Positions 1 to 64,000 of a DNA stretch of 64,000 bases are shown here, in pieces. Source of the DNA: Rhyzopertha dominica (Eukaryota > Arthropoda > Insecta > Coleoptera > Bostrichidae); contig QCXZ01000064.1 in NCBI GenBank assembly GCA_025024175.1, positions 56,317,325 through 56,381,324 of the forward strand. Reading direction: 5' to 3'. A program made the position numbers and the translations under genes. Position 1 is the first letter of the stretch. Every line of letters starts with the position of its first letter. Below the pieces are notes generated by a model that saw nothing but the letters and a program-made list of their open reading frames with translations, was not told the DNA's origin and did not search any database.

Positions 1-445
1 TGAACCATTTTTCATCAGCAAAGATAATCTAAAATGTTTAAAAAATGGTTTAATTCGAGGTTTAATTGTAAACCTTTAGTTTACATTTTCCCAATTTCGA
101 TTCATATTCTTACGTGCAAATTGCAAACGGGCTGTTTTATGGTGAGGAAGAAGTCTCGAACATTTTCTTAGTTTTCGGTGTACAATATGTTCGCTTTTCT
201 TCAGAACCCTCCCTATAGTCAATTTTGAAACATCAAGCCCGCACTCTTGGGCAATTCTTTTTCGACTTTTTAAAGTGTTACTCGCTGTAACAATAATTAT
301 TCTTGCAGCTCTGGGCGAATTTTTTATCTTAGTGCCACCTTTCGTGTTTGTGCCATACTGTTTTGCAAATAATTGGCGACAATTTCACGAGACCGATTAA
401 TTCTTTGAGCAATTTTTCGGTGAATAAAGACTTCATCCCAATAGC
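1..445 (-). pseudogene. Tc1-like transposase relic, cut by window edge
   Basis: Reading the minus strand, this stretch encodes the N-terminal part of a Tc1/mariner transposase in several frames. A first helix-turn-helix contains HRKIAQRINRSREIVANYL (about 370-430). A second contains SRKRIAQECGLDVSKLTIG, followed by RLLPHHKTARLQFA. It then runs, after about 50 bp of disrupted sequence, into IIFADEKWF, the segment holding the first catalytic Asp. Frames change at least twice and stops intervene, so this is a dead copy. It continues beyond the left edge of the window, so the remaining catalytic residues cannot be judged. The family assignment rests on the HTH pair and the ADEKWF motif. Confidence 0.75.
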
Positions 446-501
446 CAAGATTTTACCTTTTTCCTTGTCCCTCAGATACCTTCTGTACTGACTCAGATTT
501 A

Positions 502-709
502 ATTCCTGAACTAGATTTCGATTCTCGGACCCGGTTTGGGATTTTATAATCAATTTCGGTTATTAGAATCGATTTCTGTTCTTGGACTCGATTTCGGTTC
601 CTGAACTCGAATTTGATTCCCATACTTCATTTCGGTTCTTAAACTCGATTTCGATTCCTGGACTTGATTTCGACCCTTGGACCCGATTTAGATTTTAGAA
701 TCGATTTTT
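502..709. repeat. 19-bp minisatellite, about 11 units
   Basis: About eleven head-to-tail units of 18-20 bp fit the pattern GTTCCTGGACTCGATTTCG. The best copies are at 578-596, 635-653 and 654-672, and the units at both ends are more diverged. The array starts next to the Tc1 relic. It has no reading frame and no evident function. Confidence 0.85.
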
Positions 710-1430
710 TAGTATCCAGAACCGATTGTTTGCTTTCGAATTTGAGATTTTGAAAAACCGATCTTTGTTAAAATCGGGTATCTGTTTCGAAAAATTACGA
801 TTCTTGATCGCAATATCATTAAGACACCCCAAAAGTTAATACAGATTTCGTCTTTTAAAAGTGTTCAGCATTTTCCCGTGACTTCAGAATGGTCGCGACT
901 TATAATTTAAAAACTTAAATCGGTAACTCTATAGTACCGGTCTGGCAACATCCAGTAGAATCACTGGTGGTCGTGCATATCAAAAGCACGTAGTAACAGT
1001 ACGTGAAACGAATTTTTATACAGATCATGAACTTTTAAAGGCAGTGTCCATGGGAACGTCATTTTTGGGAGGCTCTCAGATTTTTTTAAATGCACAGTGC
1101 ATGCCAAAATGCTAACCCTTCTTACATCGACGCTCACTTGGATTTATGGCATCTTCGGTTGTTGAAATAAAATTGTTTACCAATAACACTGGCCGACGAA
1201 AATAATTTTTTGTTGTAATATAAAACTGGATGGCATATTGTAGTAGAATGACCCTATCTACACCTGAAAATGGCCAAAAACAATTTGTAACACGTAAAGT
1301 TTTTTTGTTATACTAGCCAAACCAGGGCATAATTCAAAATTTGTTGAAAAAGTGATTTGAGAAATTTTTTAACCTCATATTTTGACCATATGTGATATAG
1401 TTTGTACTGACATTTAAGAAAAAATTATTT
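710..1430. other. Non-coding spacer
   Basis: I see no gene, RNA gene or structured repeat here. The sequence is AT-rich, with only short open frames full of low-complexity residues. Confidence 0.6.
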
Positions 1431-2845
1431 GACGTTTCGCCACCGCCTTTTCGTCTCCAGACGGTGCGCTCCTGTACAGATTCACCCCCGACCGTTTCGT
1501 CGCCATAAATGAAACAAACATATATTTGTTTAAAGTTCATAATTATGTTTGACTATTGTACTATAGCCTTCTACGATATTTTTTATTTTATTTTTGCTGT
1601 GATCGCATGATTATTATTAGTTTCAGATTTAACAACTAATAATAATTGTGAAACATCATATCTACGCAAAAACTGTTGTTTTTTTAAATTAATTATAAAC
1701 TGACAAATATTTGGAAACGAATTACCACAAGTGATTTCAAAACCGCGATGCCATTCTTCAGTATTGTTGTTTATCTTGTGGTGATCATTTATAGTTCTGT
1801 TGTACACATTCTACATTTCAATAGGAAACAGAGGTGCTCGTCTTTGTTTTCTTAACTTAGTTCCCGCCTAGTATTTTACTTGAAAAAAACAGTCCGCAGC
1901 GCATTTACATAAATCTGGTTTTGTCTTAGCTCCTCAAATTTATCTAATTTCTGTCTAATTTCATGTCTTTCCGTTAAAAAAGCTTATCGTATGCCGATTA
2001 ATTTAGCTTTTAATTTAGGATTCTGCATGTTTTAGAAGATCAAATTGAAGATAAAAAAGTAAATATGTAGGTATTCTAATATTTATTGTGTTTTCCTACG
2101 TGTAAAAGAAATCCTAATATTTATCCTTTTATAGTTAATGTTTTTTCTAATATATTAGGTTTGGGTCTTCTAAACAGTCTTGACTTCATATACATAACTC
2201 TAATAATTGTAGGTAATTCTAAATATTACAAACTATTAATAATTACAAACAATTAAAATATTTTAATATTTGTCAAGATTGTTTGTATAATTATTAATAG
2301 TTTGTAATATTTAGAATTACCTACAATTATTAGAGTTATATATATGAAGTCAAGACTGCTGTTTAATTTACAATAATTCCGTTTCTATTGCCCAGAAGAA
2401 GGAGACAAAAGATCTCCGAAAGCTTGGCACAAGATAAAAGAAATTTTATTTAGAAGACCGAAACCTAATATATTTAAAAAAAACATCTATAACCAACGGT
2501 CAATAACTGTACAATTCTTTACAGTTAATTTTTGTCAGTATATGTCTCGTTGATTTTAGGTACTTATATAATGTTTATGTATTTGCTATTTTTTGAAACA
2601 ACATTTAAATTATTTATTCTCTTATGTGATTAAAAAATATCCCAAGCTTATCAAAAAGTGGGCACCATGTTTTTCTGCAACAATAGGATTAACATTACGA
2701 GCAATGTCGAAATATTTTTCAAAGTTAAATTAAATAAATTGAAATTTGAAGAAGTAAAACGTGAGAAATTTTACTCAGGGGCAAAACGGCGGTGACGAAA
2801 CCGTGGGGGCGAAACGAGAGGGGTGAAACGGTGGGGCGAAACGTC
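1431..2845. mobile_element. Putative 1.4-kb DNA transposon with GC-rich inverted ends, non-autonomous
   Basis: The left end begins GACGTTTCGCC and the right end finishes GGCGAAACGTC. The ends are inverted relative to each other and much richer in GC than the AT-rich interior. The right end (about 2770-2845) holds several spaced copies of a GTTTCGCCCC-like word in one orientation, and the left end (1431-1515) holds related words. Such subterminal repeats are typical transposase-binding arrays. I found no transposase frame inside, so it would need a helper. The interior includes a strong hairpin, listed separately. I could not assign a superfamily or find a convincing target duplication. Confidence 0.55.
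2143..2485. repeat. Large imperfect hairpin (foldback)
   Basis: The arm at 2171-2252 is complementary to 2279-2365 over about 85 bp with few mismatches, around a short AT loop. An outer pair continues it: 2148-2170 (CTAATATATTAGGTTTGGGT) matches about 2447-2475, with roughly 80 extra bases on the right side. A transcript here would form a long stem. It lies inside the GC-ended element at 1431-2845. Confidence 0.8.
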
Positions 2846-3621
2846 CTTATCCCAGAAAAAACACATCAACACGCATTTATTTGAAAATCATTAATTCTGT
2901 TTTTACCGCATTTTTCAATCCACTTATGAAAAAAGGCGTTATTGTCCTAACTTTTGTCATAGCTCGAAAGCGGTTTAACGGTTTTGAATAATTTTAAAAA
3001 CGTTTCAACGCATCGGACAGGTTGGATGGGTCTTGGCCTAACGATGATCAACATGTACTTTTTCCCATTCTATAAGAAATGTATGTCCTGTATACTAATT
3101 AAATTTAATACATCTCGAGGATACAAGGAAAATGCGCTAAAGTGTCTTTCACCAAAAAGCTTTTTTAAATTTTTCATACTTTTATGGTGGTCACATCTTC
3201 TCTCTTCAAACACCTACAGTAATGACCCATCATGCCTGGACACCATCGTCCTGTATCATGTATTTCCACTGTTCTTATATATCCTGATGGAATCATTCAC
3301 TCTGCCCATCGCTCATCGTAACTAGCAACCTAAAAAACTCTCAAATACTCTTACCAAATTTCCCTAAAACTTTATTTCTTTTATGCACTGGAAACAGTAA
3401 ATTCAAGAATTCAAGAATTGCATTATTTAGGGCAATTACAACAGCCATTCATACCAACTTTACATTTTGAATTTTCATACAGACGCTAAAAGTTACCGAC
3501 TCTCCTTTATCTTAAGTTAAAATTCAAAACAATAATAATTAATGAAGTGATATTAAATAATTACTATAAAAAACATCCATTACATTCGAGGGTGAATACT
3601 TTCAGCGTCCATAATATAAAA
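2846..3621. other. Non-coding spacer
   Basis: An open stretch of about 113 codons exists on the plus strand (2984-3325). It has no ATG at its start, no recognisable domain and a composition typical of chance AT-rich frames, so I do not call a gene. Confidence 0.55.
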
Positions 3622-3820
3622 TAATATTTTCTCGGATCGCTGTCGTTTTAAAACAGCGGTCTGACGTTTCGATTACACCTGTCATCTTTGTTTGATCTCG
3701 TGTCAGACGAATTTTGAAGTTCTTAGTCTTTGACAAAGATTACAGGTGTAACCGAAACGTCAGACCAATAATTTTTTGTCACTGTTTTAAAACGACGGCG
3801 ATCTTTCCGAGAAAATATTA
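3622..3820. mobile_element. 199-bp MITE with long inverted repeats
   Basis: The ends TAATATTTTCTCGG and CCGAGAAAATATTA are exact inverted copies. The arms run inward for about 90 bp with small indels and include GTCTGACGTTTCG and its complement CGAAACGTCAGAC. The two arms nearly meet, so the element is almost all hairpin. It has no coding capacity. The structure is that of a non-autonomous DNA element (MITE); the parent family is unknown to me. Confidence 0.8.
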
Positions 3821-6270
3821 TCTATTAAATTCGATAAAGGCAAATTTTTATGCACAGTTGGTTGCAGCATAATCCACATTGTAAATACGGAGTTTCTATA
3901 AATGATTCATGCATCCAGGCACTGATGGAAATTATCGATTACATTATAGATTTGCCACATCTCAGGAAAGTGAACACAACTATTGCTTTGACAGATGTAT
4001 GTCATCCATCGTTTGTCAAACAATTTGATATATATTTAATACGAAAAAACCCGTGGGAGTGCGCATTTGCTTCCAGATTTTGGAGCTGTAGAGTGTGAAA
4101 AAGGCAGTGACGTATGGCGTTAGCTCGAGTATTGAGGTACCGGGTATTTTAGGAGTACGTTTTTAATCTAGAAATTGTAAGCAGCTACATTGTGGTGGTG
4201 CAATATGCCAGAATTGCAAACATTAAAACAGAGGAAAAGACTTTCAAATTTGCGAAAAATGGTGGAATGTATAAATCTATGTCTGAAAGGTGGTGACCGT
4301 AACAAAAGAGGGTTATGACGAGCGCAGATGTGCAAGCAAATTATTATTACTTACATTTGAAAAGAAAATATAACCGTAAATTGTTGAAAAATCTTTATAA
4401 AACCGTTATTTTCGTGTCTATAACTATATCCGTAACCTTCGGTATATGACAGTTGACAGTATGTTGTGCTCAATGTAGCTTAGCAGCAGTTATAAAAAGG
4501 CGGCACAAAGAATTCAGAAATCAACGCCACCCTCGTTGTATTAATCATTTATGGAAACCCCGTATAATAAGTCAACGATAAACTATATTATGCGTATAAA
4601 GAAATTGCAACGGTCATTTAATTTCGTAATGTTCTTTTTTTAAACTCTTCTGTTAACAGTCTTTTAAGTGATTAAGTTTCACTAACGATGCATTTTTCCA
4701 AATATATTTTTGTTGTCATTTTGCTTACATTGGTACGTAATGCTGAAACGCTAATTCGGCGGNTTAATTCAAAATAAGTTTATCCAATTGTTGCATCCGG
4801 TTCTGCATCGAAAATATCTTCACCTTGGTTTCTTGCGCCTGAATGTGGCCTTTTTTTACCTGTCAGGTCAGGTCAGGTCAGGTCAGGTATCAGTACACTA
4901 GTTGAACTGAGGGCCTGAGTGAACGCTGAAAAGCGGAGACGTAGTAAAATAAATTTCGGTAAAATTCCAACTGCATGAAGCAGGATTTAATATTTTACTA
5001 CAAATTGTTGTCGTCGACATTTTGATATTTGATTTCGTGGGTGACAGTTAGTAATATTTCGAGACCCTTGGTCTTCGTCGATAATAACAATCAGCTGACG
5101 CTGGATTCGCCCAATTCACTACAGCAGATATATTTCCTGATTTAGCAATCTTCAGTTTAATAAATCCGAGTGTGAAAAGCCCGCCTCCGTATAGGGCTTT
5201 TTTCTACTTACCTGGCAAAGAGAAAACAGAGCGAGGTTAGCTGGACTTACACAACGCCTTGTGGAAAATTCAGTGTTTTCCGGGATTGGTCTTCTTGAGG
5301 CTGGCTCGGCTTACGTAACCATCCAGTCTACATTGAGCTGTGTCCTGAAGGATGTGATGTCTGTCTCTATCTTGGACCTAGGCTGAGTACAAAATTTTCG
5401 TTTTGTCATCTTACTTACCTCACATCGTTCATTTGAAGTGACCGCTAAGACATTTGTGTGTTTCGCTATTTTGTATTGACTGTCATAATGGAGATCACGC
5501 CGAATCGAGAGTTAATTTCGTGTTTTGTAGCATTGCGTACTTACATTTTAAGATAATACGTACCTTTTAGTTACCGGTCAAGTTATTTGTAAAAGAATAT
5601 CGATTAATTCATTACTTACCTGATTATTTTGTATTTTCCATGATCCCTTGTAATGTAGTTTTCTTGTATAGTTTATATTGCATTTGATATATATTTTTGT
5701 GGCGTTTGTACTAATTGATCACACCTTAAATTTATTTCGAAGCCTTGTGCTATTGGTTTTCCAACGATTGTAAATATGAATGCGCACTCATATGTTTGGA
5801 AATTGTAGTAAACACTGGGATTCACTTGATTTAGTACATTCGGCTTTATATCTAATACATTTAAATTCTAAAAATTCAGTCAAATTTAATTTCAATCAAG
5901 GTGTGTCACTAATTTTTACTTCTGTAATAAACGCTTAGTAATAGTTTTTTTTTGTATTTCCGCAAACCTACTGTCACTGTTATTTTGATAATTTTTTGTC
6001 AGTGATTTATCAGATAACTTTGTTGCGCATAAAATTATCTGGCGCCTTGGCTCTCTTTTTAATTTTGAAATTAGCTGTGAAGTTTGAACCCAGCCCACTC
6101 CTACAGCTAGTCGTGGCATTTGCCCATTGCATGAGCGGTATACACCTGCATAATTCTTTTGCAGTTCAATAATAATTTTTGTTTCCTTGTCTGTTTTTAT
6201 AATACTTACGTTCTTTGTAATACGTATGATAAGATACTGAATAAAGATATGCCTACGATTTTGTTTATGT
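3821..6270. other. Intergenic sequence
   Basis: No gene is supported. It contains the short dispersed repeat at 4478-4567 and a (GTCAG)5 microsatellite at 4862-4888. The moderately GC-richer stretch at 5180-5460 has no frame or motif that I recognise. Confidence 0.55.
4478..4567 (+). repeat. Dispersed repeat, copy 1
   Basis: This segment includes GGCGGCACAAAGAATTCAGA and CATTTATGGAAACCCCGTA. It matches the reverse complement of 16675-16760 with about 80 percent identity. The shared edge near a CAGGGTAT / CCCCGTA end suggests one terminus of a dispersed element. I see no coding function. Confidence 0.65.
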
Positions 6271-6317
6271 CGTTTTTATTGTTAGACAAAGTATAAAAGT
6301 TACATATACATAACGAA

Positions 6318-6980
6318 CTAAGTTGAATACTTTTGTACAAGTAAGTTCCAAGCATCTGGATACTTGGACTGTACGAAGCGTGCTATTCTTTGGGCATTTG
6401 CTAGCTGTCTTGAATCACAAGATTGGCAGTTGTTTCCTATAATTTCGGGCAATGCTCCTGAAAAAAAGTAGTTTTGTTTCACTCTAAAATATTAACAAGT
6501 TATATATTCGAAATAATTCCTAGCTTTGTTATTAAAGCAACGACCTGTGAATTGGAGTGAAAGTAAATGTAATTACCCGGCGTATGGAATAAAAACTTTT
6601 ATGCTTTCATGGTCACTACTACGTCCTAGTTATCGTTTTTGTATTAGTTACGTTAAATTTTAAATTGTAGTTTCGCAGGTGAAATCACTACGATTTCTTG
6701 TAAATTATTACACAAATTTGCAATCAAAACACAATCAGGAATAAATTTAAAATTACGATACGACAAAATTATAGCTTCCTTGGTAGTTTCAACAAATATT
6801 AATATGGTTTGCCTTACTTTTTATTTGACCTCCCAGTACATCACAGGGTGCTCTGTCCAAGGCGCATAGCAGTTGTTTTTCTACGTATGTGGATCCACCA
6901 GCTAAACCCTGGCATTTTACACCTGTCAAACTAAGAAGCACAACTGCCAAGACGGCGACCGACACCTCTGTATTTTTCAT
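6318..6980 (-). CDS. Chemosensory protein (CSP / OS-D family), two exons
   Basis: This encodes a small secreted alpha-helical carrier of the insect CSP family, which binds hydrophobic ligands in extracellular fluid. Exon 1 is 6980-6818 and exon 2 is 6457-6318; they are joined in phase 1 through a 360-bp GTAAGG...CAG intron, placed just after the Lys as is usual for CSP genes. The product is 100 aa. Residues 1-23 form a signal peptide (hydrophobic AVLAVVLLSL). The four family cysteines are C39, C46, C65 and C68, with exact C-X6-C-X18-C-X2-C spacing, and the tail WNLLVQKYST is family-like. The mature N-terminus is short (about 10 residues before YVEKQLLC), so the usual first helix is mostly missing. 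A second, upstream ATG would add 58 unlikely residues. A poly(A) signal, AATAAA, lies at 6280-6275. Ligand and tissue cannot be read from sequence. Confidence 0.9.
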
Positions 6981-6985
6981 GTTAC

Positions 6986-7020
6986 ACTGAGGGTACGGCC
7001 GGACAGTCTCCGGACTTATA
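6986..7020 (-). promoter_or_regulatory. TATA box and initiator of the CSP gene (predicted)
   Basis: On the minus strand TATAAG starts at 7020, and an insect-type initiator TCAGT has its A at 6988, 32 bp downstream. This is the expected spacing for a focused core promoter. It would give a leader of only about 8 nt before the ATG at 6980. This is an inference from motif spacing; a spliced upstream leader cannot be excluded. Confidence 0.5.
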
Positions 7021-7562
7021 TCTAATCGGTTTGCTTTCACAGCAACCACAGCTGAGATAATTCGTCTTTTGTTCGTGTAAATCAGAGAGCGTTTAAGGAA
7101 ACGATGACAATAATAATTGTGGACATAATGGGATTTCGCAAGGAAGAGCGACAATTGGGAACAAGGTTTTGAAGTAATATGTGTAATAACGGGAAAGGTA
7201 TAAAGTGGAGATCGTGTTTGATTTTTCTGGATAATTTGGTTCCTTTAAAAAAAAAATACTTGTATTCTTATCACTACGTTTAGGCGTTATTCGTTATTTT
7301 TTTGCCTACATCAGATAATGCATTGAAAATTCTACATTCGTTAAAGTAAAAATCAAATGCAGACACTAATTGACTCCAAGATTTCTGCTATGAAAATTTA
7401 AACATATCAAACCAAAATATAAGTAAGTACCTACCTAGTATGCATCAAGAAGACTATTGATTTCTTTTGCTAAAAAGGCACCTAACATACTAATATAAGA
7501 TATGACTATACAACAAAAATGCACGTAATAGAAAATGCAGTTAATAAAATAATACAATAGCA
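7021..7562. other. Upstream region of the CSP gene
   Basis: This holds the presumed regulatory DNA of the minus-strand CSP gene and AT-rich spacer. I recognise no binding-site cluster. Confidence 0.45.
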
Positions 7563-7860
7563 TACACCAGGAGAATCGAAAGGATCGCACCAAGCTCCAG
7601 GACTGTTGTTCTGCACATTAAAATAATGAAAAAACGTTTAATGTTCTTATCCGATTATTATTTGTTTTCACATTATAGCGAAATTGTAAAAAATAAATTA
7701 ATATCTAAACTTCTTTGAAAAAATATGGACACAAAGTCTGTTTCCATAGTTATATACATATTAGAACATGCTTATTTAAGGTATAAGTCTGTAACTATCA
7801 ACGTCAGTGGTATTTTTTTCTTAAAATGCCAAATTGTATTCTAATTTGGAGTATGCTAAT

Positions 7861-8195
7861 ATGGTTTTTGTTTATGGCTTCTGTAATGGCAATGCCACAG
7901 CTGCTGTAGAAGAATATCGACGACATTTTCATGTGGAGGGCTCCTGATAAAAACATGTTTATTCGAGTTTTAAGCAAACTTTGCGAAACTGGAACTTTTC
8001 CAAGTGCTAAAATAACATCTGAGAAAGCTAATCGACAAACTTTAGAAATGGTAAATACTCGTATTTTGGATCAAGTGGAAGAAAATGCAACGACCAGCGC
8101 CAGAAGAATCGCTACTCAATTGGACATTTCATAATGACGGGTAATACTTACACACACTTCACGAGCAAGGTTTACCTATATCCATACCATTTACA
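7861..8195 (+). pseudogene. Mariner-type transposase, N-terminal half
   Basis: The frame opens at ATG 7861 with [20 protein letters not shown], then continues in another frame through KLCETGTFPSAKITSEKANR, TRILDQVEENATTSARRIA and TQLDIS to LHEQGL. This is the N-terminal helix-turn-helix region (DUF4817-type) found in a large group of insect DDE transposases. A frameshift near 7930 and a stop after TQLDIS show that it is broken. The rest of the protein resumes at 12165 after the nested insertions. Confidence 0.8.
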
Positions 8196-8321
8196 AAAAA
8201 AATTGGCCGAGTTGCAATTTTTTTAATTTTTTGAATTTAATGGACATCAGTTGTAATGCTATTATGAAACAGATATTTAATTATTTTTCACCACAACTTT
8301 TGAAACATTTTCCACTTAATC

Positions 8322-9456
8322 AATTGGGTATTATCACTTTTTTTGAAAATTACGTAAAATGTATCTTGAAGTGCATATATATCGTACGCCATGTTAAAAA
8401 ACAAAAAAAAAATGTTTGTAGGTAGAGAATTTCAGGTCTGAAATTCGAATCTTAGGGGTCACCGCCAAAACGCTTCTATCCAAGGTTATTCAACTCGTGA
8501 CGTCAAGTGTCATGTAAACATTACCGAGGAGCGTGCTGTTTAATGGTGTAGTATCATTCTTGTATTGGAAAAGCTTTTGTGTGGTGTTTATTGAAAGGAC
8601 GGTGTAAGAGGTCGCACCAAAAAGTGTTATGTGTAGTTTCACAAGCATCTGTTATGTATGGAGAACAAAACAAGTGTTGTTTTGTACATGGTTATAAAAG
8701 TACTTCACTCAGTACAGCTAACAAAATTTTTGTAACCGTCCTCGAGATTATCAACGTATGAAAAAGTTGTTTAAGGCCCCTACACGTGATATGCTGAAAT
8801 CGCAAAGTTTGTTTTTCTGTTGTGAAGATCATCTTAACTCTTACTGTAAGTTTATATTCGACTGTTAGCCAGACCGGAAACGAGCCGCAAGAGCCCAGAA
8901 AATAAATGGCAATTTATATTTATTCTGACCTCTAAAATAAATGTCAAATTTAGGGTACATTTATTAATTTTTACATTTTTATGTTCCCAACAACCCACTG
9001 TGATCAAATTATCAATGCTACGTTATTTTGATAAAAAGTTCACTTATGTTGTTGCTTTTGCTCTTACGTTCCTCATCTCCGCCGCGTTGAACCGCTCGTC
9101 GCTGTACACAAATTCAGAAGCCATAACTCATAAGTATTTTACTTTTTCTTGACGTATTTTAATTCGCTTGTCACAAAATGAACGCAAACAACAAACTGAT
9201 GAATTGACGGGCTGAGGCTGACGCGTGATGCGATGACCCCATATGTAAACAAGCGGCCATTTACAAGACACCTTACGTCACGACAAATATGTTCGCATTT
9301 TGGCGGTCACTTTAAATATTCACATGTTTAATATTAAAAATACATCTTACGATCCATTTTTTCGAATTTATAAGCTGTCACAGCTGTTTTGTGGATTAGA
9401 TGCTACCTATTAATATGCAATTTTATAAAATATAAATACATGGCAAATACCCAATT
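8322..9456 (+). mobile_element. THAP-domain element, copy A
   Basis: Short inverted ends (AATTGGGTATT at 8322 and AAATACCCAATT ending 9456) enclose about 1.1 kb. The open part starts at ATG 8654 and encodes the start of a THAP zinc-binding DNA-binding domain (NKCCFVHGYKSTSLSTANKI). A one-base deletion near 8740 breaks the frame just before the conserved [11 protein letters not shown] segment, which continues in the next frame to CCEDH. Compared with the other two copies it also lacks about 130 bp after 8850, including the coding part that follows the domain. It is inserted in the mariner-type element and faces copy B. Confidence 0.75.
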
Positions 9457-9582
9457 ATTCATTTGTCTATTCATTTGTCTATTCATTTTATATTCATTTT
9501 ATTTCTACTTAACTACCAAGTTGAAGCAAATCATGAGAAAACCTAAGTTACAAACAACTGACTTAATCTAATTCTTCAAAGG

Positions 9583-10561
9583 CTACCATTGAGTAACATC
9601 ACCTTTACTTTTTATGACAGCGGTTATTCTTCTTGGCATTGTATTCATTACATTCTGGCAATCTTGTGGTGCGAACTTATCCCATACAAATTAAAGTTTA
9701 TGCCTTAATTCGAGAATCGACCTGGCAGGAGTTACGCGCAGTTGTGTTTTCATAATATGCCAAAGAGTTGCTATAGGAGAAAGGTCAGGACTACTGGATA
9801 TCCATTTTAAAAGTGGAATACTGTTGTCGGAAAACAACTGTAAAGATATTTTGGATACATGACACGCAGCGCCATTTTCTGACGTCAATGACTCGTTCCT
9901 AGTGGTTAGCAAAGATTCACTTATGAAATGTAATTTTCCTACTCCTCTTGCATAATAGATGCTGAAAATTAAACTTTCCTCTTCAGACAATCTGGATGAT
10001 AAATTTCATTTTTTTGCCGAACAACTCTGCTGCGACTGTCGTCTACAGAAACTTCAAATCTAGATTCGTTCCTGCAAAGTACACTGTTGCATTGTTCAGG
10101 ACTCCAAATCCTATGTTCTTTTGCCCACTTCAACCAATTTTTCTTTTGTTGCGTTGTTAATAGTGGCTTTTCCTTGGCCTAGATAATATAAACACATTTT
10201 TGTTGCAAACATTTCAAAAATTAAAAACAAAAGGTTTTTCCTTGTAAGTTCCAAAACCCAATCTTTGTGCTTTCCGGTGACAGGTGGATCTTGAAACATG
10301 TCTTCCTAGAGCATCACTCCAAAGTGTGCTTAGTTGACCGTAGTTTGCCCTCCTGTTCTGCTTAATTATTCGTTTCAAAGCCCTCCGATCAGAATCAGTA
10401 AGTGCACGTTTTTTCACATACCTCTTATTGCTTGATTTAAATAATTGCATTACGTTGCGAACACTGTATCTTGACAACCCCAATAACTGTCCAATTTCTG
10501 TATTAGATCTGCCAGACTTATATAAACGAATGTTCGGATCAATAACTTTTCCTCTAGTCAT
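9583..10561 (-). pseudogene. Tc1-like transposase, frame-broken
   Basis: The start is ATG at 10561 and the likely stop is at 9585. The first 99 or so codons are open: IDPNIRLYKSGRSNTEIGQL is a helix-turn-helix, followed by RRALKRIIKQNRRANYGQLS and STCHRKAQRLGF (second HTH). Later parts, in shifted frames, include WAKEHRIWSPEQ, GAACHVSKISLQ and SSSPDLSPIATLWHIMKTQL, the last being the conserved block before the third catalytic residue (SPDLSPIE in active relatives, here A for E). The tail IKSKGDVTQW resembles a natural end. Frameshifts near 10220 and 9990 and the E-to-A change indicate an inactive copy. It lies between THAP copies A and B. Confidence 0.8.
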
Positions 10562-10787
10562 TTTTTAATTCTTCAATACAAAATTCTGTAATTGAAAACT
10601 ACCCGAACGCTTTTGAAGTCTGCTGTCAAGTAAACAATATCTTTTAGTTACACGAAATTGCACAGCCACCTCAAATGTTACATTCACCTGTATACAATCT
10701 TCCGCAAACAATATAGATATAAACCAAGGTTCGGCCTAAATAGTTGGTATTTTTGTACTACACAATTTTTATTATTGAAAACAGTTC

Positions 10788-12080
10788 AATTGGGTATTTG
10801 CCATGTATTTATATTTTATTAAATTGTATATTAATAGGTAGCATCTAATCCACAAAACAGCTGTGACAGCTTATAAATTCGAAAAAATGGATCGTAAGGT
10901 GTATTCTTAATATTAAAAATGTGAATATTTAAAGAGACAGCCAAAACGCGAACATATTGGCCGTGACGTCAGCTCTCTTGTAAATGGTCGCTTATTTACA
11001 TCTGGGGTCAGAACGTCACGCGTCGGCCTCAGCCAGTCAATTTATCAGTTTGTTGTTTGCGTTCATTTTGTGACAAGCGAATTAAAATACGCCAAGAAAA
11101 CGTGAAATACTTATGAGTTATGACTTCTGAAGGCATGTTCATTGTTATGGAATTTGTATACAGCGACGAGCGGTTCAACGCGGCGGAGATGAGGAACGTA
11201 AAAGCAACAGCATAAGTGAACTTATCAAATTAACGTAGCAATGATAATTTGATTACAGTGGGTTATTGGGAACATATTATTTGTAAACATAAAAATGTAA
11301 GAATCAGAAATGCACCCTAAACTTGACATCTATTTTACAGGTGAGAATAAATATAAATTGCCATTTATTATCGGGGCTCTTGCGGCTCGTTTCCAGTCTG
11401 ACTAACAGTCGAATATATGGGGAACAACGTCGTTCTTTATTATAATATTTCCCTCTATCAACTTAAAACGCATATATTTTTTCATATCCTCTTCAAGCTA
11501 TAACAAAATGGAAACTGAATGGTAAACGCTTAAAACCCCAAAACGAATAATACAACTTACAGTAAAAATTAAGATGATTCTCACAACAGAAAAAAAATTG
11601 CGATTTCGGCATATCACGTCTAGGGGCCTTAAACAACTTTTTCATACGTTGATAATCTCGAGGAACAGTTACAAAAATTTTGTTAGCTGTACTGACTGAA
11701 GTACTTTTATAACCATGTACAAAACAACACTTGTTTTGTTTTCCATGCATAATAGAAGCTTGTAAAACTACACAAATCACTTTTTGGTGCGACCTCTTAC
11801 ACTGTCCTTTCAATGAACACCACACAAAAGCTTTTCCAATACAAGAATGATATTACACCATTAAACAGCACGCTCCTCGGTAATGTTTACATGACACTTG
11901 ACGTCACGAGTTGAATAACCTTGGATAGAAGCGTTTTGGCGGTGACTCCTAAGAGTCGAATTTCAGACCTGAAATTCTCTACCTACAAATATTTTTTTTG
12001 TTTTTTTTAACATGGGGTACGATATATATGCACTTCAAGATTCATTTTACGTAATTTTAAAAAAAAGTGATAATACCAAT
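10788..12080 (-). mobile_element. THAP-domain element, copy B
   Basis: The ends are AATTGGGTATTTGCC (10788) and GATAATACCAAT (12080), and the element is oriented opposite to copy A. This copy has the longest uninterrupted THAP frame (minus strand, about 11825-11590): [33 protein letters not shown], then CCENH where the other copies have CCEDH. A segment encoding [15 protein letters not shown] sequence is present in copy C and partly here after an intron-like AT-rich gap of about 70 bp. No catalytic transposase domain follows, so the element is non-autonomous. Confidence 0.75.
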
Positions 12081-12164
12081 ATACAATAATTTAGGGAAGC
12101 TATTCATAATAAAAACAAACTCCAAGAAGCGATTGTGTTTAAAATTTTTAAGAAATTTTGATAA

Positions 12165-12550
12165 TTCTGTTGATAGCCAACAGAAATGGGACAGGGCTCG
12201 TATATACCCGGAAGATTATGCTAAACGTGTGGAATTTTGTCAGTGGATAATTTTTACTGATGAAGCAACATTTACCAGCGACGGCATTAATAATATCCGT
12301 AACTCTCACGCATGGTCTGATGAAAATTCGACATGCAATAGTCGAAACCAATTTTCAGCACAGGTTTTCAGTAAATGTGTGGTATGGTATGATTCCTGGG
12401 TATTGGCCCTTCTATCAGAAGAAGAAGAATGCGAATGTACTAATAGCATGATGGAGCCCCTGTTCATTTCGCTCGTGCGGTGAAGCAACACTTGGATAAA
12501 ATGTATCCAGAGCGTTGGACAACAGCAAATGGGACAAGCAACAGGGAGTA
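12165..12550 (+). pseudogene. Mariner-type transposase, central part
   Basis: This is the continuation of the transposase begun at 7861. It reads YPEDYAKRVEFCQWI, then IIFTDEATFTSDGINNIRNS (first catalytic Asp in FTDE), HAWSDEN, NFQHRFSVNVWYGMIPGYW in a shifted frame, and DGAPVHFARAVKQHLDKMYP (second catalytic Asp). The usual third block (PPRSPDLTP) is missing before the right terminal repeat, so the copy is truncated as well as frameshifted. Confidence 0.8.
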
Positions 12551-12740
12551 TTTTTAACACCTTTTAAAAAAAGTTACAACTGTTACAGAAATGTTACTGT
12601 TATATTGTATTTTTTCAAATTACGCTATATCTTGAAAAGAAATGGAAATCGAATAAGAACATTCGGGTTCTTTTATATTATTTTGATGTGCAGAATGCAG
12701 TCCTGGAGTTCGGTGCGATCCTTCCGATTCACCCAGTATA

Positions 12741-15700
12741 CTAGAAAGTTTTAGTATATATAAAATACATCGAATATCAGACATTTCGACACTATAAAAA
12801 CCAGAAACATAAATAATATTCCAAAGCTTTATCAGACGCACAACACAAACACCAGACCCATTTTTTTGTCCAAAAACATGTGTGATACATATATACCATA
12901 AAATATGTTAAACACCATAGCACTAGAGGAAACAGTACATACGCAATCACAAAACAAAACAAAATCATAAATCATCAATACAAAGACTAACTACGTTCGA
13001 CACCAAACAACATTGGCAATCAAAACACAAAAACTATTTAATGACAAAACAGATATACAAGGATTGAGTAAATATATACCACAACATAATATAAAATTAA
13101 ATAATTAATTCTAAATCCCAATATCAAACATTCTGATAACATCATAATACAAATAGCAAAACCACCACAAACAAAAAATAATATAATGACACACAAATCA
13201 ATTTTGACGGCGAAAAAAAGCTTTTATAAGGTATTAATTCCTATTTTCTGTATATTTAACAAATGTGTTATTTCTGATGTACTATATAGCTTGTTAAACA
13301 CCCGACGAAGGCTAAACCGAAAAAATACAGTCAAAACGTACAAACATTAAAAATAGCTTAATTTAGGAATAACATACCTATCTGTATTCAAAGCATAGTC
13401 AATAAGAATTAGGTAGCTATAAAAATATATTTTCAGAAAGAACGCTTTTGTTTATACGTGATGTCCTATATAACTTTTTTAATTTAAGTTCCTAAATCGT
13501 AAAATAACACATCCTAATTATAAGCATATTACTTATCGTAACTTGCTTACCCAAGCTTTCATCGATTTTACTAAAGGTCTTCTGCTTTAAGCATTATTTC
13601 CTTTCAACAGTCCACCTTTGTAAAACATAAATATAAGGTAACAGCAGCAGGTCACTTCCTTCCTTAATGGGCTTAATGGCCTCCACCCGTGATGATGCAA
13701 AGTTAGGTAATTGTTAAACTAAACTGATACATGTTTACAAAATTCCCTTACCTACTACATCTGTGACTTCCATCAGCCAAATATATTGGAGAATATCCCA
13801 CTCATGCCTGTTCTATACTATTCTAAAAATTCACAGATCTGCGTTACCTGAGGAGCCATTAATAACACATATCAGACCCTGGACTCATTCTGCAATTTAT
13901 GACCCCTATTAATTGCTCATTGTAGAAGTATTTAACTATTTAAACAACAGCAGAATAAAATAACTTCATTTGCATATTGTGCATGCTTTTTTCAAAATCC
14001 ATATAAAATAGTAGAGAAACTTGAAATAGTTTATGGCTAAACCAATTTGCAAACAAACCCATATTTAAAATCCCTATTTATCGGCATAACATCCAAATTT
14101 ACAGTGCTGTACATCCGCTATTACTCATAGTATCCCTTTATTAGCGGAACTTCAATACAGTACATATCAAAAAGATCTATTCAGAAAAATAATGACTACC
14201 CTATTATTACCACCCCGTTCAATTCCGTACTAAGTCCAACCCCATTGGTCGGAATAAAATTGATCGAAATTTCCATGAATGTCTCGAGTACTTTGCAGTC
14301 ACCAGCTATAAATGGCACGGAAAGGCATGTTCCAAGTGTTCTAGGTGCCAATAGCACACTATCATAATCTAGTCGAAGACGTATTGCCCCACTACAGTTT
14401 TATCAACCTGTTATCTCTCATTCTGAACAACGACAAACGTGTTTACACAATAAACTTGATTTGTACACGGCTGGATCAATAATTAGAGCGATTTTGTGGT
14501 GGTACAATGTCATCTATATCGCCAGTAGTGAATAACGTATCCGGGGTAAGTTTTACTATTAGAATAATTTTAAATGCGCGCGTTATTTGCAAAATGTCGC
14601 AAATTTCAATGCAATAGCTATTATTATTAATTTTCAATACATACTGTGCATTCACAATGAATGGAATAAACAATGGTCTTTTTTAAAGTACGGGCACGAT
14701 TCTTGAATAATCTTGTTAAGACCGTGTGAATTTAATTTATAAATGAAAACCATGTAACACATTGATATTCAAACTCGAACCAAAGACAGACGACAGAACA
14801 AATTATTATTTCTACTGCGATAAAATTTTTAAATCGTGTACAAACACTAAGTAGTTGTGTTTATAAATAATAAATAGCAACGGCCCGCAGTGAGAGCCTT
14901 GTGGGGGCTAGAATATGTTTGAACTTGGTATGAAACAAAACTTGCATTGTTTCTTGAGGGTCTGCCTGGGGTCTTCGAGTCTAAGTCTTAGACTGATTTA
15001 AGGCTGATTATTTGCACTATTTATACTAGAATAAGTGCATACGTCACAACGCGTAAACTGCTGAACTAGAGCATAATCCATCATTCACGAGAAGTGCATT
15101 AAACACAAAAATGCTGATACCGACGTTAACAACGAAATTACAAATACGAGTATAAATAATCTTGGATCTTTGTTTGACACTATAAATTGTTAAAACCAAA
15201 GTGGCGCCACTTTTCTAATAGAAGTGTATATGATTGACGCTTTGCCTTTACAATGTCTGCGTTATGTTATTAACTTGATATTTCTTGTGAGAATTAACGG
15301 CTTAGACGCAATTTTGTTATTATTGATATATTTCTTCTGTACGCTTTCTATTATTAAACTTTTATATACAAATATAAATGAACTAATAGTAACAACTGAT
15401 TTGTTAGGTAAAAAGCCTTTTCTTATAGCAGATTTATGCAACATACATGTACACCACTAGATCTGGAGCAAGGAATAAATTGGCTTCTAGATTTACTTGA
15501 GTGCTAGAATAATATTAAAAAACATCGCAACTAGTATTCGTATACGCCGTATAAATCAGCGAATAAACCATTGTTTTCGAATCTAATATATAGTTTTCAA
15601 TAATATCCATCTTCGAACAATATTAATAGAGAAGAGAGAAATAGATATACGTAGTTTTGGAGTTTAAAATTTGCACAGTAGCTGCTCTCGTCTGAATATT

Positions 15701-18181
15701 CGTTATTAGATTTTTATTAAAACGGATATGAATATTCGATTCGAATTCAGCCAGCACTAATTCTAAATATTTCTCTAACTGTTACTTGACAGTTAATTTC
15801 GACTTCTAATATTGTTAAACTTAAAGTCTTCAGAATTGAATACACACAACACACATGCAGATAACTACTAAGTACAACTTCTAGTACTGTTCCTATAATT
15901 TTACTTCTAAATAAGCCGTCTAACTAGTCCCCAACTTTTATATATGCATATCCGAACGGTACAGCAATTTGTCATAAAAAATTCATCAAATCGATGTCTC
16001 TATTACCATTGATGTCAATTCTGATAGTGTTGTCACTATAATGGCCCTCTGTACAAGCTTAAGGACATCAACCTTGACGTGTGAAAAACTTAGAGGGTGG
16101 TTTTCTAATTTCCTGGTTTTATTCACGCCGCAAATGGGGTTCACCGACCTTCAACATGCACTGTAATGGCTTACCTGTCAGGTTCGGTGGGGTTGTTTCA
16201 ATGGCTCATTTTTCGATACGTTTGCGAGCTATAAAACAAAGGTGCATTGTATATTGCATCAAAGACGTTCGTTTATTATATTCTGTACCTGTTTGGCATC
16301 AATTTGTAACGAGTGAGTAATGATTAATTGAGCCTAATCTTATCATGAGTATAGCAGGTGAATGCCGATTTTAGAAAGCGGTCAATTTTTTTCCTCGCGC
16401 AGTATTAGAGATAGTAGAAATGTAATTGAATGTTTCAAGATGCGACGAAAAATATAAATTGTAAAACCCTTCGGTTATTTATAATATAATGATTCAATAT
16501 ATGTAGTTAGGTTTAATGTTAGACAACTAATACGATTGTGTCAATTAAAAATATGAAACACATAATATTAAATATCATATCCTTAAAAGATATGCACCCT
16601 CTATGAAAATTTAGCAAAAATAGCATAAAGACATCGTATTTTCTTTAATAAATGCCATCAAATGAGGTTGATATACAGGGTATCTATAAATGATTCGTGC
16701 AACGCGGGCGACGTTGATTTCTGAATATTTGTGCCGCCTTTTTGTAACTGCTGCCAAGCTAAAATATGAACAGCGATAGTACTGAAGGTTGCAGATCAGT
16801 GTCACACCACAGCTCCGAAATGTGAGCCTCCTGCCACCTGTAACCTTAAAGTACAGATTATACTATAAAGCACTACAGAATTGGTTGAAAATACACAATC
16901 CCAGGCGTTTTCTCATATTACAATGGCAAGTATACGTCACGTTCCTGAGAGTTGGCAAATTAATTTAATCGATAAAATCCCTAAGCGTTTCTACTACGGC
17001 AATGTATGACTTCTTTATTATGGCAAGATGAAGTAAAAATTGTGCAAAACCCATATAAATGGCACCACAACACGTTCGTCACAAACCAGTATTTTTAAAA
17101 ATCAGCTTTTAGATGTAACACGGCGCATGCCACGTCACGTCACGTCATTTATAACAGATCACTTTTGTGTTTTCTTTATTTTGATATGGTTAGATACAGA
17201 ATGATAAAACAAGGCTGTCACCGTGCCCTAATTACGATTTTGGAAAATTTGCGAAAAACTACAACTCCTGTTTTATCGGCAATCGATAGCATTTGACAGT
17301 TGGTGATTGTTTGCCATTATTGTTGATATATTAATATGTCTTTTATATAAGACGAACTGATTGACATTCTTGGTGAATGTAACAAAATTTTCTGTTAACT
17401 GTCAGAATCTACCTAGCCTGTACGTGCCTCTAGAAGAAAACCGCTCCCAGCGTCTTTACAAAAATTGCTGGCTAAGTTTAAAAACTGTGGAACAATGCAT
17501 TGTAATAAAAAAAATCGTGTAAGAAGAGCATTACCGAAAATGGACAAATTTTTGGTGCTAGTCCAAGAAAATAAGCGTTCAAGCGTTTTACATGACACTG
17601 GAATATCCAGTGTGCACCAGAACACTCTGTGTGGCTGGAAATTAAGAAAATAGGTGCATATTTTGTCAATGGATACATAATTTGCTTCAAGATCCAAGTT
17701 TCTTTAATGGGATGTAATATAATTACTGTTACAAAACAGGCATAATTTGCACTACTACGAAACCTAAAATTTTAATTGAAAAATCAAAGGTTAAAGGGCT
17801 GAGGGGTTAGCGACCGTAGAATGCTAATTAATAGAGTACTCCTTTAAGGTGCCAAGCATTTGAAATATATTTATTTCTCCTTCAGGGCCTATAAAATTAA
17901 CAAGTTGCTCTAGAGCCAGATACATACATAGTAAAGATATAATTACGACTAGTTGAGATTTACAATGTATAAGTTTTATAAAGACTACAGCTATACTAAA
18001 CAAAACATTAATAAATCTAACGGTTGTGTCAAAATTTGTCAAACTGCTAAAAGCAATGGTATGTCCAAAATATCTCTTAATCTCCCCCGATTTTCTCCAA
18101 TTCGATCAAGAAACGGTATGTGGAGCTCACCTTTTAAACAATAATAGTAAAACACTTGTTTTTGATCCTATATTTCTTATT
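12741..18181. other. Long intergenic stretch
   Basis: No host gene is supported in these 5.4 kb. Open frames on either strand (for example at 15224-15460, 16081-16320 and 17413-17697) lack ATG starts, domains or splice context. The sequence at 12745-13360 is A-rich on the plus strand and reads like a decayed retroelement. Its end, GACGAAGGCTAAACCGAAA (about 13303), is hammerhead-like but lacks a pairing stem. A dispersed repeat lies at 16675-16800. Confidence 0.5.
16675..16800 (-). repeat. Dispersed repeat, copy 2
   Basis: This is the reverse complement of the repeat at 4478-4567, extended to about 16800. Shared words include GTTGATTTCTGAAT, GTGCCGCCTTTTT and ATAAATGATT. The end next to TATACAGGGTATC looks like a TA-flanked terminus of a DNA element. 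Confidence 0.65.
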
Positions 18182-19440
18182 TTTGGCAAAGCCAATAAAT
18201 AGTGTTAAATGCATGACTGTGTCTATGCTATCTGCATCGCAACGAACTACAGGGATCTGTCTCGCTGTTGTTACAGCTCGTCATGTAGTTTAGATCTAGT
18301 CCAGACAGCATGGTATAGAACTGGTTTTGCCTATACAGTGTGCGCTACCTAAAACTCCCCAGGCTCGTATTTTCTTTATTTTTTTACGTACAACCTTAAG
18401 TTATATAACAAATTGTAGGTCTTTTTTGCAGATTATCATGTTTTGTGTTTAAAGCTATTTTTTGTACATATTTTTTAACCTTACCTCGTATAATAAATAT
18501 TGCTTCACAGTTGAATGCCGTCTTTTGTCTTCTTCAATTTGTGTCATTACCATGTATGCGTAATTTTTACTCCTTCTTAGTGAAAAACAAGAAAAACTAG
18601 TCGCCGCCATGTTCTTTAAATAGGGTTGTTCAGAATTTTTTAATAGTTAGTTTAGTAGCTTATTACGGTACAAATCGCTGCACACAAAACCTAAAAATTT
18701 TAAATAACTTTTAAATAAATCAAGTACAAAGTTCGTTCTACAGAGAGAGGCTAGGAAATGAAACCCTGTGACGAGGCTAGTAGGCGATGTAGAAAACCAA
18801 ACTAGCCTCATCGCAGGGTTTCGCTATTTAGCCTCTCTCTCTTTAGAACGAACTTTGTACTTGATTTATTTAAAAGTTACTCAAAATTNTGGGGTTTTGT
18901 GCGTAGCGATGGGTATGTAGGCATAATTTGTACCATAATAAGCTACTAAACTAACACTTAAAAAATTGTGAACGGCCCTATAAAAGAACATGGCGGCGAC
19001 TAGTTCTTCTTGTTTTTCACTAAGAAGGAGTAAAAATTACGCATACATGGTAATGACACAAATTGAAGAAGACAAAAATCGGCATCCAACTATGAAGCAA
19101 TATTTATTATACGGGGTAAGGTTAGAAAATATTTACAAAAATTAGGTAATCTTATTTGCAAAATATCACAATGTGCAAAAAAAATTTGGACCCTTACTAT
19201 GCTATTTTTAAAGAGTTCAAAAAGACCTACAATTTGACATATAACTTAAGGTTGTACCTAAAAAACAAAGAAAATACGAGCCTGAGGAGTTTTAGATGGC
19301 GGACCCTGGTCTTGGTACTTGGTACTTGGTACTTGGAAGTAGTGCCCATTGAGGTAGCTAGGTGGTTTTGTCATCATTTTAGTGTAATGCTCACAGATGC
19401 CATTGCCATCAGAACTTTTCATGAGGGGATCTTTCATTAA
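18182..19440 (-). mobile_element. Diverged hammerhead retroelement copy, interrupted
   Basis: The parts at 18182-18335 and about 19318-19440 together match the reverse complement of the first half of the insertion at 58135-58720 (the repeat unit, then the inverted end piece). The foldback element at 18336-19308 has inserted at the junction. In minus-strand sense the hammerhead region (18289-18246) keeps stem I as ACTACA/TGTAGT and stem II as GCTGT/ACAGC. The core has GAGA instead of GAAA and has lost the C of CTGANGA, so self-cleavage is unlikely. Confidence 0.65.
18336..19308. mobile_element. Foldback element, 0.97-kb palindrome
   Basis: The left arm 18336-18780 and right arm 18802-19308 are near-complete inverted copies around a 21-bp spacer. 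The outer ends resemble CAGGGTCCGCCA...TAAAACTCC, as in the shorter relative at 22639-23136. Each arm contains a short open frame beginning MAATS and running about 45 codons to a GTAAGG donor-like site (plus strand at 18992; minus strand in the other arm). The second half of each arm, next to the centre, is absent from the shorter relative. Confidence 0.8.
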
Positions 19441-20335
19441 CTAGCTAGATCACCAGATTTAATAAACCTGTTTTGTTGGGGTACATGAAATAAAAAGTTA
19501 ACGTCAATCCTCCATCTACTCTTTATAATATGAGAAATATAATTCTCGTAGCGTTTGTTAGAATTTTGCCAGATATGTTGGCTAAACTTTAAGGAGCAGA
19601 CACGATTGTGTTTACAAAAACGTGAAAATCATTTTTAACATTTATAATAATCACACGTCTTGTTTCAGTATGTTATGTTTAACGCTCTTATTAGGCAGAT
19701 TTCATTTTCATGTTTTTTTTTCAGTTCAGTTTTAGTCAAAATAACACCTTCAAATAACAAGGAACTCAGTTTGACATTTTTCAAAAAATATATTATACAT
19801 ACTAATTAATTTTTTTCATTAGCTCATCTCATTCTACACTCTCCTTCATCATCAAAGCAAACTGAACAACAGGAAACATTGGAAACAAATACGGTTGGAA
19901 ACAAGAAAAACCTATTTAACCTTTCTCTTATTCTTAATACCACTACGCTCATGGCGGAATAAAACATTGAAATACTCAAGTCTCCATATGGGTCATTACC
20001 ATATTGGGAAATAACAAATATCAAATTTAACGAACTGACAAATAGTTTTATCAAGTATTCATAAATGAAGTGCCTTTATGAAGCTACGACACTGACATTG
20101 TTTGATTACCTGTTTACTGATTTACACGTGTTGCACTTTCGTTACAATTATCCAATTAGCCTGTTGCAATTTTACAACACTAACCCAATGAAACAAAGAC
20201 CTTTGTCTACAATGTGTTTATTTCCTTACAACCCACTACACATGTAATCTCGAATTTTCCTATCGATGTCTTATCTTGGAACTATAACGTTTCACAAAAG
20301 TATTTATCCACTTCGTGTGAGGTAGCTAAATGATA
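19441..20335. other. Region upstream of the ninjurin gene
   Basis: This is AT-rich sequence without a supported gene. The end near 20300 leads into the predicted ninjurin core promoter. Confidence 0.45.
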
Positions 20336-20336
20336 A

Positions 20337-20371
20337 TATATATACCCCGCCACTACATCTCGCGATGCAGT
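20337..20371 (+). promoter_or_regulatory. Predicted ninjurin core promoter (TATA + initiator)
   Basis: TATATATA at 20337-20344 is followed about 31 bp later by an initiator-like GCAGTTT (A at 20369). It lies 127 bp before the preferred ATG. Motif spacing is the only evidence. Confidence 0.35.
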
Positions 20372-20495
20372 TTTGCGGATATTGCAGCTGGTAAAAAAAG
20401 AAATCACAGCTTGTAATTTGGTTTAATTGCTCGTTTGAGCTCGGTGAGTGAACTTGGACTGTGTTAGTGTGTTCTCTTTTCCAATGTGCAATACT

Positions 20496-23400
20496 ATGGA
20501 GGCCAGCAAAAACGACAAGATTATCCCGCTTGAGAGTGACAATAACGATGGTTCCATATTGACCAAAGGATTGGAAATTTTGGCAGTAAGCACCAATATT
20601 ATACAGACTTCGTGCTTATTTCCCTTGTATACAAGGTCTTATCGCAACAACTAAGTAGGGATTAACACAGTTAGATATGATGTAATTAATAGTGAGATGG
20701 AAAGCGAAATTGATATTCGATTATTGCTAGACTTTTCTTTCCCTTTAAACTTTTAGGATTAGGAACCAGCGATGTTAAAATTACTTCATAATGTTTAATT
20801 AATTACAATTAAACTCTTCGATTCAATTTCAAATAATCAATTACATTCTTATATTATTTATTAATTTTATTGATGTAAAAGAAACACCGTTATGTCTTCA
20901 GAGCAACAGTTTTTCAAATTGTTCATCTGACCAATTGTTTCATTTAGGTTTCAAAATTAGACCTCAATAGCTCAACGGAAGAGGATGAAGGTAATATGAC
21001 ATTAAATATTTTTTAAATCTTAAGTATTGCAGGATAGCATTTTACAGATAATAATCTCTACTTTCCCATAAGCTCAAATTTCTATATAATCAAGAATTTG
21101 ACAAGATATATTCTAAAGGTGAATCGCAAGGACTTTAGTTATTATCACTTGAAGGCAAAAAGTGTTCTTGTACTTCACTCATGACAAGTTCTCTAACTGC
21201 GACATATAGAATTTCTCCAGTTCAAATTGTGGTAAGGAACAAGTTGCCTAAATATATGGTCTTCTGAATAACTGACTGAAATCTAAAATATGTTAAAAGC
21301 ATTTTTAATATTTGTTATAAGGGAATCCCAGAGCTCAACACATAATTTCACTTTTTCAATTTCTTTGTTTACTACCTTTGGATTAATGAAAAAGAGTTGA
21401 CAAAGCGTATCCCAGATATAACTGGCTTTTTCCTGAAGAGTATCGATAGCAGTAGCCTATGGTTTCATAAATATTCTTGCAGAAAATTTAATTTAGCCGA
21501 TATAAGTTTAGTTGCTTTGATTACACCGCAAATCGAGCCCGGGTGTTTTTTTTTTTAAGCGAGGATAGTAGAAACAGTCGAAATGTGAATGTTATCTTGT
21601 AGGGTATTATTTATTAAAAATACTCCAGTTCAATAATTACAACAAAAGTAATTCAAGTACTTCTTGAAGTAATATTAATTATTTATTTAACAACACAGTT
21701 AGCAACGATCCTAATATACTGATTGACATGTACATAAGAACACCCAGTGGTAATAATTCTATTTGGGCGAACATGTTTATTTGTTTATTGGGGTGATATA
21801 TGCAAGTCATTAAAAATGGGTCAAAGAAGACTATAAAAAATAATAACTGATGGTGTTGTAAGCACTCATTAACAATATATTCTACGCATTCTCTCCATAA
21901 TTTTCCATGTGTGTTCAAAGTGTAAAAGATCGGGAGATCTTTGCAAAAAAAAACGCGTTAGCATTCCTGGTTCTACTGCGCTCGTTCTCTACATTTATTT
22001 AGCCTTGTTGCCGTTTAGAGGTTTTGTTCTTGTAAGAATAGCTTTAAAGGGTTCCCTATGCACAATACACATGGTGATATCTCAACAAAGACCTTTAATG
22101 CAGCACTTACCAAAAATTTCTTCGAAGTATAACTGGTGGGTATATACTAATTTTAATTTTTTAATTTTTATTTTGAAAAGGAATTTATGATTAAAAAAAA
22201 ACCTTCTTAACAAATCTACTCGTAACTTTCTTAGTTAGGCCATAAATTAATCATACATATAGGCCAAATAGTACTCTCCTGTACTGGCCACACAATGAGT
22301 ATAAACATAGAAGAAAACGTTATGGATACATCCAATGTGTGTCTAACGGAAAGTAACACTAATTAAAAGTCAAGTAGGAAAAGTGAAATTGCAATAATTT
22401 GTTTCTCTATAGCATTTGTTAAACAAAATTAATGCTGAAAATAACCGGCTTTGCAAATTCAATGTCGCAACGAACTGTTTCACCGGGTAAAGCATTATAT
22501 GCTGCAATGAGGCAGCGTAGTGTGGTTCCTGTTTCTGTAAACTGTGCATTTTAGATGTGTTAATGAATCACTTTAATTCACGGGTACTGTTTCTACTAGA
22601 TTGTAAATTAAATATAAGCCTTGTAGTTGGGGTATATACAGGGTCCGCCACTTAAAACTCCCCAGGCTCGTATTTTCGCTATCTTTTTAGGTACAACCTT
22701 AAGTTATATATGAAATTGTAGGTCTTTTTAAACTCTTTAAAAATAGAATATTGGGTGTCCAATAATAATAAGCTACTAAAGTAGCACTTAAAAAATTCTG
22801 AACAACCTTATTAACAAAAATGCGGCGACTAGTTTTTCTTGTTTTTCACTAAGAAGGAGTAAAAATTACGCATACATGGTAAAGACACAAAATGAAGAAA
22901 ATAAAAGCCGGCATCCAACTATAAAGCAATATTTATTATACGGTGTAAGGTTCAAAAATATTTACAAAAATTAACTTTATTTGCAAAATATGATAACCTG
23001 CAAAACAAAATTTTGAACACCCAATATTCTATTTTTAAAAAGTTTAAAAAGACCTACAATTTAACATATAACTTAAAATTGTATCTAAAAAAATAAAGAA
23101 AATACGAGCCTGGGGAGTTTTAGCTGGCGGACCCTGTATATGAATAATGTTGATGTCGAATTTAAAACTTTTTTAGATTAGTTTTTTCACTGAAGAATAA
23201 TGCCTAGTCTTAAATATCAAAAATTAGTTGCAAACTGGCAAGCATCAATTACTCATGCAATATACAAGAGAAAAATTTCCTGAATTTTTGCAACTCTCTA
23301 CAATCATAAACATACTCATGTTCATAAAAATACTCGTTGGAATTCCAAGTTCCATAAATTAGCAAGATGCCACTATAAGAACTCACGTTTCAAGTGGAAG

Positions 23401-26400
23401 GTCTATATTGATCATTAGATACTAATAAAATGCCGATCCAGTCAAATTCTGTGCTATGCAACGAAGTACAGTTTCAGAAAAAAAACTAGATTTATTTTCT
23501 GACCAGGCTTTGGTTATGGTGACTGACTCTAACATCTAAAGGCTGCATAAATCCAAATTAGCATCAATCACCGATAGGACAACCAAGTAGTTAACGTTCA
23601 AAAGCATAGTAGCAGAAAAACGTGTAATGGTTCCTCAGAAGACAGCAAAAGACATTAATCGAAAAATTAACAAGTATAAACCAAACTACTGCGTGGGAAT
23701 CGACAAGTGAAACTCTTCCAAATTTTTTAACCACCGAAATTGTTCTAATATAAGGAAGCTGTACTTAAAAAATGGCCTTTAGAAGAACCTGGATGAACAG
23801 TTGATCGTTCGAAAATAAATTCGGACTCAACGATCTAACAAAAAACCTTAAATATTTACTTGAAGAATGCAGTATGCAGAATAATATTTAGAAAATTTAA
23901 CACCAGCTGAAGTATTCTTCATTGGAAACAACAAGAAAACTGAAAAACTACCTTGTAGTAGCTTTTTTTCTGAGGTTAAAGATTACAGGGAAAGGGACAA
24001 ACATTTGCTCAACATTTGACAAGTGTGTTCTAACCAAATTTGTAAAGAAATGACAGATAAAAAAAAGAAGAAGTCGAAGCCTATTTGCAAATACCCTACT
24101 AGACGGTGCTTCCTGTAAAATCTAAAGTCTTAGCAATTGTTTAGATCGTTAGTCTGGATTTTGAGGAACTACTAAGCACAAACCGCCTAATAANATNCAC
24201 AAGCAAAACTTTTTAGGACCAGGAGTATTATTCAACAGCTTTCCTAAACATCTCACAAGCCTCTATGATGGGTTATTAACACTGTGTAATATTCAAGATA
24301 AAAAATGTACACCGCAGAGTGAAGTGAAAACTTAAAAAAGAATCGTTTGTTACTCCAGCGAGTGTAGGAATAGAGCAACAAAATTAGAAATGTGCTCAAT
24401 TCCGTAACTGATTCTCACCGACTTTGTTAAGCAAATATTGTGACGACCGAGTCCATTTCGGCAGTTGAAGCCTCATTGAAAGATGTGCATCGTATTATCC
24501 TGGATGAAATCGCTTCAATCGCTGATTCTGTGCACCACATTATACACGATTTTTCTACAAAATGTTAGCAACATGGATGCCAAAGCAATTGACCCCAGAA
24601 ATAAAACAAGGACGCATTTATGCAAGTAAAGAAGTTTGGCGTCGATATAAGGCAGAAAGAGGAGCTTTTCTAACAAGGATGGTGACTAAAAATTAGGCGC
24701 GGAAGCACTATTATCAACCTTTTTTTGTAACAGCCCTCACCAGAAAAGTTTCTATCTTTTTGGGCGCACATGGGGTAATTTGTAGAACTACATGCCTACA
24801 GAGTCACATCAGAACCAAAAGGCGAGGATCTCTAAGACTAAGTAAGAGTGTTCTTTTATAACACAAGATCCGTCCACACTGCCCTTTGCTACCGCTGCGA
24901 CCATCCAATAAGTTTTGAAATTTGAGGGTCTACCACATTCTCCTGACTCCCTTGACCTCGCTCCAAGCGATTATCATATCTTTGTTCAGCTTAGAGAGAC
25001 ATGAGGTGGGAAAAATTGTAAAGTAATGAAGTAACCCAGGCAATATATAAGTAGCTCTGGAACTATGGATCTTCTCACAACTAATTGTGTGGNTTAAACT
25101 CTAGAATAACCATCAAATCTACTCTACTTGACAGGCGATGATGTACTCAACGACAGAAACCAAATGTCAAACCGCTGCTGCGCAGGTTGAACCACAAAGT
25201 AATTCAAAAGGGTAGTCAAATCGCACCAAGCATTTCCATTACTGTTAATATTGCTTTAATTAATAATTTTTGCCTAACACTAACCACGTTTCTAAAATTT
25301 TCATTTGATTTTGCCTCGTATTACCTAATAATGTTCTTTTTACTTGGTACTACAAAGCTGTCTTGCAAACAAACACTTTTGGTAAGGTACCCGCATGAGA
25401 ATACAAAAAAACACCCAACAAAAGGCGATGTATTGCAAGAAAGTGTAGTTGAACCAATATTATTTCAAATTTGTACTACAGATGCAGAGATACTACCACG
25501 CCGCACTTTCTAATCACAGCATCGCAAGCTGCATCAATTCAATTAAAAGTTTATCAACCGGGTCTGATGGGATTTCAATTAACATGATAAAATTAGTAAG
25601 TGGACCGTTACTGAATCACATAACGTATATAGTCAATTCTTGTATTTTGTATTCACAATTTCCAACCTGCTGGAAACACGCCAAGGTTATTCCTCTGCCC
25701 AAAGCAGCGAATCCCATCCAGCTCTCCCAGCTTAGGCCAATAAGCATCTTACCGACGCTTTCAAAAGTTTTAGAACGTGTTCTTAAGGAACAGTTAGCCG
25801 ACCATGTTTTTAGTAACAATATTGTCCCTGCCTGCCAATCATTTTAGACCCAATCATAGTTCATCTACCGCTCTGATCCACATTACAAATGAACTTTTCA
25901 AGTCACTAGAAGATGGTGATTGCACCTGTTTGATCTTGTTGGATTACAGTAAAGCGTTTGACACGTTGAGGCATGATATTCTGTGTAGCAAACTAAAATA
26001 CTTTGGCTTAAGCCTGGATTCCGTCGAGACGATTCGCAGTTTTTTGAGTAACCGCACCCAGAATGTGTTTCTTGGCGACTCAGCATCGCAATCGATTAGG
26101 GTGGATCAGGGTGTTCTTCAGGGTTCGCAGCTTGGACCTCTTCTGTTTTCCATTTACATAGCAGATTTTCACTTATACCTCTCTAACTGAAAAGTACACC
26201 ATTATGCAGATGACACACAGATGTGGTATAGTTTTAAAGAACAAAATGTTGGCGCGGCGGATAAATTAATTAATGCAGACTTACGTCGTTTGTATGATGT
26301 CTCTGTGGCGCATGGGCTGCAGCTGCATGCAACTAAATCGTCTGCTATTATTTTTGGTCGTAAGATAGCTCGTGTAGCAGTCAAGCGCATAATGGACGTT

Positions 26401-29400
26401 AATATAAACGGTGAAACGATTAAGTTTAGCGAGGTTTGCAAGAATCTGGGATTGTACATAGACGAGGACTTGAGATTTGTTCCTCATGTGAATAATTTGT
26501 GTAAATCGTCTTACTTGATTTTAAAGCAGCTATCCTAATCGCCACATCATGAGTGCTGAACTTAAGCTCATGTTGTGTAATTCATTGATCTTGTCCAGAT
26601 TGTCATACGCTGATGTGATTTATGGTTCGGCGCTTTTGGCTAGTGATGCTTCAGAGTACAAAGAATACAGAATTCGTGCATAAGATTTGCATACGGTATT
26701 CCTAAGCGTGATCGCGGTATCACGGCGGCATTAAGACATTCTAAAATGTTGAATACCAAATGTTTACACCGATACCATTTATTGTATTTGACACATAAGC
26801 TCCTAGTAGAGAAGCAACCTAAATACATTTTCTGTAATTTTCGCTCCTTGCATCGCTCCAGTTTACGTCGTTCAACTAGACATGAGCATGTTTTGTGTGT
26901 GCCCCGCCACTCCACTTCCCTGTTTCAATGTAGTTTTATATACAATTCGTGCACTCAGTATAATGCCCTTCCCATTTACTTCAAAGACTTAACTCTAATT
27001 AACTTCAAGAAAAGACTGAAGGAATATCTGCTGTCCTGACCTTTGTATTTGGAATGTTATTCTTGTCTCTTTTTGTTACTATATATCAGACTGCCTTGGA
27101 CTAAGTTGATCTTAATGAATTTATGGTTTCTTTTAATTAGTTGTATTTGCAGAATGTATGGGTTTATAAAAATTATTTCCTTTTTTGTAATTTGGATCTT
27201 GAGTAACGAAATTTATTTTGTGAGCGTAGTCATGCTGCGTCAAGTAAATATGTGCTTGAAAACTGCAGGTTAGGTTGAAAAGCAGCTTATAGCTGAACCT
27301 CGCCTGTACAAAAGCGTGTAATTGTAATTTATTTCTAAATTAAATAAAAGACATTTATTGTTATTATTATTTTTATTATTATTATTAATCTCTATCTACT
27401 ATACACCTTGTAGATGCAGAGAGAAGAAAGGTCAATGAAAGTAAAAAATACTCATGTACAATACAGCTTGTCCCGAGACACCTTAACAATCAAATATGTT
27501 TTTTTAAGAAAACAATTCAGCTTCAGCAGTCTAAAGTTCGGTAGCTTTTGGTGCGAGGATCTCGGTTATGCATGAAGAGCAAACTGTAACTTTGGAAAAT
27601 GATCTTGAAACCAGTTGGTTTATGAAACTCAAATCAGAGAATCAGCACGTATGTACGTATTTCGAATATGGAATACCCGACCACTTGAACTGGCGTACGC
27701 TTCACAGAGTTACAGAGTGCTGTAATAATAACCGCTTCTGAGTAGCATATTACTGAACATTTGTTCCTTCTTTTTGTTCAAATTAAATTAATGTTAATTG
27801 CTTTTAACAGCAAGGGCAGGTTGCCTGAGTAAGATGACCGAATAGTTTCTAAACCCTCTGTCATAAGGTAAATTTACAAATTCTTTCTCTCTTTTTTCCA
27901 GAAATCCTTGGACGCAAATAAATATGCTACAAAGAAAACTATCGCCCAAGGCTTACTAGATGTTGCTCTACTAACTGCTAATGCTTCTCAGCTGAAATAT
28001 GTGCTGCAGGTTGGCGAAAAGCATGAATTTTACACATTGATGCTAACTCTCATCATCATCTCCATGGTACTACAGGTAATTAACAAACAATTTCTTCTCT
28101 TCCTCCTACAGATAAGTATAGAATTCTACATATTCGACCAAAATTTTTAAAAATAAACCAAGAAAACTGTGGTAATTAGTAATATTCTGCTCTGTTAATT
28201 ATTTATACAGGTAACCGTCGGCTTGCTATGCCTCTCTTTACATTTATGGAGGGATTGTCGCCTGCATATGAGAGAATACCACTATTCAGCAAACATTTTG
28301 AATTACATAACCACCGCTTGCGCGTTTCTCATCACAGTTTTAAACCTTATAATTTCTTGTTTCGATCCTTCCATAGCTCGATATGCTGTGTTTGAAGCTC
28401 CAGATCCTTCTGTTTTAAGCAATGCAGTCACATAGATACAGTGTGTGGTTTACTTCTTTAAATTAAACTTACAGTGCGCACCTTAATTTTTACTCATTAC
28501 ATCCTTTTATTTTCAGCTTATTGTGGCGATTCTTTTCGTGATAATAGGTGGACTTAATATCAATAAGCAAAGAGATCACACTGCCGCTATTATTTTAAAC
28601 GACGTTATTTTGATTTTAATTTTTTTAATTTCTTTACTTAATATTATTATTTCTGGATTTGGCATTGAATATTCGAATCAGCCGCTCAGGTTACTTAATC
28701 AGGATAAACCTACATCTCTAATGGCAAGGAACGAAATTTAGCATAATATCACTATAATAGCTCAACTTATTATCTATAAAGAAAGCTAGTTAGTCAAATT
28801 TAGATTGTGACAAATGTTACCCACGTTTTTCAAAATCAAATCTTGATGAACAAAAAATACCAAAAATTGACGTTCAATTAATGTCTTGACATTATTAATC
28901 TAAAGAAAATTAATCGAATAGGTATGCAATACATCTATTACTTAAAGAAAATGTTATAAAACTTTCTGCATGTTCTCGAATATGAAAAACTATATGAATA
29001 AATGATATAAAAAAGATCCAGGGAAACAATAAAGGCATTTATCAATTTTTTGATTAACCACAAGGAAATATTCTACTTTAGATTAAAATTGACAGTAGGA
29101 AGTCAAAATTCAAGATCTAAACTTATGTGGTTTCAACCAATAACAATTGAGTAGTTTTTCTGATTAAGTACCTAACTTGTAATCCAAATTAGTTGTTTGG
29201 ACTGTACATCTTCAATATTAGTGCTAGAAAAAAGCAATTTCGTCGTACTTTTTCGCCATTTTATTTAGCATGACATTTTATAAACACTTCTAAAGTAGAC
29301 ATCACTAGGATAGCAAGCTTTAGGATTTTAAATATTTTAATTATGACAACCTTCAATTAATTTTTTTACTAAAACAAAAAAGAATAAAAGTTAATCTTCA

Positions 29401-31062
29401 GTATTAACATGGAAAAATGTTTCCAGGGTTATTTGGAAAAATTGTTTTATTTTGGTTAACAACAGATGTTATACAACAAAACTGTTAATCGGTAATGTAT
29501 AAAATCAATCTAGCACATCAGAATTTGAGGAAATAATATAAAATATTAAAATCACTTAAACTTGTTTTTACGGGTGGTAACTAGCCAATTTAGATCTTGA
29601 TTCAAAAAATTGAGTTTATTATCATATCTAACAAAAAATACGTTTTTCAATGCACTCTACGTTATTTACGTAACCTGATGTGAAGAGACTAGTTTTATTT
29701 GACAAATGCCGCATTTTCTAGAGCTAAAGGAATCTACTATATGAACTATACATATTCAATGAGAGCTGAAGTCACTTTTTGCAAAAAATATTGATTTTGA
29801 ATGATTATCTATACTACACTAAGCTTGGTCAAAGAAACATCCCACGAAATATTAGGAGAAGAAAACAGAGATATTGACCGAAAATATAAAAAAAAATGAA
29901 GACAAAGACCATCTATTTAGAAAGGTATGAATTAATTAATTCATGTTGCAATATATTAAATAAACCTGCTGCATTTGGGAGCAAACACTGACGGTCATTT
30001 TGACCTAACGGTCATTCTCAAAGAACATCAGTTATATTAAGCTCAGAAGCTAAGGAACGTACACAAAATTCTCTACATCTTAGTCTAGCTTTGATGCTCA
30101 TTTTCGCATCTATTCATGGAAAGAAGAGAAGTGTGATACATCGTTTTGCTCGAAAAAGAATGTATGCGTATATCATCGAACAGCGCTATTTCAAATGTTT
30201 AAAAAGCTATAAAAGAACGGACGGAGTTTTCAGATTATTATAGATGACAAAAATGCTCAACTTAACCATTATCTAAACTATTCTCTATCTCTAACCATAT
30301 GTAAAATCTCCTAGTAGAAAACTGAAACTGAAGCATCGTGTACAAAAAACGGTAGTAGTTTATTAATATCAGGAAATTCAGAAACTCAGAACTGTTTTTT
30401 TTCTAAAACAAATTAATGGCTAATTCGTCTCACTTGTTGTCTACTTTGATTTTACCGGATGAAAAAGAATTAAATATCTCATCCTCTATTGATACAAATT
30501 AAATGATTTTTATTTATTATTGCAACGATCGTAAGATTTCCTTCTGACTTTTCCGTCTTTTCTCAGGTAAGTGCAGCCCTAATGGGTATAACCATGGCTG
30601 TATTGAGAATTCAAGAAGACCAAAAGCAGAATATGATAGCTGTCATCATGAATCACGTGGCACTTGGTTTCGTAACAGGTGCATTGTTTTGCGACGTAAT
30701 TAAAATGAACTTCGGCTTGGATCCTGCAGTAGCTGTCAACATTACAGATTTATTTGTTTCCAAACCATTATATTAAACAACGTGATCTTCAAACACAGCA
30801 TTCCTTAAAATTTTATTTATGTTTTTGTTTTATTATTTCCGTTTCTTTTTTATTTTATTATTTTTTTTTCGTTTTGGTTAAGGTGGTGCAAGCATCTCTT
30901 TGCATTCTTCTGGGAGCTGTACTCAATATCAATAAGGAATCTGATCAAACCAACGCGGACAAGGCCAACAATATTACTCTAGTTCTTAATGTTGTGATTG
31001 TAGCTGTCAATATTATTATTAATGTGTTTGAAATGAAGGATACTCAAGACACTATAGGTTAA
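20496..31062 (+). CDS. Ninjurin family gene with four alternative terminal exons
   Basis: Ninjurins are small plasma-membrane proteins; vertebrate NINJ1 oligomerises to rupture membranes during lytic death, and insect homologues act in adhesion and stress. Exon 1 (20496-20585, 30 codons, acidic, GTAAGC donor) is joined in phase 0 to the core exon (27902-28075, 58 codons). The core contains KKTIAQGLLDVALLTANASQ, the family's amphipathic helix block, then LMLTLIIISMVLQ, the first half of membrane helix 1. Any one of four exons can follow in phase 0: A 28211-28435, B 28517-28741, C 30567-30776 or D 30883-31062, giving 162, 162, 157 or 147 aa. ATG 20496 has A at -3 and G at +4; an in-frame ATG at 20484 is weaker. 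Intron 1 (7.3 kb) is full of transposon debris. Exon 1 is the least certain part, being linked only by phase and position. Confidence 0.85.
21000..22638. other. Ninjurin intron 1, unremarkable part
   Basis: AT-rich intronic sequence. I see no gene, RNA gene or repeat structure beyond short chance frames. Confidence 0.45.
22639..23136. mobile_element. Short foldback/MITE related to the 18.3-kb palindrome
   Basis: The ends CAGGGTCCGCCACTTAAAAC and its inverted copy are flanked by TATA on both sides (a TA or TATA target duplication). The terminal inverted repeats are about 125 bp. The middle holds one copy of the MAATS-type frame seen in the larger palindrome; here one base is missing at the start codon, but the remaining 40 or so codons stay open and conserved up to YLLYGVR next to GTAAGG. 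Confidence 0.8.
23137..24415. other. Ninjurin intron 1, degenerate sequence
   Basis: This looks like decayed protein-coding repeat DNA, but no motif is clear enough to name. Isolated N bases occur near 24194. Confidence 0.4.
24420..25090 (+). pseudogene. Mariner transposase relic
   Basis: In shifting frames the plus strand reads ISAVEASLKDVHRIILDEIA, SVHHIIHDF, LTPEIKQGRI, ELWRRYKAE-like sequence, YMPTGSH-like sequence, NARPHTA-like sequence and DLAPSDYHIF. The last is the conserved block before the third catalytic Asp of mariners. Order and spacing match the catalytic half of a mariner transposase. Frame changes and stops are frequent, so this is an old copy within ninjurin intron 1. Confidence 0.7.
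25449..27389 (+). pseudogene. Non-LTR retrotransposon (Jockey/CR1-like) reverse transcriptase, 5'-truncated
   Basis: The reverse transcriptase domain is recognisable in order: LRPISILPTLSKVLE (about 25730), FRPNHSSSTAL, LILLDYSKAFDTLRHDIL (motif A Asp), GVLQGSQLGPLLFSIYIAD and HHYADDTQ (catalytic YADD, about 26203). The thumb and C-terminal region follow, and the frame ends with INFKKRLKEYLLS at 27039. A short 3' region ends in a (TTA)n tail at about 27360-27389. Breaks are a one-base shift near 25843, a TGA at 26188 and shifts near 26535 and 26680. The endonuclease part is missing, as expected from 5' truncation. It is inserted in ninjurin intron 1 in the same orientation as the gene. Confidence 0.85.
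28211..28435 (+). CDS. Ninjurin alternative terminal exon A
   Basis: The acceptor ATTTATACAG precedes 74 codons starting VTVGLLCLSLHLW, which complete membrane helix 1. A loop (RLHMREYHYSANILNYI), membrane helix 2 (ITTACAFLITVLNLIISCF) and a cytosolic tail rich in acidic and Ser residues follow. A possible ATTAAA poly(A) signal lies at 28462-28467. It fits the family pattern ILN..., with ITVLNLIIS matching the usual second helix. Confidence 0.8.
   Translation, partial: VTVGLLCLSLHLWRDCRLHMREYHYSANILNYITTACAFLITVLNLIISCFDPSIARYAVFEAPDPSVLSNAVT
28517..28741 (+). CDS. Ninjurin alternative terminal exon B
   Basis: The acceptor TTATTTTCAG precedes 74 codons starting LIVAILFVIIGGLNINKQRD. This is the most canonical ninjurin second half, with a GGLNINKQ loop and a second helix ILILIFLISLLNIIISGFG. 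The first canonical AATAAA downstream is at 28997-29002. It begins only 81 bp after the stop of exon A, so A and B lie almost back to back. Confidence 0.85.
   Translation, partial: LIVAILFVIIGGLNINKQRDHTAAIILNDVILILIFLISLLNIIISGFGIEYSNQPLRLLNQDKPTSLMARNEI
28742..30566. other. Spacer between ninjurin exons B and C
   Basis: 1.8 kb of AT-rich sequence. No additional ninjurin-like exon, other gene or repeat structure was found on either strand. Confidence 0.5.
30567..30776 (+). CDS. Ninjurin alternative terminal exon C
   Basis: 69 codons start VSAALMGITMAVLRIQEDQK; the second helix is VALGFVTGALFCDVIKMNFG. It is the most diverged of the four, with an acidic residue and a Cys within the predicted helix. 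The acceptor junction reads TTTTCTCAG then GTAAGT, so the exon opens with a perfect donor sequence. An ATTAAA overlaps the stop codon (30772-30777). Confidence 0.75.
   Translation, partial: VSAALMGITMAVLRIQEDQKQNMIAVIMNHVALGFVTGALFCDVIKMNFGLDPAVAVNITDLFVSKPLY
30883..31062 (+). CDS. Ninjurin alternative terminal exon D
   Basis: A long T-rich tract and the acceptor GGTTAAG precede 59 codons. They start VVQASLCILLGAVLNINKES, continue with KANNITLVLNVVIVAVNIII, and end with the short tail FEMKDTQDTIG. It has typical ninjurin second-half features (LNIN loop, NNI before helix 2). An AATAAA at 31129-31134 would end the transcript. Confidence 0.85.
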   Translation: MVQASLCILLGAVLNINKESDQTNADKANNITLVLNVVIVAVNIIINVFEMKDTQDTIG

Positions 31063-31134
31063 CGGAGATCAGGTCTTTATGTTAATTGTTTATGTTTTAT
31101 AATAGATGATAAATTATTTTTGTATTTAAATAAA

Positions 31135-32619
31135 ATACCATTATGTATTCAGTTAGTTCATAATGAAGTTTTGTATACTGTACCTACTTAGATAAAGTTT
31201 ACAAGGTAATATAATTATTACGAATGTAGGCAATAAGATCAATAAAAATTTAAGTTTTCGTTCTATTATTTATAATATCCACCCTCTTCAAATAGTAATA
31301 ATAATAATAATATTTTAGTTTGCACATTATAAATTGTTTAACATATAAATAAATCTGTTTTAGGGATTACAACAGTTAATGTACAGCCAAATACCATCGC
31401 AAGAATTTAGTCAAAAAGCTTCAAAACTGTTTATGCTAGCTTTAACGGGATTCATATTTATTACTACGGGAAAGGTCGAGTAAATTGGACAGAGTTATAC
31501 AGATCGCATCATATCAAAAATTTACCAGTACATAAAGTACCCGAATATTCACCTACAAATTGTAACTTTTGCTACTGTTTGGTGAACCCAAACACATTTG
31601 TTCGGGTAAAAAATAAAACCTCCAACTTTGCAGATGGCCCACCTTACGTAATACATACAAACAATAATAAATATGTATAATTAATGAAGCACGAGCTGTT
31701 GCTATTTCGTTGGCTTTCTCATCATGTCAGTTTGTTGCGTGTAGGTGACAATACCCACTTTTTCTCCAATTTTCTTAAAATATAATTTTTCTCGTAATTA
31801 TATTAAGTATGATGCAAGATAACAACTTTAGATGCACTCACTGAGCACTAAAACCAAGTCGACATAGCCTATAAAAATTAAACGTTAAAGCTATATCTCG
31901 TTCCATTCTGATATATTAGCAGAACTCAACTTATAACTGATGTTCAAGAGAACTAATATGCTCTAAGCGACACCTAACTGTTTTGAATCCATCTGACTTN
32001 CTTTTAACTGANAGGATAAAAGGTAGGTATGAAGATTTCTGGTGAAAGATTTAGGTATANAACTAATACTTTTCATAAAAAATTCAATCTCTGTCAGGAC
32101 AGATGATTATGTATCATGATCCATAGCCATCTGTTGTACAGATCATCCCAGATATCACCATTAAAGGGACATCCACAGATAGCGTCTCTAACACTTGTTA
32201 AATTGAATAATTCAACTCTGGCCAATGTGAGTCCATAATCTATCGGTTAGATACCTTTAGGGTATTTAATCCTCCCGGATCGTACTTTACAAAAAAATAT
32301 ACCGCACCCAAGGTCCTACGATGTCGGAAAAAAGACTTTTGACGTGGGCAGGTTTATCTTAAATACGTAGTAGTGGAGGTAGCTAACTGTGAACTAAAAT
32401 GAATATGGCAAAGATTAATAATTCAAAATAATTTTTGGCATTCAGTTACTAAACGTCACTTTTTTGACACTGACGCTGATTATCACGTTCAAATCCATTG
32501 TTATGCTTACCGATGTACTTTGTTTGAGAACCACAATATTTGTCGATGTATTATATTTTGCACAAGAATATTCATAGCTATTTTGTTATATTTTCGATGA
32601 ATTCAGCAACAACGTTAGT
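31135..32619. other. Intergenic, ninjurin to ERMP1, left part
   Basis: No gene is seen. Several N bases near 31999-32060 mark assembly uncertainty. Confidence 0.45.
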
Positions 32620-33340
32620 TTTCCATCCGCAATGTATATTCAACCTTTTCTAATTTTGAGAACGCACGGCTAGTACTTTATAATTTAAGATTTGGCTACC
32701 AAGATATGTTGCAGTTGCAAAAGTATTATAACTAATATTATAAGCATTTTGTGTTGATGAGTATAAAGTAAACATTGATATATAAAAATGCAAGGAACCG
32801 TCAGTATTTTGAGTGCTCAGAAATCATTACGATAACCACAACCCGAAAATATTCGAGCACATTTTCTCTGTATTTTAAATATTTTAACTGCTTGGGGTGA
32901 ATGTCTCCATGCAAGGATAGCATATAACATTCTAAAAAATAGCATGAAAGGCTATCAGTAGCGCTTTATTATGTTGTTTCCCAAGTCAGAACAGGATCAA
33001 GCATGACGCCAATTTTTACTATTTAGTATAAGATACAGGTTTAATCAGGAAAGACACAGTTTCTTGCGTTTAAGTTTGTTGGCTATAAACCAATCAATTA
33101 ATTGAGATTGCACCTTGTAACCTAAATAGCTGATGATTTGTACAGCTTTTTGCACNCTATGCACTGTTGTATCATCAGCAAATAAAACAAAACGTACATC
33201 AGAAGAACAAAGAGGTAAATCATCTATAAATAAATAAAATAGGCTTACAGACTAATCCTTTGGGTACACCAAAAAGTAGTTCCTGAGTGGAAGACACCTC
33301 CTGATTTAGAACAACAAACTGTTCAAGTTACGCTTGAGTT
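32620..33340 (-). pseudogene. Non-LTR retrotransposon reverse transcriptase relic
   Basis: On the minus strand the sequence reads GVPKG, then LPLCSSDVRFVLFADDTTVH (catalytic FADD near 33180), VQKAVQIISYLGYKVQSQLI, DWFIANKLKRKKLCLS, QRKCARIFSGCGYRN and LTVPCIFIYQCLLYTHQH. This is the palm-to-thumb order of a Jockey/CR1-type LINE. Frames shift repeatedly and stops occur, so it is an old fragment. It is distinct in sequence from the LINE at 25449-27389. Confidence 0.7.
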
Positions 33341-34400
33341 TCTGCATCCGTACTAAGAGATGGTCACTTCGAAAACGCTTCAATATGTTAATGCTAAAGG
33401 TGTTATCGTTGTTGTTCTTGATTGTCAGTTTTATTTAAATTAAAGTTGTAGTAAACATAACGTTGAAAACGCCTGTACCAGTTATTTTTGTACCCTCTGT
33501 ACTTGTTACTTGTTAACTGAATACTTGGTGTGATAGATTATACATGTTATATATTTTTATACCTATGTTTCTTGCATGAGGGGAAAAGACCTTAGCGTTC
33601 TTGTAGGAAGAACAAAGCTGCGAATTCTTTCAGTATTGAGAAATAATTAATCTCTTTATAGATACATGCCTAAATACTGCGTAGCTTGAGAAAGCTAAGA
33701 TTTAATTAACGAAACGCCAAGCAATCTTATACTCTCTATGATTTTTCTTTGGATTCTTTCTAGTCAATCGACAGGTATTTCAAATCTTTGTATATATAAA
33801 TTTCATTTTCTACCCAGAAGTATTCTTAATAAAATTTTGATTGAAGGTGTCAAATTTTTCAAACTTCTGGCTAGCAACAGTGTATAATCTACTGCATGAG
33901 TTACCTTCTTAAGGAAGAAAGAAATAGCAAAGCATTTACACCATTCACACATTCAAATCATAAACACTTCTTAGTTTTAATAATGTATTATAAATTGCCC
34001 GTCAGTTTAGCGTAAATCGCGAAAACGCATGGTGACATCACTAGTAAGGATACTTTTTCAGGAAAGACTGTTGGAACTGGAGTTGGCGAAGAAAATTACT
34101 ATTTTCCTCATTATGGCGACGACCAAAGTTATACCTATCGTTAATTTGAAAATGTTTCTGTGGAAGCCAAGTACAAGCTTTTTCGCATATTAATATATAA
34201 TAACAATTGCAAGTTGTTCCAAAATACATCAAATTATGCAATCGATTTTGATAAAGTTGTTATGATTCCATTTCAAATCGTCGTATCCAAGGCAACGCGC
34301 GCCCAAACAGCTGTTGGTGTGGAGGGGAATAACAACAGCCAATTAGCGTGTCCCGTCAAACCCCCATTTGAGATTGACACTGACAGTAGGCCAAATAACC
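33341..34400. other. Region upstream of ERMP1
   Basis: AT-rich spacer gives way after about 34280 to a more GC-rich stretch with CAATTAG, GCCAAATAACC and several CpG. This is plausibly the promoter-proximal region of ERMP1. No TATA-type promoter could be placed. Confidence 0.4.
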
Positions 34401-34476
34401 CACTGCGGAGTGCGGAGTGTTTGACTTCTCTCAGCTGTGCACTTATCGAACAGTGCTTATCGACTGATAGATAACA

Positions 34477-34506
34477 ATGGACATTTTAACGGCACTCAAC
34501 GTCTAA
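34477..34506 (+). promoter_or_regulatory. Upstream ORF in the ERMP1 leader (predicted)
   Basis: A nine-codon frame (MDILTALNV then stop) begins in a strong context (A at -3, G at +4) and ends 53 nt before the ERMP1 ATG at 34560. If transcription starts before 34477, it would be met first by scanning ribosomes and could reduce ERMP1 translation. The transcription start is unknown. Confidence 0.35.
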
Positions 34507-34559
34507 AACCTCACCTCCAGTGCTAGATATCCACCGAGATAGCAAACAGCTAAATCGAC

Positions 34560-37500
34560 ATGTCCAAGGTACCGGTATTCATTCATTATCGGATCGATTT
34601 TTTCATCTTTCTGAATTTCAGAGTGCCCCACTGCTACGAAAACGCCTGAAGGAAGCCAGGGTGCTGTCGAATTCCACAGAAAACAAGTATGACAGGTCCA
34701 AACACCTCTTGCCGATGCGCACCTCACATTTCACCCTGCTCCTTGGTTTGATTCTGCTTGTTTTCATCGGTGTGATAGTGGTGGAAAAGAACTTGCCACA
34801 GGGCCTCAAAATATCTGAGGAGCACAAGTACCCTGGGAAATTCATTGCCGAGAGGGCACAGAAGTTTCTCCGAAATTTGACGAGCTTGGGACCTCGGATC
34901 GCAGGTAGTTACGAAAACGACGTTCTGGCTGTCAACCTGCTCAAGGGGATAGTGCAGGAGATAATCGATAACGCAAAGGAACACCATGTCATAGAGGTGG
35001 ATGTGCAAAAGGTCAGTGGTGCATTCAATTTGGAATTTCTGGATGGCATGACTAACGTTTATGAGGACGGAATTAACGTCGTCGTTAAAATCGGATCTAA
35101 GATCAAATCGCCTTACAGTTTGTTGATTAACTGTCATTTCGATACTGTGGCTGAAAGCCCAGGTAAGTCAGCAAACTTTTTTTAAAGAATAAGTAAAGTA
35201 TTTAATAAGCAAAATATATTTCCGACTACTAATTGCTACTACAGGTATTATAAACCATCATGTTTGTTATAATTTGATAAACTTCACAGAAATATCTGCA
35301 TAATTTTGGTTTTTGTTGAACTACCTTAATTCTCTTTAGTTATGATATTGTAAAATTTGTTTCTTGGTGAAGATATCATCATTCAGCATGAAATCGTATC
35401 TACTTTAAACAATTTAATATACTGCTTAATCTCAAGCATGTTTATGACTTTGAAATACTGATTTATATAGTACAAGTAGTTAAAGGTTAAGAGGCTTATT
35501 GAAAAGATAAGCATTAACAGCTACTTAAGTACAAAACACCTGAGATAATGCACAATTACGATAATGGTGTTTAGATGAAATTAGCTATACAGCTATGTTC
35601 CAAAATTTACATGTTTGAAGTGACTTTCGACATATGTTGTGTTCTATCTTCTAGAGTACCTTTAGGTCATTTTACAAATATTTTTTTTACTTAAGTTCTG
35701 TGTTAAATAAATGATCACCTCTGCATAGGTTGTCTTGTATTTTTGGATTACATTGTGTCTGACTCCAAGGTTTTTGACTTGTTTTGATTTATGTTAATTT
35801 TCTTGTTCTGCTATGAACTCGTCATCTTTTTCTTTCTTATTTATTATAATTTTCAACTGCTTTTTGCGACATTTCTGCCTTCTATTGTAGATTAATTCCA
35901 CCTTCTCAACATATCACATTCTGTCAGTTTTAACATTTACAGAAAGAAAAAACTAAAATCTGCCCTGAAATGATTGTTGTAAAGTTCCCAAATATGCATG
36001 TTTAAAGAAGAAAATCAGGAAAGGGTTAATAAAAAAAGAGTAGGTAACAGATCCGTTTTTAATTGATCCATAGAAAAAATTCTTAAGTTAAAATTCATGT
36101 ATGCATGGGATAAATTATCGAATTAATGAACAATAGTTTCCTTGAGTCAAAATAAGGTGAAATAAATCACTTTACCTTAGAGCAATTTTGTCTTGTTACC
36201 AAATTGTAGCCCTTTGAAGTTATTATTCTTTACTCCATTTCTTTCGACTGCACGCTGAACAAAATCTAATGATCATAAAATACTTCTAATCTAGTAAGTG
36301 TAAGTCATGAATTTGATTGTTTAATTCATGTTAATTAAATAAAACCTAACATACAAAACAGGACAAAATATAATATAAAGTGTATTAATACTAAAAAAAA
36401 AATATCAATATTAAGGTCAATATAAATAACTAACCACTTATTAACTGCAATTCGAAATGCCCTCCTTTGATTTCTATCCATTTTAGCACTTTTTAAATAA
36501 ATAGGTAGATATTTATTTGTCTTAATATTGTTATAGTTTTTTTTATTATTAATACTGATCTTCATACTGTATTTTATGCTGTACTTAAAAGATTTTACTT
36601 TTTTATGCTGACTGTTAAATTAATGAAATACCTACTCTTACTAAGTCAGAAGTATTTTATGATCATGATTTTGTTCATCATGCAGCGATAAATTTAATTC
36701 AATTTTTCTCTGAAACTGCTCATTTTACGTCAAAATGTTTTATAATACTTTGTATATGAAAGAAATTGCTTTACATCATTTAAGTATTAACAAAAGCATT
36801 TGTCTAAACTATATTTCAACTGCTAATACTTTTATGGTTTTATATGAATATGAAGGTGTTTAATACAAAAGTTGATTAAAGTTTACACATCCTTTAAGTA
36901 CTGTTTAATTGGCTGCCTCAAATTCAATAGTCTTTGCTTACTTTAGTTTAGTTCCCTCACTGACTCGAAGAATGAATAAATTTATAAGTGCCAATTGGAA
37001 TTAAAAATTAAAATTCTGAGGTGAACAACCTGAAAACAAGTCATCAATGATTATCAGTCAGAGCTGTGAATCATCTAATTTTCTTGCAGAAGTGTGATAT
37101 ACTTAATCTTCAGGCAATGTAAATTCCTACTTGCTCCATATTCCGTTTTATATGCATACCAACCAATTTTTCCAATTATACCTTTTATGGCATAATCTTA
37201 AACTTTATTATGTATGCGGTGACTCAATGTTTTCTCTTTGAACTCTGAAGTGGTCTATTTTAAATATTATGTACATCGAATTACATGTGTGTTAAGGTTT
37301 ATAATTCCCCTTGAAGTTTATCAAATAGCCAAAGCACAGTTATTTAATAACAAGCAATTGCTATTATGAGTCTATTTTTAAATGCCTTCCCTGATCAAGG
37401 TTGACACTTCAATCTAAAAATTTATGATGAATGTCTGCGTCACTTGTGTGTAACAAAGTTCTTATATAATTAATAACTTCACCTTCTAAAACAGGTGCCA

Positions 37501-40500
37501 CTTATAATGCATTCTGAGCTAGCATATTTATCCACAGCTTAATGCAAAATACATATATATCTAAATAATTTTCACAATAAAAAAATTATTTGGATAAAGT
37601 AGTTTCCAATTTGCAAGGCTTTTAACCTTACCAAACAAAAGCTTTAGTACTTCATGGGGGGAAGGCATTATAACTAATTTTGAGAGGTAATATAAAATAT
37701 AAGTGAAATAACAGCATGGTTGTAACTGTAACTAGTAAGTAGAATATATACAGGACACTTTCAGAACTTCTTTGTGCTCCTGAAATTCGTAATGTAGGAT
37801 GGTATCAACCATAAATCCAAAATTCGCTGGTTTGCTTTCTTTAGCTCTGCAGCTGGCTTAAATGATGTCTGACAGGCTTCTATGGTTTTGACAGATCCAG
37901 TTTTCGCGATAATGCATTAGGTATTGGACACAGATTCTGTTGTATTCAAAATTTTTGTCTGTACAGTCCTTAACATGCAAAAAGAAGTCGAATCTCCTTG
38001 GGGGTTACACAAACACTTGTTCTAAAACTTCTATCTTCAGTTTATGTTTCTTAAAGGCTATCTGGTATGTTTTCAATTAGTTAAACATAATTTTTAGTGG
38101 TTCAAATGGCATGGTTCAAAGATGGTAAAATTGGAATAGATGATCAGAATGTGCTTTTTCTTGTAGGGCACAACATTTGTTCTGCTTATATCCAAATTTC
38201 TTGCTTTTGCTTGAAATGTGGGGTTTAAAGTGGATGGTTTAAGTTATTAAATTGTTTCTCAAGTTTGCATTCTTTATGAACCATTAAGAAACGTAATAGA
38301 GCCATTATGAAGCGGAATTTTTTATTTTCCATTGTTGGTATCACTAAAGACTCTAAGAATTGGCAGTTGGTAATCTGCTGCCCAACGCCAAAAAAAAAAA
38401 CCACGACGAAGATGCATACCACCAATTTATGTCATGGAAGCAAAAAAACAAATGAGTTCTGAAGGCATTTACAAATTCATGCCAGCACCAGATGAAAAAT
38501 ACTTATTCACAAAATTAATTTTTTAATGCAAACTTTGTACCTATTTTTATTTATTTCTAACTATATTTAACAAGAGGTCGTGTGTTCTATCCGTGCGAAA
38601 GCTCTTCCTTGCTCGCGTCACACTCACATGAAAACAACACTTTTTAGAAAATATCTACAGGGGTAAAAACTGGCAATCTTGCCAGGCAACCAAACAGCCC
38701 TTTTGTCCAACGATTCCCGGAGTATCAGCTCACATGCTTTGTTTTTATTACTAATGTTACATCTTCCAATAGCTCATTTAAATTTTTGTCCAGAAAATTA
38801 TAGATTTGTCCCGCTTACTTTAAAAAAATTTGGACTAATTTCAGCAAGAATGTATCAATTTACATCCAAGTAACAATAGTTCTTTTCTGTTTATTCATTT
38901 ATTGTTACACTTTTATTCCAGATAGGAGCAGTGTTGTGATTGATATAAATTAAAACTCGCAATAGCTATAAAACTAGTGAAGATAGGAATTGAGAATGTA
39001 ACAGGCATTTGTTAATAATAAAATTATAACTCCAAAACTGTAATAAAAATTTGGGAGTTCAATCTGAAAACATGTAGTTGTGTCACTCTAGGAATAAACT
39101 AAACTCAACAGCTTGAACCACATATGTCTGAATTTTTATGTCTTATGTGTAATCGCATCTTTTTAAACAATTTCTACAAAAACTTTAATTGGGAAACATT
39201 CATTTTACACCTTACATGTGATACATAATCACCATCTAAAATAAATTGATTGGGAAAATCTGATTCCATTCTACCAAGTTCTTTCAATCCAGATAGTAAT
39301 AATGGTCATAATAAATGACTGAGCAGAGTTCTTCATGTATAAGATAGACATACCCTTTTTTAATACCTACTATATTGATTTTCTACACACAATTATTAAG
39401 AAATTGTAAAGTTTAAATCTAGAAGGAAATATGCTAACTTGAGATACCCTGTATAAGATTATTTAAGCAGTTTAAAAAAAGATTCACATATGTTATCATT
39501 ACATTTCTGTGTACAATCTTTAGGAGCCAGCGATGATGGTGCAGGTTGTGCAATAATGCTGGAGATGCTAAGGGTTCTTTCCCAATCTGACAGCATCCTT
39601 AGGCATAACATCATCTTCCTTTTCAATGGAGGAGAAGAGAACTTTATGCCCAACTCACACGGCTTCATAACAAAGCACAAGTGGGCAAAGGAGGTAATTG
39701 CTTTTCACATGTGAACCTATTTTTAAGATAGTGTTTATTGCATTAGCGCAAACAATAGGACACTTATCAGATTATACAATAAATTATCAGTTTGCATTGT
39801 GTGTTTTCAGTAAATTGGGCAAATTGTGTGGTCATTTGGGTGACCTTAATTTTTGAGAATAAGAGTATCAAGGCAGTTGTTAACTGTGTTTCATTTGTAT
39901 TTGCTTGCTAATAAAGCTTTATTCGTAATTGGAAAGATTTGCTAGGTCATATAATTGATGTTGAATCACGAGATTTAGTGGCTCATTAAATTTTATGTTT
40001 GCGAATATTCTTGAGCTTAAAAGAATGGAATTTATCTCTATATTTGTTGAGCATATATTATGAAAGATCCATACAAACAGATATGAGATAAGATAACAAA
40101 GAACAGTGGTAGTCAATTTTGTCATTAATTAATTGTTACAGATATCAAAAATAGTTTTTGGAATACAGCAATTTGAGGTACCTACAAATAGAATTCTCTA
40201 TGTGGTTCTTTTTATGAATTTAAAAAGTATTTAGATAAATGGGTCATTTTTTTAATTTTTAATACATATTTTCTAGATAAAAGCTTTCATAAATCTGGAA
40301 GCATGTGGTGCAGGAGGACGAGAAGTTTTATTCCAGGCGGGACCAAACCACCCATGGATTTTAGAAACCTATTCGGAAGAAGTGCCATATCCTTATGCTT
40401 CTTCTTTAGCTCAAGAAATTTTCCAGAGTGGTATGTTTCCAGGCGACACAGATTATAGGATATTTAGGGACTTTGGCAATTTATCAGGCAAGTTTATAGA

Positions 40501-43500
40501 TCTATTAATAAAATACATCTGAGTGTACGTTTCTGTTTAGGTCTCGACTTTGCATGGTCGGCCAACGGTTATGTATACCATACGAAGTTCGACGCCATTG
40601 ATCAAATCCCACTTGGCTCCTTGCAAAGAACCGGCGATAATATTCTCGCATTAGCCAAAGGTATGGCACAAGGACACCAGCTGTCGGAGGTTGAAAAGCA
40701 CAGCCAAGGCAATTTGGTCTTCTTCGACTTCTTGGGAGCATTCGTTGTAAGGTGGCAGATGATAGTTGGTGATACAGTGAACATATTAGCTGTGATATTT
40801 TCCATTTGTACTCTTTATTGGAATTTCCAAGAAGCCAATAAAAGTTGTGGTAAGTTATTGGCTTTATTTTGAAGAAAATGGAAAATGAGAGAATGGAGTG
40901 TGTGAAATAATTATATAAAACTTACCAAATGTGTGTCAATGGGCATCTGTCACAGATTCATAATTTTTCTGGTAACTTAAAAATCATTGAAATAAAACAC
41001 ATTGGTAACTAATGAATTGGGGTAACTAAAAAATATCATTCTTTCTTTCTTGCATGTGATTTATTTATTGCCTTTGATTACCAAAAAGTTCAATGTATGT
41101 GGAGTGAATGATTAATAATGATAAAAGAGACAGTTCATTTCAAAAGAAGACACCAATCTATTCAAGAAAAAATGGTTATTGAACACGATTAACCTGTTAT
41201 TTACAAATTCAGGTTAGCTTAATTTAGTTATTTTGAAAAGAACTTAATTAACAATGAGAATCCATTTGTATTGTCAAACAAGTGGTTTGATTTATATTCC
41301 ATCCTTAAGAAAAGTATGCCCCCTTGGAGTAAGTAAACCAGCTGTGCATAGAGTGCATAGAGTGAAACATTTTATTGACATTCATATTTTGATTACTGCT
41401 GTTTAAATGGTTTTTGTTTTCTTTTCAATTGCCTAAAATGGTATTATTAACCTTTTTTTCTCTTAAACTAACATTTTTTGATATATGTTTTTGGTTTTTT
41501 ATGGAACTACTTGAATAGTAAATTTATTACGCCCTTACCAATCCAGAAATGTGACATATATAAACTGTTTTTTTATACAGCATAACATTTTATGTATTTC
41601 ATTAAAATAAAATTACTAAGGTTCTCCATATTTTGTGCAAGAACTCATTTGAAAATGAAAAATTTGAAGGCCAGAACCGAAAAAATTTTACTAACAGTGC
41701 TATTGGTTTCTGAGTTTTCAATTTATACTCCTTTAACAGGCACATACAATCATATTCCAGTCAGAGGCTTTAATATATGAGGGTCGTTCAATAAGACCTT
41801 AGAAAAACATACACAAAACAAATTATTTTAGGAAAATTTTTAAAATTTTTATTACACAATCTCCTTTCAGCTCTACACACGTTTGTCAAAACTTTTTTAA
41901 GCCATCTAAAAAGTAAGATTTCTGAAGGTCCTCAAAATAGGCATCTGTTTGACATGAACCGTTTTTCGCAAAGCCATTTTTTTAAGTCTGGAAATAAAAA
42001 ATGTCAAATCTGGTGTATATGGTTGGTTTTTTAATAATTCGAACTTTAATTCCATGATTTTAGCGATCATAATTCTACAGGTGCATCCATGCATTGCCTG
42101 ATGAAGGAGGATCTTTTTTCTCAAATAAGTTGTTTCTTCTTGATTTTTTCACTAAGCCAGTGCAATAATGAAGTATAATACTGTCCAATTATTGTTTTTC
42201 CATTTTGCAAGTAATCAATATAAATGGTCTCCCCGTTATATGGTACTTTTTTGTGTTGTGCAGTTTTCTGATTGGTAACTTTTTTACCAAAAAACCACAC
42301 TATCTTGTCATACTACATAATATCTCTTTAAAGGTCTTTAAAAACTCATTTTTATCCCTCCCAGTGGCCATATTTATTCTAAGCCTATATCATCGGCATC
42401 TGTGTGTTGTTGCTGGCGTGTATCTCAGATCATCATAAAGTGAATGATTTTAAATGCAAGTTAAGGAAAAATATAATGTTGACTTTTTGGCTTCTTTCAC
42501 ATCACTCATTTTTGTGACTGGATAAGAATATTTTCTTTGCAGGAAAAAAAGTGTATTATTGCCTTGAAACTTGACACATATACTGTAATTGGATTACTAA
42601 CAACTATAACTCCACAAAGGATTCTGAGCAACCATTTCAGTAATAACCTTATTTCTGCAAGTGAATTCAAGTTCTTACAGATTGCATTAGACGTAATACA
42701 AAAATCGTACACCTGTAAGCTGCCGCCACCTACTGGCTACATTTGGAACTTCTGTATAAAAAGAACCTCTATTGTAACGTGAAAGATAGCAAAGATCGTG
42801 ATCCTTACTGGAGTTATCAATAATAACAACACTGGCACATTTGACAGCAGGTCAGTGCTGCCAAGTTGCACTACAGAAAGTGTGCATTTATTTAATTGCT
42901 GCACCTTCTATATCATTATTAATTTGATATTTCTTTCTTTTTTTCAAAAATATGTAATATCCATATGGGATGTTTTTCACTAATTATAAAATAAAATATA
43001 TATTGAATATCAGCATTACATCAATTTATTAAAGAAATTTGAATGAGTATAATGTATGTTTCTTTTATATTGGACCTGCAAGGTAAAATCTAATTACAAG
43101 TGTTTTATTAATATGAAATGCTTCAAGTAGCGTTTTAACATTTTGTTTTAATTTGTAATTAGGTGAAGCAGGATCAAATTAGCATGTCTTTGTTCTACAT
43201 CAGGTTAAAGATTTATGAAAAAGATTTCATTATAACCACCTCATCTTTGATACCTTTTTATATCTGTAGTATTCAAATAAAATATACTGGATTCCAAAAA
43301 TCTTTTTTCTACACCTTGTAGTATATACATTAATAATAACAATTTCAGATTTAACGCACACACAGTATTTCCGCAAGCTGTTGCATTGCATGACGGCAGC
43401 TCTTGGAACCCTACTGTTACCAGTTGTGTGCTGTGTTCTCATTGCGCTGTGTTTGACTGCCTTGGATCGCACCATGAGCTGGTTTGCGCGACCTATCTGG

Positions 43501-46500
43501 GTGTTTTTCTTGTACGTAATACCCACTTTATTAGTGTGCTTTGGCACGATCCTTCTGCATGCGAAGAGATATCAGAAGGTTGGTTAAATGTTATTTTGGA
43601 CTTGTCCGTAAATAATGTTGTTTCTTTTAGGACATCTCTCTGTCGCCATGGACAATATTTCAACTATATTACGATGCATATCAGCTGCTGTGGACTTTAT
43701 TGCTGATAGTGGGGATATGCCTGAGGGTTCGTTCTAGTTTTATACCACTCCTGTGGGTCATTTTTCCTGCCGTTGGGAATCTGCTGAAGTCTAAGATATT
43801 CAGTAAATGGAGGGGTAAGTACTATTGCAACTTGTATTACTATAACTTATATATAGTGCGCCCTAAATATGTTTCCTGATTTTTATTTGTAATTTGGAGG
43901 ATGCTTATAAATTTCCTCTCTTCTCGATTGTTTTGGTATCATGGTAAACCTTCAGTCCTTGTTAATTCACCTGACAAAGCTGGCAATATATATATATATA
44001 TATATTGGCCTGCTATCCCAATAATTATTTCTTATATTCATCAGAGATAAGGTCCCATACTAAGAAAATTATGTTACTGTATTTTAAACATACTACTCTG
44101 TTTTACCCATTTATGTTTTTAATTGTAATATTTACTTATACTTTTTATTTTGTTTATGCTTTGATTACAATTCGTTAGGATCTAAATTCAAGTAGCATGA
44201 AAGTTTTTTAGTTAATAGTTTTTTTGCTTCTTTTATGAAATGTTTTTTACTTTGCTGTTTTGCTTGCTCTTCTAAAATCGTAGCTTATCAGATTCAAATT
44301 AACATTTCGTTTACCTGCTACAAGGTGTTCGATTTTTAATGTCCTTGCTGGGTATCCTATCATAATGGGGTCTTCTCAAACATTAGACACAAAACTTAAT
44401 TTAAAAAAATCGGTTTTCGAAGTTTTTGTAGTTTTTCAGTTGCAACCCAAAACTGAAAATTTGTTCAAAAAATACAGAATTTTTGGATTGATTATACTCA
44501 AGAAAGTGTCGGTTGCAAAAACCCCATCTCAATAGGTCCAAGCATAAATGAGATACCCCACTTGGTGCATCCTGCACTTGTTATGGGTTTTAAGACTGTA
44601 AGAAAGTTATATGAATTGTTCTTCAAATGTGAGTAAAAATTATGAATTAGTAATGAATTATTTGTGTGGTCACTGAAGGAAACACAGATGCTTCGTCAGT
44701 TTTTCTAGCACCACTATAATAATAGTGGTAAACTATGGAAATGCTTCTTTGGGTCAACCTCCATCTTACTTGCTTGCCAGAAAACTAATGTTGTTTGCAC
44801 ATTATTGTTAATAACAAACATACATGTTCAGTCTACAAAATAACTGCAATAGTTCTTGTAGATGTGTATGCTGTATCAAAAGTCCTGGAGTCTCCTAAAA
44901 AGTATTTGAACTTCGTTACCTTGACATCAAGAGTAAGTGTGAACACTAGTAACTTCGTAATATTTTAATAACTCTTCATCTTTTTGCTTATGAAGTAAAT
45001 ATCTCTGTGTATCTAATAAATTCAAGGTTTTTGGGCATAGTATTAACTTTCAGATCTATTCCATATTTCAGGCCTTCTTTTCAAGTAATATTATTAAAAA
45101 TTTACTAATTTTAAACTTCTATGAGAAAAGGCCACTTTTTTGTAATGGTTGTGTGGCCACAAAAAGTGAGGAACTACCCTTTGTTGAAGAGTCAAATCAA
45201 TCAATTTATCCCAAAAATTTTTATGCCCAAATCTTCTATACATATAAAGACATCAATGTGATGCCATAACAATTTTAATTTCATCCCACCTATGTACCTG
45301 TTAGCCAATCAATAAACTCTTATACTGGCAAGAAACACAAGAGCTCATTATCACTATAATAATTTGCAGTACTTTGTTTTTATTGATTGACAAAGCAGTT
45401 TTGCCAAATCTGATGTTTGTGATCATTTGTGCATGTGATGAAATCAGTGGTAAAATTAAGGTTGTAAAAGGTCAAAAAACAATCTGTCAAATACCACACT
45501 AGAGTGATAATAAATTAGAAAATAATTCATCAGAACTTTTATTCTTGTACTTTTGCCATTTGGCAGTAGCCAAGAGAGCTTGAGTTCTTGATGTTCTGGA
45601 GAATTATTCCTGTGATATTATAACTGACAATTCATGCTACTCAGTTGTAGTTTTTCCTTCAAATGCTTATTAAAATTGTGTGAAAAATTAATGAAGCTTT
45701 ATATTTTAAGAGAATATTTTTTAGTAACAAAATGTATCCTTAGTGTTACTATAACAGTTATGTGAACAACAACTATATTAAACAGATGTGCTATAAACAG
45801 CACACAGATTTGTAGAAGAGGTTTGGCTTCACAAATGGAAACTTTTTGAAGCACATGTTTTGATTGCAATTAGTTAAGAAGAATCTCAGAATTTACTATT
45901 TTAGTTTACTTCCTTTTATATTATCTGTACAATTAATTCCAAAGGCATAAAATAACAGAAAATTTCCGCAAATCCTCTACAGGTTATACATTGAGAGTAT
46001 TTAGTACCAATTTGGTCAAATGATAACTTTAATATTGGGATGTAGGAACAAGAAAAATCATCCTGTAAAAAAGATTTTCGCTTGGAATCAATTTACTTAT
46101 GCTTTTAACCCTTACTTGCAAGCACTCATTTTATCTTTAGCTATATGAGATTCACAATTCCCCAAATCATTTTAGGACCCAAGTGGCTGCTGCTTCACAT
46201 TGCCGTGATGGGTCTGCCGTTTGTGCAAAGCTACTACCTCATAATCAGTGCTCTCTACCTGTTCATTCCGATAATGGGTCGTGCCGGTGGTGGCGTCAAC
46301 TCGGAAGTGTTCATAGCGGCGATCGTCAGCACATTCCACGCTCTGCTGTTTTGTTTCGCTTCACCTCTAGTCGTACTAGTCAGAAAAGTGGACAGGGTTT
46401 TCAGTGTGCTGTGGGGACTGTTCCTGATCTCGGTCGCTGTACTTTTACTCACGCCAATGGGATTCCCGTATTCTGGTACCAAGGGCAGTTTGGCACCTCA

Positions 46501-49500
46501 AAGGTTCATGCTTGCGGTAAGAAAACTATTTGATTATTTGAACTACTGCTACGAATATTCCGAGTGTAAAAATGTGGAAGGTTTTCTGCTAAGAGCTTTC
46601 TGTTCATAATATTTTTGGGTTTTCTGGCTGGGTTCGCCAAATGGATAATCTATACAGGGTGGCCAATTGGGGCGATAAAGTAAAATAACTTGTTTATTGT
46701 TAAAGTTAGAGAAAAACCGTTAATACATAGAATGTTCCTTGTAAAAATCCAGACATATACAGGGTGTCCCATTTACTTGGTACAGCACTTTACTCTGATT
46801 TTTTAAATGGAACACCCTATATATTATTGCATTTTTGGTTTCTACATCAAATTCTAAAGTGACTATTAAGTATACATGTGGTCTAGGATAGGTCATTTTG
46901 GAATTATTTGGCATTTTGTGAAAAAAATTACATTTGCAAGGCTCTTGAAAATAAATAATATTTTTAAAACTAAAAAAGATGTAGAGATGGGGTTTTCACA
47001 GTTTTGTAGGACAGATCTACTACTATCTCATAAGGTAAAGTTTGATAATTTTTTCAAAAATTGTGAAAATAGTGTTTTTTTAGATAAATTCGAACATGGC
47101 TAACTTGATTTTTTAAAATAAAACAGTATATTTATTTGTATGTCATTAAATTTAATGCATCTCTTAATTTCCTTTCAGTTGANATATGAGTGCCTCTACG
47201 TGTCATTAATACTTTTTGAGAAATTTCGAAAAAACTGGTTTTTTATTGTTTCTGCGAATATCAAGTTAGCTATGACTCTAACGATGCTCCAGCCTGCATA
47301 TTTGCCATACACGGCTCCATGTGTCTTTTTCATATTTCCAAAAATAAAGAGAACCTTAAAGGGCCGTCGTTTTACAAGCATAGCGCCATCACTGAAAGAG
47401 CTAAAGGGTAAATCTAAAATTTCTAAAAAGACCAATTTTTGTGATTTGTTACAAAACTATATAATTTTAATATTATCCAAACAGGTAGTACGCTTGTTAA
47501 GTAATAAATGGTTGGCCAAGTAGAAATTTGTCGTAACTATGTCAGTGTTCTGATATTTTTTAAATTGTTTGNGATGCTCTTTAGCACTAACCATTAAAAA
47601 TCTCCCAGTTTGTTCCACATAAATTGCAGTACAATCATTATAAGTAAATCTGTAAACACCAGAAAGATTTAAGGGTTGAAGGGTTATGGACTAACTGGGA
47701 TCCTAAGCTACCTACAGTTGAAAAAGAAATATGAATTCTATGAGACAGAAATGATTTAGAAATATTCACTGAGAGGGACCAAATGCCTTGAATGCATAGA
47801 AATATTTTGCTATATTCTGAATTCAAATGAAAGTTGATTCAAACCTTTTGCCTTCAGCACACAAAACGTACATTCCACGGCTACACCGGTCGAGTAATCG
47901 AAGAAGTTTCGGGTTTCTGGATCGTCGACATGGACATGAACAGTCCCCACACAGTGGATCGTTACGTTCCTAGGATGAGGAATGCGCATTTGACCACAAA
48001 AGACTGCCAAGACTACTTATACTGTGGCTTGCCGTACTTAGTTCCTGTTTTAAATATGATTTGGAAGACGCACTTTGTGCCGGGTCCTGAACCGGAAATT
48101 CCAAATCCAGTTTCAATGAAAGTCGTTTCGAAAATGATGATACCCCACGGAAAACGAATTAGGGTCAGGGTTGAAGGTAAGAAGTTGTCTTTTTTAATTG
48201 TAGTCAATTATTTTACACTTGTTATTGAAGGGTTTTGGATTTTTGGAATATAGTAATAAAACAAAATACATTTATGAAGTCAATTTGAATACCTCCAATT
48301 AGGTATTATCACTTTTTTTGAAAATTACGTAAAATGAATCTTGAAGTGCATATATATCGTACGCCATGTTAAAAAAGACAAAAAAATTATTTGTAGGTAG
48401 AGAATTTCAGGTTTGAAATTCGAATCTTAGGAGTCACCGCCAAAACGCCTCGTATCCAAGGTTATTCAACTTGTGACGTCAAGTGTCATGTAAACATTAC
48501 CGAAGAGCGTGCTGTTTAATGGTGTAATATCATCCTTGTATTGGAAAAGTTTTTGTGTGGTGTTTATTGAAAGGACGCTGTAAGAGGTCGCACCAAAAAG
48601 TGATTTGTGTAGTTTTACAAGCACCTATTATGTATGGAAAACAAAACATGTGCTGTCTTCTACATGGTTATAAAAGTACTTCAGTCAGTACAGCTAACAA
48701 AATTTTTGTAACCTTTCCTCGAGATTATCAACGTATGAAAAAGTTGTTTAAGGCCCCTAGTCGTGATATGCCGAAATCGCAAAGTTTGTTTTGCTGTTGT
48801 GAAGATCATCTTAATTCTTACTATAAATTTTATTATTATTTTTGGGGTTATAAGTGTTTACCATTCAGTTTTCATTTTGTTATAGCTTGAAGAGGATATG
48901 AAAAATTATATGCATTTTAAGTTGATAGAGAGAAATGTTATAATAAAGAACGATGTTGCGTTCTCCATATATTCGACTGTTAGCCAGACCGGAAACGAGC
49001 CGCAAGAGCCCCGAAAATAAATGGAAATTTATATTTATTCTGACCTCTAAAATAAATGTCAAGTTTAGGGTACATTTTTATGTTTACAAATAGTATGTTT
49101 CCAACAACCCACTGTGATCAAATTATCAATGCTAAGTTAATTTGATAAAAAATTTACTTATGCTGTTGCTTTTACGTTCCTCATATCCGCCGCGTTGAAC
49201 CGCTCGTCGCTATACACAAATTCCATAACAATGAACATGCCTTCAGAAGTCATAACTTATAAGTATTTCACTTTTTCTTGGCGTATTTTAATTCGCTTGT
49301 CACAAAATGAACGCAAACAACAAACTGATAAATTGACGGGCTGAGGCTGACGCGTGACTCGTTGACCCCATATGTAAACAACAGCCATTTACAAGACACC
49401 TGACGTCACGGCCAATATGTTCGCGTTTTGGCGCTCCCTTTAAATATTCACATTTGTAATATTAAAAAGACACTTTACGATCAATTTTTTCGAATTTATA

Positions 49501-50710
49501 AGCTGTCACAGCTGTTTTGTGGATTAGATGCTACCTCTTAATACGCAATTTAATAAAATATAAATACATGGCAAATACCCAATTGTTAACCGGCACTGGA
49601 ATTGTACTGTTATGTCAGGAATAAAATTTCAAAATATCTTTATTACGTTTTACATTCACTTTAGAGATTTAAATGAATAACTACGAGCTGCTTCATTTGT
49701 CCGTTACGGATCTAAAATATGTATAGACTTTGAATGAATTGTTTTCAGGCCCTACGCACATGGGGGTGATGATTTCACCGGAAAAGAACGTAGAATTAGT
49801 GAGCTGGAGTTTTGAAGGAACAAAACCATTAGCTGGTTCAAAATGGAATGGAAGAGAAACTTATTTCATTTACTATGCCTATGGGAGAACCCCTGTGCCT
49901 TTAGAATTCGACATGGACTTCAAGGTAATTTTATTTTTTCATGAGCTTTGCACAAAACTTATTTATGACACTGCATTAGTATTTAGAGCTGACATTTTTT
50001 TTTGCTTTTGCCCCCAGAATTGTGATTCTTAGGAAAAGTGATGTGCTAAATTTAAAGCAATATAACAATGGGAACCTTGCTGCTATTGAAATAATAGTTT
50101 TCACATTTAATTATAGTCTGATAAACACTATTAGTTGTATAAATATTATTTAATATTTTTTCAGAATTCTTGTACAATTCTTGACCCAAGAAACATTCTT
50201 TGGTCTACTTTTAGGGCATCATTATATCAAGACATTGTTCTTGTTTTAAAAATATTCCATAATATTCTAAAAAGACTGAAAAACAGTCATGCGCATGAGA
50301 TTAAAATGTTGAAGATGAACTCAAATGTGGCATATATTCCCATTATCCAACTGGTTTGATACTTTGCACACATATTTTTTTTGCCAAGAGTCATTATTTT
50401 CAGGTGTAAGATAAATAAAAATTGGAAGTCAGAAAATGGGTACTACTTTATCTACATAATTTAAGAACTGTCAATTTAATTAGATTTAGTAACTTTCCAA
50501 GCTCTTGAAACAGTATTCATATCCTTTTATTGCATCATTTTGCAGATTCCTTCCAATCACTCTCGTCCCATAATGGACATAGCAGTGACGTCACATTATC
50601 TTTTCGGTCCATCGAAGCACACGCCAGAACTACAGGACTTCGTTGACCAGTTCCCTCCGTGGGCGGCTGTATCATCTTGGACGGCTACATACGAGTCGTG
50701 GGTTGTGTAA
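34560..50710 (+). CDS. ERMP1: Endoplasmic reticulum metallopeptidase 1 (ERMP1), M28 family
   Basis: This is an ER-membrane zinc peptidase. Eleven coding exons: 34560-34568, 34622-35162, 39524-39693, 40277-40487, 40541-40849, 43349-43578, 43631-43814, 46176-46516, 47858-48176, 49749-49924, 50546-50710; 884 aa (human about 900). All phases join. Exon 1 codes only for MSK, the acceptor before 34622 is excellent, and the alternative ATG at 34715 would lose a basic, dileucine N-terminus. Residues 40-56 form the first membrane helix. The M28 domain has H175 and D177 (HFDTV), D187 (SDDG), E221 and E222 (GGEEN), E248 (INLEACG) and H324 (YHTKFD), so all metal and catalytic positions are kept. Membrane helices follow (about 385-655), then a C-terminal luminal domain. 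Intron 4 is GC-AG. Introns hold a THAP element and Penelope relics. The first AATAAA after the stop is near 51883. Confidence 0.93.
35163..39523. other. ERMP1 intron 2 (4.4 kb)
   Basis: AT-rich intron. On the minus strand at about 37750-38430 there are runs of protein-like sequence ([46 protein letters not shown]) with stops between them. It is probably a decayed transposase of a type I cannot name. Nothing else is evident. Confidence 0.45.
40850..43348. other. ERMP1 intron 5
   Basis: Apart from the mariner relic at 41777-42125 this intron holds AT-rich sequence without recognisable features. Confidence 0.45.
41777..42125 (-). pseudogene. Mariner transposase 3' fragment with terminal repeat
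   Basis: On the minus strand it reads MAKI-like [20 protein letters not shown], then [18 protein letters not shown] and a final KSFDKRV-like piece. This matches the end of SETMAR-type mariners (the pattern HPPYSPDL around the third catalytic residue). The element's outer end is GAGGGTCGTTCAATAAG at 41780-41796. The 5' half is missing or unrecognisable. It lies in ERMP1 intron 5, antisense to the gene. Confidence 0.7.
43815..46175. other. ERMP1 intron 7
   Basis: AT-rich intron with a (TA)n microsatellite at about 43986-44006. No other feature is supported. Confidence 0.5.
46517..47394. other. ERMP1 intron 8, left part
   Basis: It contains two short fragments with CAGGGTG-type ends, near 46656 (ACAGGGTGGCC) and 46757-46822 (ACAGGGTGTCCCATTT to AATGGAACACCCTATAT, inverted). 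The second is a tiny 65-bp TIR element. An N occurs at 47163. Confidence 0.5.
47395..47830 (-). pseudogene. Penelope-like element relic (GIY-YIG endonuclease end)
   Basis: On the minus strand it reads [20 protein letters not shown] and RFLMVS. This is the GIY-YIG endonuclease signature of Penelope-like retroelements (GVYKF.C..C..VYIGQTGR in active ones). The further C-terminal part at 47395-47480 resembles the tail of the relic at 55650-56100 (a shared stretch around TTTCTAAAAAG). Stops and the changed YVEQTG mark decay. It lies in ERMP1 intron 8, antisense. Confidence 0.65.
48297..49584 (+). mobile_element. THAP-domain element, copy C, in ERMP1 intron 9
   Basis: The ends are AATTAGGTATTATCAC and GCAAATACCCAATT. 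ATG 48630 opens a continuous THAP frame: [40 protein letters not shown], then CCCEDHLNS. After an AT-rich gap of about 70 bp that looks like an intron (donor lost, TATAAA instead of GTAAGT; acceptor TTATAG), [17 protein letters not shown] and NEPQEPRK then stop follow. It inserted in the same orientation as ERMP1 and does not touch its splice sites. It is about 90 percent identical to copies A and B. Confidence 0.8.
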
Positions 50711-53700
50711 AAAGAAAAGTTCCACAAACGCATAGTGTCCTTTTTTAAAATATTTTTTTGTTACGTTTTTTATTAAGTATTTATTTTAAGCTACGTGCCA
50801 AATTCCATATCTTTCGATAGCAGACTTGTGATGCTGGGTTTTTAAGTGTAAACAGCAGTATCTAGTAGTCTCTAAAGTAAAATTGCTCACTAGTAGATTT
50901 TAAAATAGAACTGACTGTAGGTTAGGGATTTTTAGCCATTAGGTGAGACAGTTTCCAGCCATTGCAGCAACGGAAATTTTATACTTTTCGTTGTACGAAA
51001 GATCAAATGTAAATTTTACCATATCATGCTGAAACTTTTAGATAAAGGGGTGCCATAAAATTTAAATGATTAAGAAAATATATAATGTAGATTTAAATTT
51101 AAATCAGCGCATGAATGGCTTGAGCTTCTAGTAAAAGACAACACATTTTTTATATAAATTTTATTTTGTTTTATATGGTGTTAAATTTTAAAGCTTCTTT
51201 TGAAGATCTTAAAAAACAAGTAACTCCAGTAATGTTCTTCATGCTATCATTTCTGGTATGCAGCAGCAACTTGTCATTATTCCCACCAATTTTGTTTTAA
51301 CTTTTATTTAAGCCTTTCACAGGTAAAGTGTTTTAGGTATTAAAAAAATGAGGAACTTTGTGTGTATAGGTTTCATAAACATAACAAACACAAATTCAAC
51401 ACGTTTATTTTTTATTTGTCAGAATCAAATCTTGACATGTGTAAAACACTGATATTTTTACACGGTACATTTTTTCTGAGGTTTTTCACTATTAAAATTC
51501 CTTCCAACCTTTTTAATTATGACCCGTAGGGTGAGAGTTCACTTTAGGGACAGACATTTATAAGTTACCTAAATCATCATTTGTATTAACTAACTCATCC
51601 TTTTCGTGTATAGAATGGTTCATAGTGCAGACAATTATGTGAATGATGTCTTCTCCGGCAAATATATTGCCAGTTTAGACCTACAAGCCAAATTATCAGG
51701 CAGAAAATATTGTCCTATGTTTGATGCAATAAGTGAACATCATATTTCGCAAAATGAAACACTATTAAATTGTAAGTTGTAACAAAAAAATCTTTCAGTA
51801 TCACAACTTAAAGCTAAAATATGTATCATGTTCAGTTAATATGAGTTGTTTTATCTCAAAATGGAGTCATTTAGTATCGAATAAATTATTTGTGCTTCAA
51901 TATAATATATTCCCTTTTGTGTAAAAAAATTAAAATAAAAATAATTAAATTGCAGAACAACAAACTCAAATGACAATAAATAATTTGACGTGATCTCACA
52001 ATTGGCACTTAATTTTGTAGGTCATTTAATAGAGAAATCAAATTTTTAGTTATAATATTGAGTGAGTGTTGCCAAATGTCAACAGTTTGAGAAAAGGTCT
52101 GGAGAATTATTTTTTAATTTATTCTCACCCTCACGTGGTAAAGTTTTTTACAACCTTAATTTTACTATTGATTTCTTCGATTCACGATGTGCTAAATCTA
52201 TTCTTATTCTTATTCGCAAATGATGACAAACGTAAAATTTGAGAAAAATATGTTGTGAATCAACAAAAATAAAGTATTACAAATTATTATAGTGACAATA
52301 AGCTCTTGTGGTTATTGCCAGCATAATAGTCTTTTGATTAACTAAAAGGAACACAGGTGGGATGAAATTTAAACTTTCTATTGATTTTTAGAAACATAAA
52401 AAACTATCACTACCAATGTCTAGGAGAAGACCCAAGATTCTTTTAAAGTTGTCTAATTTCAAACCAATGCATATTTATGTCTTTAAATTTAATTTCTTCT
52501 GGAAATTCCATAAATGTATATGTAAGGTTCCAAATAATTTACTACTCTAAATTCGATGCCATGAATAAGAAATTTAATGTCACCAATGAACAACGTTGAG
52601 ATGGTTATAAATCTTTACATTCCAACAATTTAGAAGATTGTTTCAAAAAGTTAAAATTATTTTCTTTAATCCCTTTTGATGGTAATATACCATTTCTTCA
52701 GTCAGATCTTTAGGAATCAACAAGTTTCTCCAACATTCTGGAAATACTACCCACACATGCTCTTTCTTCAGGTAATGATTAACAACAACCACTTAACATG
52801 CATCACCAGCTGCAAAATTCAAATATATTTAAGAACAAGCTCCAAGGTGTGTAGTAATAAGTGCAACTTNCATNATATTATGTGACAGCTTCGAATGTGC
52901 NCCCTCTGTTAGGTAAACTGTCAGAAATACGATTTTATTTTTACTGGTATTGAGAGATTCAGGTATTTTATTTACATAGTCTTTGTTTAGTGTTCAATTA
53001 CAGACAGAGTGTTCCAATTTCTCAGCTACTGCCGTGACCTGAAACAGCTTTCCTGCAGTCCGATTATTTAAATTATGTATTTGACAAATCAATTTTTATT
53101 TTGGGGCCTTATAAGTGTAACAGTCTTTATCAATACATTTCAGCTACATATCATTCGAATTCTTCACAATCTTTCTTCTCTAATAAAAAAGGATTATTTT
53201 AAGTTGTTAACTCCACAGGACTTTAAAGACATTACTTGTAATTTCCCTGGTAAAGCTGAGTTTCTAATGTTTTTACTGCATGATTATTTTCACTAATGGA
53301 CTGAATGTTTTCATCACAGTTCTGTGAATTCTCAACTTTTATTTCATGTTACACTTAGATAACACATATCTTTTTTTAAAGAAAATTTACATTGTTTTAG
53401 TCAAATAAATTTGGCATCCCTTTATTTTGTGTACATTAATAAAAAAAGCATAATAAATTGCTTTGTAGGGTGAATTCATAATTGTAAATAAAGGACAAAT
53501 TTTAAATAGATTAACTTTGGTATAGAAGAAGGTTTTGTAAATTTATCATCGTGCTTTATAGTTTGTTCCGTTATTTAAATTTGGCTTTGTGTGTAATAGT
53601 CAGGTTACATCTTTCATAATGGTATTGTTTTTCAATTCTGAAATATATTTAACAAATACTGTTCATGGTGACTATAAATAAGTGCATTTCACAACATATT

Positions 53701-55640
53701 TTTATTCAAATTTTTTTAATTCTGTGAATTTACTGTTTCATTTACTAACAGTTACTTGGCAGAAAGCTATGATTCCTAAGTTTTATATTATTTTTTTATC
53801 ACTTTCAAACTACTTGGTAATTCATTATATTTTTATTTAAATATGCTATAGTTATTAGGAGTTAATTTAACTCATTTTGCAAAAGGTATTAATAGGAAAT
53901 ACCTTAAACCAGAAACAGTTTTTTCTTTAATAGTGTGTGGTGCAATTTTAATATTTATCAATATACAAGCTATTTTATAGTGTGAAAAAGTTGTTTTCTT
54001 CGAAAGAAAATACAAATGCCATCTAAACGGATGCTTTATGTGACATTAAAAAAAGAGCCATTTAATTTCAAAGGATTTAATCACCTACCCAGTATTATTT
54101 TCTTTGGTTAGATTTAGTCCCACAAAATACAGATTTGAAAAATCAAAATCTCATTGCTATTAAAATGGAAAAGCCCAATTGTATATTGAGAAAACCTCAG
54201 GGAACCTTAATTTAACGTGTTTTAGTTTTGATTTAAAACATGAACAGTATTTGTGTCTGTCAATTCCCAGATTCCAATCGAACATATCCTTATTGAACAA
54301 TAAATGTTATCTGGCTTGAACAATACACTTGTACCATGGGAAGCTTGTTAAATTTTTAAGCATTTGCATTCTACAAATCTACAGCTAGACCATCTAACCC
54401 TAAACTGCTGGTTTCTGTTTGTAACAATAGCATATTCTTGCAGTAAAGCAAAACCGCTTAGCACCAGCTACTTACGAGTACAGGCCAGCATGAAAAAGCA
54501 CAAATCATGTTAATTATTACATAAATTCTGCCACCTTGTTTACATTGCCTAAGCGTTTGTGTTCCTAATGTGTTTGAGTGTTTTTATTTATCGGGGATTT
54601 GCTAATACGATTAGTACAGTACATAAAAAGGTACACTGTCTGGTTACAAGAGCTGTTTAGTTGGGTCCGGTTAAAAGTAACTAGATTTATTAGTGTTGGA
54701 AGTGGGTAAAAGTTGTGTTGTGTGTTACTTTTAGGCGGACCGTGTTGCTTGCCATATGGGCTCTTCTTTGTTGTTATATGTGATAAATAAATGGACACCA
54801 AATTTTTACCTTAGTATTAGGATGGTATTAGGTGATTTTTATTGTTACTATAGGTGCACTTGCATTTTCCATTGTTAAAGAAGTTTATCAAGATTGTTAT
54901 TTAAAATACAGTACTTCTAAGGTTACATGTTGTTTTTCTTTTATTGCAGGTGACTTGAAATAAGTTGTTACACAACATTGTATTTATAGTATTTGATAGA
55001 ATGTTGTTTGGGAAAATATCAGCTACAAAATCCTGTTTAGGAAATCTTAAATAATAAATTTATTTTATGGATTGAGCTTGATTTGGATATGTTTATTATA
55101 TTAATACATACATAAAGACCTATGATGAGATGGTAAAAAAAAATCGTTAATTTGCATTTCCTAAAAAGTGATCAAGGATACTGGTTCAATTTCTACATTA
55201 TGCAGGGTAATTCTTAAAACCTACATGCAAAAAACTTGGGTAATTATAACTAAGGACAAACAATTACTAATTGTGAAAAAAAATAGTAAAACAATTTTAG
55301 TTTCAGAGATGCCAATTTATTTCAAATAAAAGCAAAATGCATTTAGTTTATTACAATAACTGTTCGAAGATATTTCTGTGATTTTTTAATACACGCTTTA
55401 GTTTGGCGAATCCATTAGTCCCCGTAATGCACAGTCCAATACAGGCTGAAGTCGAATTGCCTCAGCGGCAGCATGTACCACAACTCTTTTATTTTTATCT
55501 TTGGTAAAGAAATACGCCATACGTTGTATGTAACCCCAAAAATAAGTATTAATTCTTGTTAAATAAGATTCGCCAAGTTTAATCCACAATATTTTATTAA
55601 TAGGGAAAGCTATAAATATTATGAAGTCAAAATAATGAAA
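50711..55640. other. ERMP1 3' UTR and intergenic sequence
   Basis: The first 1.2 kb is probably ERMP1 3' UTR; ATTAAA variants occur at about 51337 and 51494 and the first AATAAA near 51883. Beyond it the sequence is AT-rich without a supported gene or RNA gene. N bases occur near 52870-52902. Confidence 0.5.
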
Positions 55641-55649
55641 TCTAGAAAT

Positions 55650-56100
55650 CTAAACAAGGAATCTTGACTAAAAATGAAAAGCAACTTTCAAACCGGCAAC
55701 ATAAAAATGAGTGTTCAAATAAAAAATTTAGAATGGGACAATTGAAATTGCGAGAATCATTTAGAATTGTCCAATTTTGGTTATTTAAAATTTTGTATAT
55801 CTGTAAAATTTCTAAAAAGTTTAATTTTGATGATTTCTTACAAAAGTGTAAAATGTTCAAATTGTACAAAGTGGAAGTATGTTTGAATGAAAATAAATTA
55901 TTCGCTAACGAAGGATTTTAAGTTACAATAAAATAATGCAATTGTAAAAATGGACCTTCTTGTTTGTCCAATATATACAGAATTACAGGTGTTACATGCA
56001 AAGCTATATACACCTGAATGATTTAAAACTAAAATTTTATCTTTTTTATAGACAATACGGGAACAGACTGTGTACACTAGAAAAGGCAAACTTATGTCAT
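55650..56100 (-). pseudogene. Penelope-like element relic with clear GIY-YIG motif
   Basis: On the minus strand it reads KDKILVLNHSGVYSFACNTC and then NSVYIGQTRRS. This is the best preserved GIY-YIG endonuclease segment in the window, and its Cys pair matches the Penelope pattern. Downstream, in shifted frames, come FEHFTLL and KIKLFRNFTDIQ, the C-terminal end. The reverse transcriptase part is absent. Confidence 0.75.
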
Positions 56101-57075
56101 TAGATGAAAATTATTTAGAAAGGTAAATTGAGACTTGACCAGTAAACCTAAGGGGGTACTAAATTTTTATACTTTTCTCACAAGTGATGGTGGTAAAAGA
56201 ACACTTAAATTTCTGTTAGGCATTTATAGTACAATTTTTCTATTAAGTAATTTGGAAAACCATTATTATAAGCAATTTGGAGAATTTTGGTGCAATTTTC
56301 TAAATTGCTTAGTCATTCAATCCATCAAAGCTTTTGAAATGTAGTGTTTCACAAAATTTAAGGATATTTTTTATTAACCATATAAAGTATTACATAGTTA
56401 TAGGAATCTATAATATGGCAGCTTTTTTAAAGCCATTGCCAACTATGGTTTGTATTTAGAAAAAAGAGAGTTTATGTTGTATCTCGAAAAATTGCGTAAT
56501 TGATGACATTATCTGATTGGGAACACCATTTTCTATAACTTTTTTATTTATACTTTTTATACATTAGAGGAGTAAGAAGATGTTGCATTTTTTTAAATAT
56601 CTAATAAGTTATGAACTTTTTCAAAAATACAAAAGGTGCATTAAAATTAGGCCCACACATGGCTCACACTCACTCTCGGCATACTAACAAATGAAAGCTT
56701 TTAAACATTCCTCTGTGACCATCCCGAAAGTATAATTTTCGCCTATTTTGTTAAGTGAAAAAAGAAACACAGTAACCCAAAAACCAGTGATTCGAAAAGA
56801 CTAAAAAACTGATGGATTTTTGTCTGAATAGAAACAAACATGTGCCATAATTTATTCAAATAAAGATTATTACTTACTGAGTAGGTAGGTTCTTGTTGTC
56901 AGTTACTATATTTTGAATCCATTTTTAACGAAAACCCGTTGGAGATATTCGTCCTACTTGTCAGAGAAATAAGTCAATTTGTAAGTAATAAAAAAAGTAG
57001 GTAATTTTACACGTATAACTATTTAATGGTATTCAATTACATTATCATATTTAAAAGTTGTCCTAATACTATCAC
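56101..57075. other. Intergenic spacer
   Basis: AT-rich; no supported feature. Confidence 0.5.
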
Positions 57076-57422
57076 ATGTACGGGGTGGTTCAGTTATCGT
57101 GCTCACCCAATTGACAATAGAAACACCTACTTTTTACGTCGGATTTTGATTTTACATCAAATAAATTCTGAGAAAAAAATTATCAAGATATGTTATGCTC
57201 TAAATTTAGAGAAAAACGTTTTGAATAAAGGTTATAGCACTCAAAAGTAATTCGATATAGCACATTTATACTGGGTGTTTAGATTTTAAGTACCATATAC
57301 ACGCGGTTATAAATATGCCGTATCGCGCTATTGAGTAATCCTTGGCTGCTACTACTTTTACTTCAAACATTTTTCTCTGTAGGCTTTCAAATAAAGCTGT
57401 TAATTGGGTGAGCTCCCTGTAC
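57076..57422. mobile_element. Candidate MITE of about 345 bp
   Basis: The left end is GTACGGGGTGG...GCTCACCCAATT. The right end, AATTGGGTGAGCTCCCTGTAC, is an inverted match to it, with a 14-bp insertion in the left copy. There is no coding capacity. Confidence 0.5.
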
Positions 57423-57956
57423 AATGTAATAAAGATTTCATCAAATAAACAACTTTATAGTAAAATTTATACGATTTTCATGTAGGTACGCTAAAATATT
57501 ACCGTTTATTCTGAAAACAACGAGAACGACACAGCCAAACCTGCGATAGTTTCATAACGAATTCTTACCTTAAAAAAATATTTACAATAGCTGATAACAC
57601 GTATACGTAAGTATCTTTACGTATGAGTAAAAAACATTTTCATATAACATACCACCGAACAAATCGTGTTAACTTTTCAAGGTCGAGAGAATTTCGGACA
57701 CAAAATATACGCTTAATACGTATTATGTATTTAAACAAGTATATGCATAAGTAATTATTTTACGGCAAGAAATATTTTTTTCAAGCAAATGAAGGTAGAT
57801 ATGTTATTGCTTTGTTTCTTGTGCCAACGAGATAAATGCTGTATTTTATTCTAAGTGACCTATAGATTTTTTTAAATGATCAGGGCCGGCAGATCTGTCA
57901 CAAAAATATCAGTGTCTTTATATTTTCGTATTACTTGAGGTGTTCCATACTGAACC

Positions 57957-58134
57957 ATTAAAAATCTTCCAGTTCGATTTAATTAAAAAGCAGCACAATC
58001 ACTATAAGAAAAACTATAATATTTATTATGCACTAATTTGGACCCTATAAGCTAAACGCTGTTAAAAAAGAAATATTAATTCCATGAAATAAAAATATTT
58101 GTTGGAACTGGACCGATAAACATTGATGTCGAAT
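57957..58134 (-). pseudogene. Penelope-like relic split by the hammerhead retroelement
   Basis: The minus strand reads KYYSFSYSDCAAF then LNRTGRFLMVQ, a decayed GIY-YIG end similar to 47573-47690. Upstream sequence shares HGINISFLTAF-like residues with that relic. The same relic appears to continue at 58721-58790, on the far side of the insertion at 58135-58720. Confidence 0.55.
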
Positions 58135-58262
58135 GTAAGAATTTAGGATGGCAATGCCATCTGTCAGCATTACACTGACATGATGACAAAGCCACCTAGC
58201 TGCCTTAACGGGAACTACTACCATTGCTTTGGTATATAAGCAAAACCAGTTCTATGCCGTGT

Positions 58263-58344
58263 TGTCTACACTAGACCTAANCTGCACTGATGAGCTGTAA
58301 TGACAGCGAAATAGTACTATCTGCAGTTGGTTGAGGTGTAGACA
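58263..58344 (+). ncRNA. Type I hammerhead ribozyme, copy 1
   Basis: Core CTGATGA is at 58287-58293 and GAAA at 58308-58311. Stem II is GCTGT/ACAGC (58294-58298 with 58303-58307, loop AATG). Stem III is ATAG/CTAT with a 2-nt loop, the very short stem III typical of Penelope and retrozyme hammerheads. Stem I is ACTGCA/TGCAGT (58281-58286 with 58322-58327; 58281 is N here and A in copy 2). It is extended past an internal loop by TGTCTACAC/GTGTAGACA (58263-58271 with 58336-58344). The predicted cleavage is after the ATC at 58319-58321. Confidence 0.88.
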
Positions 58345-58615
58345 GCACAGCATAGACATGCATTTTAATGTATGTTGGTTCTTGCCCGTCAACAAAAAAG
58401 TGCCGTGGGGGCCTGCTGTCAAATTGAAGTATGCAGTTGCATGCCAATTTGTTAGGCTACAGGTCACTTCCTTTAGGAAGTAGTTCCCGTTAAGGCAGCT
58501 AGGTGGCTTTGTCATCATGTCAGTGTAATGCTGACAGATGGCATTGCCATCCTAAATTCTTACTTTCATCATACCATTGCTTTGGTATATAAGCAAAACC
58601 AGTTCTATGCCGTGT

Positions 58616-58697
58616 TGTCTACACTAGACCTAAACTGCACTGATGAGCTGTAATGACAGCGAAATAGTACTATCTGCAGTTGGTTGAGGTGTAGACA
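58616..58697 (+). ncRNA. Type I hammerhead ribozyme, copy 2
   Basis: This is identical to copy 1, shifted by 353 bp, with no ambiguous base. The core CTGATGA is at 58640-58646 and the predicted cleavage is after 58674. All conserved core positions are present, so it should be catalytically competent; a short stem III usually means activity is better as a dimer. Confidence 0.88.
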
Positions 58698-58722
58698 GCA
58701 CAGCATAGACATGCATTTTAAT

Positions 58723-59370
58723 TGATGTCGAATCATTGTTCAATAACGTAGCAGTACCTTAAGCTATAAAATTTTTGGAATATTTTCTTGAAAAAAAAAA
58801 TGAATTTGATAGGGCTGTCATAGACGAATGCTTGAAGTTAACAAAACTGTGCAGCGAACAAGACACTTTTGAAACTTCATAAAAAGCTAAATTTAACTAT
58901 TTTGCTAATTTGCAACAAGGAGAGTTTACCGTATGAAACAATTGGTCTAATTTGCCCTCTTTATGAATTTTAAGAAGACCATAAAGTCTCATTGTTGAAG
59001 GGTTTATATAAATAATCTGTGACATCTTGCAATTAAAACTTTTCAAGTTGATACAACTTTAACAAATCCTTGAATTTTGAATGACATTTAATTTTCTGAT
59101 CCCTTTTAGTTGAATACAATCTTCATCACTTAGAAAATTTGAAAGTTTATCCATGCACTCATTTTTATCAAAGTTAATTACACAATTTCTTCTATTAGCC
59201 GTAGAAAAAATAAGTTATATGTAACTCTCTCGCTCTTCATTTCTAAATGTAATTTAAATTTACCAGAACTGATGTTATAGGTTTCTGATTTGCTTTCGTT
59301 TTAATTTTCTACGGTTTTATTTAAAAGTAAATGTATACGTCCCATTAAATTGTTTTTAAATCCACAATTT
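58723..59370. other. Spacer after the retrozyme
   Basis: The first 70 bp or so continue the interrupted Penelope-like relic. The rest is AT-rich without a clear feature. Confidence 0.45.
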
Positions 59371-59699
59371 ACAGAGTCGCTACAAAATATGGAACCAGCA
59401 AGATATTTCAGGTTCTGGTCGACCGATTTTTTCGAAATGGGCCTATGGGTAATTAAAATGCTTTTCTAGATTTTTTCAACTCCGTGTCAGCTCTCCTTTC
59501 CGAGATATGGGCGCAAGTTGCATTTTTTAAATAGGTAGATGGGGAAGGGGGTCAAAAGGCACATCATTGAAAAGGATATTTTTCTTGATTTCAAAAATGT
59601 ATTTCACTTATCCAATTTATTGTTTCTGAGTTGAGAGAATTATAAATACTGAGCCTGACAAAGAACGAAAAGAATTAAAACAATTTTCATTATCGTTGA

Positions 59700-59760
59700 A
59701 ATGGACTGATGATAATTTTCGTCCAGTTTGACCAATATAATGCAAATCGGTTACCCTAAA
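59700..59760 (-). pseudogene. Possible Penelope GIY-YIG fragment
   Basis: The minus strand reads VTDLHYIGQTGRKLSS. HYIGQTGR matches the GIY-YIG signature, but only about 20 codons are recognisable, so chance is possible. It sits between the left TIR and the transposase of the 1.8-kb element, suggesting a nested remnant. Confidence 0.35.
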
Positions 59761-59829
59761 AATAAAAAAAAAAACATGATTCCGTGAAATGGGCAGTATT
59801 TTTTTAGATTTACATTACAGAAGATGCTC

Positions 59830-60783
59830 AAAATGTTCCCCATTTACTTCCTTGAGTTTTCTAATGTTCTTTGTAGCATATTTGGAGGTAAGTTCTAAAT
59901 TTCTGCCCTAATCGGTCCTTTCAAGTATTCTGCATTATGTGGCCGATCAGCATAAATACGATTTTTCAGATAACCCTACAGGAAAAAATCAAGCGGCGAT
60001 AGATCAGGGGAACGTGCAGGGTATTCTATCGCTCCGCGTCTACCAATCTATCTGTCTGGGAATATCGCATTCAAATATCCACGATCGTTGACTTTCACGA
60101 TTAGGGAACAGGCGAATAAATTCTGGTACAATGTGTTCGCGCAAGAGTTGTAAATACTTGGCCGCATTCAAATTTCCATCGATGAAAAAAGGCCCAATAA
60201 TGTGCTCACCGATAATACAACACCAGACATTCACTCGTTCCATCCAATGTGGATTTGTGTCCGACCAATATGTGCAATTATGTATATTCACATTACCAGT
60301 GAGGCAAAAAGTCCCCTCATCAAACATAATCCAATTTAAAATCTTTCTATCTTCATCTATCATGTTCAGAGCAATTTCGCAAAATTCTATCCTACGATCG
60401 ATATCATCTTCTCTCAGTTCTTGAAATAAGTGAATTTTGAATGGATGAAACTTCTCTTTTTTCGAAATTTTTTGAACAGACCTGCTAAATGGTGAATGAG
60501 AGCACTCTGTTGTACTGAACACTTGGGATTCTCTTGCACATTCAAGGACATTCAAGCTACTTTCCTCACTCGTAGCAATATTTGGTCGTTCTGGTTTTTG
60601 ACGATTTTAACACCATCGCTTTCGTCAAAACGTTGCAGTGTTTTAATAACTGTTGATCTGGCAATTGGTTCTCGATCTTCATGAATTGCATTGTAGAGTG
60701 CAACTACTTTGCCTTCTGTCTATATAACCAATCATCATTAAAATTTCGATGCGATCATGTTCAGTTAACTGAGACATTGCGAT
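59830..60783 (-). pseudogene. Mariner-type transposase, frame-broken, catalytic Asp deleted
   Basis: It starts MSQLTEHDRIEILMMIGY, shifts frame, and continues EGKVVALYNAIHEDREPIAR and STVIKTLQRFDESDGV. The long frame at 60555-60040 has FKIHLFQELREDDIDRRIEF, IMFDEGTFCLTGNVN (first Asp), YWSDTNPHWM and IIGPFFIDGNL. The usual block with the second Asp (QQDGAPPH) is deleted between SQRSWIF and IPRQIDW. The C-terminal part is in another frame: YPARSPDLSPLDFFL then a stop, YLKNRIYADRP. It therefore cannot supply active transposase, although its terminal repeats are well kept. Confidence 0.85.
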
Positions 60784-61167
60784 TGCAATTAACAAAGTGA
60801 ATGAAAATTATCACCAGTCACGAAGAAAATGGAGACACCCGGAGGTTTTTTCTTACTTAGCGATAACGAATATGGTTTTTATCCCGAAGTTTTTTGCAAG
60901 ACCCAAGTTTGTTATCACACTTTTCTCAAGTCAGAAGCAATAAATTGTACAAGTGTGATACATTTTTGAAATCAGGAAAAAATTTTCAATGATGTGCCTT
61001 TTGACTTAAAAATGCAACTTGCGCCCATATCTCGGAAACGAGAGCTGACACGGAGTTGAAAAAATTCAAGAAAATGCATTTTAATTACCCATAGGCCCAT
61101 TTCTAAAAAATCGGTCGACCAGAAACTGAAATATCTTGCTGGTTCCATACTTTGTAGCGACTCTGTA

Positions 61168-63130
61168 TATGTAGGATTTTTTAACATAAAAAATGTGAAT
61201 GCTTTGATCAGGATGATGTAGATACTTGGTATTTGCACCTCAATTCTTATTATACTGGGTTAAATTAACGTTTTGCGCAGAATTTTTTCACTGCTACACT
61301 GCGGAAGTCGACTTGAACTTTTTTAAACTTGCCGCAGATGCAACGGCTTTCGTAACGATCACACAAAGTCGTTAACGACGGTAATGGTTTCGACATAGAG
61401 GTCTTATTATCATGCCACCATTAAAATTATTTAGAACATGGCGTTTTTAACAACACATACGAGTTATTAGTGGCTAGGTATTATAACGAATTGTGTAAAC
61501 AATGCTGACCGAGTGCTAAACATATTCCAGTTGGGAGGTTCGTTTGTTTCACCAAGGTTCCGACAGAGAAATTGTGAAAAACTTGTTAGCAATGTCGAAA
61601 AACACACCAGCGAGATAGTTACAGTGGGCGACAAACAGAATTCTGTATTAAGTACAAATTAAACCAGAATTTTGCAAGGTGGATCTGTATTTGATGGGTA
61701 AATTCATTGCACTATAAAGCAATAAAATCTGAACCGTGCAAAACTATTCCGATGCAGAATTTTCCCTTAGTTCAGCAGTACGTCGTAAAAACGGCAATGT
61801 AACTGCAAATGTAGTTTATATCACGTTACTTTTAATGTTCGCTAGATTATGCGTATGACCGAGGCGAAATACAGTGCGAGTCAATAATTTGGAATAAATT
61901 CTTTATATCAAATGCAGTTTCTTAACATGTTCGGACACGGAGTTATTAAATCACTTGCAACTTTTTTATTTGCAGATATTCTACAACTCTGGAAAAACAC
62001 TATTGGGTTCATTTTTATTAACTTTTAATTCAGATAATATGCCCGAAGATTTATAGGCAGAAGGCAAATGCATATAACTTATTTTTTTAATTAGATAGAA
62101 TTTTTCAACAAAACGGTAGTGTGGTAAAACTCAAAATAGCAAGATTAATTAATAATCTGCGCCAACTCGTTTTACAACATCTATGTATTCAGTAAGCATT
62201 TCAGTAAAATGATGTTGCTCGGCTGCAGGAGTTCTGCGAATATGGAACCTATAATATAGTCAAGATTTTCTTTTTTCTTTTGGGATCATTTATATTACGA
62301 GAAAATTTCACGGGCATATTTACATTTTTGGGAAACATTATTTCAAAATCATATGGACGAAATCCTGAATATATGGTTCTAACGAAACGGTACACTGACA
62401 CACAATACTCTGTTGGTTACGAATCATGAAGTTTTTGGTGGATAATCGTTTTCGACACAGGAACCTATAGCAATATAATCAGATTTGAGTGTTGCTAATT
62501 TTTTTTCTTTGGGGAATTTTAAAAGGCAAAGTTTATGAAACTAGGTCAAATAACATTACCGAATTAAGGAAGAATAATCTAGTCGTCGAGATATTCAACA
62601 TGCACTTATAAGAGTAAAAGAAAACAACTGGTTTTTGTCCAAAACATAATGGTGGCTTATTTTATGTTGGTAACTGCAGATTATTACCATCATTTAACAT
62701 CAAATTTATTATTCTGAAGTTCGGATGTTTACCATCTACCGATTTTTGAAAAATTCTACATAATTAAAAAATAAGTTTAATGTGATTGTTTTTGTCCATA
62801 TAAATCTCCTAGCACATTCAGCAGAAACTATAATTCTCAATTTTTTATTTTAGAAATAAATATATATTTGTAAAGTCAACTTTTTTTCTTCAGCAGATAC
62901 TTAAATTTAATTTTCAAGTGTAAATTGTACAGCACTGAAACAACTTTAAATATAAAACCGTTTGTTTATCCATAGCCAACTATTCTAAATCTGCACTTAT
63001 CAATAAACGAAACTTTTTGTAGATGTTAAGGTAATTCATTAGTCGAATACTAAGTGCTAAATATCGTTGAACTTGAATTTTTTCTTAATGTAAAAATGTA
63101 AATGTCAAAATTATCGTTATTGCGCAAGGG
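61168..63130. other. Intergenic spacer
   Basis: AT-rich; no gene or structured repeat recognised. Confidence 0.5.
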
Positions 63131-63134
63131 GAAT

Positions 63135-63310
63135 CTACAATGGATGAGGTAAAGCCACACGCAACATCCAGAAAAAGTGAAGAGTTGCTGCTATAAATGC
63201 CCACCTAGGTCTCCAGACTTCACTCCTTTGAACTTCTTTTTATGAAAGTACTTGAAAAGCATAATTGTTCAATTAAATTAATTAATCTTGGTCCACCTAA
63301 ATACTCAAAA
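63135..63310 (+). pseudogene. Small mariner-type transposase fragment
   Basis: The plus strand reads PPRSPDFTPLNFFL, stop, KYLKSIIV. This is the conserved block around the third catalytic residue of the same broad transposase group as 7861-12550 and 59830-60783. Only about 30 codons are recognisable. Confidence 0.55.
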
Positions 63311-64000
63311 AAGTTCAAGGTACAAGTTACGACATCAGGATACTGTAAAAATAGTTTCTGTGCTTTTATAATTATTAATATTTAGATGCTAATTTTTATT
63401 CTTTCTTTTCTTATTTGATATTTTTCAGCTAGTACAGGTAGTCTTAGAAGGTATTTCAATATTGGAAGTTTGTTATAAATCGGTGCGAGGGAGGGGTTAC
63501 ATCTATAGGTTCTCTAGTTCATTTTGATTGGCACATGAAGCTGCAGCTTTTCACCATTTGATCAAAAATAAAAATCCCATTTCTATGCGATTTATCATAA
63601 ACGATTGAATATCTATACATTTTTAAACAAATTGAACTTAATTACTTTATTTATATTTTTCATATTATTTTGTTTTTAATTTTTCAACGACAAAGAACGA
63701 AACATCAGATATCTTGTTTCAAAGGTAGCAATACTGATGTCCAGGATATTCCTGATCTGCTTCAATCCTATAGGTATAAACGGTATAACTCGCGCTGTTT
63801 ATTTGGCCTGAAAATTATCTACGCTAGTAATCTCTAATTTGATCGTATCGAAACTGACTAAAAGCTTATAGCCAGTTTAAGTTCTGATTGCATGCAACTG
63901 GCAATTATAAATGTTGCAGAATGTGATTCGTCCTATCTGTTGAGGATGCTCTAGCACTGTACCTACAATTTTTTTGTAAACATAAAAACTATACATCATA
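63311..64000. other. Right-edge spacer
   Basis: No feature supported. Confidence 0.5.

Follow-up and report, generated by a model that had tools for sequence, protein, structure and literature searches.

The insertion at positions 58122-58733 of the window (the whole 64,000-nt stretch of Rhyzopertha dominica DNA analyzed here) is, judged by the sequence features tested, a metazoan retrozyme, and this non-autonomous element was very probably inserted by two-ended target-primed reverse transcription. The inverted piece at its 5' end, which the original prediction had taken for an unusual addition, is a second primed arm. Such arms are the rule among duplication-bearing loci of the family: 35 of 39 have one, with a fixed outer end.

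In the proposed mechanism a staggered break would leave 3' overhangs of about 13 nt (13-14 nt), the ends of which would serve as primers. Reverse transcription of a single retrozyme RNA would start from both overhangs, from one at a site designated A and from the other at a site designated B. The template, most likely a closed circle produced by hammerhead cutting and host ligation, would be copied up to 6.7 times round, and the two cDNA ends would then be joined through microhomology, most likely by host repair. From the structure of the insertions we infer that the enzyme is most likely of the Penelope type, a reverse transcriptase with a GIY-YIG endonuclease.

Table 1 Features of the retrozyme insertion and of an older copy in the window. 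Unit coordinates (u) count from 58322, the first base past the predicted cut (u1).
Feature	Position	Strand	Remarks
Left target-site duplication ATTGATGTCGAAT	58122..58134	.	Exact 13-bp repeat
Right target-site duplication ATTGATGTCGAAT	58721..58733	.	Exact 13-bp repeat
Inverted arm, putative site-B-primed copy	58135..58219	-	u242 to u158; 85/85 vs reverse complement of 58479-58563
Direct arm, putative site-A-primed copy	58220..58722	+	About 1.4 units, ending at u46
Hammerhead 1	58281..58327	+	Predicted cut after 58321
Parts of hammerhead 1			Stem I (N at 58281); CTGATGA 58287-58293; stem II GCTGT/ACAGC; GAAA; stem III ATAGTACTAT
Hammerhead 2	58634..58680	+	Predicted cut after 58674
353-nt monomer	58322..58674	+	Between both predicted cuts
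Site A (from u43), putative reverse transcriptase start of direct arms	58717..58722	+	Insertion right ends
Site B (u239-u249), putative reverse transcriptase start of inverted arms	58560..58570	+	Inverted ends, 26 insertions
Older retrozyme copy, whole	18207-19420	-	Interrupted by foldback element
Older copy, hammerhead half	18207..18335	-	78% identity
Older copy, inverted arm	19335..19420	+	87-88% identity over 19335-19410; nhmmer 19332-19420
Foldback element inside older copy, foreign to retrozyme	18336..19308	.	

The two type I hammerheads in direct orientation reported in the original prediction are present. A direct repeat (58219-58375 and 58572-58728) has a spacing of 353 nt, and a descriptor scan for type I motifs, open at stem I with the core CTGANGA plus GAAA, found exactly two motifs in the window, both with complete cores, versus a single match in 200 first-order simulated windows. 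The description of the hammerheads as identical holds for all determined bases; the sole difference between 58219-58369 and 58572-58722 is the undetermined base at 58281, which falls within stem I of hammerhead 1. The predicted 13-bp target duplication is exact, and when 3,000 random zone pairs were compared one shared an exact word of at least 10 (12). The inverted piece is likewise there, but its length is 85 nt rather than the 83 bp first given, every position of which is identical to the body. Its outer end falls at site B, in keeping with the remaining two-armed loci, and the two nucleotides that follow the u46 end of the direct arm (58721-58722) are common to arm and duplication. A covariance search of Rfam, the check proposed with the original prediction, gave no match at the gathering score (52) and below that score returned Hammerhead_HH9 at 28.0 and 27.8 bits (E ~1e-4).

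Relative to shuffled sequences the ribozyme region folds with z -7.9 and the linear monomer with z -8.4; the minimum free energy of the circular form is -134.7 kcal/mol. Site A, of which 58364-58370 is an uninterrupted copy, falls in the loop of the hairpin ACATGCAT-TTTA-ATGTATGT, and u43-u46 have an unpaired probability of 0.99-1.0. Site B is also predicted to be single-stranded (unpaired probability 0.84-1.0). A proposed nearness of the two sites within the predicted circle was without support: the path between them is 32 steps, and in 43% of random pairs and 19% of pairs with equal spacing it is no longer than that. The unit has a GC content of 0.431, and the longest ATG open reading frame on either strand of the 586-nt insert is 88 aa. 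As stem III (ATAGTACTAT) is self-complementary, the motif could act as a dimer, a mode of action that the available text of PMC7229834 describes for retrozymes of amphibians in which helix III is weak.

The ribozyme is abundant in the genome (479 Mb in 138 contigs). A 35-nt ribozyme pattern allowing up to three mismatches gave 3,730 matches (1,921 plus 1,809), and the reversed control gave none, a result that bears out both the assignment as a retrozyme and the expectation of other genomic copies. The predicted 353-nt monomer agrees with the spacing seen here, the majority length in the family being 352 nt, and the view that the insertion is young was also supported. The copies are dispersed, with at least two ribozymes in direct tandem in this one. 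Where closely spaced ribozymes on opposite strands were inspected by eye among the matches listed, for both of the retrozyme families discussed here, the order was always minus-then-plus. Retrozyme body patterns had no match in GTDB or viral contigs; three contigs of the viral collection carry a hammerhead that shares only the core and the GCTGT/ACAGC stem II; its flanks differ and its stem III side is longer.

Sixty loci were dissected. Forty were chosen by similarity to a 515-nt array (the window locus plus 39, the best 40 of 1,769 candidates), and 20 further loci, all with an exact ribozyme match, are the first ones on the ribozyme match list, one that was already included being passed over, with no selection for length or arms. 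One or two of the 60 (L090, L102) may hold more than one event. A duplication of at least 10 bp was found in 39 loci, 29 of them among the first 40; end and target counts exclude the 21 loci with shorter or no duplications (11 from the set of 40, 10 from the set of 20).

All 35 two-armed loci with such a duplication pair one B start with one A start. By BLAST ends, the inverted arm starts at u239-u248 and the direct arm at u45-u55, and neither A/A nor B/B occurred among the 35, a pairing that free choice between A and B at each end would not predict. The set of 20 behaved alike: eight of its ten duplication-bearing loci were two-armed, and all eight were B/A. Among the first 40 loci irrespective of duplication, BLAST placed the direct arm end at u46-u55 in 39 (L030, at u24, is the exception) and the inverted arm start at u239-u252 in 29. 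The duplications allow the ends to be defined more closely, and in the 26 of the 29 duplication-bearing insertions with both ends recognizable these lie at u43-u52 (direct; u43-u47 in 24, u49 in one, and u52 in one) and u239-u249 (inverted). The three loci left out of these coordinates are L035 and L047, which have no inverted arm, and L038, which has a poor outer match and is counted among the 35 two-armed loci, where BLAST ends served. Four loci have a duplication but a single arm, with the end at A in L035, L047, and L097 and at B in L085; these four, like the 21 loci without such a duplication, speak against the two-ended scheme.

The duplications are 10-17 bp long, and 28 of the 39 measure 13 or 14 bp. 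The left flank has AA at -3/-2 in 22 of 39 loci and the right flank has TT at +2/+3 in 24 of 39, so that the target is a roughly palindromic AAC-N13-GTT; the insertion at 58122-58733 has the AAC and lacks the GTT. Target bases beside the start match the RNA over a mean, uncorrected for chance, of 2.3 nt at A and 1.5 nt at B. The arm ends listed join the duplication directly, without poly-A.

How the two arms are joined was read from their inner ends. In 2 of 42 junctions, with 2.5 expected, the unit coordinates of the two inner ends agreed to within 10 nt, whereas 21 of the 42 had an overlap of at least 3 nt, versus 6% by chance. Inner ends that are unrelated in position, together with an excess of microhomology, indicate that two cDNA ends were joined rather than that one folded back. 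The inner ends are distributed non-uniformly over the unit (Rayleigh p ~4e-4), but this was given no weight because the loci had been chosen to contain the ribozyme.

These junctions bear on two other accounts of the inverted arm. One is hairpin self-priming, in which a cDNA folding back on itself, or an antisense RNA template, produces a head-to-head palindrome. The arms are indeed head-to-head, and the available text of PMC3846280 infers self-priming on an antisense template for Penelope from palindromes at inverted junctions. However, the near-chance frequency with which the arms meet at one coordinate argues against it, as does the fixed outer start at B beside the duplication, which fold-back does not predict; we consider this account very improbable.

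The other is target priming of the classical LINE type in which twin priming happens now and then, the inverted arm being accidental. In L1 twin priming two cDNAs are made from both target strands, with inversion; the event is occasional and is not known to have a fixed second start. The retrozyme insertions share the inversion and, on the proposed scheme, priming on two strands, and they differ in their fixed second start. The geometry of the window locus, where the inverted arm was copied from just upstream of the direct start with 9 nt missing, would fit twin priming, and a LINE-like reverse transcriptase piece is present in the window. A one-off event of this kind was our initial reading of the single locus; it was dropped because all 35 two-armed, duplication-bearing loci share both starts. 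Twin priming is made very improbable by the frequency of inverted arms in duplication-bearing loci and their fixed start, which is not the one used by the direct arm, by the unrelated inner ends, and by the absence of poly-A where the arm ends listed adjoin the duplication.

The sequence of the arms gives information on the template. The arms cross the ribozyme cut uninterrupted 164 times, and of 84 inner arm ends 2 fall no more than 5 nt from it (2.4 expected). They reach 2,365 nt, or 6.7 times round the unit. Variants were compared on stretches longer than 40 nt, with 8 bases trimmed from each arm end. At 18 shared polymorphic sites in the first 40 loci mismatches numbered 51/1844 within the same arm and 12/1371 between the arms of one insertion, versus 24450/128679 between insertions. 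Over all sites of the first 40 loci the differences were 0.66% within an arm, 0.77% between arms, and 2.24% between insertions. Two long loci illustrate this uniformity: L017, of 4.8 units, had 0/1288 differences within and 0/2048 between arms, and L030, of 9.8 units, had 2/7959 within and 7/7492 between. The exception is L031, the arms of which differ at 59 of 676 positions. Uninterrupted crossings and shared variants show that the template ran unbroken through the cut and was for the most part of one sequence, either a circle or a homogeneous uncut multimer.

Two-ended insertion from a linear multimeric transcript of a tandem locus, rather than from a circle, seems rather unlikely. Homogeneous genomic arrays would give homogeneous transcripts too, but the length of the longest, near-uniform arrays would call for an equally long undiverged source locus, and many ribozyme loci stand alone among the exact matches listed. 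A closed circle is the template we favor.

Inherited variants are rarer in the 50-nt ribozyme (3/1,999 site-insertions) than in the 249 positions beyond the ribozyme and outer stem I (72/8,979). Private variants are likewise rarer in the ribozyme (15 versus 138), and selection on the ribozyme was set aside as an explanation, the shared/private contrast not being significant (p = 0.19). Both inherited core changes are C to A at the cleavage-site nucleotide, a change that hammerheads tolerate.

The Penelope elements of this genome were also analyzed. A GIY-YIG search gave at least 144 matches (the best 150 of 2,080 candidates were scored), many of them minus-then-plus neighbors. One family, represented by L071, has an open reading frame of 826 aa (L071:2507-4987, minus strand) in which a YVDD motif was recognized by eye. 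A Pfam scan of the protein gave no match at 0.01, and its GIY-YIG assignment rests on the genome search. Its relatives include proteins of Drosophila virilis (34% identity) and Coccinella septempunctata (42%); many of the named relatives are from insects, and others are from starfish, rotifers, and Hydra. The copies of the family, with L074, L077, and L078 among the relatives, are mostly 94-99% alike. Of 28 GIY-YIG loci run, ten were taken on, nine of them two-armed with both outer ends inside the sequence retrieved and one (L076) one-armed; other loci of the family, cut off by its limits or one-armed, were not counted. All nine with both ends pair an end at p32-45 with one at p2774-2780, a distance of about 38 nt, and have duplications of 10-15 bp. 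This plan matches the inverted pLTRs, one of which carries a tail, described for Penelope in the available part of PMC3846280.

Because the L071 family shows the same two-armed, one-of-each plan and a like duplication size, the retrozyme enzyme is most likely of this type, and the Penelope-like mobilization mentioned in the original prediction thereby gains structural support. L071 itself may not be the partner: beyond retrozyme pieces and weak matches no sequence is shared, the sequences at its starts are different, and its target flanks resemble those of the retrozyme only in part (AC on the left, weak on the right). A search for shared sequence between the retrozyme and 34 GIY-YIG loci in eight clusters found nothing beyond retrozyme pieces and weak matches, and a site-B motif common to the two retrozyme families was not found in these 34 loci. 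A hammerhead-like site precedes the L071 starts; it keeps stem II and GAAACGTC, and in most copies listed its CTGANGA side is non-canonical (TTCGACAAA).

These comparisons also bear on whether the element is a pLTR-derived miniature Penelope, a deletion derivative of an autonomous element, rather than a retrozyme. The two-start anatomy is alike, and retrozymes have been proposed to stem from genome reduction of Penelope-like elements (PMC11722881, in the text available). Against this stand the lack of shared sequence, other than retrozyme pieces and weak matches, in the 34 GIY-YIG loci and the complete core of the retrozyme hammerhead, unlike the non-canonical site of L071, and we regard a miniature Penelope as improbable. 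The element taken here to be a retrozyme differs further from Penelope-like elements, with which it shares an inverted 5' arm, a fixed internal start at the 3' end, and a short target duplication. Penelope-like elements encode a telomerase-like reverse transcriptase plus GIY-YIG in an open reading frame that the retrozyme lacks, and, unlike them, the retrozyme has arms that pass several times round its unit. The start sites are about 155 nt apart across the ribozyme, versus the much shorter distance in L071.

Biochemical data exist for the related enzyme. Purified Penelope protein cleaves and extends both strands, starting inside the RNA, which speaks for the two-ended scheme; in vitro the anole Penelope uses a like start site on both strands and prefers ATT sites (PMC11167929). 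The anole result runs against the one-of-each pairing and the AA/TT flanks found here: start use is strictly one-of-each in the insertions but not in the Penelope reaction in vitro.

A second retrozyme family, a chance find in L072:6110-6494, has a 277-nt unit with its own hammerhead. Its ribozyme gave 395 genome matches versus none for the control. In all five loci dissected (L105-L109), which had been chosen for opposite ribozymes side by side, one end lies at v40-42 and the other at v178-183, and the duplications measure 12-14 in four loci and 6 in L107. BLAST of the 353-nt against the 277-nt unit gave no match. Local alignment of the two units pairs up the ribozyme, site B, and the hairpin ahead of site B. 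The score of the B-region alignment was reached by 24 of 2,000 pairs of random windows, and some of these pairs may cover that very region. In either family A follows the cut by 41-46 nt and B precedes it by about 97-109 nt. Site A of the first family is in the loop of a firm hairpin, and that of the second comes directly after the loop of a weak hairpin, whose folding is equalled or bettered by 8 of 200 shuffles.

A more specific version of the scheme, offered tentatively and as somewhat less than an even chance, is that a pair of reverse transcriptases, which may be the two halves of a Penelope protein dimer on a double-strand break, copies one circle at once from A and B on either side of the hammerhead, in a two-headed rolling-circle reaction. 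Sites A and B would then be cis modules, similarly placed in two families of little similarity, that enforce the one-of-each pairing.

The literature drawn on includes PMC7229834, PMC11167929, PMC3846280, PMC7761336, PMC8490949, and PMC11722881, in the portions available. According to PMC7229834 (Cervera and de la Pena 2020), metazoan non-LTR retrozymes are non-coding units of 170-400 nt with a type I hammerhead and a GC content under 50%. They occur as dimers to multimers, have target duplications of more than 4 bp when these are present, and co-exist with Penelope elements. The present element is alike in unit size, hammerhead type, GC content, target duplication, and the Penelope elements present in the same genome. 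In contrast to the tandem repeats reported there, the insertions described here are head-to-head, with two starts paired one-of-each; the words "inverted" and "head-to-head" are absent from the main text of that paper, and no report of head-to-head retrozyme insertions was found in the literature searched, mostly open-access main texts and passages. Plant LTR retrozymes (PMC4918200, PMC7229834, PMC7761336, in their available text) are likewise non-autonomous, with hammerheads and a circular RNA (here a predicted one), but have type III hammerheads, LTRs, PBS and PPT, and a 4-bp target duplication, whereas the present element has type I hammerheads and one of 13 bp.

PMC7229834 proposed that LINE or Penelope enzymes copy a primed circle, and the machinery of animal retrozymes has been inferred from the co-existence of Penelope elements, shared ribozymes, and tandem copies (PMC7229834 and PMC7761336, as available). 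Here the insertions themselves record the mechanism in their two fixed starts, roughly palindromic target, duplications of mostly 13-14 bp, and circle-like template. The Penelope hypothesis becomes directly testable, and thousands of genomic ribozyme matches turn into a footprint of reverse-transcription starts that would be the genomic counterpart of the two-strand extension by Penelope protein in vitro.

The window also holds an older retrozyme copy with the same order as the young insertion (inverted body, then hammerhead) and the same 3' end at CATGCATTTAA. In the alignment its hammerhead core is broken, C3 being missing and GAAA changed to GAGA, and the hammerhead half folds no better than shuffles (z -1.0). 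Beyond the 3' end there is no homology to the retrozyme body; a weak alignment that might have continued the copy proved to be chance (score 16, equalled by 180 of 1,000 random pieces). A target duplication was looked for in this copy and not found. Inheritance of the inverted arm of the young insertion from an ancestral copy is disfavored, because the arm matches its own body throughout whereas the older copy is 12-22% diverged. A possible third and very worn piece of retrozyme body lies at 31707-31759 (nhmmer E 0.0076 to 0.098).

The foldback or MITE-like element that interrupts the older copy has a second copy at 22634-23141, and its ends resemble CAGGGTCCGCCA. The LINE-like reverse transcriptase (25449-27039) is broken, with RVT_1 found in one of four pieces scanned. 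A Tc/mariner-like transposase piece at 10214-10564 (minus strand) has weak Pfam matches below cut-offs, and from the reading of its protein we take 60040-60606 (minus strand) to be another. A gene resembling endoplasmic reticulum metallopeptidase 1 has exons at 34490-46609, with ERMP1-TM at 46109-46609; the segment 34490-35185, which has no Pfam match, is presumably one of these exons from the reading of its protein. Long repeats at 8321-12077 and 48296-49587, 86-94% alike, are shared between places of the window.
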